In this document: piece by piece, positions 1 through 64,000 of the stretch
Position numbering within the stretch: the stretch's first letter is position 1
How the letters are laid out: each line of letters begins with the position of its first letter
NCBI RefSeq assembly: GCF_008831285.2
Contig: NC_045138.2
Span: 13,652,571 to 13,716,570, forward strand
Direction of reading: 5' to 3'
DNA: 64,000 bases
DNA from: Nymphaea colorata
Taxonomy: Eukaryota; Streptophyta; Magnoliopsida; Nymphaeales; Nymphaeaceae
Translations under genes and position numbers: made by a program
The notes under the pieces: generated by a model
What the model was told of the DNA's origin: nothing
Databases searched by the model: none
Seen by the model: the letters and a program-made list of their open reading frames with translations, nothing else

Positions 1-2230
1 ATTTCTCTTTTCTAAAAGAAAATGGAAACATAGGTGCCTATTTGGAATTAGACTTACCAACGTGGCCCTCGATGAAATTTCATCTCTCTCTCTCTCTCTC
101 TCTCTTCTTTCTGCGCGGGCGCGCCAGTTTTCTTGCTTTGCGTGCCCTTTGGACCCTGAGTGTCTGAGTGATTCACCAGCATATCATATTCTACTGGGGA
201 TTAGCACAGAAAGAAAAAATAACATAAATGCGATTGTCAACTCTGGAACGAGGGACCTGGCTCATGTTAAGCACAGAAAATCTTATCCTACAAAACAATC
301 TTATCATGCAGACCAAGTTCAGTGGAACTTTCCGCCAAGTTCAGTGAAACTTTCCGCCATGGCTACCTCCACAATCACCACCACCACCCATCATATTTCT
401 TGCACTCATTTCCTTCCTATTGGGGCCTTCTTGTCATTATGTATAAGCCTTGCAGATCTTCACAATGATAATTAATGGTGATCATTTTCCTCAAAGTGAA
501 AAAAGTTAAGTTTCATGGTGATTTTTGCAGAGACCATTGTCATCATCATCTTCACTGTCGACTTACGGCGCCTCTCTCTGTCGTCCACATTATCGATTTA
601 CTGCGCCTCTCTCTTTCGTTATGCAAACGCTTTGGATCCCCGGTGTAATTACTGTCGTTGTCAGTAGGAAATGCTCCCGCATTATCTTATTCCACGTTCG
701 GATTAGTAATTTTCCTTTGCGGGGTACTGCAATCAACAGAGAAGAATAGTATCCACTGTTGAATGAACAGGGCCACTCTGAGATGATGGGCTCGACTCGT
801 TAAAAAAATGAAGTCGTCGGGCAATTTACTTGGATAAATTTTCTTACCAAGAAGATGACAACCATGCTCGTATATTACGTGATCTCTGCTTCTTCATAAC
901 AATCATAACGACGAAGGCCTTCATCATACGATGAATGATGCGTATCATTGCCGTCTACACTTAATTATGTGCCCCTCAATTTATAGTCATCATCATCCTA
1001 ATCATCATTATGATCACATAGCGCATGATTACTATTCATTTATGATTTATGATGCACACACAATCTTAAATATTTTTTTTCGGGGTCGGGTGCATTTGAA
1101 TCCTTCATCAAGCCGTGTGATTTGGCAACGATTAAACGGGCCAGGTGCTTGATTACATATGGTTAATTAACCAAGTATCCATGGATTCAAGAGCAGCCCC
1201 AAATCCCGTGCTCTTAGATCTTGTATCTTCGGCAGCCCAGCTAGAATAGCAAATCAGGATTTGAGGTTTTGAATTTTAAGCTTTACCTACTCTTATCCAT
1301 AGTTTGATAGCCATGCAGGATTTTGCTGTGAAAATATGCAAATCGTTTGAGATTATAATCACATACATCCAAGGCGCAAAATATTATAATTCGGATGACA
1401 TCACGACCAGCTACCATGTGCATCCAATTAAGAATTCATCCACGCACAGACAGATGCTTTGTTCGAGCAGAAGAGACTGAATAGCTTGTTTTGTTCAGTC
1501 TCATGCCGACAAGGTCGAATATAGAACTGCGGAAACTACGACTACATGATTAATCTTTGTTATTTGAGCCAAAAGTGTTCTCAAGTCAACCGGTTGTGGG
1601 AGTAAGCTCGATCTTTTTCAAGTCAGGTTTATCAATAATAATCTTGGTGTTTCTCCCTTAGCTGAAATTCAATTTAAACTAAAATATGAATTACATAAAT
1701 ATACATCGCCCAGACCATGTGCGGGTGCGGCACTCATGGTAATGTTTTTTTTCTTTCTGTTGAATTAACGTTCACTTAATGTAGAACTATTATATAAAAA
1801 CAACTTGAAATATTATTCGATTAAAGGACTGATTTCTAGCTATTGTTTTGCCTTCTATGATGGGCAAAAACAGTAAATGATGGGATTTGAGAAGAATATT
1901 CCCCCAGCTGGTGAACCGTCACTCAAAGGGCGCGGTGCCATTAAATAGACCAAAATGGTTCGTTGGTTTGTAGTATTAATTGCAGATATTTGTTTTTTTC
2001 AACCATGCATGAACAGGATAGCACTTAAGGACCCTTTAGTTTCCTGAGACCGCCGCGAGCGATTACAGATCTTGGTTCATGATTTCATATGTTTGATCCA
2101 TAATGGGAATATGAACACTTTTTTCTGACAATTTAATGAATTACATTATACATTTGGGATCACTGTGTCTTCAAATTTATTGGTCTCAAATCTCACAGGA
2201 CTTGCGATTCGTGGACTAATTGGGAGATAT
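1..2230. other. Gene-free AT-rich intergenic DNA
   Basis: No open frame here resembles a known protein. The longest (62-475) starts in a CT microsatellite at about 83-104 and reads through low-complexity Ser/Leu and then unrelated residues, with no domain or splice structure. The stretch from 900 to 1,150 is rich in cat/cac triplets, giving a His-rich chance frame. I see no repeat shared with the rest of the window. Confidence 0.6.
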
Positions 2231-2231
2231 T

Positions 2232-2690
2232 GAGACTTTTAAATCTACAGTGCAGTCGAGCGCCGGCCCCACCCTCTCCGGCTCTTACTGTAGCCGTTGC
2301 CTGGCTTGACAGAGCAGGCTGGCTCGGAAGGCAAGAACATTAGAAAGTAGCCGGGCTGGGCTGTCTGTTTCTTCCCCTCTTTCTCCATAATTCGCTTGTG
2401 TTTTGAAGGGAGTAGTTGCCCATTTGTATCATTTCAATGAGACCCCACGTCTTTTAGTCTCGTGTTCTTGGAAAAGAAAAATTTTCCCCGATTTGGTTTT
2501 ATTGTTTGTCTCCTCTGTTGTTGTCCCACGAGTGTGATGGCGACGAAAAAGGAAAAATTTTACCCAACAAGCCCGAACTGTCTTTCGGCATTAATAGTGA
2601 AAGCTCACGACGTGTTTTTTTTTTTTCCACATTGCAGTCTCCGGACGTTTCCTTTTCCTCTGTTCGGCTTAGTGTTTCTGTGTTTGGTAC
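2232..2690 (+). repeat. Shortened copy of a segment found at 28.6-29.6 kb
   Basis: This stretch matches 28,600-28,880 and then 29,437-29,600 in the same orientation, with the roughly 550 bp between them missing. Shared landmarks include the block around ggcaaga/ggcaagg-acattagaaagtagc and the block reading tgtcccacgagtgtgatggc. The same segment lies inverted in the left arm at about 8,560-9,640. It carries no gene: the frames at 2,462-2,749 and 29,374-29,702 are chance frames of the repeat. Confidence 0.75.
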
Positions 2691-4900
2691 TAATTAATAT
2701 GATTAAAAATTATCGAGGCGAAGCTTGCCTTTCTATTCATGCACTTTAAAGCTTTTGCGAATTATAATTCTTGGACAAAATAAGTTCAAAGTTTCGTGAG
2801 AGCGTTATTAGTCTCCCAAAAATGTCTAAACCTTTTTAGGTGGGAATACCTATATTAAGCACTACCAAAATTGGATTATTTTATAATATAATATTATTTG
2901 CAATAACTAAAATTTATATTTTGATAAATTTACGAAGCTGCTGAACTTTTAGTGCAACAATGTCACCTACAGTTTGTAAAATTATAAAAAACTGTGAACT
3001 GTGTGAGTTATAAAATCATTTAGAGACACATGCATCATAAATAGTGTAATAATTTTCGTCTCAATAAGAAAAGAAGCAGTTTTAAGTACAAAGAGTTTTA
3101 AGAACTTTTAATGCAACAACGTCACCTTCCCTTTAAGTGCATTTATAAGGACGAAGGAGAGAAGCGACTATGTGCATGAGAGATGCAAAATTGTTGAGAA
3201 ATCAAGATAAAAGATTTAATTTATGAAGATTCTTTATTCTTTAAGTAAATTATCATTTGAATAACGGTAAAATAATCTTTTTAAGTATATTTCAGTAATT
3301 CCCATAAAGGTTGTGGTCTATTTTGAATTGAGGTGGCTATGTATGCTTTCTCGAACATTAAGGACTCGTTTTGTAATAATGTAAAAGCAAGTGGTTATAA
3401 GTAAGTTTTCTTTAGCTTCAGCCTTCAAGCAGTATTACAAGTCCCATATTTCAGGATTCCGAGTCATAAGAAATAAGATTTTCACAAATCCCGAGCATCA
3501 ATGGATTCAGACAGTGTATTTCAAGATTAATAAAATGTCGACAGCTGGTTATAAAGAAGAATATTGCTTTTAAAGGTATGTATTGGAAATATGACCTGCC
3601 TTTTGTAAGGGCAAAATAAATTTGGAAAGATGAAGTTTTTTTTTTGTTTCGTTTTATAAAATAGCAGAAATGCCCCTTTCTGAATATCGGAATCAGAAAT
3701 TTTGCACTGACAGGCACCATTTCAAATGTGTGTTCGAGCTTCGCATATTGCTATTCATCTGTACTTACCAGACAAATTGAGCTCTCTGAAATTTGAAAAC
3801 TGGGACCTAATGATTGTGGTAGAACTGAATGCTTTCAAAAATTGCAAGTTGCCATGAGAATCCAGTAAATCAATGCTGTCATTTCACTGTATGATCTAAA
3901 AATTAGTTCAACTATGAATCAATTGAATGCTTACAAGATCATTTCACCTTGACATGCTTAGATGAAGTTGCAGACCACATTTATGCCGACTGCCATGTGA
4001 GAGACAACATAAATAGAATAATTTCCTTTCCTTTTCAATTAGTTAACAGGACCAAAATTGGCTATTTGTCCATCAACGAGTGTTAGAGCTACACCTCTAA
4101 TCCCTGAATTCTTCCTGGTCAGTCTCACATTAGCTATTGCTAGTCTGTGCTTTTTTGACTTTCATGTGTGTTGTTGTTTGAAGAGGATGTCATGACAGAA
4201 GTTGATCGTCCAATTAGATGGAAGGGACAAAACTCTGTTTTCTCTTGAATTAGTCGTGCGTTTGGCCCAATTTTTGGCGATACTCACGATATAGGGACAC
4301 TCAAAAATTCATAGAAAATCACCCAGACTCTGTTTGCCCTCAAATTTGAACTGAAGGTCGCCAAGATGAAGGGAAATGAACGCCACAAAATTCAGCCCCA
4401 ACGGGAGCTTCCAAGAAAAAACACGCCCCATCTAAATATTGCTGGAAATCACAGTCTTTGTTTACAGTAAAACAGAGTACTCTGGCTGGCGGCGTTCACG
4501 ATTCTCCTTCGCCAGAAATTGGGGCTTTCCCCCAAATCGATTCTCCTATCTCTAATACCATAAAAGAATTCAAAACAGAGGAGAGAGAGATCAGCACACA
4601 AAGACAATGCAAGAGTATTTACGTGGTTTGATCATTGACGATCTACATCCACAGAATAATGGTATGCATTTTTTTTATTCTTTTCTCTCATATTGTTACA
4701 AGCTTCCTTTACAATTTTATACATCTATTGTAGCCGTTTGGGAGTTCAACGTTTTGATCGTTCTTTCTCTTCATAGTCTTCTTTCAATAGGAAGTTTCTC
4801 CTTGGCGCCCTGTTTCTTTTTTTTATCGTTGTCCCAATTTTATCAATCGCATCACCTTTTAATCTTGAAGGATTCGTTGGACTGGTTGCTCTATTTTCGT
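2691..4900. other. AT-rich intergenic DNA, nothing recognised
   Basis: I find no gene, repeat shared with other parts of the window, or structured RNA here. Short frames on both strands (3,391-3,720; 4,607-4,979) overlap each other in opposite directions and lack any domain. The last 300 bases lead into a segment also found 3' of the complete IQM gene. Confidence 0.5.
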
Positions 4901-4904
4901 TAAC

Positions 4905-5570
4905 AAGTAAACGAACAAAGTAGGAAATTTCGACCGAACAAAGGAGGTGGAGAACATTATCAGGCATTTGTTTACGCACTTTGGAAGAAGAATTCTCAAC
5001 AGTGTAACTGTGTAAGAGCTAAGAATGTGTCGACATTAATCCAGAACGGAGATGTCGAACCCACTATGAAGTGCGAAAGTCGACCTGTCATATGATTAGA
5101 CATGGTTTTTCCACATAATCAGAAGAAGGATCTTGGTAAGTAGGGGTGGGGCAAGAAATTTTGTAGTCGCAGGAACCCAACTATACTTTCAAAATATTAA
5201 TAGAGGCCAAAATACAAATTTTCATAATTTTTATTTAAATAAAACTAAAACTTATTTCAAAATTTTAAAAAACTGATGGGGGCCCCTGTTCGTAAGCTTG
5301 CAATCTCATCTTCCAACGGATGTGTCGAGTAAAATATGAATCCAACAGTGATAAAAGAGTTGATCCTGTCAGGGCTATGGCTAAACCACTTTTTTTTAAA
5401 GGGCGTATGCAGTGGATATTTAGATTTAACCATAAAAAGATCATCGATCTCTAGCAGCGGGTGTTAATGACAAGTACATTATTGCAAGTCTGGTTCACAT
5501 GGTCTTTCCAATGAAACTGAACTTGTATACGTCGAAGCCACCTTTCTTCATAACGAAAGTTTTTTTTTTT
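4905..5570 (+). repeat. Copy of the region downstream of IQM copy 2
   Basis: This matches about 41,690-42,510 in the same orientation. Landmarks include cattatcaggcatttgttta, the run ending gagctaagaat, and a transposon-like patch (about 5,140-5,300) starting aggggtgg-gcaagaaattt and ending in a gggg-cccc run. The IQM gene that precedes this segment at 41 kb is absent here, so this is a third, gene-less remnant of the duplicated unit. The part at 5,490-5,550 is also found at 46,709-46,780. Confidence 0.75.
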
Positions 5571-6024
5571 TTGGTTGCAACTTTGGAAGACATTTCGACT
5601 GGCTGACTCGGGTAGCCGGAAAAAGCTTTTCCGGCTGGGTATCAGGTGGGGCCTGGTAGCGGGTACGCCTCAGGCTTGGTAGCTTAGTGTGATAATTATT
5701 GAGCGACACTGGGTGGCCCAATGCCCATTCCTGGTTGCATTTACTAACAATGCCTTATCAAACGGATCATTACAGTTGGAGAATTGGGTTGATGTGCGCG
5801 AGAGTGAACCGACGGACACTGTCGTGCGACGTAGGGAAGCAGCAGCACACAAAATGCAACAAACCATGCAATATTTGTAAGTATCAAGAAATAAAATGCC
5901 AGGAAGTATCCAGTTCTAATGCCCATCTCTTCTACACAAGGGTTTTACCTCTCTCAACCCTCTCAACAAACGAAAGATACAACACTTGCCTCCTAAAAGT
6001 ACAAAACTTAATATATGTTGGACA
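5571..6024. other. Intergenic DNA, nothing recognised
   Basis: Five short overlapping frames on both strands occupy the same 200 bases, which is typical of chance frames. No domain, tRNA or repeat boundary is visible. Confidence 0.45.
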
Positions 6025-7440
6025 TGTGATCCCCTCTCAAACATCTTTATGAAAGTAAGGCTTTCTTATGCATGTGACTGTTGATGGCGATTTGATTCTG
6101 TTACCAGCAACCTAAGTTTTGAAGATGATTACTTAACCTAACAGAAATTCAGTGTCCTAACAAAAGTAGAAAGTATATTGGATTTTCTAGGGTGCATCAT
6201 CTTCTATATTTTGTTTTTTTTTTTACCTGCAAAATAATAATAATAATAATAATCTTTACAAGTAGATGATCGGTTTGTAGGAGACTGAGATATAAACTTA
6301 GAGAATGGAATGAGATTTTAGGTAGTTGCCTTAAGAATCTAGAAATGTTTTTGTTAATTGCACCAAAAATGTGAAATTGAAAAAGGAAAATCTAGGAACA
6401 AATGTAAAAGAAATCCATTCATGAGAGCTTCCTCATATGAATTGGAATTTGACAACAAATGTGTTAACTAATAAAAGTGATTACATTGGGATATATATTA
6501 GAGTTGCTAAGAACTTAAAGGCCACATTTAAAACCATGTGGTGCATTTTTCTCATGTTTGTTTGTTAAAAGTTGTTTATGATTTCTTGTCATTCGCACTC
6601 TCTCATTTCAATAGCAAAGAAATGACTTGTAGGTTGAAGAAATATATATGAAACAATACTTGTCTATCTACATTACCACAAGAGTGTTTAGTTGCTCTTT
6701 TTATCTTTCTTTTTTCTTCTAAAATCATATACTTTTAATCGGTAGGCTGACTGCGACAACTCGATGATATGAAGGACACATCAACTCCATTGGTGGTGGC
6801 TTGCTAAATTAAAAGGAAAAAAAAAAAAGAGAATGTATTCTTTCTCATATTTTAATTTTAGTACACATAATTGTCAAACAACTTTAGTTTATAGTGTAGT
6901 TTGCTTGAGCAAAATAAAGGAAAAGAAGTACTTCTATAGTCTACATGTCTATTGAAGAGGCCAAGCTCAGTTATTGATGCTTATTGGTTACTTTTAGTCT
7001 AAAAGTTTTGAATGAAAAGATTGAAGTTTTCGCGAAGAAATTAGAAATCCTTATTATTTTTTTTCATTTTTTTTACTTTTAAAGTCAAGATAAATTTTAT
7101 TTTGCGTCTTTTTGGAAGTTGGGGGTGGCCAGCTGGGGAGAGTGGCTGCTTGGAGAATTAATAGATGCACTGATATTATTTCAATTTTCTCAAGCAGGGT
7201 CTATTAATTTGTTTGACATTTGCCTTTTTTGTACGCTAGTCAAAAAAAGAAAATGAGTGTACCTGTACATTGTATCGAGTGGTGTGCTGAGGAATAAAGA
7301 TTTTCAGTTCAAACTTAAACTGGAGAAATATGTAAATTCTATATATATAAAAGATTTTCATTTGAGAAAACTGTAAATTATATATATATAAATAAAGCAC
7401 TGGATTCTCAAGGCCATCCCGCGCTAACTGATGCCACATT
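6025..7440 (+). repeat. 1.4 kb dispersed non-coding repeat 'R1', copy a
   Basis: This is the first of a family I call R1. Full or near-full copies lie at 10,390-11,760 (+), 26,450-27,860 (-) and 42,505-43,870 (+); partial copies lie at 21,990-22,660 and 15,125-15,410. Shared order: a start near tcaaacatctttatgaaag, an AAT-repeat patch, a patch around ctctcatttcaatagcaaag, a patch around aagtcaagataaattttatt, then a TA microsatellite of varying length and an end near ggattctcaaggccatcc. There is no long open frame, so it is either a non-autonomous element or unique DNA carried by segmental duplication. Confidence 0.8.
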
Positions 7441-7640
7441 TTTGTTTATTTTGTGACTAACTGAGAGGGGAGCGAAGGAAGAGGGAGTAAATTTATGGGC
7501 AGCAAGAAGCCTCCTCCATCCAAAGTGACGAGGGGAGGGAAGGAAGATGCTACAAATTTATAGGCAGTGCCATCGATCGTACCTCCTCCATCCTCGTGAC
7601 CTCGCGGTTGCGATATTGACGACGAGTTAACACATTTTAT
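7421..7640 (-). promoter_or_regulatory. Stray copy of the distal MYB upstream region
   Basis: The sequence from ctaactgatgccacattttt to gcgatattgac matches the upstream DNA of the two MYB exon 1 copies at 16,660-16,800 and 24,410-24,545. A short internal block is repeated here. No MYB exon accompanies it, so it is a promoter fragment left behind by rearrangement. Strand is given as the direction in which the related MYB exons are read. Confidence 0.6.
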
Positions 7641-8107
7641 ATAAGTTAAACTAAAATTTTCTGTGCCGATCAATATCATGGATGGGGGAACAAGAGAGCC
7701 TCCTTGGTCCTTATCTCAGGCCTCTTGCTGGTCCAGGCGACTTGTGGAAAGGAGAAGGGATGCTGATTGTGACATCGGTGGGTCCGTATCCATCTGTATT
7801 GTATTATTAGGTTTGGATCAATAATTTAAAATAGATTCAAGATAAGATTGTACCGGATAACAATTGGGGGAGATGCATGGGGACTATGATCGCGTCGTTG
7901 GATCCAAACTAAGACAGAAGATCACCATCATGAGTTTTGGATTTGCATTAAAAGGCAAAACATGATCTGATTGTTAGAAGGGTGGGATTTGGGTTTGCAA
8001 GTTTGTCTACCAAACGCGACTAAATAAGTTTGGTTTCACTCTGATTTAGACCCAAGCTGATAGTGAAGATTGCAGATGGCTCTGCAAACCATCCTTAATA
8101 GAGAAAC

Positions 8108-8226
8108 GGATACGTTTTGCCTTTCCAGTTTCAACTAATTCTTAGGCAGAATGTAATGTATCCTTTCTCTATTAAAGATACGTTTTGCCTAAGAATCAAT
8201 TAAAACTAGAAAGGCAAAACGTATCC
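8108..8226. repeat. Short hairpin (MITE-like), left-arm copy
   Basis: The first 55 bases (from ggatacgttttgccttt) pair with the last 55 read in reverse complement (ending aaaggcaaaacgtatcc) with only a handful of mismatches and a loop of roughly 10 bases. The mirror copy is at 29,916-30,034. This could be a small MITE or a miRNA-like foldback; no target-site duplication is obvious. Confidence 0.7.
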
Positions 8227-9769
8227 TTAGGAACCACATGGTGAATGTCCACTAGGTTTCTACTTAGATATTCAAAAAAGATTTTGAAAATATTAACTTG
8301 TTGAATCTTGGTGCTTACTGAAGTTAAAAAAATAGGTTAGTTATAGCCAACATTCGTATATTGGACGTACATGAATTTTATACCAATTCTGTACTTCTTG
8401 TCTTTGTTACATGAAACATAAATTGTTATTTTTATCTTATCAAACACGTAAGTGATATGGGTTCGGTATATAGATAAGTGGAAACTTCCGGAGACTGCAA
8501 TGAAAGAAAAAAAAAAAAAAAGGACGTTATGAGCTTTCAGTATAAGGCGGAAAGAACATTCAGGCGTGCTGGGTAAAATTGTTCTTTTTCGTCGCCATCA
8601 CACTGATGGGACAACAACGGAGGAGACAAACAATAAAATCCAAATCGGGGGACAGAAGCCTAATTTTTCTTTTCCAAGAACACGAGACTAATGTGGGCTG
8701 ACATCCATTTGCACGTCCGGACGTAGATCGAGATTGATGAGAGTGTTTGCGTGCACGGGAAACTTCTCCGAGATAGGTTGCACTGAATAGCTTATTTCAG
8801 ATAAAATATCCCACCAGAAAAACTAGAACAGGTTCTCAGTGGACAATCCTACTTGATAAAAGGTAGCATCCTAAAAAATTTTACATGAAGGCGACAAACT
8901 GCGTTTCTAGAATTTTCTGAATTGGAACATGGATTGCATTCGACTTTCTTTTCTATTAGAGAAGCATTAATGTATTTTACTGCCTGACAGGCCAAGTGAT
9001 TGTTAAATCACCGAATCTTTATTCATGAAAATATATCATAAGAACATTCTGATACCAAGATACCAAAATTAATGGTTTCTTGATTTCACCGAATCTTTAT
9101 TCATGAAAATATATTATAAGAACATCCTGATACCAAAATTAATGGTTTATTGATTAAAATGACAAGTTTGCTCGATCCCCAGATCGAGCACCACCCTATT
9201 ACAAAAATTTGTCTTTTCATAACGAATGTGTTTTTCAATTCACCCAACCTTATTTTATTTCCTTGCGGACAACAAGTTCTAAAATCATATACTTTTAACT
9301 GAAATATAGGTATCTTATCCTGACAAAATCAATTAAATTTTCATATTTTTAAACCTAAAAGACATGGGGTCTGATTGAAATGATGCGACCTCTACGTATG
9401 ATTATAGATACTGGGGGAGCTCATGGAACCCATGAAAGAAAAAGCATGAATGATCAAATGAGCAACTACTTCCTTTAAACACGCTATAAAGAAGCGAATT
9501 ATAGAGAAAGAGGAGAAGAAACAGACAGCCCCGCTGCTTTCTAATGTCCTTGCCTTCCTAGCCAGCCTGCTCGGTCAAACCAGGCAACCGCTACAGTGCC
9601 ATAAGTCAGTCTGGTCAAACCCAGCCAACATCTCAATCTGTACAAATAATATTTGATCAGGATAGACCTAGGTCATTTCTGCATTCAAGTGCATTGGAGT
9701 ACTGGCTGGCCAAAAGTAATGTTCAACGTATGTATAAATCAAAATTAATGACCTAATGATAATTATATC

Positions 9770-9970
9770 TTGAAACTTGAAAGGTTGTTTGGCAACAGAA
9801 ACACTTTGTTATAGTCTCATGAATTTGTCTCAACGAATAAGTAAGTTCAAGTTTAATTATCCTATGAACCTGATTCATTCGTTGGGACAGATTCATGGGA
9901 CACTTACAATGTATCTCTACTGCCAAATGACCCTTGACGAAGACATTGAGATCTACTAGCTTGAACATTG
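9770..9970. repeat. Imperfect hairpin with ggcaac...tgcc ends, left-arm copy
   Basis: The half beginning ttgtttggcaacagaaacac pairs imperfectly with the half ending near ctactgccaaatgaccc, through a core containing ctcatgaatttgtctcaacg and its complement. Because the two halves are complementary, similar frames appear on both strands; these are not genes. The mirror copy is at 28,283-28,490. Its form suggests a MITE. Confidence 0.6.
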
Positions 9971-10389
9971 ACCTTAAAATGCCTGAATTTCAGTAGTCGA
10001 TCATCAACTCGTCAAAGAAAAACGAACTGGGTTAACTCTTTTTTTTTTTTCACTCTCTTAATCCATACTCAGCAATTGTGATTTGCTTCGACTAATTCCA
10101 ATCAGCATTTGTGTTGTATGAACTTCATTTATTTTTTCTTTTTAATTTTGAATTCTATCTGACAAACAAGAATTCTTTCATACATCACTAATAACGTGAA
10201 TCATTTTTCTTTGCTTTTTGTATTGATGAGGAGAGAACGAATAAGAACGACCAAAAGCATGTGATCTCTTTTGGAGTGATTATGACATTACACCTTTGCT
10301 TTGACCACTACATTTTTGAAGTTGTGCGATTTTTGTAGGCGCAGATCGCCACTGGAGACAAATAGATCACAAGTTATATAACCAAAATG

Positions 10390-11685
10390 TGTGACATGTG
10401 ATTCCTTCTCAAACGTCTTTATGAAAGTAAGGCTCTCTTATGCATGTGACTGTTGATGGCGATTTGACCGTATGAGGTTTGTGACTCTGTTACCAGCAAT
10501 CGCAGGTTTGAAGATGATTATTTAACTTAACCGAATAAATTCAGTGTCCTAACAGAAGTAGAAAGTATATTGGATTTTCTAGGGTACACCATCTTCTATA
10601 TTTTGTTTTCTTACATGCATAATAATAATAATAATCTCTATAAACAGATGATTGGTTGGTAGGAGCCAGATACATAAACTTAGAGAGGATGGAACGAGAT
10701 TTTGGGTAGTTGGCCTAAGAATCCAGAAAAGTTTTTGTTAATTGCACCCAAAATGTGAAATTGGGAAAGGAAAATCTGGGAGCACATGTGAAATAAATCT
10801 TCTCATGAAAGCTTTCTCATCTGAATTGGAATTTGACAGCAAACGTGGTAACGTATAAAAAGTGATTACATTGCGAACACATATTAGAGCTGTCGATAAC
10901 TTAAAGGCCAGTCGTAAAACCATGTAGTGCATTTTGCTCATGTTTGTTTGTTAAAAGTTGTTTATGATTTCTTGTCCTTCGCACTCTCTCATTTCAATAG
11001 CAAAGAAATGACTTGTAGGTTGGAAAATATATATAGAGTAATACTTGTCTGTCTTTTTTTTTCCACTAAAGTCTCCTACTTTTAATTGGTAGGCTGAATG
11101 CGACAACTCAATAATATGAAAGAGGCATTGGCTCTATTGGTGGTGGCTTGCTAAATTAGAAGGAAAAAAAAATAGTATCCTTTTCCATACTTTAATTTTG
11201 GCACACATAATTGTCATTGTGTAGTTGAGCAAAATGAAGGAAAAGAAGCAGCTCTAATTTATGTTAGCTTATAGTTTAGATGGTCCATTGAAGGGGCCAA
11301 GGTGAGGCATTGATGCTCATTTATTTACTTTTTAGTCTAAAAATTTATTTTATTAGAAATATCGAAGTTTTTGGGAATAAATTACAAATCCTTGCTCTCT
11401 TTTTTCATTTTTTATTTTTAAAGTCAAGATAAATTTTATTTTGCATCTTTTCAGAAGTTGGGGATGGGCCGTTGGGGAGAGTGGCTGGTTGAAGAATTAA
11501 TAGATGCACTGAATTTTCTCAAGCATGGTCTATTAATTTGTTTGACACTTGCCTTTTGTGTACACAAGTCAAAAAGAGAAAATAAGTATACATGTACGCT
11601 GTATCTAGTGGTGTGTCGATTTCAGTCCAAACTTAAATTGGAGAAATCTGTAAATTCGATATATATAAAAGATTTTCTTTGAGAA

Positions 11686-11744
<59 letters not shown>

Positions 11745-11760
11745 TTTCTCAAGGCCATCC
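10390..11760 (+). repeat. R1 repeat, copy b, inside the left inverted arm
   Basis: This is collinear with the copy at 6,025-7,440 across its length, with small indels, and is mirrored by 26,450-27,860 in the other arm. It ends in a TA dinucleotide run of about 52 bases (11,692-11,743), where the mirror copy has only about 14. Confidence 0.8.
11692..11743. repeat. TA microsatellite
   Basis: Uninterrupted at/ta dinucleotide run at the 3' end of an R1 copy. Corresponding positions in the other R1 copies are at 22,567-22,642 and 43,687-43,722. Confidence 0.95.
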
Positions 11761-12033
11761 CACCTCATTAACACAGCCCAAAAAAAAAGTACATTGGGCT
11801 GAAGTATGTATCATCCCAGCCGCGACATTTTGGGTAGCATATTAAACTGTGTTTTAGACAAAATATTATCCATATAATATGTTTATAACACTAATTTAAC
11901 ATAAATCAAGTTTTAGTCCACGTCATTCTTGTAAAAAATTGATCTTTATACTATCAAAATTTTGATGTTATAAGGGCCGTTTGTTTTTAAAATATTAAAA
12001 AAATATTATTTAAGTAAGAAAACAACTAAGTTA

Positions 12034-13865
12034 ATATCCGGAATTGCTTGAGGCATCACTAGGAGCGGAGGGAGAGGGGGGCACCTGGGCCATGGCCCTA
12101 CCACGGTACATGGAAAAAAAAAATTATAGTTAAAAAATTAAAATTTTTTTGTTTGGCTCAACCCGCCTTGATGTGTTGGCCCTACCCTGTTTTGCCAACC
12201 TCGCCCTCTCTCTCTGGCCCTACCCTGTGTCGCCGGCACCTTCCTCTCTCTCTTGCCTCGCGCCCTCTCTGTCGCTCACTCCTTGAGTCCCTTCCTCTCT
12301 GGCTCACAGCACAGGCCATTGCTGGACCAGCCTTTTCTCTCATGCCCTCTCTCTCTTGCGCCCACTCCCTCACTCGCTCCCTGCCTCTCTGACCCATAGT
12401 GCAGGCGAACGCCGGCCCCGCTCTCTGTCTCGTGCGCTCTCTCTCAATCTCTCACTCGCTCCTTGCCCTGCAGGGGCGGAGGAGACCGCTTGGCCATGGC
12501 CTTACCCCAAAGCATGAAAAAAAAATTATATTTAAAAGATAAAAAACTTTTAGTTTGGCCCAACCTGCCTCGATCCGTTGGTCCTACTTCACTGCCCCTA
12601 CTCTCTCACTCAATTCCAACTTCACTGCTCTTACGGTTGCTATTTTTTTATTGTCACAAACTTGTTACTTAAATAAAATGTAAACCAAAAACACTAATGG
12701 TTAATATGCAGAAGCAATTTAACGATTTTTCCAGCATGTAGATCGATTTTAATTGTATACGTTCTTACTTTTTTAGGTGGTCGTGCAACTCAGTTACCAG
12801 GACGGACGGACAGTCAATGAGACCAAGAACTTCTGGAGCACTCACTTAATAAGAAGCTCATCCAGATGGGCTTCGATCCGATCACGCATCGCCCGAGGGC
12901 GGATCTCTTCAATTGGACTGCCAACTACCAACTGGACAATGCTGCTTGCTCTCTTGCACTTGCTCCTTGGCGGAGCTTTTCAGAGACCAAATAGGCCACA
13001 CCTCTGCTCAGAATGTGCAACTCCCACGAATCCTTGAATAATAACAAGCAGTAATGAGGCTGCACACTCATCAATCCAAAAACTCGGCATCAAAATGTTC
13101 AAACTTGTGCTCCCCTCTTCCCCACGCCGGCGCAACGGAGAACTCGGGTGGCAACAAGGGTGATGCCTAGGGGTGGAGCAGTATTTTTTTCAGTGCAGTC
13201 AAACTGTCCTTGTATACTCACACTTTATATAATATTTGTAAACCACAATATAGTAGAAATGAACATATGTCGTACATAATTGTTCACTTCATGAATGTGA
13301 AATGCGATCTGTCCTACGACACATTTAATAATTACTTGTGTCATTAGCAAAAAACGCGATCTATCCTAAACAGGATATGACCACACATCGAGGCAAGTCG
13401 GGGTAAACTAAAAAATTTTTATTTTTTAAATATATATTTTTTCCATGCTTTGAGGTAGAGCCATGGCCCAAGCAGGTCCCACTTCCCTCTGCCCCTGCTG
13501 GGCAGGGAGGGAGGGAGCGAGTGAGAGAGAGCACATGAGAGAGAGGGCGGGGCTGGCGCTCGCCTGCACTATGGGCCAAAGAAGCTGGGACCGAGGGAGA
13601 GAGTGGGCGCGAGAGAGAGGGCGCAAGGCAAGAGAGAGAGGAAGGGGCTGGTGACATAGGGTAGGGCAGAGAGGGAGGGAGGGAGCCAGTGAGAGGGCGG
13701 GGCCCGGGAAACAGGGAAGGGCCAACACCTCAGGCGGGTTGAGCCAAACTAATTTTTTTTTTTTAAATATAGACTTTTTTTTTTTCCATGCACTGTGGTA
13801 GGGCCATGGCCCAGCGCCCCCCCCTCCCTCCGTCCCCTGGTGATGCCTCAAGCAATTCCGGATAT
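12034..13865. mobile_element. MYB exon 3 fragment bracketed by ~500 bp terminal inverted repeats
   Basis: The outer ends, atatccggaattgcttgagg and its complement cctcaagcaattccggatat, are followed inwards by long CT/GA-rich inverted repeats (about 12,034-12,590 and 13,380-13,865). Between them lies about 780 bp that matches 24,640-25,680, including a decayed R2R3-MYB third exon at 12,777. A gene fragment between long inverted termini resembles a Pack-MULE. I cannot see a 9 bp target-site duplication, and the left terminus is continuous with the left inverted arm, so a purely rearrangement-based origin is also possible. One terminus is also present next to the MYB locus at 25,680-26,160. Confidence 0.55.
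12777..13040 (+). pseudogene. R2R3-MYB exon 3 fragment (locus 1), broken
   Basis: After an acceptor-like ttttag, the sequence reads as the end of a MYB R3 repeat: Trp, then (after a small deletion) Ala-Thr-Gln-Leu, proline and the conserved block with the TVNETKNFW-like stretch, followed by a frame-shifted version of the LIQMGFDP block. Two or more indels break the frame, and about 230 bp present at 24,915-25,145 is missing. Exons 1 and 2 are absent. It matches the exon 3 at 24,803. Confidence 0.75.
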
Positions 13866-14876
13866 GGAGCCGCCCGGATCTAGCCGGAATTCTTACTTGA
13901 CGACGCTTTCATGCAGGAGATCGTTTGAAAGCCTAGCTAGGCGCAAAAATATTTAGTTCCATCCTGCCATACTTCATCCTGAGTCTTTTCCTGTGTACAT
14001 TTTGCTACCATGCGTTTGTTTTCGACGTCATTTAGATCTTCTATGTGCTGATGCTGCATTGCCGAACGTTAGTTTGTATATACTGATAAAAGAGACACAG
14101 ATGATACTGTTTAGCTGGTCTGAGTTAGATTTGAAGCCTGATAATTTCCATCGTATACCTTTCTGTTTCTCTATGAGCAACAAATACATTTTGCTTGCGT
14201 GTTTGTCATCAACCAGAACTATTTTATAATTAAAGTAAGAAATGACAAGAAAATTAAGGTACACATGAATTGGGCCAGCTTCTTAATCATTAAAACTGAA
14301 TTGACAGGGCTTGGTGAGACTAGTCGGTAAAATATATATATGTTGATTATAAATTTGCCGAAATGATCGAACATATTTAAAGAGCCAGTTACGTATAATA
14401 TGTCTTGATTATGTGTAATCCATCAAGAGAAATTGAAACTCGAAAGAAGGTGCGTGGAGGCTTTTGCTGGTAGAGTTTCGCTGTGGATTAATTAGATGAC
14501 AGGGAAAGCAGACGAGGTTGGCAGATGAAGGATCGGAGTTAGGAGCAACTGTGAGGGGGGAGGCGATCGAAGGAGGGGAAACTGGTCCATCCTTGTGGTT
14601 GACTTCACTAGGATCCATGTCAAAAGCATGACGTAGAATGATAGGACAATGATACAACTGGGAAGAAATGCGCACTATAAAGTGAAAATAGAGGATTTCT
14701 CTCTTTCTTTAATAGCGCGTTCGCGATTCTCATCTTTCCTCCCTGTTGGGGGTTTTGTGTTTGGCCATTTTTTTAATAAAAAAAGGCAAAGGGACAGCGC
14801 ATATTTTTCCTCGTGAGCAGTTGAGACCTCTTTGCTTGTGCCTTTTCAAGCAAACGATTGACAGAGGCCGATCTTT

Positions 14877-14909
<33 letters not shown>

Positions 14910-16200
14910 TATGAAAGATAAAAAGTAAAATAAAGAAAATGTTATCGTTTTTTCTCTCAATTATCGGACATGAATGTGTGTGTGCGCGAGAGAGGGAGAA
15001 AGATATGAAAGGTAAAAAGCAAGAAAAATGGTAAACTAATGAAAATGTTATTGTTTTTTCCCTCCACTATTGGACATGATAAATTAAATTGCCCTGATGA
15101 GTAAGTTGAGTAATTTTACTGTTGTTTTCTTTGTACACTAGTCAAAAAGAGAAAATGAGTGTATATGTACATTATATCGAATGGTGTGCCGATGACTGAA
15201 GATTTTCAGTCCAAACTTAGATTGGAGAAATCTGTAAATTTTATATATATATATATGTAGCTAACCTTGATGGAAAAATCTATAAATACTTTATATATTC
15301 ATATAGCCATTAAGGTTTCTATTGCACATGGTTGTTAACATGAGAGGCACTTTCGGGGGCTGAGTTATATTATATATATATAAAGCAGTGGATTCTCAAA
15401 TGCTGCCTCATTAACACAGTCCAAAAAAAAAAAAAAAATATTGGGCTGCGTGTATGAGAGAGATTCCTCTTGCAGCTGCAGGAATCCATGTTATTTATAT
15501 AATAGAAAGAAAAAGTGCGACTGTGTGGGTGAGAGTTGCCGCCACATGTGGTTAAATCCGCCCGCCCTTCTTTTGTTGTTGCCAGAGGTGGAAATGACAA
15601 AAGTACTTGATGGGATGGATGGACCGGTTCAATGGCAGACCGTTAGTTGAAGCATGGGTTTGAGTTGTAATACGTAAGATTTTTTGTATGCAAAGTTTCT
15701 ATGACTATCCATCTTTTCATGCAAACACAGTGCAGCAAAATGTTGCTCCCTTTATTGAGCGTAACAAGAATGAAACGAAAACCATTATCAATGTGATATG
15801 TCTATTATTTTAGTCTTTTTCCATAAAAGTGTCTCATAAATCAACTAGTTTTGAAATAATCAAATATTTGAGATGGTGGTCCATTAGCTCTGTTCTTATG
15901 CATGTCTACACATCTTTTTCTTTCATGTATGGGTCTCTTAGATTTCTTATTCAGTATCATTTTCTTGTTCTTAGATTTAGAATTCCCACATTCATTATCT
16001 TATTCTAGTCCGTTAGATTTCTTACTCAATCAATTTCTTGTTCTTAGGTTTAGAATTCTCACATCCATTATCTTATTCTAAATCAACTCTAAACCTCTGA
16101 TTTGCCTCAGATTTGTGAGGGGAGTTGGAGGGTCATTTATAATGGGCTCAACCATGAACCCGCTTAAGGATGTCAACAGATCCTATTTAGATTGGATATA
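13866..16200. other. Intergenic DNA with an R1 scrap and microsatellites
   Basis: No gene is supported. The frame at 14,409-14,675 (-) has 88 codons but no recognisable domain. A (TA)(GA) tract lies at about 14,877-14,910. At 15,125-15,410 the 3' end of an R1 copy recurs with a short TA run. At 15,590-15,650 there is a block around gatggatggaccggttcaat, also seen at 22,680-22,760 and 43,930-44,010. A short direct repeat at 15,940-16,085 contains two versions of ttagatttcttactcaatca-like text. Confidence 0.5.
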
Positions 16201-16349
16201 TCTTTAATCATATCCGTTTTTTCGAATATTTACATACGAATTTGAATTCGCATAAAGAAAAGTCATATCCGAAAGGCTAAGCAGTGGTGGATGAGGAGAA
16301 CAGAACACAGTGCAACCACAGAACGATGGAAAGAGAGAGCAGGAAGTAC

Positions 16350-16482
16350 CTGCATGTTTGGGGAGTGCCCTCCAACTCCCATGCCCGTGCTTCTGAATGT
16401 AATCGATCAACTTGCTATCCTCCTCGGGTGTCCATGGCCCCTTCCTCAGGCCACTCTCATCACAACAGGGTGACCAGCCCAT
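16350..16482 (-). pseudogene. R2R3-MYB exon 1 only (first copy)
   Basis: The minus strand encodes [20 protein letters not shown] and continues through [20 protein letters not shown] to KHAG, then a good GT donor (gcaggtac). The length of 133 bases is usual for exon 1 of R2R3-MYBs, and the sequence belongs with the MYB92/93/102-like group. Position 3 is Trp instead of the near-invariant Arg (MGRSPCC). There is no exon 2 or 3 downstream (below 16,350), only about 80 bp of intron-like sequence, so it cannot make a MYB protein. It sits head-to-head with IQM copy 1, 336 bp away. Confidence 0.85.
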
Positions 16483-16818
16483 TCTGATCTCTCTCTCTCT
16501 CTCTCTGTCTAATTCTTCTTCTTCTCTACCACATGCAAGAAGCCTCCTGTTGCATCTCCAAAACCAACAAAGAAGCCGCTGTATTTATGCCCTTCTCATG
16601 TCCATGCAACTGTGGCATAATTTCACCCCCACATATTCTTTTAGCTAACCACGAAACTAACTGATGCCACATTTTTGTTTATTCTTTGTGACTACCTGAA
16701 AGGGGAGGGAAGGAAGAGGCAACTTTATCGGCAGTGCGATCGATCGTACCTCCTCCGTCCTTGTGATCTCGCGGTTGCGATATTGACACCTCATCTAGCT
16801 TACACGTGTACTTCTCCA
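16483..16818. promoter_or_regulatory. MYB upstream region now lying between MYB exon 1 (-) and IQM copy 1 (+)
   Basis: The whole stretch up to about 16,811 matches 24,230-24,575, the DNA upstream of another MYB exon 1, including a CT-rich leader and a TATA-like gcataaatac on the minus strand (16,581-16,590), about 100 bp before the MYB start. At about 16,811 similarity switches abruptly to IQM exon 1. IQM copy 1 has therefore lost its own promoter and is joined to the back of a MYB promoter. Whether this drives plus-strand transcription is unknown. Confidence 0.7.
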
Positions 16819-19800
16819 ATGAATGCAGAAGGGAGGCCCATGGACGCTGCCGCATTGAAGGTACAGAAGGTCTACAGGAGTTACAGGACCAGACGTCAGC
16901 TTGCTGCTGTCGTTAGCGGAAACTCATCGAAGGTCTGGTTTTTTTGGTGCTTTTGTTGCGACTTTTTCGTCCTTTGGTGGCCCTTTTGGGTAGTAGCTGA
17001 AAATTAACCCAAATGATCAGTGCAGCAACTCACTGACCCTGCTCACTGGTTGCCTGAAAAAACTGTTTCATTGAAATCTTGATTTTAAAATTGGTTTACT
17101 AAACAGTGACTTTTAGTTATTGTTTTTATGCTCGCTCACGCACTGCGGCACTAGAGAAATTACCAGATTTTGATGCTAAATCAATTCCAAAGATTGGCAC
17201 CACAGACGTCTCTCCCTCTTTTCTCTCCCTGTACCTCTCGGGAGTGGTATATTTGTGTCTCGGAGATTTCTTTTTTATTGTTTTGAGTTTTGACTTGTGT
17301 ATATTCATTTTCAAGTTTCAACGCGGATCAATATTAAAGTATGGGAGCACAGGGAAGAAGTAGTGGTTGTACCTTTTTACTTTGTTTCTTCTTCTCCTTT
17401 TCCTTTTGCTTTATGGGGTTCAACATATTTAAAGGAAGGTTTCTTACAGGTTGGAAAAGGTCTATCCAAAAATGCCAAAGCTCGGAAATTGGCATTCCCG
17501 CATTGGATTGAGGCTGTAAGTCTGTTCTGTTTTTTCCCCGTTTTCATATTTTAATGGTGCAGAGATATATATAAATTGCAATAAGAGAATTTAAATTGGT
17601 AAGCAATTTTTTATTTTACTCAGGTTGATCCTCGTCATCGTTACGGACATAATTTGCATTACTATTATAATGAGTGGTGTAAAAATGAATCGGGTGAACC
17701 TTTCTTCTACTGGTAAGCACCTGAAATTTCAATAATCTTGGCATTATGGATGACTTATGAAAAATATTTCTGATCAAGTGCATGTGCTCTGTTACATATA
17801 CCTCCAGCTGCTATTTTGCAGCTACGTTGTTTTGTTTCAATTACAGCCTTATTGAGCATCTGAAAGAACTCTTCTTCATTGCTGCTTCATCTTGATATAA
17901 TATCTTTTTGTGTGCATGCTCAGCATGTTTGCATGCATCTGCAGATGCAGCATATCTCCTTTAGCTTGGCTGCATGCCATGCTAAGTTACGAAGTGCACC
18001 ATATTGTCATCACACTACATCAGTGATGACCCTTAACTTTTTACTCCTGCAGTACATATTTGTTTTTTTTTCTTTATATATCGTTCAGTTTGTTTAGATT
18101 TCATTAAGGAAGCAATCAAATATGTCCCGCAAGTAGCAAATGGCACGTGTGATCAATATCTACGAATAGTTAAGATTATGTTCGTACTAATAGCTGTTAA
18201 CATGTTAAAGATGCTTTGGAGAGTTCTCTCCTACGTAACTATTATAAATTTACAAGTAATTCAACTCAAAGATGTTATGTGCAAGTTGATGACTTTTTTG
18301 GATACTTTATTTATCGATTTTATTTGTTCTTGTGCAGGCTGGACGTAGGAGGAGGTAGGAATGTCGATATAAAAGAATGCAGAAGGTCATTACTTACGAA
18401 ACAATGTGTCAGATACCTGGGTCCTGTAAGTCCGTGTTTCAAATTGTTTAATTGGCCAACAAAAGTGACAGGAATGAAGTACAGATCTAATTTGGGTTCA
18501 AGAATTCTAAAATTACTCCAGGAAGGATTGAAACATTAGTAAAATGTGGTTAAAATTTGATTAGTAAAAAACTGCGTGGTCTAGGATATGTTTAAAAAGG
18601 AAGGGAGAAATGAGGCTGCATGTTTTTCTGGTGTGAGGTGTTTTTTAAGTTCGAGTAGATATTCTTGAAGGGTGAGGCTTCATAACTGAATGGGATTCCT
18701 TACTCTAGAGATTAAATCATGAGTTCTTTGGCTTTAACCAACAACCAATCAACCTCATGATTCTGTAGGTCTGTCATCACTTTTTTTAATGTCAAATTAA
18801 TAAATGCTTGCTGATATTATGGTCGCATTCTTCTGGAGTTTTAGAGAAGTTTACTACTATGGCTGTGAATTTCTGTCAATGGATGATGCTACTGTACTTA
18901 TTACAAAGTTTCCTGCTACTGATATGTGGCATGGAAACACGCAGTTTGCTATTTATTTTTTAGTTATTGTGTTTTTTTAAATTGGCTTACATGTACAATC
19001 TCTATCTGTTTTTTATTTCAGCAAGAGAGGGAGCTCTATGAATATTCACCGAGGAATGGAAAAATCATACATGTGAAAAGTGGAGAGCTTCTTGACACAA
19101 CAATAGGTCAAGGTCACCCTCGTGCGAAATGGATCTTTGTCATGTGCACCAATAAGAAGCTCTATGCAGGCGTTGTAAACTACTTTATTCATTTATCTTC
19201 AGATTTAGCTATGAAAATTTTCTGGTGTTCTCGTTCTTCTTGTCAACCATTTGACTCTAAAATATTGTAATTTGCCTTGTATTATTGAAGATGTTTTTCA
19301 TGTATCTCCCGATAAGCGTAAGCCTCGTCTATAGCTAAAAGGGATATCGGGAGCTGAAGGCAGTTGCCTATTAGTTTAATAGTCTGTGTCTCCTTTCACA
19401 CGGATAAATTGTTTCCTTGGACATAGAAAGTCTGAAATTGACAATCTACTTAACCTTATAAATCTCATTTTTCTATTAAAAATTTGACTTTTCTATCCGC
19501 CTGTATCTAGAAAAAGAAGGGGGAATTTCATCACTCCAGCTTTCTCGCTGGTGGGGTCACTCTAGCGGCAGGAAGGTTGGCTGCAGAAAATGGTGTGCTC
19601 AAGGTACTTACCTGGAAATCTCGAGAAACACTTCAACTTCAGTCAATGGTTGTAACTTTGTAGGTTTTTTTTAAGAAAATTGAACTATTTGATGCCAACA
19701 ACACTATTTTCTCTACGTTTCTTTACTTTCACAATTTTATTGATGGGCATGCTCTGATTTTAGATATTCTGTAACAACTAACAAGTTTCGTGGGGTGGTA

Positions 19801-20434
19801 GATTTTCCACGTTAGTTTTTTAAAGTTTATCATATAAACCTGCCAAATGCTTGAACATTAGCCTTCAGTATTTGCTTGATGCACTGCACAATGTTTAACT
19901 GAGTGATCTTGTAACCCGACGTTTTTCTTGATCGTTGGAAAGAGAATCTGTCAATTGATAGCTGGGTTAAGTTTTTCAACCAATGCATATTTTTGCAATG
20001 GCGCACATTTATAAGTTATGTTCGGTTTCCTATTTCTTATTGTAACTAATCCTGAATATTTGACTTTTGTTTCAGAAAGTGTCGGCTAAAAGCGGGCACT
20101 ATCGACCCACTGCTGAGAATCTTGATATCTTCTTGGCATTTCTTAGAGAGAACGGTGTGAACCTGGACGAAGTGAAGGTTTGTATTTCTCTTAAACATTT
20201 ATACTTTTCTTTAAAATGTCTAGACATCTGCACACCTTACCTTCTCTTCATATTCAGGTGCGCTTTCCGAGCGATGACAAGTACAATGGGCACAATCCAT
20301 TGTATGCGGAGAAGTTCAGCTGCGAAAACGCAACTGATCAAGAGGCTTATAGCAACGACACAGAAGACCAATCGTCTGATCGCAAACTTCATGATAAAAA
20401 GGTGGTTGAGCGAATCTCAAATTTGACTATATAA
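16819..20434 (+). CDS. IQM-type calmodulin-binding protein, truncated copy 1
   Basis: This is the sister of the gene at 35,585-40,513. Exons by comparison: 16,819-16,932; 17,450-17,515; 17,624-17,712; 18,338-18,425; 19,022-19,174; 19,511-19,603; 20,076-20,177; 20,258-20,434, all with GT-AG borders, giving 293 codons without a break. An in-frame ATG also exists at 16,675. Compared with copy 2 it lacks the first 33 residues, and exons 1 and 2 are fused by an in-frame deletion that removes intron 1 and about 40 residues just after the IQ motif. A TAA at 20,432 removes roughly the last 125 residues. The IQ-like motif ([15 protein letters not shown]) and the core ([30 protein letters not shown]) remain. 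It could be a truncated but translatable protein or a young pseudogene; the replaced promoter favours the latter. Confidence 0.7.
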
Positions 20435-21950
20435 GTGTCCAAAGACAAACAGAGCAAGAAAATGTCAAAGGTAGCTACGAAAGGACTTTGTGAGGGGGCC
20501 TTCGCAGTCCCAAACCAGAGGTTCCTCCAAAGGAGATATTGCAGTGAATCCATTCCAAGAGCAAGGCACAATCATATCAACTTGGGCACCAGCTATCTCT
20601 CAAATGGTGCAGTGGTGTCGGTCCAAGATTTGGATGTGTAGCGGATTATCCGAGGGAGTTGAGGTTCTAGGCTCTGGAATTTGTGAACCATTCCCCTCGT
20701 GTCTCAAGCCCATCTGCTTCATGATCTTTCCCTACTTCTCCACTTTCTACACAGTGCTCAACACCCATTGGGATTTTCAGTTTCCAGTCTATGAAAGTGG
20801 TGCCGCATAAATTTGCAGGACTAAAATCTCTGCATGGTTGGCGATCCGTTGCAATAATGTTCCAACCATCCGTTGGCTCCTCTATTTTGCTCTAAGTTGG
20901 ATAGCTAATAAAGTTGGTAGTACGTTCCTTTGTGCAGAATGGGTGTACGACCTCCCTTGCCCTTTATGTAACGTCTTGATGTTTCCATATTCTCTGATTG
21001 AATGAAAGCTTTAAGCAGCGCTCTCTTTCCTCATCAACAAATTTTGCATCGGTAGCAATTTTCAATATCATGAGATGTAAAGACCCCACCTAAAATTGGT
21101 ATGCGAGATTCCAAACCGTCCAACTACTTTAGCAGTATAGCAAACAGATATATAAACTTGTCAAGATCTCGTAAACAATTCAACAGAAAACTATTTCCAT
21201 GTCCTTTACGTGCATGTGGCTCTTCCGCATGACGCGGTTTATAACGTTTTTTTTTTCTTAATTTGCAAACGGAGTCGAGGTGATCTTTACTACCTTGCAT
21301 GCTGAAATATGGTAATTCAACCTCATCCAACTTCACAGTCAAGGGATTAAGCTCCTAAGCTCCCATCCGGACTGGCTGAGCTGTATAATTGCAACTCTAA
21401 TTGACAAGACAATATACGAAATGAACCATAAGAGTTCTAAGCAAAGTAATTTTGAAAAATGATTCATTTATTCAATTTCGTTTTTGTACAAAATATGGAT
21501 TTGTTGACCAAGGGCCAGGCAGCTTTCAAAACATGCCTTATAAATTCTTCACCTTCTTTCCTGATCCCGAACTGTGATGTTGACCTCCGAGCTCCTTCGA
21601 GTTCCAACCGATGCCTCATTCAACTCGGATTTCAATATAGGATTAGCAGTTAGAGAGGTATGAACTGTAGTTTCAAACAAGTTAGATTTGTATGAGATTT
21701 TTGTCCCCAGATACTGGGGATCTGTTATTACTCAACGTCGACTGTCCCCGTTTACATCCCCGACAAGGATGCATATCTTTAGCTGGGTATGGCAGACTGT
21801 GAATAACTGAACCGGTATATGGTTTGTTCCTGATTCATTTTTCATCGGACTCCAGCGTAGCATCTATCTACGTTACTAGAACCCTTCATCTCATCATCTT
21901 GCATTAAATGCAGAATACTTAGCAGCTTTTCCTGTTCTCGACCAGAATTC
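20435..21950 (+). pseudogene. Decayed IQM copy 1 3' coding part and shared 3' flank
   Basis: After the new stop, sequence matching the last part of copy 2 exon 9 continues to about 20,810 (ending before the equivalent of the copy 2 stop), but with frameshifts. From there to about 21,950 the DNA matches 40,514-41,640, the 3' flank of copy 2. No separate gene is visible; the frame at 20,490-20,810 is the shifted IQM tail. Confidence 0.75.
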
Positions 21951-21989
21951 TTTTCGAAATTGCATGGTGCTGGAAGGCTTGGATGGAAT

Positions 21990-22572
21990 ATGTGGAGGTT
22001 CCGCATGATCTATATTTTAATTTTATCACACATAATAGGCAGACAACTTTAATTTATAGTGTAGTTTACTTGAGCAAAATAGAGAAAAAAAAGTACCTCT
22101 AATTGATTTTAGCTTATAGTCTATATGGTCTATTGAAGGGGCCAAGCTGAGGCATTGATGCTCCTTTGCTTACTTTTAATCTAAAATTCTGAGTGAAAGG
22201 ATCCAAGTTTTTGGGAAGAAATTAGAAATCTCTGCTCTCTCTTTTCATTTTTTGTTTTTAAAGTCAAGATAAATTTTATTTTGCGTCTTTTTGGAAGTTG
22301 GGGGTAGGCCGCTATGACAGTGGCTGGTTGGAGAATTAGCATATGCACTGTTATTATTTCAATTTTCTCAAGCAAGGTTTATTAATTTGTTTGATACTTG
22401 CCTTTTTTGTACACTAGTCAAAAAGAAAAAATGAGTGTACAACAGTACATGTACATTGTATCGAGTGGTGTGCTTATGACGGAAGGTTTTTAATCCAAAC
22501 TTAGATTGGAGAAATATGTAAATTCTATATGTAAAAAGATTTTCAACCTAAACTTGATTGGAGAAATCAGTA

Positions 22573-22646
<74 letters not shown>

Positions 22647-22660
22647 CACTGGATTCTAGG
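21990..22660 (+). repeat. R1 repeat, 3' half, with long TA run
   Basis: This matches 43,150-43,870, the 3' half of R1 copy d, in the same position relative to the IQM gene; the 1.5 kb that separates them at 41,640-43,150 is missing here. The copy ends in a TA run of about 75 bases (22,567-22,642). The frame spanning the run (poly Tyr-Ile) is an artefact. Confidence 0.8.
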
Positions 22661-23259
22661 GCCATCCAGGGCTGAGGCGGAACCGACAGAATTCCTTGGA
22701 ATGGATGGACTGGTTCAATGGCAAACACTAGCGGTTAGCCAGTTGATGGATGGGTCTGAGTTAGCTAGTTTCCTGCTCGTCTAACTTGAGTAGTGTAACT
22801 ATTCTCCTCATAGAAAGGGTGTCAATACCACATTTGTGAATAAGCACAGGAGGTAGGTGTAGTTGAAAAAGAGGACACTGTAGCGTACTTATGGGTGACG
22901 AAACAGGGACCATTAAAACGGAAGAGGAACTGCCATTTACTCGAAATGAAAAGAAGGCCAGCAAAAAGAAAGTTTGTTCGCGTTTTTTTCATTTCGAGTA
23001 ATGGCAAGAGGAGAAAGTTTGTAGCTTTTTAAACATCATTATATATTTCGATTTTTCATTTCCGCAATGACAATAAAGTTACTACAATTCGGACGGAAGA
23101 AGTTACAATAAATTTAGCACTAAAATAGTAAAAGGCGGCTACATTTCTCAACATTTCCTTGTTTGCATACCCCCGTATAAACGTAGAATTTCGAGATTTC
23201 TATTCTAGAAGGAAAGCGATGAAAAATCGATGATCATTTATAAAAAAGACATTGTTGGT
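22661..23259. other. Intergenic DNA before the MYB inverted repeat
   Basis: The first 100 bases carry the block around gatggatggactggttcaat shared with 15,590 and 43,930. A short inverted repeat lies at 22,921-23,010 (the agtaaatggca / cgaaatgaaaa text and its complement). No MYB upstream sequence is found here, so the left MYB exon 1 has lost its promoter. Confidence 0.5.
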
Positions 23260-23279
23260 TGCATGTGGTAGAGAAGAAG

Positions 23280-23314
<35 letters not shown>

Positions 23315-23319
23315 TCAGA

Positions 23320-23760
23320 ATGGGCAGGTCACCCTGTTGTGATGAGAGTGGCCTGAACAAGGGGCCATGGACACCTGAGGAGGATAGCAAGTTGATCGAT
23401 TACATTCAGAAGCACGGGCATGGGAGTTGGAGGGCACCCCCCAAACATGCAGGAGCTTCCTGCTCTCTCTTTCCATCGTTCTGTGGTTGCACTGTGTTCT
23501 CTTCTCCTCATCCACCAGGAAGCCTCCTGCTTCGCCTTGCAGGAGGTTTCCATAAGAGAATTGTTCAAATTGAAGATAGGAAGAGACATCCAAGTCGTCC
23601 AAGTTTTCTTATGAGATTATTGAGTTCTTTTTCTTGTTTAATTTGACGGGGCTCAACAGATGTGGAAAGAGTTGCAGGTTGAGATGGACAAACTACTTGA
23701 GGCCTGATATCAAGAGTGGAAAGTTCTCCCAAGAGGAAGAACAAACTATAGTTCATCTCA
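23320..23760 (+). pseudogene. R2R3-MYB exons 1-2, left arm (plus strand)
   Basis: Exon 1 is 23,320-23,452 ([20 protein letters not shown] and so on to PPKHAG). The donor is changed from GT to GA (gcaggagc instead of gcaggtac). Exon 2 begins near 23,648 with [20 protein letters not shown] and runs to the QEEEQTI block, after which it diverges. No AG acceptor precedes exon 2; the sequence there is ttgacggggctc. Exon 3 is 1 kb away, behind the inverted arm. It cannot be spliced into a MYB. Confidence 0.85.
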
Positions 23761-23789
23761 CCATGCCCTGTCAATTCAGTTTTAAACAG

Positions 23790-24229
23790 GATATCAGGAT
23801 AGTTTGATCTTCCTCTTGGGAGAACTTTCCACTCTTGATATCAGGCCTCAAGTAGTTTGTCCATCTCAACCTGCAACTCTTTCCACATCTGTTGAGCCCC
23901 GTCAAATTAAACAAGAAGAAGAACCGGATAATCTCATAAGAAAACTTGGACGACATGGATGTCTCTTCTTATCTTCAATTTGATCAATTCTCTTATGGAA
24001 ACCTCCTGCAAGGCGAAGCAGGAGGCTTCCTGGTGGATGGATGAGAAAAGAACACAGTGCGACCACAGAACGATGGAAAGAGAGAGCAGGAAGTACCTGC
24101 ATGTTTGGGGAGTGCCCTCCAACTCCCATGCCCGTGCTTCTGAATGTAATCGATCAACTTGCTATCCTCATCGGGTGTCCATGGCCCCTTCCTCAGGCCA
24201 CTTTCATCACAACAGGGTGACCGGCCCAT
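23790..24229 (-). pseudogene. R2R3-MYB exons 1-2, right arm (minus strand)
   Basis: Exon 1 is 24,229 down to 24,097 ([20 protein letters not shown]...LPKHAG) with an intact GT donor. Exon 2 lies at about 23,900-23,790 ([20 protein letters not shown], then [16 protein letters not shown] and a stop). Exon 2 again lacks an AG acceptor, exactly as in the left arm. The frame stops before the rest of R3, and what follows is the antisense of the left arm. Similarity to the MYB92/93/102-like group (suberin/cutin and stress regulators in other plants) is from recognised family sequence. Confidence 0.85.
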
Positions 24230-24290
24230 TCTGATCTCTCTCTCTCTAATTCTTCTTCTTCTTCTCTACGACATTCTCTACGACATGCAA

Positions 24291-24600
24291 GAAGCCTCCT
24301 GCTGTATCTCCAAAACCAACAAGGAAGCCGCCATATTTATGCCCTTCTCATGTCCATGCAACTGTGGCATAATTTCACCCCCACATATTCTTTTAGCTAA
24401 CCACTGAACTAACTGATGCCACATTTTTGTTTATTCTCTGTGACTACCTGAAAGGGGAGGGAAGGAAGAGGCAGATAATTTATCGGCAGTGCGATCGATC
24501 GTACCTCCTCCGTCCTCGCGATCTCGCCGTCGCGATATTGACGCGTCATCTGGCTTACACGTGTACGGCTGGGATGGGCACGGTCCACACTCTTTTCACG
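24291..24600 (-). promoter_or_regulatory. MYB upstream region with TATA-like box
   Basis: This matches 16,540-16,810 and, in its distal part, 7,421-7,640. On the minus strand, ataaatatgg at 24,331-24,341 lies about 100 bp before the exon 1 ATG and is followed by a CT/GA-rich leader, a plausible core promoter. At 24,605-24,632 a scrap reading caaactatcctgatatcctg repeats the end of the right-arm exon 2 region and marks the rearrangement junction. Confidence 0.6.
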
Positions 24601-24802
24601 TCCTGCAGAACAAACTATCCTGATATCCTGTCTCACACTCAAGTCCAACTTCACTGCTCTTACGGTTGCTAATTTTTTTTTATTGATTGTTACTTAAATA
24701 AAATGTAAACCAAAAGCACTAATGGTTAATATGCAGAAGCAATTTAACGATTTTTTCCAGCATGTAGATCGATTTTAATAGTATACGTTCTTGCTTTTGT
24801 AG

Positions 24803-25340
24803 GTGGTCAGCCATTGCAACTCACCTACCAGGACGGACAGACAATGAGACCAAGAACTTCTGGAGAAGAAGAAGCTCATCCAGATGGGCTTTGATCCGAT
24901 GACTCACCGCCCGAGGACGGATCTTTTCAACAACCACTCCCAGCTGCTTGCCTTGCCCAATCTGACGGTTAATCATCCCATGCTGCCAGGCTGCAAGCAC
25001 AGGCCGCTAACATGGCAAGACTTCAGTATCTCCTCCAATCTGCAGCAGATATGACTAGCAGTACCGTGAGCAATAATATCACAGAGATGGAAGGACACCT
25101 TCTTCATCGAAGCCTTTTCAGATTGATGATCAGGAAGCCATGGGATGGACTGCCAACTACCAATTGGACAATGCTGCTTGCTCTCTTGCACTTGCTCCTT
25201 AGCAGAGCTTTCCAGAGACCAAATAGACCACACCTCTGCTCAGAATATGCAACACCCACCAAACTTTGAATCTTTCAATAATAGCAACCAGGAATTAGGC
25301 TGCACACTCATCAATCCAAAAGACTGGGATGTTCAAACTT
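24803..25340 (+). pseudogene. R2R3-MYB exon 3 (locus 2), frameshifted
   Basis: After an acceptor (ttttgtag) the plus strand reads [20 protein letters not shown], the end of R3, in the correct phase for a MYB exon 3. A deletion of about 10 bases then removes the NTHLKK block and shifts the frame. The next block is [18 protein letters not shown] in another frame, followed by an Asn/Leu-rich stretch. It lies downstream of the left-arm exons 1-2 in the same orientation, so the inverted right arm with its promoter appears to have been inserted into intron 2 of this gene. Confidence 0.85.
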
Positions 25341-25449
25341 CTTCTCCCCTCTTCCCCACGCCGGCCCAGCCGAGAACTCAGCCGGCAACAAGGGTGATGC
25401 CTAAGGACGGAGCCAGTATTTTTTTCAGGAGCAGTCAAACGGTCTTTAT

Positions 25450-25450
<1 letters not shown>

Positions 25451-25502
<52 letters not shown>
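25451..25502. repeat. TA microsatellite
   Basis: Uninterrupted TA dinucleotide run just upstream of the right inverted arm. The matching place at locus 1 (about 13,205) has no such run. Confidence 0.9.
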
Positions 25503-25506
<4 letters not shown>

Positions 25507-26449
25507 CATTTTAGATAATATTTGCAAACCACAATATAGTAGAAGTGAACATGTGTCGTATATAATTGTCCACTTCATGAATGTGAAACGCGACTTGTCC
25601 TACGATACATTTAATAATTGCTTGTGTCATTACCACAAAGCACGATATGCCTGAACAGGGTAAGACCAACACATCGAGGCATGCCGGGCCAAACTATTTT
25701 TTTTTATTTTTTTAAATATAATTTTTTTTCCATGCTTTGGTGTACGGCCATGGCCCAAGCGGGCCCCACCTCCCTCCACCCCAGTAGCGCAGGGAAGGAG
25801 CAAGTGAGTGAGAGACAGCACACAAGAGAGAGGGTGAGGCCGGCGCTCGCCTGCACTATGGGCCAGAGGGACTGGGAGCGAGCGAGAAATTGGGTGCGAG
25901 AGAGAGGGCATGAGAGAGAGGGTGGGGCCAGCAATGGCCTGCGTTGTGGGCCAGAGTGGCAGGGACTCATGGAGCAAGCGACAGAAAGGACACGAGGCAA
26001 GAGAGAGGAAGGGGCCGGCGAAACAGGGTAGGGCCAACAAATCAAGGCGGGTTGAGCCAAACTAAAAAAATTTTATTATTTAAATATATATCTTTTTTCC
26101 AAGCGCTATGGTAGGGCCATGGCACAGGCGGCCCCCCTCCCTCCGCCCCTGGTGATGCCTCAAGCAATTCCAGATATTAAGTTAGTTGTTTTCTTAGTTA
26201 AATAATGTTTTTTTAATAGTTTAAAAATGAACCGCCCTTACAACATCAATATTTTGATCGTATAAAGATCAATTTTTTACAAGGATGACCTGGACTAAAA
26301 CATGATTTATGTTAAATTAGTGTTATAAACATATTATATAGATAATATTTTGTTTAAAACACGTTTTAATATGCTACCCAAAAAGTCGCCCCTGGGATGA
26401 TACATACTTCAGCCCTTTTTTTTTTTTTTTTTTTGCTGTGTTAATGAGG

Positions 26450-27860
26450 TGGGATGGCCTTGAGAATCTAGTGCTATATATATATATATAATTTACAGAT
26501 TTCTCAATTGAAAATCTTTTATCTATATAGAATTTACAGATTTCACCAATCTAAGTTTGGACTGAAAATCTTTGGTCCTCAGCACACCACTCGATACAAT
26601 ATACATGTACACTCATTTTCTCTTTTTGACTAATATACAAAAAGGCAAGTGTCAAACAAATTAATAGACCATGCTTTAGAAAATTGAAATAATAATAGTG
26701 TATCTATTAATTCTTCAACTAACCACTCTCCCCATTGGCCAGCCCCCAACTTCCAAAAAGAAGCAATCTTGACTTTAAAAATAAAAAATAAAAAAGGAGA
26801 GTGGGGATTTGTAATTTCCTCCCAAAAACTTTGATCTTTTCAATAAAAAAAATTAAACTAAAAAGTAAGTAAATGAGCATCAATGCCTCATTTTGGCCTC
26901 CTTAATAGACCATCTAGACTATAAGCTAACTTCAATTAGAGCTGCTTTTTTTCTTTTATTTTGCTCAAGTAAACTACACGGTAAACTAAAGTTGCCTAAC
27001 AACAATTATGTGTGTCAGAATTAAAATATGAAAAAGAATGCCTTTTTTTTCCGTTTAATTTAGCAAGCCACTACCGATGGAGTCGATGTCTCATTCATAT
27101 CATCAAGTTGTCGCAGTCAGCCTACAATTAAAAGTAAAAGACTTTAGAAGAAAAAAAAAGAATAAAAAGGGCAACTCAACACTGTTGAAGAATAGGTAAT
27201 CTAGACAAACAAGTATTACTCATTGTATATTTTCCAACCTACAATTTATTTTTTTGCTATTGAAATGAGAGAGTGTGAAGGACAAAAAATCATAAAGTAC
27301 TTTCAACAAACAAACATGAGAAAAATGCACCACATGGTTTTAAGGTTGGCCTTTAAGTTACCGACAGCTCTAATATGTGTCCGCAATGTAATCACTTTTT
27401 ATTTGTTACCACGTTTGTTGTCAAATTCCAATTCAAATGAAGAGGCTATCATGAGTGGATTTATTTCACGTGTGCTCCCAGATTTTTCTTTTCAAATTTG
27501 ACATTTTGTGTGCAATTAACCAAAACTTTTCTGGATTCTTAGGCCAACTACCAAAAATCTCATTCCATCCTCTTAAGTTTATGTATCTAGCTCCTACCAA
27601 CCGATCATTTGTTTATAGAGATTATAATTATTATTATGCATGTAAAAAATCAAAATATAGAAGATGGTGCACCCTAGAAAATCCAATATACTTTCTATTT
27701 CTGTTAGGACACTGAATTTCTTCTGTTAGGTTAACATCTTCAAACCGGTGATTGCTGGTAACAGAGTCACAAGCCTCATACGGTCAAATCGCCATCAATA
27801 GTCACATGCATGAGAGCCTTACTTTCATAAAGATGTTTGCGAAGGAATCACATGTCACAC
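26450..27860 (-). repeat. R1 repeat, copy c, inside the right inverted arm
   Basis: Mirror copy of 10,390-11,760, read on the minus strand. The frame at 27,223-27,501 has counterparts in the other copies (10,738-10,941; 42,631-42,834), but its codons are not conserved in a protein-like way and the copies differ by indels, so I do not call it a gene. Confidence 0.8.
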
Positions 27861-28282
27861 ATTTTGGTTATATAACTCGTGATCTATTTGTCTCCAGTGG
27901 CGAGAGGCGCCTAAAAAAATCGTACAACTTCAAAAATGTAGTGGTCAAAGCAAAGGTGTAATGTCATAATCACCCCAAAACAGATCACATGCTTTTGGTC
28001 GTTCTTATTCATTCTCTCCTCATCAATGCAAAAAACAAAGAAAAATGATTCACGTTATTAGTGATGTATGAAAGAATTCTTGTTTGTCAGATAGAATTCA
28101 AAATTAAAAAGAAAAAATAAATTAAGTTCATACAACACAAATGCTGATTGGAATTAGTTGAAGCAAATCACAATTGCCGAGTATGGATTAAGAGAGGGAG
28201 AAAAAAAAGAGTTAACCCAGTTTGTTTTTTTTTTTATGAGTTGATGATCGACTAGTTGAGATTCAGGCATTTTTAAGGTCAA

Positions 28283-28490
28283 TGTTCAAGCTAGTAGATC
28301 TCAACGTCTTCGTCAAGGGTCATTTGGCAATAAAGATACATTGTAAATGTCTCATGAATGTGTCTCAACGAATGAATCAGGTTCATGGGATAATTAAACA
28401 TGAACTTACTCATTCGTTCGGACAGATTCACGAGACATTGACAAAGTATTTCTGTTGCCAAACAACCTTTCAAGTTTCAAGATATAACTA
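28283..28490. repeat. Imperfect hairpin, right-arm copy
   Basis: Mirror of 9,770-9,970, with the same complementary halves around ctcatgaatgtgtctcaacg. MITE-like. Confidence 0.6.
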
Positions 28491-29915
28491 ATTAAGTCAT
28501 TTTGATTTATATGTACATTGAACTTTATTTTTGGCCAGCCAGTACTCCAATACACTTGGATGCAAAAATGAGATAGGACTATCCTGATCAAATATTATTG
28601 GTACGGATCGAGATGTTGGCTAGGTTTGACCAGACTGAGTTATGTCGCTGTAGTCATTGCTTGGTTTGACCGAGCAGGCTGGCTAGGAAGGCAAGGACAT
28701 TAGAAAGTAGCTACACTGTCTGTTTCTTCCCCTCTTTCTCTATAATTCGCTTATTTATAGGGTGTTTAAAGGGAGTAGTTGTTCATTCATGCTTTTTCTT
28801 TAGTGGGTTCCATGAGCTCCCCGAGTATCTATGATCATACGTTGAGGTCGCATCATTTCAATCAGACCCCATGTCTTTGAGGTTTAAAAATATGAAAATT
28901 TAATTGATTTTGTGAGGATAAGATACCTACGTTTCAGTTAAAAGTATATGATTTTAGAACTTGTTGTCTGCGAGGAAATAAAATAAGGTTCCATGAATTG
29001 AAAAAACACATTGGTTATGACAAGACAAATTTCTGAAATAGGCTGGTGCTCTAAACCATTAATTTTGGTATCAGGATGTTCTTATGATATATTTTCATGA
29101 ATAAAGATTCGGTGATTTAACAATCACTTGGCCTGTCAGGCAGTAAAATACATTAATGCTTCTCTAATAGAAAAGAAAGTCGAATGCAATCCATGTTCCA
29201 ATTCAGAAAATTCTAGAAGAAACGCAGTTTGTCGCCTTCATGTAAAATTTTTTGGGATGCTACCTTTTATCAAGTAGGATTGTCCACTGAGAACCTGTTC
29301 TAGTTTTTCTGGTGGGATATTTTATCTGAAATAAGCTATTCAGTGCAACCTGTCTCGGATAAGTTGCCAGTGCATGCAAACACTCTCATCAATCTCGATC
29401 CACATCCGGACGTGCAAATGGATGTCAGCGCACATTAGTCTCGTGTTCTTTTGGAAAAGAAAAATTAGGCTTCTGTCCCCCGATTTGGATTTTATTGTTT
29501 GTCTCCTCCGTTGTTGTCCCATGAGTGTGATGGCGACGAAAAAGAACAATTTTACCCATCACGCCAGAATGTTCTTTCCGCATTAATACTGAAAGCTCAT
29601 AACGTTCTTTTTTTTTTTTTTTCTTTCATTGCAGTCTCCGGAAGTTTCCTCTTCCTCATTAGACTTATCTATATACGGAACCCATATCACTTACGTGTTT
29701 GATAAGATAAAAATAACAATTTCTGTTTCAAGTAACAAAGACAAGAAGTACAGAATTGGTATAAAATTCATGTACGTCCAATATACGAATGTTGGCTATA
29801 ACTAACCTATTTTTTTAACTTCAATAAGCACCAAGATTCAACAAGCTAATATTTTCAAAATCATTTTTGAATATCTAAGTAGAAACCTAGTGGACATTCA
29901 CCATGTGGTTCCTAA

Positions 29916-30034
29916 GGATACGTTTTGCCTTTCTAGTTTTAATTGATTCTTAGGCAAAACGTATCTTTAATAGAGAAAGGATACATTACATTCTGCCTAA
30001 GAATTAGTTGAAACTGGAAAGGCAAAACGTATCC
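29916..30034. repeat. Short hairpin, right-arm copy
   Basis: Mirror of 8,108-8,226. Stem ends ggatacgttttgcc and its complement are intact in both copies. Confidence 0.7.
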
Positions 30035-30492
30035 GTTTCTCTATTAAGGATGGTTTGCAGAGCCATCTGCAATCTTCACTATCAGTTTGGGTCTAAATCA
30101 GAGTGAAACCAAACTTATTTAGTCGCCTTTGGTAGACAAACTTGCAAACCCAAATCCCACCCTTCTAACAATCAGATCATGTTTTGCCTTTTAATGCAAA
30201 TCCAAAACTCATGAAGGTGATCTTCTGTCTTAGTTTGGATCCAACGACGCGATCATAGTCCCATGCATCTCCCCCAATTGTTATCCGGTACAATCTTATC
30301 TTGAATCTATTTTAAATTATTGATCCAAACCTAATAATGCAATACAGATGGATACAGACCCACCGATGTCACAATCAGCATCCACAATTCCTCAAAGTCG
30401 CCTGGACCAGCAAGAGGCCTGAGATAAGGACAGTCTTCTTCCCCCATCCATGATATTGATCGGCACAGAAAATTTTAGTTTAACTTATATAA

Positions 30493-33400
30493 AAATTAAA
30501 AAAAAAAAGCCCCCTGCAACAAAATTTTTTTTAGTTGTGACCTTGCTTTTACTTTTACTTTTACTTTACCTGGCCTCAGCGCTCCTCCTCCATCCATATT
30601 GTGACTTGGTCATTGATCATACTGACTAATTTAAGTTGGCATCTGTAACCCGAGTCCTTGCACATTGAGTACTTGCAACACACTATTGAAAATTCCTCCC
30701 CGTGACGAGCTACTAAGGTCGCTGATTCAAGTCCTTGATGAGACAAGTTGATGCGAAGTTGACATAAATGTCACATATACTTTTTCTTTTTCTTAACTGA
30801 GTTTGCTCCTTCAAATGAATGTTACGTACTAGACAAGTAATATCCTAGCTAGACCGATCTAATAACTTAAAAACAAGCAATGGGTTTGCCTGACTTTAAT
30901 ATATTGTGTTCTGAATAAATATCATTTTTTGTAGACCACGCTTCGGTCTACAGGAAGTATGGACCATTGACCGTCAAAATCTTCTGTGGTATATGGATGA
31001 CCAGCAAAAGTTTCTACGGCGAATAATATTATTGCTAATTATATAGACGTGATCTTAAATTTTTTACTAAATTTACGTCAAATGTGTACATACTTTCTGG
31101 ATACGTAAGATGAATTCTACACTTTAAAAAAAATGAAATGACCGTATGTAAATTATTATTTGCTTCCTGAAAAAATCAATTTAACGTGACCGTTGCGTTA
31201 TTGCTTAAAGAAAACAGTGAACAGCTCTACAATACATAACATAACTCTGCAAATGGGCAACTTGCATGCAACCTGTGGACAATTTAGGATTCATAAAATA
31301 AATTGTATGCAACACATAACAAGAACAAAACCAAACTAATCAGAATCATTTGATCGTTCATATCACCCTTCCATGCCCCCTTATTGTCTTCCTTGCAAAC
31401 ATTATCTAAATTTACAAAAAATTATGTAAATCTCCCTGATTTACAGTAAAATCCAGGGCCATCACACGGGCCCTAATGTTGATCTCACCTGAATATACAA
31501 TCCTCATCTGTAGATTTATCTCTCATCTGATCTCATTTATAATTGCATTATAATGAGCTAGCTAAGCGTGCATTGTACAAGATTAGGTGGGAAAAAAAAT
31601 AAACAAAACTTTGTTTGGTGAGAGATGTGGATCCAAGCATGTTTTCCAAATGAAAGTAATCAAACGGACTTTCGTCATCACATTAATTATTTTCTAGTTA
31701 CGAAGCTTTCCTTTGATGACGACCGATTGTTGCTATGTGATTGCAGAAGGTCAGTAGTAGTACCTATAGGAATCAAACTGACAACACACCAACAAGAGCA
31801 AAAGCGAAGCCAAATTTTTATTTCTATAAAGCATTAAATACATGGTTAACAAAATTTTCATTGACCATGAACCAATCTGGTGAGGCCGCCCCTGCACCAT
31901 CTATATGCCAATCGGCATATCTACTTTGGGCTAAGCAAAAGCAATTAGAAGTTGGATGAAGGGGTAAAATCAGCTGATGGGCACTAGTTAAGAAAATATA
32001 ATTATAAAAGACAAGGTTCGTGGTTCGGTCTATTATTTATTTTGGATCAACCGCCTGACCGCTAGCTGTTTGTCGTACCTACGTTGGTCCATTGAAAGGG
32101 AAGGAGGGCTCACATGGCTCTCTCCCTTTCTCTAGGGAAATTACGAGGCGAATGCAGCAGCTTGTTTGTGCCTACACACTTCCTCCTTCAACAGCCAAAT
32201 TTGAACCAAGGTGGACAAATTTTTGAGTCAAGGTCAACACTTTATCATCAGTTTTAGAGAGAAGAGTTTTTTTCCACATGGGCTTTTCTTGACTCACCTT
32301 CAGGCTCCAACCACAATTTTATTATAAATTAAGAAGTAAGAACATCTCTCTTCCTCTCTCTCTCTCTACAGATTCGTTCTCTTTTATAATAGTGGTTGTG
32401 TTAAATTATAGTAAAGAATAGGACCGGCCAGTCAATCTAGAATTTAGAAAAAATGCAATCTAAGTAACACTGACACGGCTGGAAGGCCGGCGTAACCATG
32501 TGAACACACCTACCTAACCCATTTGTGGAATTTTGCATGCTTTCTTCGAAATTTACATTTTTTTAATTTTTTATGTTTTTGAATTTTACATATTTTTATT
32601 CGAATTTTTATATATTTCTTGCAAACCTTTTAAAATGACCCTACCAATACTATATCTTATATGGAAACAAAAAGCATTCACTCTCTCGGCAGACCCTGGT
32701 GGTTTGATTTAATATATTCGTGCGTGCCACTGTTGTTGGAGAGGTTAGCCTGTCCATTGCTTTCATAAAAACCAATAAATGCACTCATCCTCATAAAACT
32801 TCCTCCGTGGTTGGCATTTATGATTTCCACTTTCATATACATCTTCTCTGTTGTTCTATTACTTGACAACTGCTGAAGAAATTAATAGCACATGCTGCAT
32901 CCGAAAATGGGAACGTTTAATTGGCTCTATTTAATTCTCACACCAATCTCTCTCAAGCAGCCCACCCACACTACTAAAGGCACAAAACAAAACTTATTTG
33001 TGCTTTAAGAAAAAAAAAAATGAAGACAAAAAGAGTGGGTATTTCTAATTCCTTCCCCAAAAGTTCGGTTTTTTTAACTCTCAACTTTTTAGACTGAAAA
33101 TAAGTAAGGGGGGTCATTGCCTCAAGTCACCTTGTGCTTTATAATAGACCACGAATGTCATAAGCTCCGGCGTGTGCATTTTTCTGGTGGGTGGGCTCAA
33201 GTGATGTACACTTGTTCAAAAACTAAAGTTGCTTGTGCCGACGGTGGTGCTAAAATATAGATAATGGCAGATAGAGTTAGTGGTTGGCTAAAAAGCCTCC
33301 ACCTGTTCCATCAAAGGCTTCCAGTATCATCACTAGGACGCAATTTTGAAGAGAAAATAAATGTTCTTCCTACATAAGTTTGCAGACCACGCTGAACTCA

Positions 33401-34520
33401 GGCTCGCTTGAGCTTAGACGTAAATTGATTCATGTGTAATATTTAATTTCAGATGATGATGAGTAAGTTGTGCTACCAACCGACATTTTCCATCTCAATT
33501 GCTTAAGCGTGCGTTCGACCAATGCATCTAGCTACCTACATCATATTCCTCGTATCATATTAATTAAGTCTCCATTGCATCGATCTTTAGAACATCTGTT
33601 CTTAACAATTGAAACTCACAGTAACGTAATAAAATGCAGTAATACAGATTTCAGGAACAGGTAAAGAGCTTTATGCTTTTGCTACCCTTTCTTTCGTTAA
33701 ATGGCTGATTCTATGTTAGTACCACCTTTCTGTCACTACAAAATGTCTTACTACGGCTGCGTTTGATTGCCGCAGATCTCAGTCTGATTTCAACTGTTAT
33801 GAAATCAAACCCAACCTACATGTTTAAAAACCTAGTCTAGTCCAAAGGTTTCGCTCCCCAGTTTCGAAAATCAGCTTTTTGAGATTTTCATGATGTGATA
33901 CCATTCCTCTCTTTCGCGCAGTCTCAAAACTAGAACTTGGCTGCCCATGAGAATAAAAAAGCATAAAAAAGTAGGAGGAAAAACTTTGTTTAAGTTGAGG
34001 ATCATTGATCAACATAAGATTATCAACACTCCCCAAAAGTTTACCCGCAGAATGAGACAAAGCCTTGTTTACCGTTATCACAATTTTAATACAACTTGTG
34101 ACGTGGACTTCACGCTCCTGACAAGGTGATTAATGTATTGATAATGACAAAACTACATAATTTGATAAAATAATTAAAAAAGTCATGTGATATCTCAAAT
34201 TGGTGAGTAAAAGCATAATGATAATGCTCTTATTTGTATTCGTCGCCTTGTGATGAGAAAAGAAGTATAGTTTCATTTGTTCAACTCGGAACTTTTCCTA
34301 CAAGCATGTTGGAACAAGCTTAGTTAAGTTGGGAAAACAAGGAGTTTGTACTATAAACTCACGAACAACGCTGTAGGTTTAATGTACCCGAATCTACTCC
34401 CTGGACAATCAAGCATGTCCTGATCAGTGTATCAGACCTTTTTCTTTTCTTTTTTTCCCCGAATGCAGTAGCATTTGTTTTGTGATTTTCAACATTTCGC
34501 ATGTAAACGAAAATTACATG
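30493..34520. other. Intergenic DNA, nothing recognised
   Basis: This is the longest stretch without either a gene or a repeat shared with the window. Short frames (31,625-31,959; 32,678-32,869; 33,470-33,664; 33,824-34,129) overlap on opposite strands or lack domains. There are CT runs at about 32,350-32,368. It may contain degraded transposon sequence that I cannot recognise by eye. Confidence 0.5.
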
Positions 34521-34529
34521 ATCGTCTAT

Positions 34530-35584
34530 TTCGGAAATATGCCAAATTGTAAAGGAAACTACAAACTGGACTCCTGCAATGCAATGGACATGCTTCTCAG
34601 TATACTCGCTTGGTAAAAATTATTGGGTTTCTTTTGGAAATTTAAATTTTAAATTATTCTGTGGATGGTGATAAAATTTTATCCAAAACAGCACACCCCA
34701 AAAATTTTGTGCGAGCAATAAAAAGCCCTCTTGTGAGCTTATTATACATGTTTGGAAGCAAGCGGAAGTCAACAAGAAATCGTGAATAATGCCACGAATT
34801 TCACGATCTTGATGGCGTCGTGGAAGGTGCCGGTAGTGCATGAGAGAGGGTGGCCGGAGGCCATAAGTTTTGTCGAATACTGAGAGAGGGAGATGGAGGG
34901 TCAACTTGAAGGGAATCGCCACAAGTGGAGAAGAGCACGGCGGTCCAGGACAGGGGTGATCTGTATCACTGTCTTTCTCACCTGCCACTTCCGAGTTAAT
35001 GCCTCTTCTCTGCTCTGCTCTCCGGTTTCTTTTGGCCAATGATGGGACTGTATTTATTCGTGATATATGGAAACTTTACCTTTTTTGTGGCGGTAAGAGG
35101 ACAGAGTCTGGACAATAATCCGTGGCAAGAAATGTTCACCTCCCACCCTTCTGCCGTTCTCTCTCTCTCTCTTTCTCTGTGAGCTGCTGGCTGATCTTCC
35201 ACGAAGGTACAGAAAGATGAAAACAGCTTAACAAAACCAGGAAAGAAAATCGTGGGGCGACAGTTTTGACCAGACTCTCTCTCTCTCTCTCTCTCGCTGT
35301 GTCTCTCTCTTCTCCCATTCTACATCCTACATTTTCATTGAGAATCTATAAATTTGGCATTTAACTGCTTCTTATTTGCGGTCTCTCTCAGTTTTCTGAA
35401 GAGCCTGCGGGAAGAATAGAAAGCAAGAAATCTGCTTCACATCCCTTAGCTCTCTCTCTCTCTATCTCTCAGGGAGTTATCTGAAACGGACGAACACAAA
35501 GCGAGAAATCTCCCTACCAACCCTTTGATCTCGATCTCCCTGTGTGTAGAACCACCCACCTTTCTGTTCACGAGAAGGGAAAGA
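34530..35584 (+). promoter_or_regulatory. Upstream region and CT-rich leader of IQM copy 2
   Basis: The first half (34,530-35,085) is duplicated at 45,865-46,700. The last 430 bases contain pyrimidine tracts (35,159-35,176; 35,273-35,297; 35,448-35,470), common in plant 5' leaders, and a TATA-like ctataaat at 35,346-35,353, about 235 bp before the start codon. The frames on the minus strand here (Arg-Glu repeats) are the antisense of the CT tracts. Confidence 0.5.
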
Positions 35585-38500
35585 ATGGAGATTATATCGC
35601 CGTGTCATAACCTGGACTTCCATCCTATTTCCTCCCAAAACTTCCAGCTGCCTTCCGACCTCAGCAGCCCGTCATCCGCTCCAATGAATGCGGAAGGGAG
35701 GCCCATGGACGCTGCGGCATTGAAGGTCCAGAAGGTCTACAGGAGTTATCGGACCAGACGTCAGCTTGCTGACTCCGCTGTCGTCGCCGAAGTGCTATGG
35801 TTGGGTTTCTCTTTCCTCATGCCTCCCTTCTCTTTCAACCTTCTTCACTCGGCTCCCACATCCCCTTTCTTGTCCACTCTTTCATTTCATTTCGTTCGGA
35901 CATTTTAAACAAGATGTTCAAATTTTCAGGTGGCAGGCCATCGATTTCGCCCGCCTAAACCACAGCACGATCTCCTTCTTCAATTATTGCAAGCCGGAAG
36001 CCCCTGCTGCCAAATGGAGTCGAGTTAGCGGAAACGCATCGAAGGTCTGGTTTTTTTGGTGCTTTTGCTGCGACTTTTTCGTCCTTTGGTGGTCCTTTTG
36101 GGTAGTACCTGAAAATTAGCCGAGATGATCAGTGCAGCAACTCATTAACCCTGCTCACTGGCTGCCTGAAAAAACTGTTTCATTGGAATATTGATTTCAA
36201 AGTTGATTTACTAAACAGTGACTTCGAATTCAATCTTATTGTTTTTATGCTATGTATCGCTCACGCGCTAGAGAAATTACCAGATTTGATGCTAAATCAA
36301 TTCCAAAGATTGGCGCCACAGATGTCTCTCCCTGTTTTCTCTCTCTGTACCTCTCGGGAGTGGTCTATTTGTGTCTAGGAGATTTCTTTCTGATTCTTTT
36401 GAGTTTTGACTTGTGTATATTCATTTTCAAGTTTCAACGCGTATCAATATTAACGTATGGGAGCACAGGGAAGAAATAGTGGTTGTACAACAACCCGACC
36501 CACTCCTGTGCTCGGGCTCTTGGTTTGACGGATCCCAACCCGTTCCCTAGCAATTTCGGTTTCAATTCCAAAAGGCTAGGAATCAGGACAATCACCTCAT
36601 TAAAGCCTCCCTTTATAAGCCCTTGAAAATCCCTCACAATCTTCGATACAGGACTAAGCTCTTGGGGTGTTACAATCCACCCCCCTTAAAGCACACGCGT
36701 CCGCGCGTGTGGGACCCCAGGTCCGAGTGTTGAACCGGTTCTGATACCACTATAACAACCCGACCCACTCCTGGGCTCGGGTCCCTGGTTTGACGGATCC
36801 CAACCCGTCCCCTAGCAGTTTCGGTTCCAATCCTAAAAGGCTAGAAACCAGGACAATCACCTCATTAAAGCCTCCCTTTATAAGCCCTTGAAGATCCCTC
36901 ACAATCTTCGATACGGAACTAAACTCTTGGGGTGTTACAGGTTGTACCTTTTTACTTTGTTTCTTCTTTTCCCTTTCCTTTTGCTTTTTGGGGTTCAACA
37001 TATTTAAAGGAAAGTTTCCTACAGGTTGGAAAAGGTCTATCCAAAGATGCCAAAGCTCGGAAATTGGCATTCCAGCATTGGATTGAGGCTGTAAGTCTGT
37101 TATGTTTTTTCCCCCTTTTCATATTGTAATGATGCAGAGATATAAGCAAATTGCAATTAGAGAATTTAAATTGGTAAGCAATTTTTTATTTTACTCAGGT
37201 TGATCCTCGTCATCGTTACGGACATAATTTGCATTACTATTATGATGAGTGGTGTAAAAATGAATCGGGTGAACCTTTCTTCTACTGGTAAGCACCTGAA
37301 ATTTCTATAAACTTGGCATTATGGATGACTTGTGAAAAATATTTCTCTGATCAAGTGCATGTGCTCTGTTACATATACCAGCTGCTATTTTGCACCTACA
37401 TTGTTTTATTTCTATTACCGCCTGAGCATCTGAAAGAACTCTTCTTCATTGCTGCTTCATCTTGAACCTTTTTTTGCTTATAATGATTTACTTCAAAATA
37501 TATACATGTAGATCTACGTCTTGTCAACTTAGCTCTGGGCACTATTTATTTCTTTTTCATCTATAACGTTGGAGGAGAAGTGGTGTAGGGGCCCAGGGGG
37601 GATGTGACAGCAGTAGATTGTTTCTAGTGTTTTACAGAACGATACAGAACAAGGAAAAAACCTTGTGTTTTGTGTGCATGCTCAGCTTTGCATGCATCAG
37701 CAGATGCAGCATATCTCCTTTAGCTCTGCTGCATGCCATGCTAAGTTATCATTTATGTTGTGAGTGCACCATATTACACTACCACAGTGATGACCCTTAA
37801 CTTTTTACTCCTGCAGTACATATTTGTTTTGCTTTTCTTTCTATATCCTTCAGTTTCTTTAGATTTCATTAAGGAAGCAATCAAATATGTCCTGCAAGTA
37901 GCAAATGGCACGTGTGATCAATACCCATGAATAGTTAAGATTATTTTTCATATACTAATCGCTGTTAACATGTTAAAGGTGCTTTGGAGAGTTCTCTCCT
38001 GCGTAACTATTATAAATTTATAAGTAATTTCAACTCAAAGATGTTATGTGAAAGTTGATGACTTTTTTGGATACTTTATTTATCAATTTTATTTGTTCTT
38101 GTGCAGGCTGGACGTAGGAGGAGGTAGAAATGTCGATATAAAAGAATGCAGAAGGGCATCACTCAAGAAACAATGTGTCAGATACCTGGGTCCTGTAAGT
38201 CTGTGTTCCAATTGTTACATTGGATTGAAGTACAGATCTAATTTGGGTTCAAGAATTCTAAAATTACTCCAGGAAGGATTGAAACATTAGTAAAATGTGG
38301 TTAAAATTTGATTAGTAAAAAACTGTGTGGTATAGGATATGTTTAAAAAGGAAGGGAGAAATGAGGCTGTATGTTTTTCTGGTATGAGGTGGTTTTTAAG
38401 TTCTTGAGTAGATGTTCTTGAAAGTTGAGGCTTCATAACTGAATGTGATTCCTTACTCTGGAGATTAAATCATGAGCTCTTTGGCTTTAACGAATCAACC

Positions 38501-40513
38501 TCATGATTCTGTACGTCTGTCATTATCGTTTTTTAATCTCAAATTAGTAAATGCTTGCTGTTATTAGGGTCACATTCTTCTGGAGTTTTACGGAATATGG
38601 CTGTGAATTTCTGTCAACAGATGATGCTACTGTGCTTATTACAGAGTTTCCTGCTACTAACATTTGGCATGGAAACATGAAGTTTGCTACTTTTTTTAAG
38701 TTATTGCGTTTCTTAAATTGGCTTACATGTACAATCTCTATCTGTGTGCTATCTCAGCGAGAGAGGGAGCTCTATGAATATTCACCCAGGGATGGAAAAA
38801 TCGTACATGTGAAAAGTGGAGAGCTTCTTGACACAACAATAGGTCAAGGTCACCCTCGTGCGAAATGGATCTTTGTCATGTGCACCAATAAGAAGCTCTA
38901 TGCAGGCGTGGTAAACTACTTTATTTATATTCAGATTTAGTTATGAAAATGTCCTGGTGTTCTCGTTCTTCTTGTCACACACTTGACTCTAAAACATTGT
39001 AATTTGCTTTGTATTATTGAAGATGCTTTTTATGTATCTCCCGATATGAGTAAGCCTCGTCTATAGCTAAAAGGGACATTGGTAGCTGAAGGCAGTTGCC
39101 TATTGATCTTAATAGTCTGTGTCTCCTTTCACACGGATAAATTGTTTTCTTGGATGTAGAAAATCTGAAATTGGCAATCTACTTTAATCTGACCTTTTCT
39201 ATCCGCTTGTATCTAGAAAATGAAGGGGGAATTTCATCACTCCAGCTTTCTTGCTGGTGGTGTCACTCTAGCGGCAGGAAGGTTGGATGCAGAAAATGGT
39301 GTGCTCAAGGTACTTACCTGGAAATCTCGAGAAATGCTTCAACTTCAGTCAATGGTTGTATCGTTGTAAGCTTTTTTAAGAGAGTTGGACTATTTGATGC
39401 CAACAACACTATCTTCTCTACGTTTCTTCACCCATCAAGATTTTATTGATGGACGTGCTCTGATTTTAGATTTCCTGTAATAACTGATAAGTTTCATGGG
39501 TGGTAGATTTTCCACGTTAGCTTTTTAGAGTTTATCAAATAAACTCGCCACATGCTTGAACATTAGCCTTCGCTTGATGCACTGCACAATGTTTAACTGA
39601 GAGATCTTATAACCCCAGGTTTTTCTTGATCGGTGGTAAGAGAATCTGTTAGTTGTAATAAACCAGAAGGACTAGGTATCTTCCTACAAATTACGGATAG
39701 CTGGGTTAATTTTTTCAACCAATGCATTTTTTTTGCAGTGCCACACATTTGTATTGTAACTAATGCTGAATATTTGACTTTTGTTTCAGAAAGTGTCGGC
39801 TTATAGCGGGCACTATCGTCCCACCAATGAGAATCTTGATATCTTCTTGGCATTTCTTAGAGAGAATGGTGTGAGCCTGGACGAAGTGGAGGTTTGTATT
39901 TCTCTTAAACATTATACTTTTCTTCAAAATGTCTAGACATCTGCACACCTGACCTTCTCTTCATATCCAGGTGCGCTCAACGAGCGATGACGAGTGCAAT
40001 GGGCACAAACCATTGTATGAGGAGGAGCTCACCTGCCAAAATGCAGCTGATCAAGAGGCTTGCGGCAACGACACAGAAGACCAATCTTCTGATCTCAAAC
40101 CTCCTAATAAGAAGGTGGTTGAGCGAATCTCAGATTTGACTTTAACTGTCGAAAGACAAACAGAGCAAGAAAATATCAAAGGCATCTACGAAAGGACTTT
40201 GTCAGGGGGCCTTCGGAGTCCCAAACCAGAGGTTCCTCCAAAGGCGATATTGCAGAGAATCAATTCCAAGAGCAAGACACAATCATATCAACTTGGGGAC
40301 CAGCTATCTCTCAAATGGTGCAGCGGTGTCGGTCCAAGAATTGGATGTGTAGCGGATTATCCGAGGGAGTTGAGGTTCCAGGCTTTGGAGTTCGTGAACC
40401 TTTCCCCTCGTGTCTCAAGCCCATCTGCTTCACGATCTTTCCCTACTTCTCCACTTTCTACACAACCCATTCCGGATTTTCAGTTTCCAGTTTGTGACAG
40501 TGGTGCTGCATAA
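35585..40513 (+). CDS. IQM family IQ-motif calmodulin-binding protein, complete copy 2
   Basis: Nine exons with GT-AG borders: 35,585-35,799; 35,930-36,044; 37,025-37,090; 37,199-37,287; 38,107-38,194; 38,758-38,910; 39,217-39,309; 39,790-39,891; 39,971-40,513. Together they give 1,464 bases and 487 residues with no break. The IQ-like motif is near residues 45-62 ([18 protein letters not shown]). The IQM core follows: [122 protein letters not shown]. The last 180 residues are one variable exon. IQM proteins bind calmodulin, largely independently of calcium, and act in stress, dormancy and root development in Arabidopsis; the role here is inferred from family only. The start is chosen because it is the first in-frame ATG after the CT-rich leader. 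Intron 2 carries a TRIM element. Confidence 0.92.
36486..36939 (-). mobile_element. TRIM retrotransposon (454 bp, 189 bp LTRs) in IQM copy 2 intron 2
   Basis: The two direct repeats are 36,486-36,674 and 36,751-36,939, each 189 bases. Read on the minus strand they start tgtaacacccc and end gggttgttgta or gggttgttata. Directly after the 5' LTR is a primer-binding site starting tggtatcagaacc, complementary to the 3' end of initiator Met tRNA (36,737-36,749). A polypurine tract aaggggggtgga (36,676-36,687) precedes the 3' LTR. The 76 bp between the LTRs encodes nothing. The flanks carry a 5 bp target-site duplication, ggttg (36,481-36,485 and 36,940-36,944). IQM copy 1 has the empty site with a single ggttg. 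By my count the LTRs differ at about 16 of 189 positions, nearly all transitions. A TATA-like box (gcttataaaggg) lies in each LTR. It needs a partner element for movement. Confidence 0.95.
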
Positions 40514-41689
40514 ATTTGCAGGACTAAAATCTCTGCATGGTTGGCGATCCATTGCAATAATGTTCCAACCATCCGTTGGCTCCCCTATTCTTCTCAAGGT
40601 TGGCCAGTTAATCAAGCAAGTGGTAGGTTCCTTTGTGCAGAATGGGTGTAGGACCTCCCTTGCCCTTCATGTAACAATGTCTTGATGTTTCCATCTTTTT
40701 TGATTGAATGAAAGCTTTTAGCGGTGCTCTCTTTCCTCGTCAACTAATTTTGCATCGGTAGCAATGTTTAGTATCATGAGATGTAAAGACCCCACCTAGA
40801 GTTGGTATGCGAGATTTCAAACCATCCAACTACTTTAGCAGTATAACCAACAGATTATAAACTTGTCAAGATCTCGTAAAAATTTCAACAGGAAACTATT
40901 CCATGTCCTTTACGTGCATGAGGCTTTTCAGTCACACTTTGTTTCTTAATTCGCAAATGGAGTCTAGGTGATCTTTACAACCTTGTATGCTCAAATATGG
41001 TAATTCGACCTCATCCAACTTCATGGTCAAGGGATTAAGCTCCTAATCTCCCAGGCGGACTGGCAAAGCTGTACAATTGTAACTCTAATTGACAAGACAA
41101 TATAGGAAATGAACCATAAGAGTTCTGAGCAAATTAATTTTGAAAAATGATTCATTTATTCAATTTGGTTTTCATACAAACTATGGATTTTATGACCAAG
41201 TGCCAGGCAGCTTTCAAAACATGCCTTATAAATTCTTCACCTTCTTTTCTCATCCCCAAGTGTGATCTTGACTTCTGAGCTCCTTCGAGTTCCAACCGAT
41301 GCCTCATTCAACTCGGATTTCAATATAGGATTAGAAGTTAGAGAGGTATGAACTGTAGTTTCAAACAAGTTAGATTTGTATGAGATTTTTGTCTGTAGAT
41401 ACTGGGGATCTGTTATTAGTCAACATCGACTGTCCCCGTTTACATCCCCGACATGGACACAGATCTTTAACTGGGTATGACAGACTCTGAGTAACTGAAC
41501 CCGTATATGGTTTGTTCCTGATTCATTTTCATCGGACTCTGGCATAGCATCTATCCAAGTTACTAGAATCCTTCATCTCATCATCTTGCATTAAACGCGG
41601 AATACTCGGTTTTTTCTTAGCAGCTTTTGCTGTTCTCAACAAAAAGAAGAAGCAGTAATTGTCTCCCGTTTCAGATTTTGTTTATCCAA
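40514..41689 (+). repeat. 3' flank of IQM copy 2, shared with copy 1
   Basis: This matches 20,811-21,950, covering the probable 3' UTR and beyond. No other gene is visible. Similarity to copy 1 ends near 41,640, and from about 41,690 the DNA instead matches 4,905 onwards. Confidence 0.7.
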
Positions 41690-42508
41690 GGCGAGAAAAA
41701 GAACAAAGAAGGAAATATCCACCGAACAGAGGAAGTGAAGAACATTATCAGGCATTTGTTTACGCACTTTGGAAGAACTATTCTCAACAGTGTAACTGTG
41801 TAAGAGCTAAGAATATGTCGACATTAATCAGAACGGAGATCTCGAACCCACTATGAAGTGCGAATGTCGACCTGACATATGATCGAACATGGTTTTTCCA
41901 CATAGTCAGAAAGAACAACAAAGGTTATGTTTTGAGGGAATCATTCTCAGAAGCAAAATGTCACGTGTTTCTCAAATGAAATGGTTCCCCACGTCCACTG
42001 GTAATGTTGCGTGAGAGAACAAGTGAAAATGGCAAATCTCACTTGATTCTTTCGCCTTCTCAAAAGATAAGAACAAGTAAGGTTTATTGCCAGGTTTTTT
42101 GTAGTACAAACATATAGATCTTTGTAAGTAGGGGTGGAGCAAGAAATTTTTAGTCGTAGGAACCCAACTATAATTTCAAAATTTTAATAGAAGCCAAAAT
42201 ATAAATTTTAATAATTTTTATTTAAATTAAACTAAAACGTATTTTAAAATTTTAAAAATCTGATGGGGCCCCCCCTGTTTGCAAGCTTGCAAAAGCAGAG
42301 CTTGCAATCTCATATTCCAACGAATGAGTCGAGTAAACTATGGATCCAACAGTGATAGAAGAGTTAATCGGTCAGGGTTATGACTAAACCACTTTTCTTA
42401 AAGGGTGCATGCAGTAGATATTTAGATTTAACCATAAAAAGTTTATCGATCTCTAGCAGCCGTGTTAATGACAAGTACTTACTGCAAGTCTGTTTCACAT
42501 GGTCTTTA
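41690..42508 (+). repeat. Segment shared with 4.9-5.5 kb
   Basis: Direct copy of 4,905-5,510 with a 200 bp stretch (about 41,915-42,120) that the other copy lacks. It ends in a block, cttactgcaagtctgtttca plus ten further bases, which reappears at 46,709-46,738. Confidence 0.75.
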
Positions 42509-43870
42509 CATGCATAATAACAATAATAATCTCTATAAACAGATGATCGGTTGGTAGGAACCAAATATATAAACTTAGGGACTGGAATGAGATTTTAGGT
42601 AGTTGACTTGAGAATCCAGAAAAGTTTCGGTTAATTGCACCCAAAATGTGAAATTGGAAAAGAAAAATCTAGGAACAAATATAAAAGAAATTCACTCGTG
42701 AGAGCCTCCTCATCTGAATTGGAATTTAACAACAAACGTGGTAACGAATAAAAAGTGATTACATTAAGGACACATATTAGAGTTGACATGAACTTAAAGG
42801 CCAAACTTAAAACCATGTGATGCATTTTTCTCATGTTTGTTTGTTAAAAGTTGTTTATGATTTGTTGTCCTTCGCGGTCTCTCATTTCAATAGCAAAGAA
42901 ATGACTTGTAGGTTGGAAAAATATATATGCAGCAATACTTGTCTATTTAGCTTACATCTTCTTCAACAGTATTGAGTTACTTTTTTTATCTTTCTTTTTT
43001 CTTCTAAAGTCTTTTACTTTTAATCGGTAGGCTAACTGCGACAACATGATGATATGAAGGAGACATTGACTCCATTGGTAGTGGTTTGCTAAATCAAAAG
43101 GAAAAAAAAAAGATATTCTTTTCAAAATTGCGTCTTAGTGATGGTAATGGAAGCCTTTGGATGGAATATGTGGAGGTTGCACATTTTCCATATTTTAATT
43201 TTGGCACACATAATTGTCAAACAACTTTAGTGTAGTTGACTTGAGCAGAATAGAGGAAACAAAGCACCTCTAATTGATGTTAGCTTATACTCTAGATGGT
43301 CTATTCAAGGGGGCCAAGCTGAGGCATTGATGCTCCTTTACTTACTTTTTAGTCCTTTTTTTTTAATTGAAAAGATCAAAGTTTTTTAGAAGAAATTACA
43401 AATCCTTGCTTTTTTTTCATTTTTTATTTTTAAAGTCAAGATAAATATTATTTTGCGTCTTTTTGGAAGTTAGGGGTGGGACGTTGGGGAGAGTAGCTGG
43501 TTAAGGAATTAATAGATGCACTGTTATTATTTTAATTTTCTCAAACATAGTCTATTAATTTGTTTGACACTTCCTTCTTTGTAGACTAGTTAAAAGAGAA
43601 AATGAGTGTACATGTACATTGTATCAAGTGGTGTGTTAAAAACTGAAGATTTTCAGTCCAAACTTAGATTGGAGAAATCTGTAAATTATATATATATATA
43701 TATATATAATATATATATATAGCTAAAGTTGGTGGAAAAATCTATAAATACTTTATATATTTATATTACCATTAAGATTTTTATTGCATAGGGCTGCTAA
43801 CATGAGAGGCACTTTAGGGGGCTGAGTTATATTATATATATCTAAAGCACTGGATTCTCAAGGCCTGCGA
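42505..43870 (+). repeat. R1 repeat, copy d
   Basis: Collinear with 6,230-7,410 but starting about 200 bp inside the family consensus. Its 3' half is the closest relative of 21,990-22,660. It carries a TA run at 43,687-43,722 and a second one near 43,835. Confidence 0.8.
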
Positions 43871-44041
43871 GTGTGGGGGTGAGAGTTGGCGCCATGTGTG
43901 GTTGAATCTTCCCTCCCTTCTTTTCTTGTTGCATGAGGCGGAACCGACGAAAGTCTTTGGATGGAATGGATGAACAGGTTCAATGGCAGACACTAGCATC
44001 TGCCAGTATTTTGAGTTGTAGAAAAGTGGCTAGTTTTCAGC

Positions 44042-45302
44042 TGCTTTTCTGCCCCGACTTGCACAACCAACTAGCAACCCAAAGATCTTTTTGTTGTTGA
44101 ACGTTCTATCATGGATCAATTCAATAAGGGAAACCAAATGAAAAGCTCCTCCTAAACATCCGACCTCTAGCACAAGAAAAAGAAGGAAAAAAAGAATCAC
44201 CTGAATTCTTTCCCGAAGAAACCAAACCACCTTGATTCTATCGATTCGCTCGGTGCTTATTTTGTTTTTCCTTCTCGCCTTCTTTGAACCTCCCAGCGAC
44301 TGAGTATAAGACCCCATCATTCCCCTTCATAGCTCTCCCAAACAAATCCATAGAAAACAGCGCGAAAGAGAAAACCACTGAGCAAGAAGAAAAAGAACAA
44401 AGCAACTCATCTTCAAACTAAAACCGAAGAGAAGTGAAAAGGAAATGGGACCCTAATCTATGGTTCTCTCCAACCACACGCTTCGATCCGTCTCGTCCGA
44501 ACAAAAAACATAGACGAAACCGGCACGAGGGACTCTTCCTCCTTCTGAAACTCAAAAGGGCATTCGGCCTGTGGAAATAAGAGCGACCTCCTCTTCTCAC
44601 GATAAAGCCTTTCCCTCTTCCCTCCTCCCTCTTTTACCTATTTTCTCCAGAGGTCTCTTTGTGCAATTTCTCATTTTCCTGAAACATTTCTCTATGCATA
44701 CGGCATATGGAAATGTTTCAAGGAAATGAAAAATTGCACAGAGAGACCTCCTGGAAAAAAGAGAGGAGGGAAGAGGGAAAGGCTTTATCGTGGGAAGAGA
44801 AGGTCCTATGCCTTTTTGAGTTCCAGAGGGAGAGGAAGAGTCTCCCGCACCGGTTTCGTCTGTGTTTTTTGTTCGGACGAGATGAATCGAAGCCACAACT
44901 TCTCTTCGGTTTCAATTTCAAGAGGAGTTGCTTTGTTCTTTTTCTTCTTGCTTCGAGATTTTCTCTTTCACCTTCTTTTCTGTGGATTTGTTTGGGAATT
45001 GGGAGAGTTATGAAGGGGAACGAAGGGAATGACGAGGGTCTTATAGACTCAGTCGCTCAGAGGTTCGAAGAAGGCCAGAAGGAAAAACGGAAGAAGCGTA
45101 GAACGAATCAGGGTGGTTTGGTTTCTTCGGAGAAGAATTCATGTGATATTTTCTTTTTCCTTTTTTTCTTGTGCTAGAGGTCGGATATTTGGGAGGAGCT
45201 TTTCATTTGATCTCCCTTGTTGAATTGACCCATGATAGAACGTTTAACAATAAAAAGATCTTTGGGTTGCTAGTTGGTTGTACAAGTCCTTTCTGAAAGC
45301 AA
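44042..45302. mobile_element. Foldback-type inverted repeat, ~600-650 bp arms
   Basis: The left arm (about 44,042-44,694) is the reverse complement of the right arm (about 44,703-45,302), with scattered mismatches and indels and almost no loop. Ends read gcttttctg and ctgaaagc. Both arms contain a short open stretch beginning Met-Lys-Gly-Asn (45,010 plus; 44,325 minus) followed by a Lys/Glu-rich sequence, suggesting that the 5' end of a gene was captured; I do not recognise it. No clear target-site duplication is seen. Possible identities are a foldback transposon or a gene fragment duplicated in inverted form. Confidence 0.75.
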
Positions 45303-45864
45303 TGGAGTTTTGGTGTTTGAGAGTGAACTTCTTAGTCAATGAACAACAATTCTGCAACTTGAGTTTGTTCTTGTAAGCTCCATTGTTTTTGTCGAGTTCC
45401 TTTCTGTAGAGCGAGAGAGATCAGCCTTACTAAAAGAAACACCCAAAATTGCCTTCACTCATCACACAAGAAGTAGGGGAGGACCCACTGATTAATTTCA
45501 ACAAAATGAAAGGTTATATGTAAGGACAAGTCTGTTTTCCATCAAACTCAAAAGAGGTGCAACTGACAACTTCTTAATTTGCAAAAGTGGTGAAACTAGC
45601 CCATCCGAATATTTTTTAACCCAGAGATCTTATCAGGTCATTTTGATTTCAATTTTGATTTCAACCAAAACCCTGTAACTAAAATATATAGACACACTTC
45701 TTAGGTGCCTATTTCTGCAATGCAACTACTTTTCATAACATAGCTGTTTTGGTAAAAAGGAATATTATACCGTAAATGTTATAATTACACTTTAGTCGAT
45801 TAGTATACAGAGGTCAACTACTTTTCATGACATAGCTGTTCTTGTAAAAAGATTTTTGGCTCCA
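45303..45864. other. Intergenic DNA, nothing recognised
   Basis: No gene or shared repeat is apparent. It joins the foldback element to a copy of the IQM upstream region. Confidence 0.45.
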
Positions 45865-46700
45865 TGCCAAATTGTAAAGGAAACTACAAACTGGACTCCT
45901 GCAATGGACATTCCCGACCCTCACTGCAGAATGGATTGGAGAAAATTAGCTGGAAAAGACTTTACCAGCCACAAGTTCGAAAATGTTTTTTCTCCTTTTC
46001 ATCTAGGGGGCATTCAATAGTATGAAATGTCTTAATGAGTCAAGAATTCAATGCTGCACCATGCATGTGAACAACTTTCTAAGAAGTCGAACTCGTAACT
46101 TTGATAAAGAATTAAAAAGGAAAAAGCTGTAACTTTTTTTTTTTCCCTCTTTTACACTTCAACATAGACATAGGAGACTTGGTGGATTGTCTAAACAATG
46201 TATAAACCAGTTGTTAATATCATGGCCCGCTTTAGAACCTATACTCGCTTGGCATTGCGTAAAAATTATTGGGTTTCTTTTGGAATTTTAAATTTTAATT
46301 TATTCTGTGGATGGTGATAAAATTTTATCCAAAACAGCACACCCTAAAAATTTTGAGCGAGCAATAAAACGCCCTCTTGTGCACTTATTATACATGTTCA
46401 GTTATTGTGTTTGGAAGCAAGCGGAAGTCAACAAGAACTTGTGAATAATATGCCACGACAAGAGAGAGGGTGGCCGGAGGCCGTAAGTTTTGTCGAATAC
46501 TGAGAGAGGGAGATGGAGGGTCAACTTGACGGGAGCAGGCCAAGTGGAGAAGAGCACTGGGACTTATGGCGGTCCAAGAGAGAGGGTGATCTGTATCGCT
46601 GTCTTTCTCACTTGCCACTTCCGAGTTAACACCTCTTCTCTGCTCTGCTCTCCGGTATCTTTTGGCGAATGATGGGACTGTATTTATTTGTGACATATGG
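45865..46700 (+). repeat. Copy of the IQM upstream region (third IQM locus)
   Basis: 45,865-45,910 and 46,235-46,700 match 34,530-35,085 upstream of IQM copy 2, including the block gggtttcttttggaa and the CT/GA patch that gives similar minus-strand frames in both places. About 330 bp at 45,910-46,235 is absent from the other copy. No IQM exons 1-8 follow. Confidence 0.75.
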
Positions 46701-46918
46701 GAAGCTTACTTACTGCAAGTCTGTTTCACATGGTCTTTCCAATGAAGCTGAACTTGTATACATCGAAGCCACCTTTTTAGTCTAAACGAAAAGCATATAT
46801 GAAGTTGCTCAAGAAACGCCTAATTGCCGACAGAAACAAATTTTGGGCAATGACCCATCACAAACACTCTGACTTCAAAGTCTTGTCAGGCATGTGGATG
46901 CAGGAATATGTCTGATCT

Positions 46919-47043
46919 TTTCTTCATATTCAGGTGGACGGGGCCAATAAGCACAAACGATTGGAGGCGGATTAGTTTAGCAGCCACAGTACAGATGACC
47001 AAGAGAGTAGCAACAACGACACAGAAGACCAATCTTCTGATCG
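46919..47043 (+). pseudogene. IQM exon 9 remnant (third copy)
   Basis: A tcttcatattcag acceptor-like run is followed by a decayed version of the start of IQM exon 9, ending in a nearly exact acgacacagaagaccaatct and the next few bases. It contains stops and frame changes. With the upstream copy at 45,865-46,700 it represents a third IQM locus from which about 4 kb has been deleted. It ends 17 bp before the stop codon of the minus-strand AKR gene, so that gene's 3' UTR is antisense to IQM. Confidence 0.7.
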
Positions 47044-47060
47044 AAGTACTTTTTTGGCAC

Positions 47061-50000
47061 CTATGCACGTCTATACTCATCACCGCAGTCGCCAATAATT
47101 TGGAGTAGATCCCTTCCTTGTTTTGACACTGAATCTATACTGCTTTTATCCTCTTCATCTAGCTCCAGAGAAAATATGGCGAGGGAATCTTCTATATGCT
47201 GAGACAGACCGAGCCTTACACCGATCATGGATCCTGCAACTGAGGGCTGCAAATGGAAACACAATGCAGCTATCTTACAACGTAGAAAAAATGATGGTAG
47301 ACCAGGTTGGTTTAATGACTGTTTGTTTTCAATACTTGGCAATTGACAGAGACCCATGTCCTCCAAATAATGTCTAGAGATTGGATTGGCAGTTCGATCT
47401 CACAAATCCAAAACCATGACAGCAGAGAAATGGAACACATCCGTTAGTAAGGGATGAAGATTCACATGCCTGGTCTAATATGTATCTAACAGCAACTGTT
47501 GGAATTGAAACCCCATGTTTCGAGGCCACTTTCTTCAACGTCTGAAGCAAAACCTGGAAAAGGCTCCACCCTCCCCATGCATCTACCATCTACAAGATAG
47601 ACATACATCAACTTCAAACTCATATAAAGGCCGCTACAAGTCCCCAGAAATGAACGACTCGCATAATCTGGCACCAGTGAATCTTGGAAACCAGGTCAGC
47701 TTAGGAAACGTGGCCCCAACTTAGGCAGGTTTGGAGCCCACTGACACCGAATAAGTAAAAGAGAATCAGAAAGTATACTGGTCTAAGTCCTAGAAAACAA
47801 AGTTCCTTTCTGATTTTTTCTTCCAAAACAATTCGAAAAATAAAAATACAAATAAGAGATCTCTAGTAAATTATACTAAAAACACTCTCAGTGAAACGAT
47901 TTGAACCCTTTTATATTTCTGGAGGGAAGGAGTGTTTAATGGTGGAGCTGCAAAAGGAATTGATATGTTGGCGTCGAGAAACTTTTCAGACAAAAGGCCC
48001 CCCATAACAGTCCCATATCTGCACTTTGAAATATTGAGAACATATTAGGAAAAGGAATGTCATTTAAGCATATGCTGATGCAAACACGCTTGGACAGGCA
48101 GACACACACACACAGAGATAGAGCGAGAGAGAGAGACGTTATCAATTTAACTCCCGTAAGCTGACAAAGCTCGGCCATTCTCTGTTGAGGACGCAAATCA
48201 ACAACAGAATGTTGTACCTATGAAGCATCAAATACTAAATTATTTGCTACAATGGGTTCCATAGGAAGTAACAATGAAAACTTCAAAATTGAGAAAAGTA
48301 CATATTTAAACCTGGTTGCTAACAATCGGGATACCATTTTCAAGGATTATATGCAACCTTTCTGTATCAAAGTTTGTCAACGCTACAGTCTTAATTTTTC
48401 CTGCATGAAAAGCATATGCTTCTAAATAAGTGAGGATACGCATAAGTGGAGAAACACAGTGAAGTAAACGAAAATATTGATGTATACATGTAGCAAACAC
48501 CACAAACCTTCTTCTTTCAGATCTGTTAGATGCCTCAATGCGTCAAGATATCCAGAATTTGAGTAATCCCACCTGGTAAAAGCTAAAAAGGGTGAGGCAA
48601 TACAAACCGAAAGTCAATCAGAGAAAGCATTAATTGTCATAATAATGTTTTGCCTGTTACATATACAGTAAAAAAAACATGCCACAACAGGACGGAAACA
48701 ACATACCAGTGAAACTGGAGCATGTCGAGACAGGCGACATCCATTCTCTTTCTAGAAACATTGATGCTATCTCGAACGTAGCTGCTAGTCATTTTAACAG
48801 GAGGAGGTACCCACTTGGTCAGGCTGTAAAATACAGGATCTTTTTAATATAGGTTCAGGAAGCTAGTATTTTTGCATTGAAGAACTGAAGCATGCTCTGT
48901 ACAATGTAAATTGCTTTATAAAACAGCACAGGCTCGCCAGCTACTTTTTATCGGAACTAGATTAGAAAATTTGAATTGCAATGGTTATGCTGCAACAAGA
49001 GCTATACCGTCAAGTATAATTGCAAAAAAGTGTTCTTTTTTTTTTTTAAGGCACAAACCCGGAAATGGCACAAGTTGGAAGTTGCACGTTGGTGAGACAT
49101 TAACAGTTGGTATTTGCGGGTTATATTGCACCGACACCCAGACCAATGAAACATGAACCAAACCAGGAAGACGCTGAAATGGTTTTAGTGAAAGAATTCT
49201 CAAGCACACACCACAGTTCCCAAACTTGACTTCTGCACAACATATCCATTTCCTAACCATTAAACCATGGGCCAAGAGAAAAGCAATGGAAACTCTCAAC
49301 CAAAACTAAGAACTTCTAGCGAATTACTGTGTTATTTTCATCCCTTTCCAGTTAAGATGCTTATATGACCGATTCTCAACGCATCTGAATATTTGCTTCG
49401 TTGCTTCTGCAAATACAAAAGGGCCAAGTTTTTCGCGACTTACCCCTTCACCTCATTGAGCAACTCTGCTGGCCTCTCCCGCCGAACCCTGTTAATGAAC
49501 ATACCGTACAGATCCTCTGCAGGTCCATCTGAAACACATCATTTATAAAACCTTTTAGGGACAAATTTCTGAAGGTTAGATGCTAGCCAGTGTCCCAACA
49601 ACTTCTCCATCACACAAACATACACGCGCGCCAATTTCATCTTGCTTTCTCTGTAATATTAAGTTGTCCCGACGCCGATTTCGGAGACTGAAGAGACATT
49701 CACAAATGACTCGGCACAAGTTGTCATTTGTTAGAATCACCAAAACAATAAGATGCAATTTTATTTTATAGTTAGCCCATTTCATCATTTCCACTGCGTA
49801 GTGTTAAAATAATCGAAACTCATGGTGGTCGTTCACAACATCCCGACGGTCCCAAATAGAGGAAGTCATAACGCTACCAAGCTCATAAAAGGATTCACCT
49901 ACAATTCGAAGCAGAAGCAAGAAACTGAACTCTAGCAAACAGAAAAAAAAAAAAAAGAGAATATCTCACAATGGTCGGCCATATCGAAGGTGGTGAGCCC

Positions 50001-50264
50001 TGCATCAGCATACCGGAGCATGGCGTCGACTGCTCCATCCCTGTCGATCCTCCCCCACCCTCCGCTTGTCTGCCACATTCCGTTAAGCACCCTGCATATC
50101 ACCAGCGAGTCGTCACCGTTCTTGACCGTCGCCAGACCGCCTTCGGTACGCACCGCCTCGCATCGGCACGGTTTCGCCACCATGGTGGGTCTCCGAACTC
50201 CGGTTTTTCTGGTTTGGAGGGGCGATTCGAGAAGAAAATGGCCGCTGCTGAGGTTTGCCGCCAT
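47061..50264 (-). CDS. Plastid-type aldo/keto reductase, copy 1 (minus strand)
   Basis: Nine exons, listed 5' to 3' on the minus strand: 50,264-49,970; 49,528-49,444; 48,823-48,707; 48,572-48,508; 48,400-48,312; 48,217-48,138; 48,018-47,907; 47,589-47,470; 47,246-47,061. The total of 1,149 bases gives 382 residues without a break. Every exon after the first has the same length as in copy 2. The intron after exon 8 has a GC donor (cag/gcatgt). The first 45 or so residues are Ser/Arg/Thr-rich like a chloroplast transit peptide. The AKR fold is seen from [15 protein letters not shown] onward; the catalytic Asp and Tyr are in FDMADHYG, Lys in LTKW and His in LQFHWWDY. The C-terminus has [20 protein letters not shown], the cofactor-binding end of the barrel. 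It resembles plant proteins annotated as NADP-linked oxidoreductases or 'radial spoke protein 5-like'; the substrate is unknown. Confidence 0.93.
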
Positions 50265-50968
50265 GTGTGGGGAGGAAGGAAGCGGGCCAATGGCGACGGT
50301 GAATCGATAAGGTGCCCACTGCCCACTGTGGTTCGAACCCCTTATCCGCTGCGTTTCCTTCGCTTGGGCAAAAATGAGGGCAAGGCGATGGCGACTTAAG
50401 ACAAATTAGCCCCGACCTGATCGACTTATGGCTTAACTCAACTACGCTGTCTAGCTCCCGACCGTTTGTCAGGCGAAGTTTTTTCCACTCAACGTGGGCT
50501 TAAAGGATGACCGGTTGTTGCTGCCTCTTTTGTTTGTGACTAAGATCAAGTATAGTATCTGTTCTTGATTTTAGTTAGTCGAATCAAATTTCTCCAAAAC
50601 AACCAGGACTGACAAGCTTGAGTGGGTAGCGCAAGTCAAACAATGCCCGGGAGCGTCGTAAATCCGGTCATGGCCGACGCCTCTCACCTTAGTCAACGGC
50701 ATTTGAGCTCATTTGCTTGTGATTCGATGCCGTCCGCCATCGCCTGACTGCCCACGTAAAGAAGATGAAAAGTTCAAAACTTAAAACGCCCCGGGAACTT
50801 TTTATGATCTACGCATCCAAGCAGCCGCACACCGAAGAGGCTTCTCTATTAGACAACGTTGGCAATTGAGAAGTTGGAAACCACGGCGATTCCTGGCCTT
50901 CCGTCTTCCAACCAAGAGAACCTTATCGGTTCACCGCCGCTTTGCCTGCTGCCCTCCAAGCTCCTACC
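50265..50968. promoter_or_regulatory. Bidirectional intergenic region between the two AKR genes
   Basis: 704 bp separates the two start codons. The outer 70-100 bases on each side are inverted copies of each other (the ccttatcgrttcaccg block before each ATG), marking the end of the inverted duplication; the centre is unique. I see no convincing TATA box for either gene, which is common for plastid-protein genes. Shared regulation is a reasonable inference from the layout. Confidence 0.6.
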
Positions 50969-53900
50969 ATGGCGGCAACCCTCGGTGGCAGCCGTTTTCT
51001 TCTCCAATCACCCTTCGGAACCAGAAAAGACGGAGTTTGGAGACCCATCAACGTTGCCAATCCGTGCCGATGCGAGGCAGTCGGCAATGAGGGAGCCCAG
51101 GCGACGGCGAGCGAGAGGCGAACAACCGTGAAGAGTCGCGACGACTCGCTGGTGATATGCAGGATCGTCAATGGAATGTGGCAGACGAGTGGAGGGTGGG
51201 GGAGGATCGATAGGAACGCGGCCGTCGATGCCATGCTCCGCTACGCAGATGCGGGGTTGACCACCTTCGACATGGCTGACATTTGTGAGCTTGCCCTCTG
51301 ATTTCTCCTCGGGAATTTGAATTCTTTCCACCTTTGAACTACAGTTAGATTGTGATGCGGATAATAAAGTTCTGCTTGGACTGTCTGTGATATCTGCTTT
51401 TGCCCCAACCCACTTTGGGAGTCGATTCTTTCACTGGTATGTCAACTGCGGGTAATGGTTGCCAAGTATTGGAGTTAAGAGGACCGAGTGAGAATCAGAA
51501 AATTGGGGAACTAAAAAAATGCTTGTGGGGTGTGTGTCTATATACGTAATACATATATATGTGTGTGTGTCTATATATATGTATATGTATTTAAAGCTGA
51601 TGTTTCAGTCTACGTGAAACTTTGAATTTTGCTGGTGAGGTTGTTGAGGAGCTGGCAATTCAATCAGAAAATTGGTTTTAAAATGGTTTTAGGAACCATG
51701 TGTTTCAGATGGGCCAGCAGAGGATTTATACGGCACTTTCCTTAACAGGGTGCGGCGGGAGCGGCCACCGGAGTTGCTAAACGAGATCAAAGGGTGAGCT
51801 AGAAACTTCTGGCCCTCTTGTATGTAAGAAAATAGTGAAACAGATGCTGCATCATGCCATTAATTCCACTGAAATGACTCAAGATCCCTTTGATGTAATT
51901 TTTTTCTGGAAACAAAGTAAGTCCAGCCGGAATAGTTCGAAGAACTTAGCAAGAGTGTTCTCTCGATGTGCTTCGTGTTTGCTGCTCCAAAAGGCAATTC
52001 TTTGCCTGCGAACTTTCATCTGCAGAAGTGACAATGTCTCTTGATCCAGGTTGTGTTTTGCACATGTGAAGTGCCAAAAAAGAAATTAGACAAAACAAAA
52101 AAGAAAATATCTTCCTGGTACCTTGCCGGATTAATGGTATCACTACAACATTGTTTTCCCCAATACTCATGTACTGCATCACAGGTCTAGGTTTTGTGGT
52201 TAACCATGCTGTGTGGGCAAGACAGTTTCATTGGCCTACATCTCACTACATTTTATATTGGAAGGCAGCTTTTTGCATGTAGGTTGCTGTGTAAGTCTCT
52301 TAACATATGGTATCTGGACAATTCTTACTTGGTTTTGACAATCCAGATGCGAAGCGTAGAAGTCTGTTGGTTTCAAATTTCAGCTTGTTTCTCTAGAAAA
52401 GGAGACACCTTTCTTTTGATGGACTATATGTGTCAAATTGTTTTGGATGAGTTAATATCCTTGATCTTGTTGAAGTTTGCGGGTGCACACCTGTATTCAG
52501 CCAAATAATTTGTGTCCCAGCACCTTGAATTTCAAAATTCAAGTATGTCTTTTTCTTAATCAAAAGGAAAACATTTTTTCTAAGAGAAATTTGGGAACTC
52601 TTTTGGTGTCAAAAAACTATTGAGTTTGTTTCACTCTGTAAAGGTCGCCATTAGTCTATGTCAGATGTCCACTTTGCTATTCTGTTGCTTAATTGTGTGG
52701 ATATTTCTCAGTCAATTGTGCTTAAAATAAATTGCCTTTAGAAAGCTCTTGATGCCTAGCTGCGTGTACGTACAGCTGTTTACAAATGCAATGGTGTACA
52801 AATACTTAAAACATGTTCTGTTATAGGATACTGCAGATACTAGCTTCCTGGCAGGTTCCTTAATTAGTTTATACTTTATACTGTTTTGCAGCCTTACCAA
52901 GTGGGTACCTCGTCCAGTTAAAATGACAAGCAGCTTTGTACGAGATAGTATTAATGTTTCTCGAAAGAGAATGGATGTTGCTTGTCTTGACATGATTCAA
53001 TTTCACTGGTGTGTTGTCTCCATTAATGCTGATTTCATCAGCACCTTTGCTTAATATATGATATGCTAAAGACAATCCACTGTCTGCTCTTACTTATTGG
53101 GCTTCTTTGTTATTTTATTAGGTGGGACTACTCAAATCCTGGATACCTTGATGCACTGAAGCATCTGACAGATCTTAAAGAAGAAGGTTTATTCTGTTAT
53201 GCACCCAAGCATATCAATTTATTGATACTTTCTTTGCATCTCTCAACTGTTGGGTGCTACTCATTTATGTCTATTGGCTTTGAATGCAGGGAAGATTAAG
53301 ACCATTGCATTGACAAACTTTGATACAGAAAGGTTGCAGATAATACTTGAAAATGGGATCCCCGTTGTCAGCAACCAGGTGACAAGTTTATAATTTTCAC
53401 TTCACTTGAATTTTTATTGGAAGTTCCTTTGTTTGGAAAGTAGTGGTTTTGCTGTTTGACAGGTACAACATTCAGTTGTTGATATGCGCCCTCAACAGAG
53501 AATGGCAGAGTTGTGTCAGCTTACTGGTGTTAAACTTATAACGTCTCTCTTTCTCTCTCTCATGTACACACAACACACACAGGATGTCTCTTTTGTTGCC
53601 TGAAAAGTTATGCGGTACAGTACACCTGATTTAATTTATTTTAAAAAATGCAGGTATGGGACTGTTATGGGTGGCCTCTTGTCTGAGAAGTTTCTTAACA
53701 CAAACATGCTATTTCCTTTAGCAGCTCCACCATTAAACACGCCCTCCCTCCAGAAATATAAAATGGTCTGAATCTCTTCTTTTGTTATAGAGTTTGTTTG
53801 TTATCTACAAAGTACACGCCTTGTCAAAAGGTTAACTACTTTCTAGTAGAAGATTACAACAAGACTTTCTCGTTGCACCCTGGATTATTAGATCTCCCAA

Positions 53901-54539
53901 CCGCCTTTGCTTATGGTGTCATTTGACTTTTAAATTTCCCAAGTTTCTTGAGCTGATCCGGTGTTCCAAGTTTCTTGGTGTCAAGATGGATTGAGCCTTT
54001 CCAATATTCACCTGCAAGATCTTTGTATCCATTTGACGATAATGCATGTGTGGTTTGCAGATGGTAGATGCATGGGGAGGGTGGAACCTTTTCCAAGATC
54101 TGCTTCAGACACTGAAGAAAGTAGCCTCAAAGCACAGGGTTACGGTACCTGCAGTTGCCGTTAGATATATACTGGACCAGGCATGTTCAATCTTCACAAC
54201 TCGTAGACAAATGTAGTGCTTGCCATGATTCTAGTTTCTGAAATATACAGTAGCATTGCCTGGTTTTAACAACGTGGATTTGCAATTCTTCTCCATAAAT
54301 TTGATACTTTTTTGGCTGTTAAAAGAGCTTTCCTTTTGTTGTAAAAAATACAGCCCTCAGTTGCAGGGTCTATGATAGGGGTTAGACTGGGCTTATCTCA
54401 ACATATAGAAGACTCTCTTGCCATATTTTCTCTAGAACTGGATGAAGAAGACAATGGCAACATCAATTCGGTGTCAAGGAAAGGAAGGGATCTACTCAAA
54501 GTTATTGGCGATTGCGGAGATGAGTACAGACGGGCATAG
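50969..54539 (+). CDS. Plastid-type aldo/keto reductase, copy 2 (plus strand)
   Basis: Nine exons: 50,969-51,284; 51,709-51,793; 52,892-53,008; 53,122-53,186; 53,290-53,378; 53,463-53,542; 53,654-53,765; 54,061-54,180; 54,354-54,539. They total 1,170 bases, giving 389 residues with no break. The start at 50,969 matches the start of copy 1; an in-frame ATG nine codons upstream (50,942) is possible. The tetrad is predicted at Asp101, Tyr106, Lys137 and His172, with spacing close to that of the AKR family. The usual His before the catalytic Tyr (ADHYG) is Ile here (ADIYG). The donor after exon 8 is GC, as in copy 1. The N-terminus is transit-peptide-like. A T-tract of about 28 bases lies in the 3' UTR (54,618-54,647). 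Confidence 0.93.
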
Positions 54540-54615
54540 ACACCAAGTTGAATACTTTGTTAATGGAACGCAGATGAAATTAAGATCCTTTTGTACACAT
54601 GAATTTCCTGCTGTA

Positions 54616-54646
<31 letters not shown>

Positions 54647-55261
54647 CTTTCTTGGTTCTCCCATGTATTGCTCGGAGGCGCAACTGTGTTCATTTTCACT
54701 ACCAAAAAAAGATAAGATGCATTGGCCACTTGTATTCTTGTTCTTTTTTTCTTTTCTCCTTTTTCTAGGTTCATGCTTGATGTTTAGTTGTATATCTATA
54801 TTGCCTGGTAGCTCTTTGCTGGGACAAGGATGAAACCGTAAAGAGAGGAGTGGTCAGTTTTGAGCCTCCTTTTGTAGTGCTCCAAAAATTTTAAATACTA
54901 TGGGTGTGATTATATGCTTTTAACGTTCATAACAATGACCTTCTTTTCCGACAGATAATCTTGTTGTCTTTAAAAGGCATAACAAACCGACGCTGCACAA
55001 ATTTTCAGGAATTCCATAGCTGATGTAATTGTGGTGATCCTCACCAAAAGATCAATCGCGAAAAGGGGCTGTGGAGATTTTGGATCTCCTTAAAAAAAAA
55101 AAAATTCGCGATAACAGGAGAACCGCTCGGCTATCATAATTGATCCCTGCCTCGTCGTTGACTTGATCAATCTGCCCATTGCGACCCTTAGGCAGTGACG
55201 AGTGAAGCAATGCATTGGAGTTTGTCTCCAGGAACCAGGTCACTTTTATCATGCTAAGCGT
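54540..55261. other. 3' flank of AKR copy 2, otherwise empty
   Basis: Probable 3' UTR with the long T-tract, then about 500 bp without any recognised gene. Minus-strand Lys-rich frames at 54,492-54,774 are the antisense of the T-tract. Confidence 0.5.
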
Positions 55262-55540
55262 TAGGCCTAGCTAACGGGTTGGGCCGCCGCCCAGCCGGCC
55301 CGATTGGGCCGCCGCCCGATAGGTCGGCCCGGCGGTGGCCCAGCTCGACCCGTTTACATTAAAAATATATTTTTTTTAATTTTTTTGTTTTAAAAATATA
55401 TATTTAGTATTATTAAATACATTTTATATTTTAAAAAAAATTATAATTAAAAAAATTAATTTTTAAATTCAAATGGGCTGAGCCGGGCTAGACCCGAGCC
55501 CAGGCCGGGCTCACTGGCCCGATACCCACCCTTACTAAGC
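55262..55540. repeat. GC-ended, AT-core repeat, copy 1 (MITE-like)
   Basis: GC-rich ends made of gggcc/cggcc repeats (ctaacgggttgggcc... and ...ggcccgatacccaccctta) flank an AT-only core of about 130 bases. Two more copies lie at 55,985-56,235 and 63,733-63,935. The outer text, read inward as aagggtgggtatcgggcc, resembles the ends of plant hAT-type MITEs; this assignment is tentative. Confidence 0.7.
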
Positions 55541-55984
55541 GCTGCAATAGCTCATAATGCATGTGTCAAGTTTGATCCATCTCTGGAAGTTACTCTGACA
55601 CCCAGGTTTGACGCCATCTCGGCCTTTTCAAGCAAGCCTGGAGTGGAGTTAAGGTGAGCTGAGGTAAACTTGAGTCCAACCAAAGCACCTTGACCTGATA
55701 TCTAATCTATACTCAGCACCCGGCGAAAGATGAGTGTGAAGCCACATCGAACCCTTTCCTTACACACTTACTTTCAGTTTTGAGTTGCGTGGTAGCTTTG
55801 GACCAAGACTTACGACCAGACCAGCTTGCCAGGTCCTCCGGGATCACGAGGGAGGCAGTGTCCTGGACGAGATGTTCCAGACCTTTCCTGTCATACAAGG
55901 ACACAATTTTTTTTTAGTTTATTTTAATATTATTACAAAAAAAAAAAAAAAAAGTAATGGCTCGAGCAGCAGCGGCAGAGGTAA
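55541..55984. other. Intergenic DNA between two MITE-like repeats
   Basis: Opposed frames at 55,713-55,904 (-) and 55,785-56,093 (+) overlap and lack domains. A poly-A run lies at about 55,937-55,953. Nothing else is seen. Confidence 0.4.
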
Positions 55985-56235
55985 CATGAGCAACGGGCCG
56001 GGCCGGCCCGGTAAAACCCGGCCCGCCGAGCCATTATTTTTAAATATAAAATATTTTTTTAGTAATATAAAATATTTTTTAATTATAAAATAAATTTTTA
56101 GTAATATAAAATATATATTTATTAATAAAATACATATTATTAAATTTTAAAAATTAAAAAAATTATTTTTTAATTTATCAACGGGCCGGGTACCGGGTAC
56201 TCGATGGGTACCCGGCCCGTTGCCCAGGTCTGCTG
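55985..56235. repeat. GC-ended, AT-core repeat, copy 2
   Basis: Same organisation as 55,262-55,540: an end rich in gggccggcccgg, an AT core with repeated taatataaaatat, then acgggccgggtaccgggta and related text. It lies 400 bp upstream of the bZIP start. Confidence 0.75.
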
Positions 56236-56535
56236 CAGAGGGCCGCACTGGAGATAGTCAGGGCAATACCGTCCTTGCGGAGGCTGTTTCGGTAATTTCA
56301 TGTTCTTTTTCCACCCGGAAGCGCGTCTGCTCGGCCAATTTCCGCACGTCAATGTGTCGTGTTTAGAGGAGACCATGTCATCGCGGGTCCCGCGTCGGTT
56401 CATCCATCTGACGAGGCTTCTCTGTCGACGTGGCGAGATAACCGAGCGCCAGCAAGGATGGACTTGATGACATGGCAGGGAGTCAAGGACGTAGAGTGTG
56501 ACATGGCACTACACATGGCAAGAGGCCATGCCCCC

Positions 56536-56543
56536 TATAAAAG
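56536..56543 (+). promoter_or_regulatory. TATA box of the bZIP gene
   Basis: tataaaag in the context ccccctataaaaggcgtc is a near-ideal plant TATA box, about 90 bp before the ATG at 56,627. A transcription start near 56,570 would give a leader of roughly 55-60 bases. Confidence 0.75.
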
Positions 56544-56626
56544 GCGTCAACGTCCGAGGGCTTTTCTTTTCCGCTTCCCCTTTCCCCCCTTCTGAAGCGG
56601 AGAGCGGCAGCTGCTTCCCCTCTTCA

Positions 56627-59600
56627 ATGGCTGCGGACGGAGACGAAACTAGGGTTTACTGCTCCGGTGCCGCCTCCAACTCCGACCCAACTCCTGCCGA
56701 GCTCCGGAGAGGTGCGGATCCATCCTCGGATAAGCTCTTGGAGCCTTTGGATGCAGTGGCAGAGAGGTCGACGACTCTGGAGGACGAGCCTTCTGGCTGT
56801 GTTGGAGGGGATCCAATGGTGAAGGTCGAGCTCGATGCTGCTCACGCACTTGCAGAGTTTGCGCAGCTTGCGCTGATGGCAAGCAGGGGGCTGGAGTGCC
56901 GGCGTGGGGCCGAGAGGAAATGGGGTCGACGGGGGTGCCGTACGACGGTGCGGCGGAGGAGAGCTGAGATTTGGGGGAAATCGTTCCAGGATTGCAACAA
57001 GCCTTGCTCCTGGCAGGACGCGCAGGTTCGGCTCGCCGTTCTTTCTGATATTTTTGACAGGTCTTTTTGATTTTTCTGAAGTTTTTATGTCGTCTCCAGA
57101 GGCTGAAAGTGCCTCCTTGTTTCCTAGTACATCGTTCTTTTTCTACAATCTGGTCGGAATTTGTACGGTTAGTTAGATGCACTACCGAGTCACTTGCGTT
57201 TTCGCTTCTTAACGATTCATTGGAGCTTTCTAGAAGGATTTGAGTTCTAGATGTGGGTGAGAGCCACGGAACAAGTAGATTGATTTTGTGCAAGGATTTG
57301 GTGTCTATTATGTGAGTAATCCCAAAATGGTGGCCCTTGAAGGACAGAACGCAAATGTGCTTTGTTTGATAAAAATTTACTTAAAAATTACTTTTTTTTT
57401 GTGTGGTGGGGTTGGAGGTGCAAGGTATGCTTCAAAGGATGCTGGGAAAGTGACCAGTGGCGTTTTGGATGAAGATACTCCGTCGCATCACCCTCGCCAG
57501 TTTGACCAGGTCCTGCGGACGTGATGCAGTAATCTCTTATTCAGTACCTATCCGGTCTTCAGATTGTAATTATCAGCTTCCTTTGGCGCTTTCCATGAGT
57601 TATCCTGAAACCCTTTGCAATGGCCAAACTTTAAGATATATAGTTAATAACCTTTATTAATAGCATTTCTTGTATCCGTATTTTCCTATTTGTAGCTATT
57701 GTTTCTGGTATTCGAAAAAGGAAAATTGATTAAATCCGTACGAGCAGCGGTTCATGAATCCAAATGCTTCTGTTCGTTCTTGGGTCCGACATTTCTTGCA
57801 TCCAGATGCAGCTATAGTGCCTGCATGGGATAACTAATATATCAGAAGAAAATCCTTATCAAACGAAAAAATATGGCCTAAAACTATAAAATAAGCTTTA
57901 AAAAGCCTTTTTTCTTTTCCTTTTTCCTAGTGAGAATCGGCGTTACCGTTCACTTTTCGGAGGTCCATTATCATTGTTTGTTCTTAATCACATTTACGTG
58001 TGAGAATGACCTTCTATAGTAGGGCAGAAGAACTGCCAATGTCCTTTTGCCTTTAAATTGCTTCAGCTTTTTTTTTTTTTTTTGCATAGTTTTGTATACT
58101 AAGGTCTCAATATTGTGACCTGTGACGCTACCATCAGGTTGTTGACAACTAGTGAGTTTGGTACCTATGGAGCAGAAAAATGCCATTTGACTAAAATTGT
58201 TCATGAACTTAGAGTTATCTGTAACTTAACTTGCAACAATTGCTGCTATAGTTTCTTCATGTTGGACATATTAAGTGAGTGAATTTTCACATATAATATT
58301 TTCAAACTTTCACATTTTACACTATCTACTTTGATTTGCACTTTCTGTAGATAGGCAAGGATCTGTTGTTACTAATATATTATGCATTAGACAGGTGGAA
58401 GTGCAGCCCAGTGGTGAAGCCACGTTTAAGGGGTTGTCCACCCTTGACCTGTCGGGGTTTCATTGCATCAAGTGCCCCTTTGATGGTGCTGGTGTCTCTC
58501 TGTCCAACCATCGACGTAGAAGTGCTGCCCGAAAATTTCAAGGGGCACAAAAATCCTCAACCTCTGTCCCACCCCACTCTGCCCCCACCCAGACACTCTT
58601 TCTCATGGAAAACCAATCTTCATGTTTTATAGTCTTCTCCTTGTCACTTTTTTAGAGTATAAATCTTTCATTTCGCACGCAACATCCATTTCTTATCTAT
58701 CTGGTAAAAAAAGTAATTTTTTGTGATAATAAATTTAGAACGCATGCCTTTTTTCTTGCTTTTTCCTTTCCTATGGCATTCTATTTACATTTTAATTGCA
58801 AAAAATATTTTATTGATAATATTCTGACTTAAGAAATAATTATGTACATTATTATTGTTTATTTATTTATTTTCTTAACAGTGTGGTTTGATTTATGATA
58901 TATATATATATATTTTTTAATTTTAATATGTATTGCTGCACCTCTAACTTGTACTTCTAGCTTTGCCACTGACTGTGGCATTTGTCCTGCCTGAAATTCC
59001 TTGATGTAGCTTAAGGAACTAGGAACATCTATAATTTTGCTTTTCTAACGTAGTGTTTTTTTATGAAGATTTGAACAAGAAATGTACATAAGTCTTCTTT
59101 TGGACATGAAGAACGGTATAGATAACTGAAGATTTCATAAAAATTTTAAATAGTTTTTTATATGAAATTAGTGAGTGAAAGTAATAAATATCTAACCCAT
59201 GAGGTAGAGTAGCAACCCTCTGTTGACAAAAATAACTGGTCACATAAATAGTTGAAATGTAAAATGATAATAATGATTGCATGGGAGGTCATTCTATTGC
59301 TGACAGGAAGGTATGCAGCATCTTTAATGGTGATAGCTGTTAATATGTCTTGTACTTTCCATCATGGAAGGTATATTTGTTCATGAGCACTTGCAGACAC
59401 AAATTGCTTTGAATCCTCTCCATGTTTGTCATTTCTGGTTGAAGCGCTTGCATTTGTGTGCATCTTATGTTTGTTTGGTTTTGTGTACTTTCTTCTATTA
59501 TTCCCTCTATGCATTTTGATAAACACAGAATAGGTGGAGTTATTTTCTCTTTAGTGGAAAGTTGCTAAAAAGTTAAAGATTTATAAGACTTCTGATACTG

Positions 59601-60053
59601 AGTCTCTGCTTTGTGGCGTTGAAACAGGCTCATTGCTCGAGCAAACAAGCTCAACAGTCACAAAAAAGTCCCAAGCCAATGCTAAAGAAACATATAAAGA
59701 TTGAAGAACAGCAAATCCAGTCACCAGTTACTGATAAAAGCCTTAAGAAGTCTGCAAAGCAGGCTGCTTTTACCAGAGGCAAGCCAAAGCAACAATTGAG
59801 TGAGGTTAGCTACACTTTCTCTTTTTGATGCTTTATAAGAAGTTTGTTTATATTTGAAACTTTCTATAGGCCGAGAAAGAGGAAAGAAGGCTGAGGAGGA
59901 TTCAAGCAAACAGAGAGTCTGCGAGGCAGACTATCAGACGACGACAGGTAATGATTTTTGTTTACCTTGATGTGCACTATTGGACTATATATCTAGAATC
60001 TCTCTCTCTCTCTCTCTCCTTCCCGTTTAAAACTCTCAGACGTTTTGTATGTA

Positions 60054-60088
<35 letters not shown>

Positions 60089-62827
60089 TCACTCTTGTAG
60101 ATAGGGGCTAGCAAAACAGGCTAAACATTATAAGCCCATGTTTTTCATGTCTTAATATTCTGCTTATTAAGGCTGACGATTAAGGATAACAAGTTAACAA
60201 CTGTTGCTCCTGTAGACAGGGCCAAATAAAATGGGTAGACTTGCGAACGTTCAGCTCATTGAGGCTGAGGGCTGAGTACTAATGCACAGAAAGATCACTT
60301 TTTTCCATTCTTTGCAATTTTCATGTTTTGCTCAATAGGAAATAAACTTAATAATGTGATGTAAAACAAGTTTACTGGTTGCTTCCCATGGAAGCTTGAT
60401 GTTATCAGTTACATTTTTACATCAAGAAAACACAATCCGTCGTTAGCAGATAAGATACGCAAGTGAATTGAGTTAATAAAACATGCACCTATGATATCTC
60501 TGTTGATCTTTATCTTCAGTGCAGGATGGTGATTTTGCCTTCTTTGTATTATGCTTCATTGTGTTTGCCAGTGAGACAGCCTTTGTTGGCTGTCTCACGC
60601 CTACACTTGACCTTATACTTTAATATTTTTTCCAGAGGACACATGCAGTGCTCAATCCACACACAGCTTCATGTTTTATTAAAATTTTAGAAAGCCAAGG
60701 ACATGTTCTATTGGAACTTGTGCCATTTCAAGTATTTGCTCCAATTTGCCATGTTGATTGGGATCTTAGACTTCAAAGAAACCCATTTTTCTTATACCAC
60801 ATTTCTTGTTTCTCTTCGTAGCATTCTGAATCATGGTTTTTTCCTACTAGGCCCTCTGCGAAGAGTTGACAAAGAAGGCTGCTGACCTGTCATTAGAAAA
60901 CAAGAAAATAAAACAAGTAAGAATCATTACTCATTTTTACAGCTTTGATATGTATTTTCTTATTTTATGTTGGTGGGTCGTTGGTTGCATGTCTTTAAGT
61001 CTTGTAGTTTGTTGATGTCTATGATAATCCTTACCTTTCATTGTACGACTAGATGACATAGGCACGCCCATCAGGGACCTACATGTCCCGTTGTCAACAT
61101 GTATGCAAGCATAGTTTGCATCTCATTCCATTATGACATGGATATGTGTGCAGGTGCATGAATGGTGTGTCTGAATAAGCAGGTTGGACCTGGTTCAAGA
61201 ATGATGCACAGATAAATATAACATCATGGCATCACAAATGATGAAGGAATATAAATTGAATTATTTTGACAAGTTTGGCTTGATGAGATAAGATCATGTA
61301 AGCAAGTAGATGGACATGCATGCATTTTTTTCTTGTCCGTTCTTTTTTGCTCTTTAGAAAAGTGGGGCTGATATATCTTGTATTGCAATATGAAAATTGG
61401 CTTACATATCTACAGTAAAATGTCATGTGATGCTTATAATGCTGTTTTCTCTTTCAGTCACGTGTAGTGATTTTTTAGGATGTCATTTCTGTTCTTGCTG
61501 CCACAATACTTTCAGTGGTGATCATGAAATTTCTATAATACCAATTCATTTGGGAAGGCAATTCTCATTTTAGATGAGTGCTTTTAAGCACCTGTCTTAT
61601 CATTGGCTTTTCTTGAGACATGGAACACAGATTCATCTTTCCTTGAAAGCCCGAGGGTAAACATTCTTAATGAAAAGCCTGAGGCTTTTTTTTTTCCCTA
61701 ATCTTATCTACTGCAATTTGAACAGGAAATCGAGTTTGCCATGCAAGAATACCTTTCATTAGTTGACACAAACAAGCGACTGAAAGAGCAGGTAATTAAC
61801 AAAATGCTCTGCAGTACATCTAATTTGCTTAGGTATTCGTGAAAGCATAGCACTGTTATGAAATGGAGCAAGTCAACTAAAGTAGGGCCTTTCTAATTTC
61901 TGTTCAGGTTGAGATACAAACTTTTAGTAAGAAATTACTTTTGATGCATCTACTTAAGCATTCATCTTTTCTTCTGTCTCCAAATCTACCATTTTGTAGA
62001 TTGCAGAGTCAGATAAGTATGAAACGAAGGATAATCAGTCACATGATATTAGGAAAGATCCATCAGAAGATTCCTTGTGCAAGGCAGAAACTGCAGCACC
62101 TTCATCCGTGCAGTTTCCCCTTCTAGTTTACAATGGAACACCATTTGCTCAGTTTGCATGGCCATCAGTACAGCCACAACCTGTTCGTTTTGAGACAAGC
62201 CTGTCTGCAACTTGCACCACGAATCCGCCTCATGGAAGAGTTACTTTTGGAGGACAGAATGGATCCAGGCCCCAACTATTTCTAGTTCCTTGCCCATTAA
62301 TATATTCTGTGAATGATCAAGTCTCCTGCCCAATGCCTGCCATTTTCAGAGAAGGCGATGGTGGTTCAAACAATACCCAACGTGAGACAGACCTCTCCCT
62401 GAAGTTGACGGGAGACATTGGACCAAATGCTCTTCATGGCAAAACGAGCGCCTCCAATTCAATGATAAGCATCATTAAGAAAGAAGACAGGAATGGTGAA
62501 CTAATGGAGAGGGCAAGTGCAAGCTTGGCAGAAGGAGGAAACCACGTATCTGGTTTTCACTCTAAAGCTCTTGCCCTCATACCCATCGTTGGAACCAATG
62601 ATCCCTCAAACCATGAGAATTTCGTCTTGGCAGATCTAGATTCGAAGGAACATGTTTCTCCCCTGCCTCAATGTTCAATTCTTCGTTCGTCAACACAGTT
62701 TCAAGATAAAAATAAATATAATAAGAGATTGACAGATGCGGCTGCTGCAACTGAAGCCAGAAAGAGAAGGAAAGAGCTCACAAAACTTAAAAGCCTACAC
62801 AGCAGGCAACTCAAGCTTCAGTGTTGA
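56627..62827 (+). CDS. bZIP transcription factor, bZIP62-like
   Basis: Exon 1 starts at 56,627 (MAADGDETRVYCSG) and contains an acidic N-terminus and VKVELDAAHALAEFAQLALM. It probably ends at a CAG/gt donor at 57,025. Exon 2 ends at 57,509, but its start (57,418-57,438) is not resolved. Then come 59,628-59,804 (Lys/Gln-rich), 59,870-59,947 (basic region), 60,851-60,916 and 61,726-61,791 (zipper), and 62,000-62,827 (C-terminal 275 residues with a basic tail, AATEARKRRKELTKLKS). The basic region reads ERRLRRIQANRESARQTIRR. In N-x7-R/K the last position is Ile, a known feature of this bZIP subgroup that may weaken classical DNA binding. The zipper follows in ALCEELTKKAADLSLEN and on. Total length is about 540-565 residues. 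It is a nuclear regulator by family. An unrelated insertion lies in the intron at 58,409-58,971. Confidence 0.85.
58409..58971. mobile_element. 563 bp transposon-like insertion in a bZIP intron
   Basis: The ends cagtggtgaagcca and tagctttgccactg are complementary at 11 of 14 positions, a form common for plant hAT-like elements (cagtggcggagcc-type). The left part contains ggggcacaaaaatcctcaac, and the right part is AT-rich. I cannot see a clear 8 bp target-site duplication. The frames 58,366-58,655 are not coding exons of the bZIP. Confidence 0.5.
60057..60088. repeat. GT microsatellite in bZIP intron
   Basis: About 13-16 gt dinucleotide units following two tatg units, in the intron after the basic-region exon. 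A CT run lies just before it (60,000-60,019). Confidence 0.9.
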
Positions 62828-63732
62828 GCTGCAGAGAAAAATTTTAGCAGCATAACCTATTCAAATTTTTTGGACTAATCCTGAGCATTGGAACTGCTGT
62901 TTTTTTTGTCTGGTGCCTCATGTCAAAAGACCTAAGCATCGGATTGTGTAAGACGTAATCTATGTAACAAGAAATCAACTTTATAGACAATGATGAGCCT
63001 CTCGGGAGATCAGTGCCTTGGGCGATACTTCAAAATTTTCTTATAGTAATAGGATTTAGCTTTTCTTTGATATGCCAAAGGGATGAAAATCGATTGAAGT
63101 GTACAAGTTGCAAGAACAGTTGAGCAAGAACTGCATGTATTAATGAGGTCCGGCACGCGATGTGGTCTGTGCCATTGTTTACTGTTTTCCTGTATGATTA
63201 TCCAATGTTTCTTTCCATTACTTTAACATGGTTGTAATCAGCGTTTTCTGTATTTTTCTAGCAAGGAATGTTTCTGTACTTGTAGATTCTACTTTTGATT
63301 GTCCTGTTTTTATTTTCTTCTGAAGTACTTGATCGGCAGACACGAAATTTAAGGCGCACGACGAGCTCATCGGGCCATGCCAACCGTTTGTAAGAGAGAA
63401 AATAAGAAATACAAAATCAACAAGATTTTGTCTGAGCAGCATGATCTCGAGGTCGTTTCTAATTTCCAACGCCCAACTGAACAAACAGCTTGGAATTTGA
63501 ATACCTGATTTGCTTCTAAGCAAACAACGGGGTTCGCCTTTCAGATGCTCCATTTCCATGTATTGCCAAGATATAAAGGAAGAAGACGATCAGAAGCAAA
63601 ATTGAAAAGAAAGTACCTTAGCCTTGATTATGAGTTTATTAAGTGCTCCGCCTGTCGGTGACAGCTTTATTAGTTGGTGCGTCCAACCCAAGCGAACGAC
63701 GTTGAGCGTACGCAGCCACTGGCAACTGAGCA
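62828..63732 (+). other. 3' flank of the bZIP gene
   Basis: The probable 3' UTR covers the first few hundred bases. A 113-codon frame on the minus strand (63,559-63,218) has no domain I recognise and no promoter or splice context, so I leave it uncalled. Confidence 0.45.
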
Positions 63733-63935
63733 TTGGCCGGGTCAGCCCGGCCCATTTAAAATTAAAAAATAAATTTTTAGTTATAAAATAAATTTTTTTA
63801 ATATAAAATATATTTATTAATAATAAATATATATTATTAAAAAAATTAAAAAAATATTTTTTTAATCTAAACGGGCCGGGCCGAACTGACCCGGACCCGG
63901 TTTTTTCTGGCCCAAGCCCGATGCCCAGCCTTAAT
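63733..63935. repeat. GC-ended, AT-core repeat, copy 3
   Basis: Third member of the family at 55,262 and 55,985: ggccgggtcagcccggccc, an AT core of about 110 bases, then aacgggccgggccgaactga and an end reading gcccgatgcccagcctta. It lies downstream of the bZIP gene. Confidence 0.75.
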
Positions 63936-64000
63936 TCCCAATCGCAAAGAACCAGCAGTTGTTCAACCGCAGCATCTCATTGAGCAACACACATCAATAT

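Follow-up and report, generated by a model that had tools for sequence, protein, structure and literature searches.

The 64-kb window (the whole stretch of DNA analysed here), which from its genes appears to be plant nuclear DNA, contains a decayed R2R3-MYB gene that carries an inverted partial copy of itself, complete with a promoter-like upstream region. We consider it probable that this locus is a relic, whose influence on intact MYB genes is most likely slight or absent. Its origin would be accounted for by local duplication with inverted joining, in a neighbourhood with repeated events of this type. The structure is real and non-trivial, and of a structural kind that is already known. The locus is best described as a structurally silencing-competent relic. 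Silencing is possible, but the observations agree at least as well with a relic lying in a much-rearranged cluster.

Anatomy of the MYB inverted repeat

The repeat comprises exon 1, intron 1 and most of exon 2 of an R2R3-MYB gene, arranged tail to tail:

23260-23749, plus strand: left arm, with the end of the 5'UTR, exon 1, intron 1 and exon 2 up to the limit of the repeat
23320-23452, plus strand: MYB exon 1 of the left arm
23453-23649, plus strand: intron 1 of the left arm, with donor GT changed to GA and acceptor AG changed to GG
23650-23749, plus strand: repeated part of exon 2 in the left arm
23750-23798: loop, 49 nt
24290-23799, minus strand: right arm, with 5'UTR, exon 1, intron 1 and exon 2
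24229-24097, minus strand: exon 1 of the right arm
24096-23899, minus strand: intron 1 of the right arm, with donor GT intact and acceptor GG like the left arm
23898-23799, minus strand: exon 2 of the right arm

A sequence-only reading of this DNA had proposed two tail-to-tail MYB arms around a 49-nt loop, with few differences along the exons and the intron, and we recovered both features. Across exon 1, intron 1 and exon 2, 20 of 430 aligned positions are mismatched and there is 1 gap (exon 1, 7/133; intron 1, 12/197 plus the gap; exon 2, 1/100). A further 4 mismatches and 12 gap columns fall in the (GA)n stretch of the 5'UTR. The three longest uninterrupted matches between the arms measure 110, 58 and 55 nt; of the left arm's 462 distinct 21-mers, the right arm contains 182. 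When the whole window (39% G+C) was scanned in overlapping 1.1-kb tiles with 500-base steps and AT-rich words excluded, only two tiles, both on the MYB locus, contained inverted words matching exactly over 100 nt, which was the upper limit of the sizes tested; the runners-up, the tiles starting at 44001 and 44501, got no further than 30.

The ~490 bp hairpin geometry put forward earlier also proved right. Between 24300 and 23255, the minus strand is predicted to form a single long stem of -885 kcal/mol. The shuffle control covered the innermost 251 nt, whose predicted fold of -199.5 was equalled by 0 of 200 shuffles (mean -67.4, z -27). The inverted repeat and its hairpin-forming sequence are far beyond chance. 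With long near-complementary arms, a short loop and one potential transcript, the locus has the structural make-up of a hairpin-RNA locus.

The MYB assignment comes from several searches. Pfam Myb_DNA-binding or Myb_DNA-bind_6 scored above the curated cut-off on exons 1 and 2, the parts scanned, in both arms, and a PDB search with exon 1 returned 13 sequences, all of them MYB-type or snRNA-activating complex subunit 4. Furthermore, tblastn with a typed MYB consensus placed exons 1, 2 and 3 in order on the plus strand which, together with the Pfam matches, identifies an R2R3-MYB pseudogene. Its putative subgroup is MYB92/93/102-like.

The right arm forms part of an inverted insert, beyond which the plus-strand gene resumes:

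23750-24606, minus strand: complete inverted insert of 857 bp, which separates exon 2 of the plus-strand MYB from what remains of its intron 2 and exon 3
23738-23749, plus strand: copy 1 of the 12-bp direct repeat AGAACAAACTAT flanking the insert
24607-24618, plus strand: copy 2 of the 12-bp repeat AGAACAAACTAT, continuing into CAAACTATCCTGATATCCTGT
24631-25420, plus strand: intron 2 remnant and exon 3, with the acceptor AG at 24801-24802 and the exon from 24803

The insert begins with the short loop stretch, followed by inverted exon 2, intron 1, exon 1, 5'UTR and ~280 bp of upstream sequence. With exon 3 downstream on the plus strand, a single MYB copy can be recognised, whose 5' half is the left arm and whose 3' half is the sequence from 24607 onward. 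Exon 3 starts ~1 kb from the exon 2 of the left arm, is frameshifted past NETKNFW and has stops further on. The earlier statement that no MYB protein can be made was correct in that neither arm encodes a whole MYB, but exon 3 is not out of reach as had been claimed. The structure is an inverted partial copy with its upstream region, inserted at the exon 2/intron 2 border of a decayed MYB.

The 12-bp AGAACAAACTAT occurs twice in the whole window, only at these two flanks. The 21 bases of CAAACTATCCTGATATCCTGT are found at 24611-24631 on the plus strand and inverted at 23806-23786, the latter being the transition from right-arm exon 2 to the loop. Within the loop, 23756-23785 matches 14319-14290 (30 bp, 96.7%), and 23775-23810, which covers loop and the first right-arm bases, matches 24642-24607 (36 bp, 86%). 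The 30-bp match at 14290-14319 sits apart from the other MYB pieces.

A 12-bp direct repeat on both sides of an insert could be a target-site duplication, with the 857-bp segment having arrived as the cargo of a transposable element, Mutator-like or otherwise. Target duplications of Mutator-like elements are typically about 9-11 bp. However, inspection by eye of the insert ends, AGTTCATCTC... and ...CGTCCTGC, revealed no terminal inverted repeats, and part of the loop is a piece that occurs elsewhere in the window. In addition, the second 12-mer is exon-2 sequence running toward intron 2, so that repair with template switching explains the repeat equally well. We regard transposon capture as very improbable.

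Palindromes are a known trouble spot in assembly, and the arms might have been wrongly joined through a fold-back read or head-on haplotypes. Such a fold-back would yield near-identical arms and mirrored flanks, which makes an artefact unlikely at the MYB repeat: its arms differ at the 20 positions given above as well as in (GA)n length, and they carry private lesions. Beyond the right arm comes that arm's own upstream region, followed by exon 3 on the plus strand, and at 16.3-16.8 kb exon 1 of the right arm and the upstream region are present once more, as a separate copy. We see hardly any chance that the palindrome is an assembly error.

Decay of the source gene and rearrangement of its neighbourhood

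The acceptor of intron 1 has been lost in both arms (GACGG|GG, with GG replacing AG). The donor is missing only from the left arm (GA for GT), while the right arm and a third copy of this region retain GT; the left arm also has P for L, another of the changes private to one arm. In the R2R3-MYB consensus, exon 2 presumably ends ...EEQTILHLHAILGNK ahead of intron 2. Both the exon-2 end of the right arm and the flank at 24607 diverge immediately past QTIL from this end, an ancestral state inferred from the family consensus rather than from an intact gene of the species. Lesions common to the arms and the flank suggest that, barring later conversion between the arms, the copied gene was inactive before the repeat formed, and thus that the source MYB was probably dead already when it was duplicated. 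Gene conversion between the arms could also account for the shared acceptor loss. Exon 2 is the part most alike (1/100 differences compared to 19/330 elsewhere, p 0.056), which is suggestive only of conversion there.

Exons and intron differ between the arms to a similar extent (8/233 and 12/197, p 0.25), as would be expected for sequence without coding constraint, and these counts give no sign of selection on the arms. We counted 13 transitions and 14 transversions in one alignment and 11 and 13 in another, with the 5'UTR included. No intact MYB copy was found in the 64-kb window by tblastn; the other MYB pieces relevant here are as follows:

24291-24566, minus strand: upstream, promoter-like region of the right arm, 93% like 16538-16811
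16285-16811, minus strand: third copy, with exon 1 (16482-16350), the 5' end of intron 1 and a counterpart of that upstream region
12602-12912, plus strand: second intron 2/exon 3 remnant, 85% to 24631-24930
7424-7621, minus strand: fourth remnant, upstream region only, in two pieces 87-88% to parts of 24409-24543

The upstream region of the right arm contains a TATA-like box, ATAAATA at 24340-24334 on the minus strand, that points through both arms, in agreement with the sequence-only reading. CACGTG lies in the same region at 24563-24558 on the minus strand. Both motifs are also present in the third copy, whose upstream region is 93% identical over 277 columns; blastn found no counterpart of the region in front of the left arm. 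Over exon 1, the start of intron 1 and the upstream region, the third copy is 92% like the right arm across 537 columns. It differs by 4.0% from the left arm (5'UTR, exon 1 and intron 1) and by 4.4% from the right arm plus upstream region, and these similar divergences suggest that the three MYB copies are of roughly equal age. A bacterial promoter/terminator scan of the upstream region was disregarded as not meaningful in a plant. We also dropped, as too weak, a candidate left-arm remnant beside the third copy at 16120-16132, a 13-bp exact match resembling the end of exon 1; its score was equalled in 2 of 200 mononucleotide shuffles, and on the other strand in 65 of 200.

At 16811 the third copy adjoins a copy of an IQ-motif gene, which we take to be IQM-like, starting ATGAATGCAGAAGG (16819, ATG). 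In the homologue near 35.7 kb, where the Pfam IQ motif falls just below its cut-off (18.8 against 20.3), in-frame sequence continues further upstream, and the copy at 16819 seems to be without its 5' end. This first IQ gene copy stands head-to-head with the MYB upstream fragment, a possible promoter swap.

Judged by sequence similarity, local inverted duplication has occurred several times in this neighbourhood, with events of mixed age. Among the repeats in the window are:

7635-9078 against 30494-29053: inverted pair, 2.2% different
9086-12587 against 29115-25660: inverted pair, 9.6% different
12034-12574 against 13387-13865: inverted pair, 72%, spacer 813 nt
17906-21942 against 37668-41640: direct repeat of the IQ-gene neighbourhood, 8.1% different
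44056-44193 and 45151-45288: inverted pair
49965-50313 against 50920-51289: inverted pair

Together, 7635-12587 and 25660-30494 form a large inverted duplication with ~13 kb between its arms. The low divergence of its outer end (2.2%) relative to its inner part (9.6%) suggests that these arms are mixed in age or partly converted, and by divergence the 7635-9078/30494-29053 pair would be younger than the MYB repeat. Among the 25 of 76 pairs listed, 7880-8479/29663-30262 has arms that are longer and more alike (600 nt, 99%) than those of the MYB pair. The MYB pair has the shortest spacer among the long inverted pairs listed, 49 nt, the next being 607.

Other features of the window are observed alongside these pairs. 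The neighbourhood of the IQ-motif gene is present in two direct copies, 16812-21942 and about 35680-41640. The arms at 12034-12574 and 13387-13865 enclose the second MYB exon-3 remnant. An old inverted gene pair, 47061-50313 and 50920-54539, is 72-81% alike; near its centre, an aldo/keto reductase match lies above the Pfam cut-off at 50870-51298 on the plus strand, with another just below it at 49932-50402 on the minus strand. A segment of ~1.4 kb has four longer copies in both orientations (6015-7420, 10387-11742, 26451-27862 and 42506-43698) and two partial ones (partly 21947-22591 and 15127-15399). Pfam searches of 20 segments matched MYB in 4, IQ in 1 (below cut-off) and aldo/keto reductase in 2 (one above cut-off), and 13 of the 20 had no match. 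The other inverted duplications, together with exon 3, the probably already dead source and the third copy, had been missed by the sequence-only reading.

Silencing potential of the hairpin

The retained promoter of the right arm may drive a leftward transcript through the right arm, the loop and the left arm. This transcript would fold back as a ~490-bp imperfect hairpin, which Dicer-like enzymes would process into 21-24-nt siRNAs; long hairpins of this kind are handled by DCL2/3/4. The siRNAs would mainly target the arms themselves and very similar MYB copies. We put the chance that small RNAs from the locus are detectable in some tissue at a little short of even, and consider it distinctly unlikely that they measurably repress an intact gene. 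No Rfam family reached its gathering score in the window, and the ~490-bp stem pairs almost throughout, so we do not class the locus as a MIRNA gene. The window also has no tRNAs.

To gauge targeting, the exon 1 of the third copy was used as a proxy for a close target. All 112 of the right-arm exon-1 21-mers match it with at most 2 mismatches (64 with none), as do 110 of the 113 from the left arm (51 with none). At a uniform divergence of 15-20%, a binomial estimate leaves only 37-18% of 21-mers with at most 2 mismatches, so that paralogs in general would be poorer targets than the sequence-only reading had proposed. Close relatives are likely to be the only safe guesses for targets in trans.

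These counts bear on the possibility that the locus actively silences, with the right-arm promoter producing a hairpin RNA and the resulting siRNAs acting in trans to repress the parent gene or its close paralogs. The near-complete matching of both arms to the third copy is in line with this, as is the 93% identity of the upstream region in two copies. Trans repression has been proposed for two loci of comparable form, of GmIRCHS on CHS and of inverted ARR17 fragments on ARR17 (PMC13051633, PMC9636151); the MYB locus shares with the first the tail-to-tail pseudogene architecture with a short spacer, and with the second, from poplar, partial-gene inverted fragments amid palindromes. However, the steep loss of usable 21-mers at 15-20% divergence and the arms without sign of selection argue against it, and we find active silencing rather unlikely. 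We give still less credence to a newborn trans-silencing locus, in which the promoter-bearing inverted copy has made the MYB pseudogene into a hairpin gene tuning an intact MYB of the same subgroup. If true, this would be the inverted-duplication model caught before miRNA maturation, amid ARR17-like palindromic duplications.

Self-methylation through 24-nt siRNAs is a common fate of long plant inverted repeats. The MYB repeat could likewise be silenced in cis, with Pol IV or Pol II transcripts processed mostly to 24-nt siRNAs that direct methylation back to the locus and have no effect in trans. In Populus euphratica, 24-nt reads make up more than 75% of those mapping to the inverted ARR17 segments (PMC9636151). 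The CpG observed/expected ratio is low in the arms, 0.23 in the left and 0.46 in the right compared to 0.64 for the window, and could be taken as a further sign of such methylation. However, the exon-1 stretch of the third copy, which lies outside any hairpin, is as CpG-poor (0.28) as those of the left and right arms (0.21 and 0.43). The depletion is thus older than the hairpin or a property of coding sequence, and we rejected it as a scar of hairpin-directed methylation. The differences between the arms are also not transition-rich. Overall, we consider silencing in cis unlikely, and the probability we assign to the relic reading overlaps with that of silencing in cis; both share the same anatomy and origin. 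The CpG ratio of the upstream region is near random (0.96 in the right-arm copy, 0.78 in the third copy), as might be seen in an unmethylated promoter that was active until recently, and this counts mildly against a dead relic.

We still prefer to regard the locus as a relic that affects intact MYBs little, if at all, and it is informative in either case. If small RNAs are made, it would be a clear, datable instance of a regulator pseudogene turning into a hairpin-RNA gene with its own promoter, for which the un-hairpinned sister copy of exon 1 and upstream region, 7.7 kb away, is a built-in control. If none are made, the locus would be a useful negative, indicating that geometry and a promoter alone are insufficient for a silencing locus. 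Either way, repeated local inverted duplication provides the raw material, as the window shows.

Comparison with known systems

Judged by analogy, the MYB locus resembles GmIRCHS, ARR17, MIR163, NIP6-1, IR71 and SULF in form only. The literature matches listed include no naturally occurring MYB hairpin comparable to this one. The likeness to natural silencing loci claimed from sequence does hold in form for GmIRCHS, the candidate for the soybean I allele, a tail-to-tail inverted repeat of pseudoCHS3 that is 1,087 bp long, with the copies 78 bp apart (PMC13051633). It lies behind a DnaJ gene promoter; CHS dsRNA derived from it is found in seed coats, and pigment returns when deletions take it away (PMC13051633). 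From this description, both loci are tail-to-tail repeats of a pseudogene from a multi-copy family, with a short spacer, in a region prone to structural change. The spacer is 49 bp at the MYB locus compared to 78 bp, and the arms ~490 bp compared to 1,087 bp. In contrast to the DnaJ promoter of GmIRCHS, the MYB locus has a promoter-like upstream region that is the MYB gene's own.

The inverted ARR17 fragments of P. euphratica lie in a sex-linked region with palindromic surroundings, and reads from these segments have been linked to male-biased methylation of intact ARR17 (PMC9636151). As described there, this system and the MYB locus share partial copies of a regulator gene, an inverted pair able to form a hairpin, palindromic arms and relaxed constraint. 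However, 24-nt reads, target methylation and sex linkage are reported for ARR17, whereas the MYB locus is a finding in genomic DNA.

Two further endogenous inverted repeats are also related in form. The soybean aquaporin NIP6-1 inverted repeat on Gm14 has a length of 621 bp, with ~400 distinct small RNAs within or near it (PMC3534067); it is gene-derived and similar in arm length to the MYB repeat, but its spacer is ~1,000 nt and its small RNAs were sequenced. Arabidopsis IR71, also a long endogenous inverted repeat and the model for such processing, is described as a Dicer-like substrate yielding mainly 22- and 24-nt siRNAs and some of 21 nt (PMC12825306), but from a dsRNA of ~3 kb and with small RNAs that were sequenced. 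SULF of Antirrhinum likewise originated by inverted duplication (PMC9750854).

The comparison with MIR163 concerns the birth of miRNA genes. Fahlgren et al. describe young MIRNA loci that arose by inverted gene duplication, and computational evidence given there indicates that the origin of MIR163 duplicated the source promoter as well; drift and death are perhaps the commonest fate (PMC1790633). Like MIR163 as described, the MYB locus is an inverted duplication of a coding gene that carries the promoter of its gene of origin. In contrast to the discrete miRNA produced there, the MYB stem is far longer and nearly perfect, which would place the locus at most at an early, siRNA-like stage of MIRNA birth.
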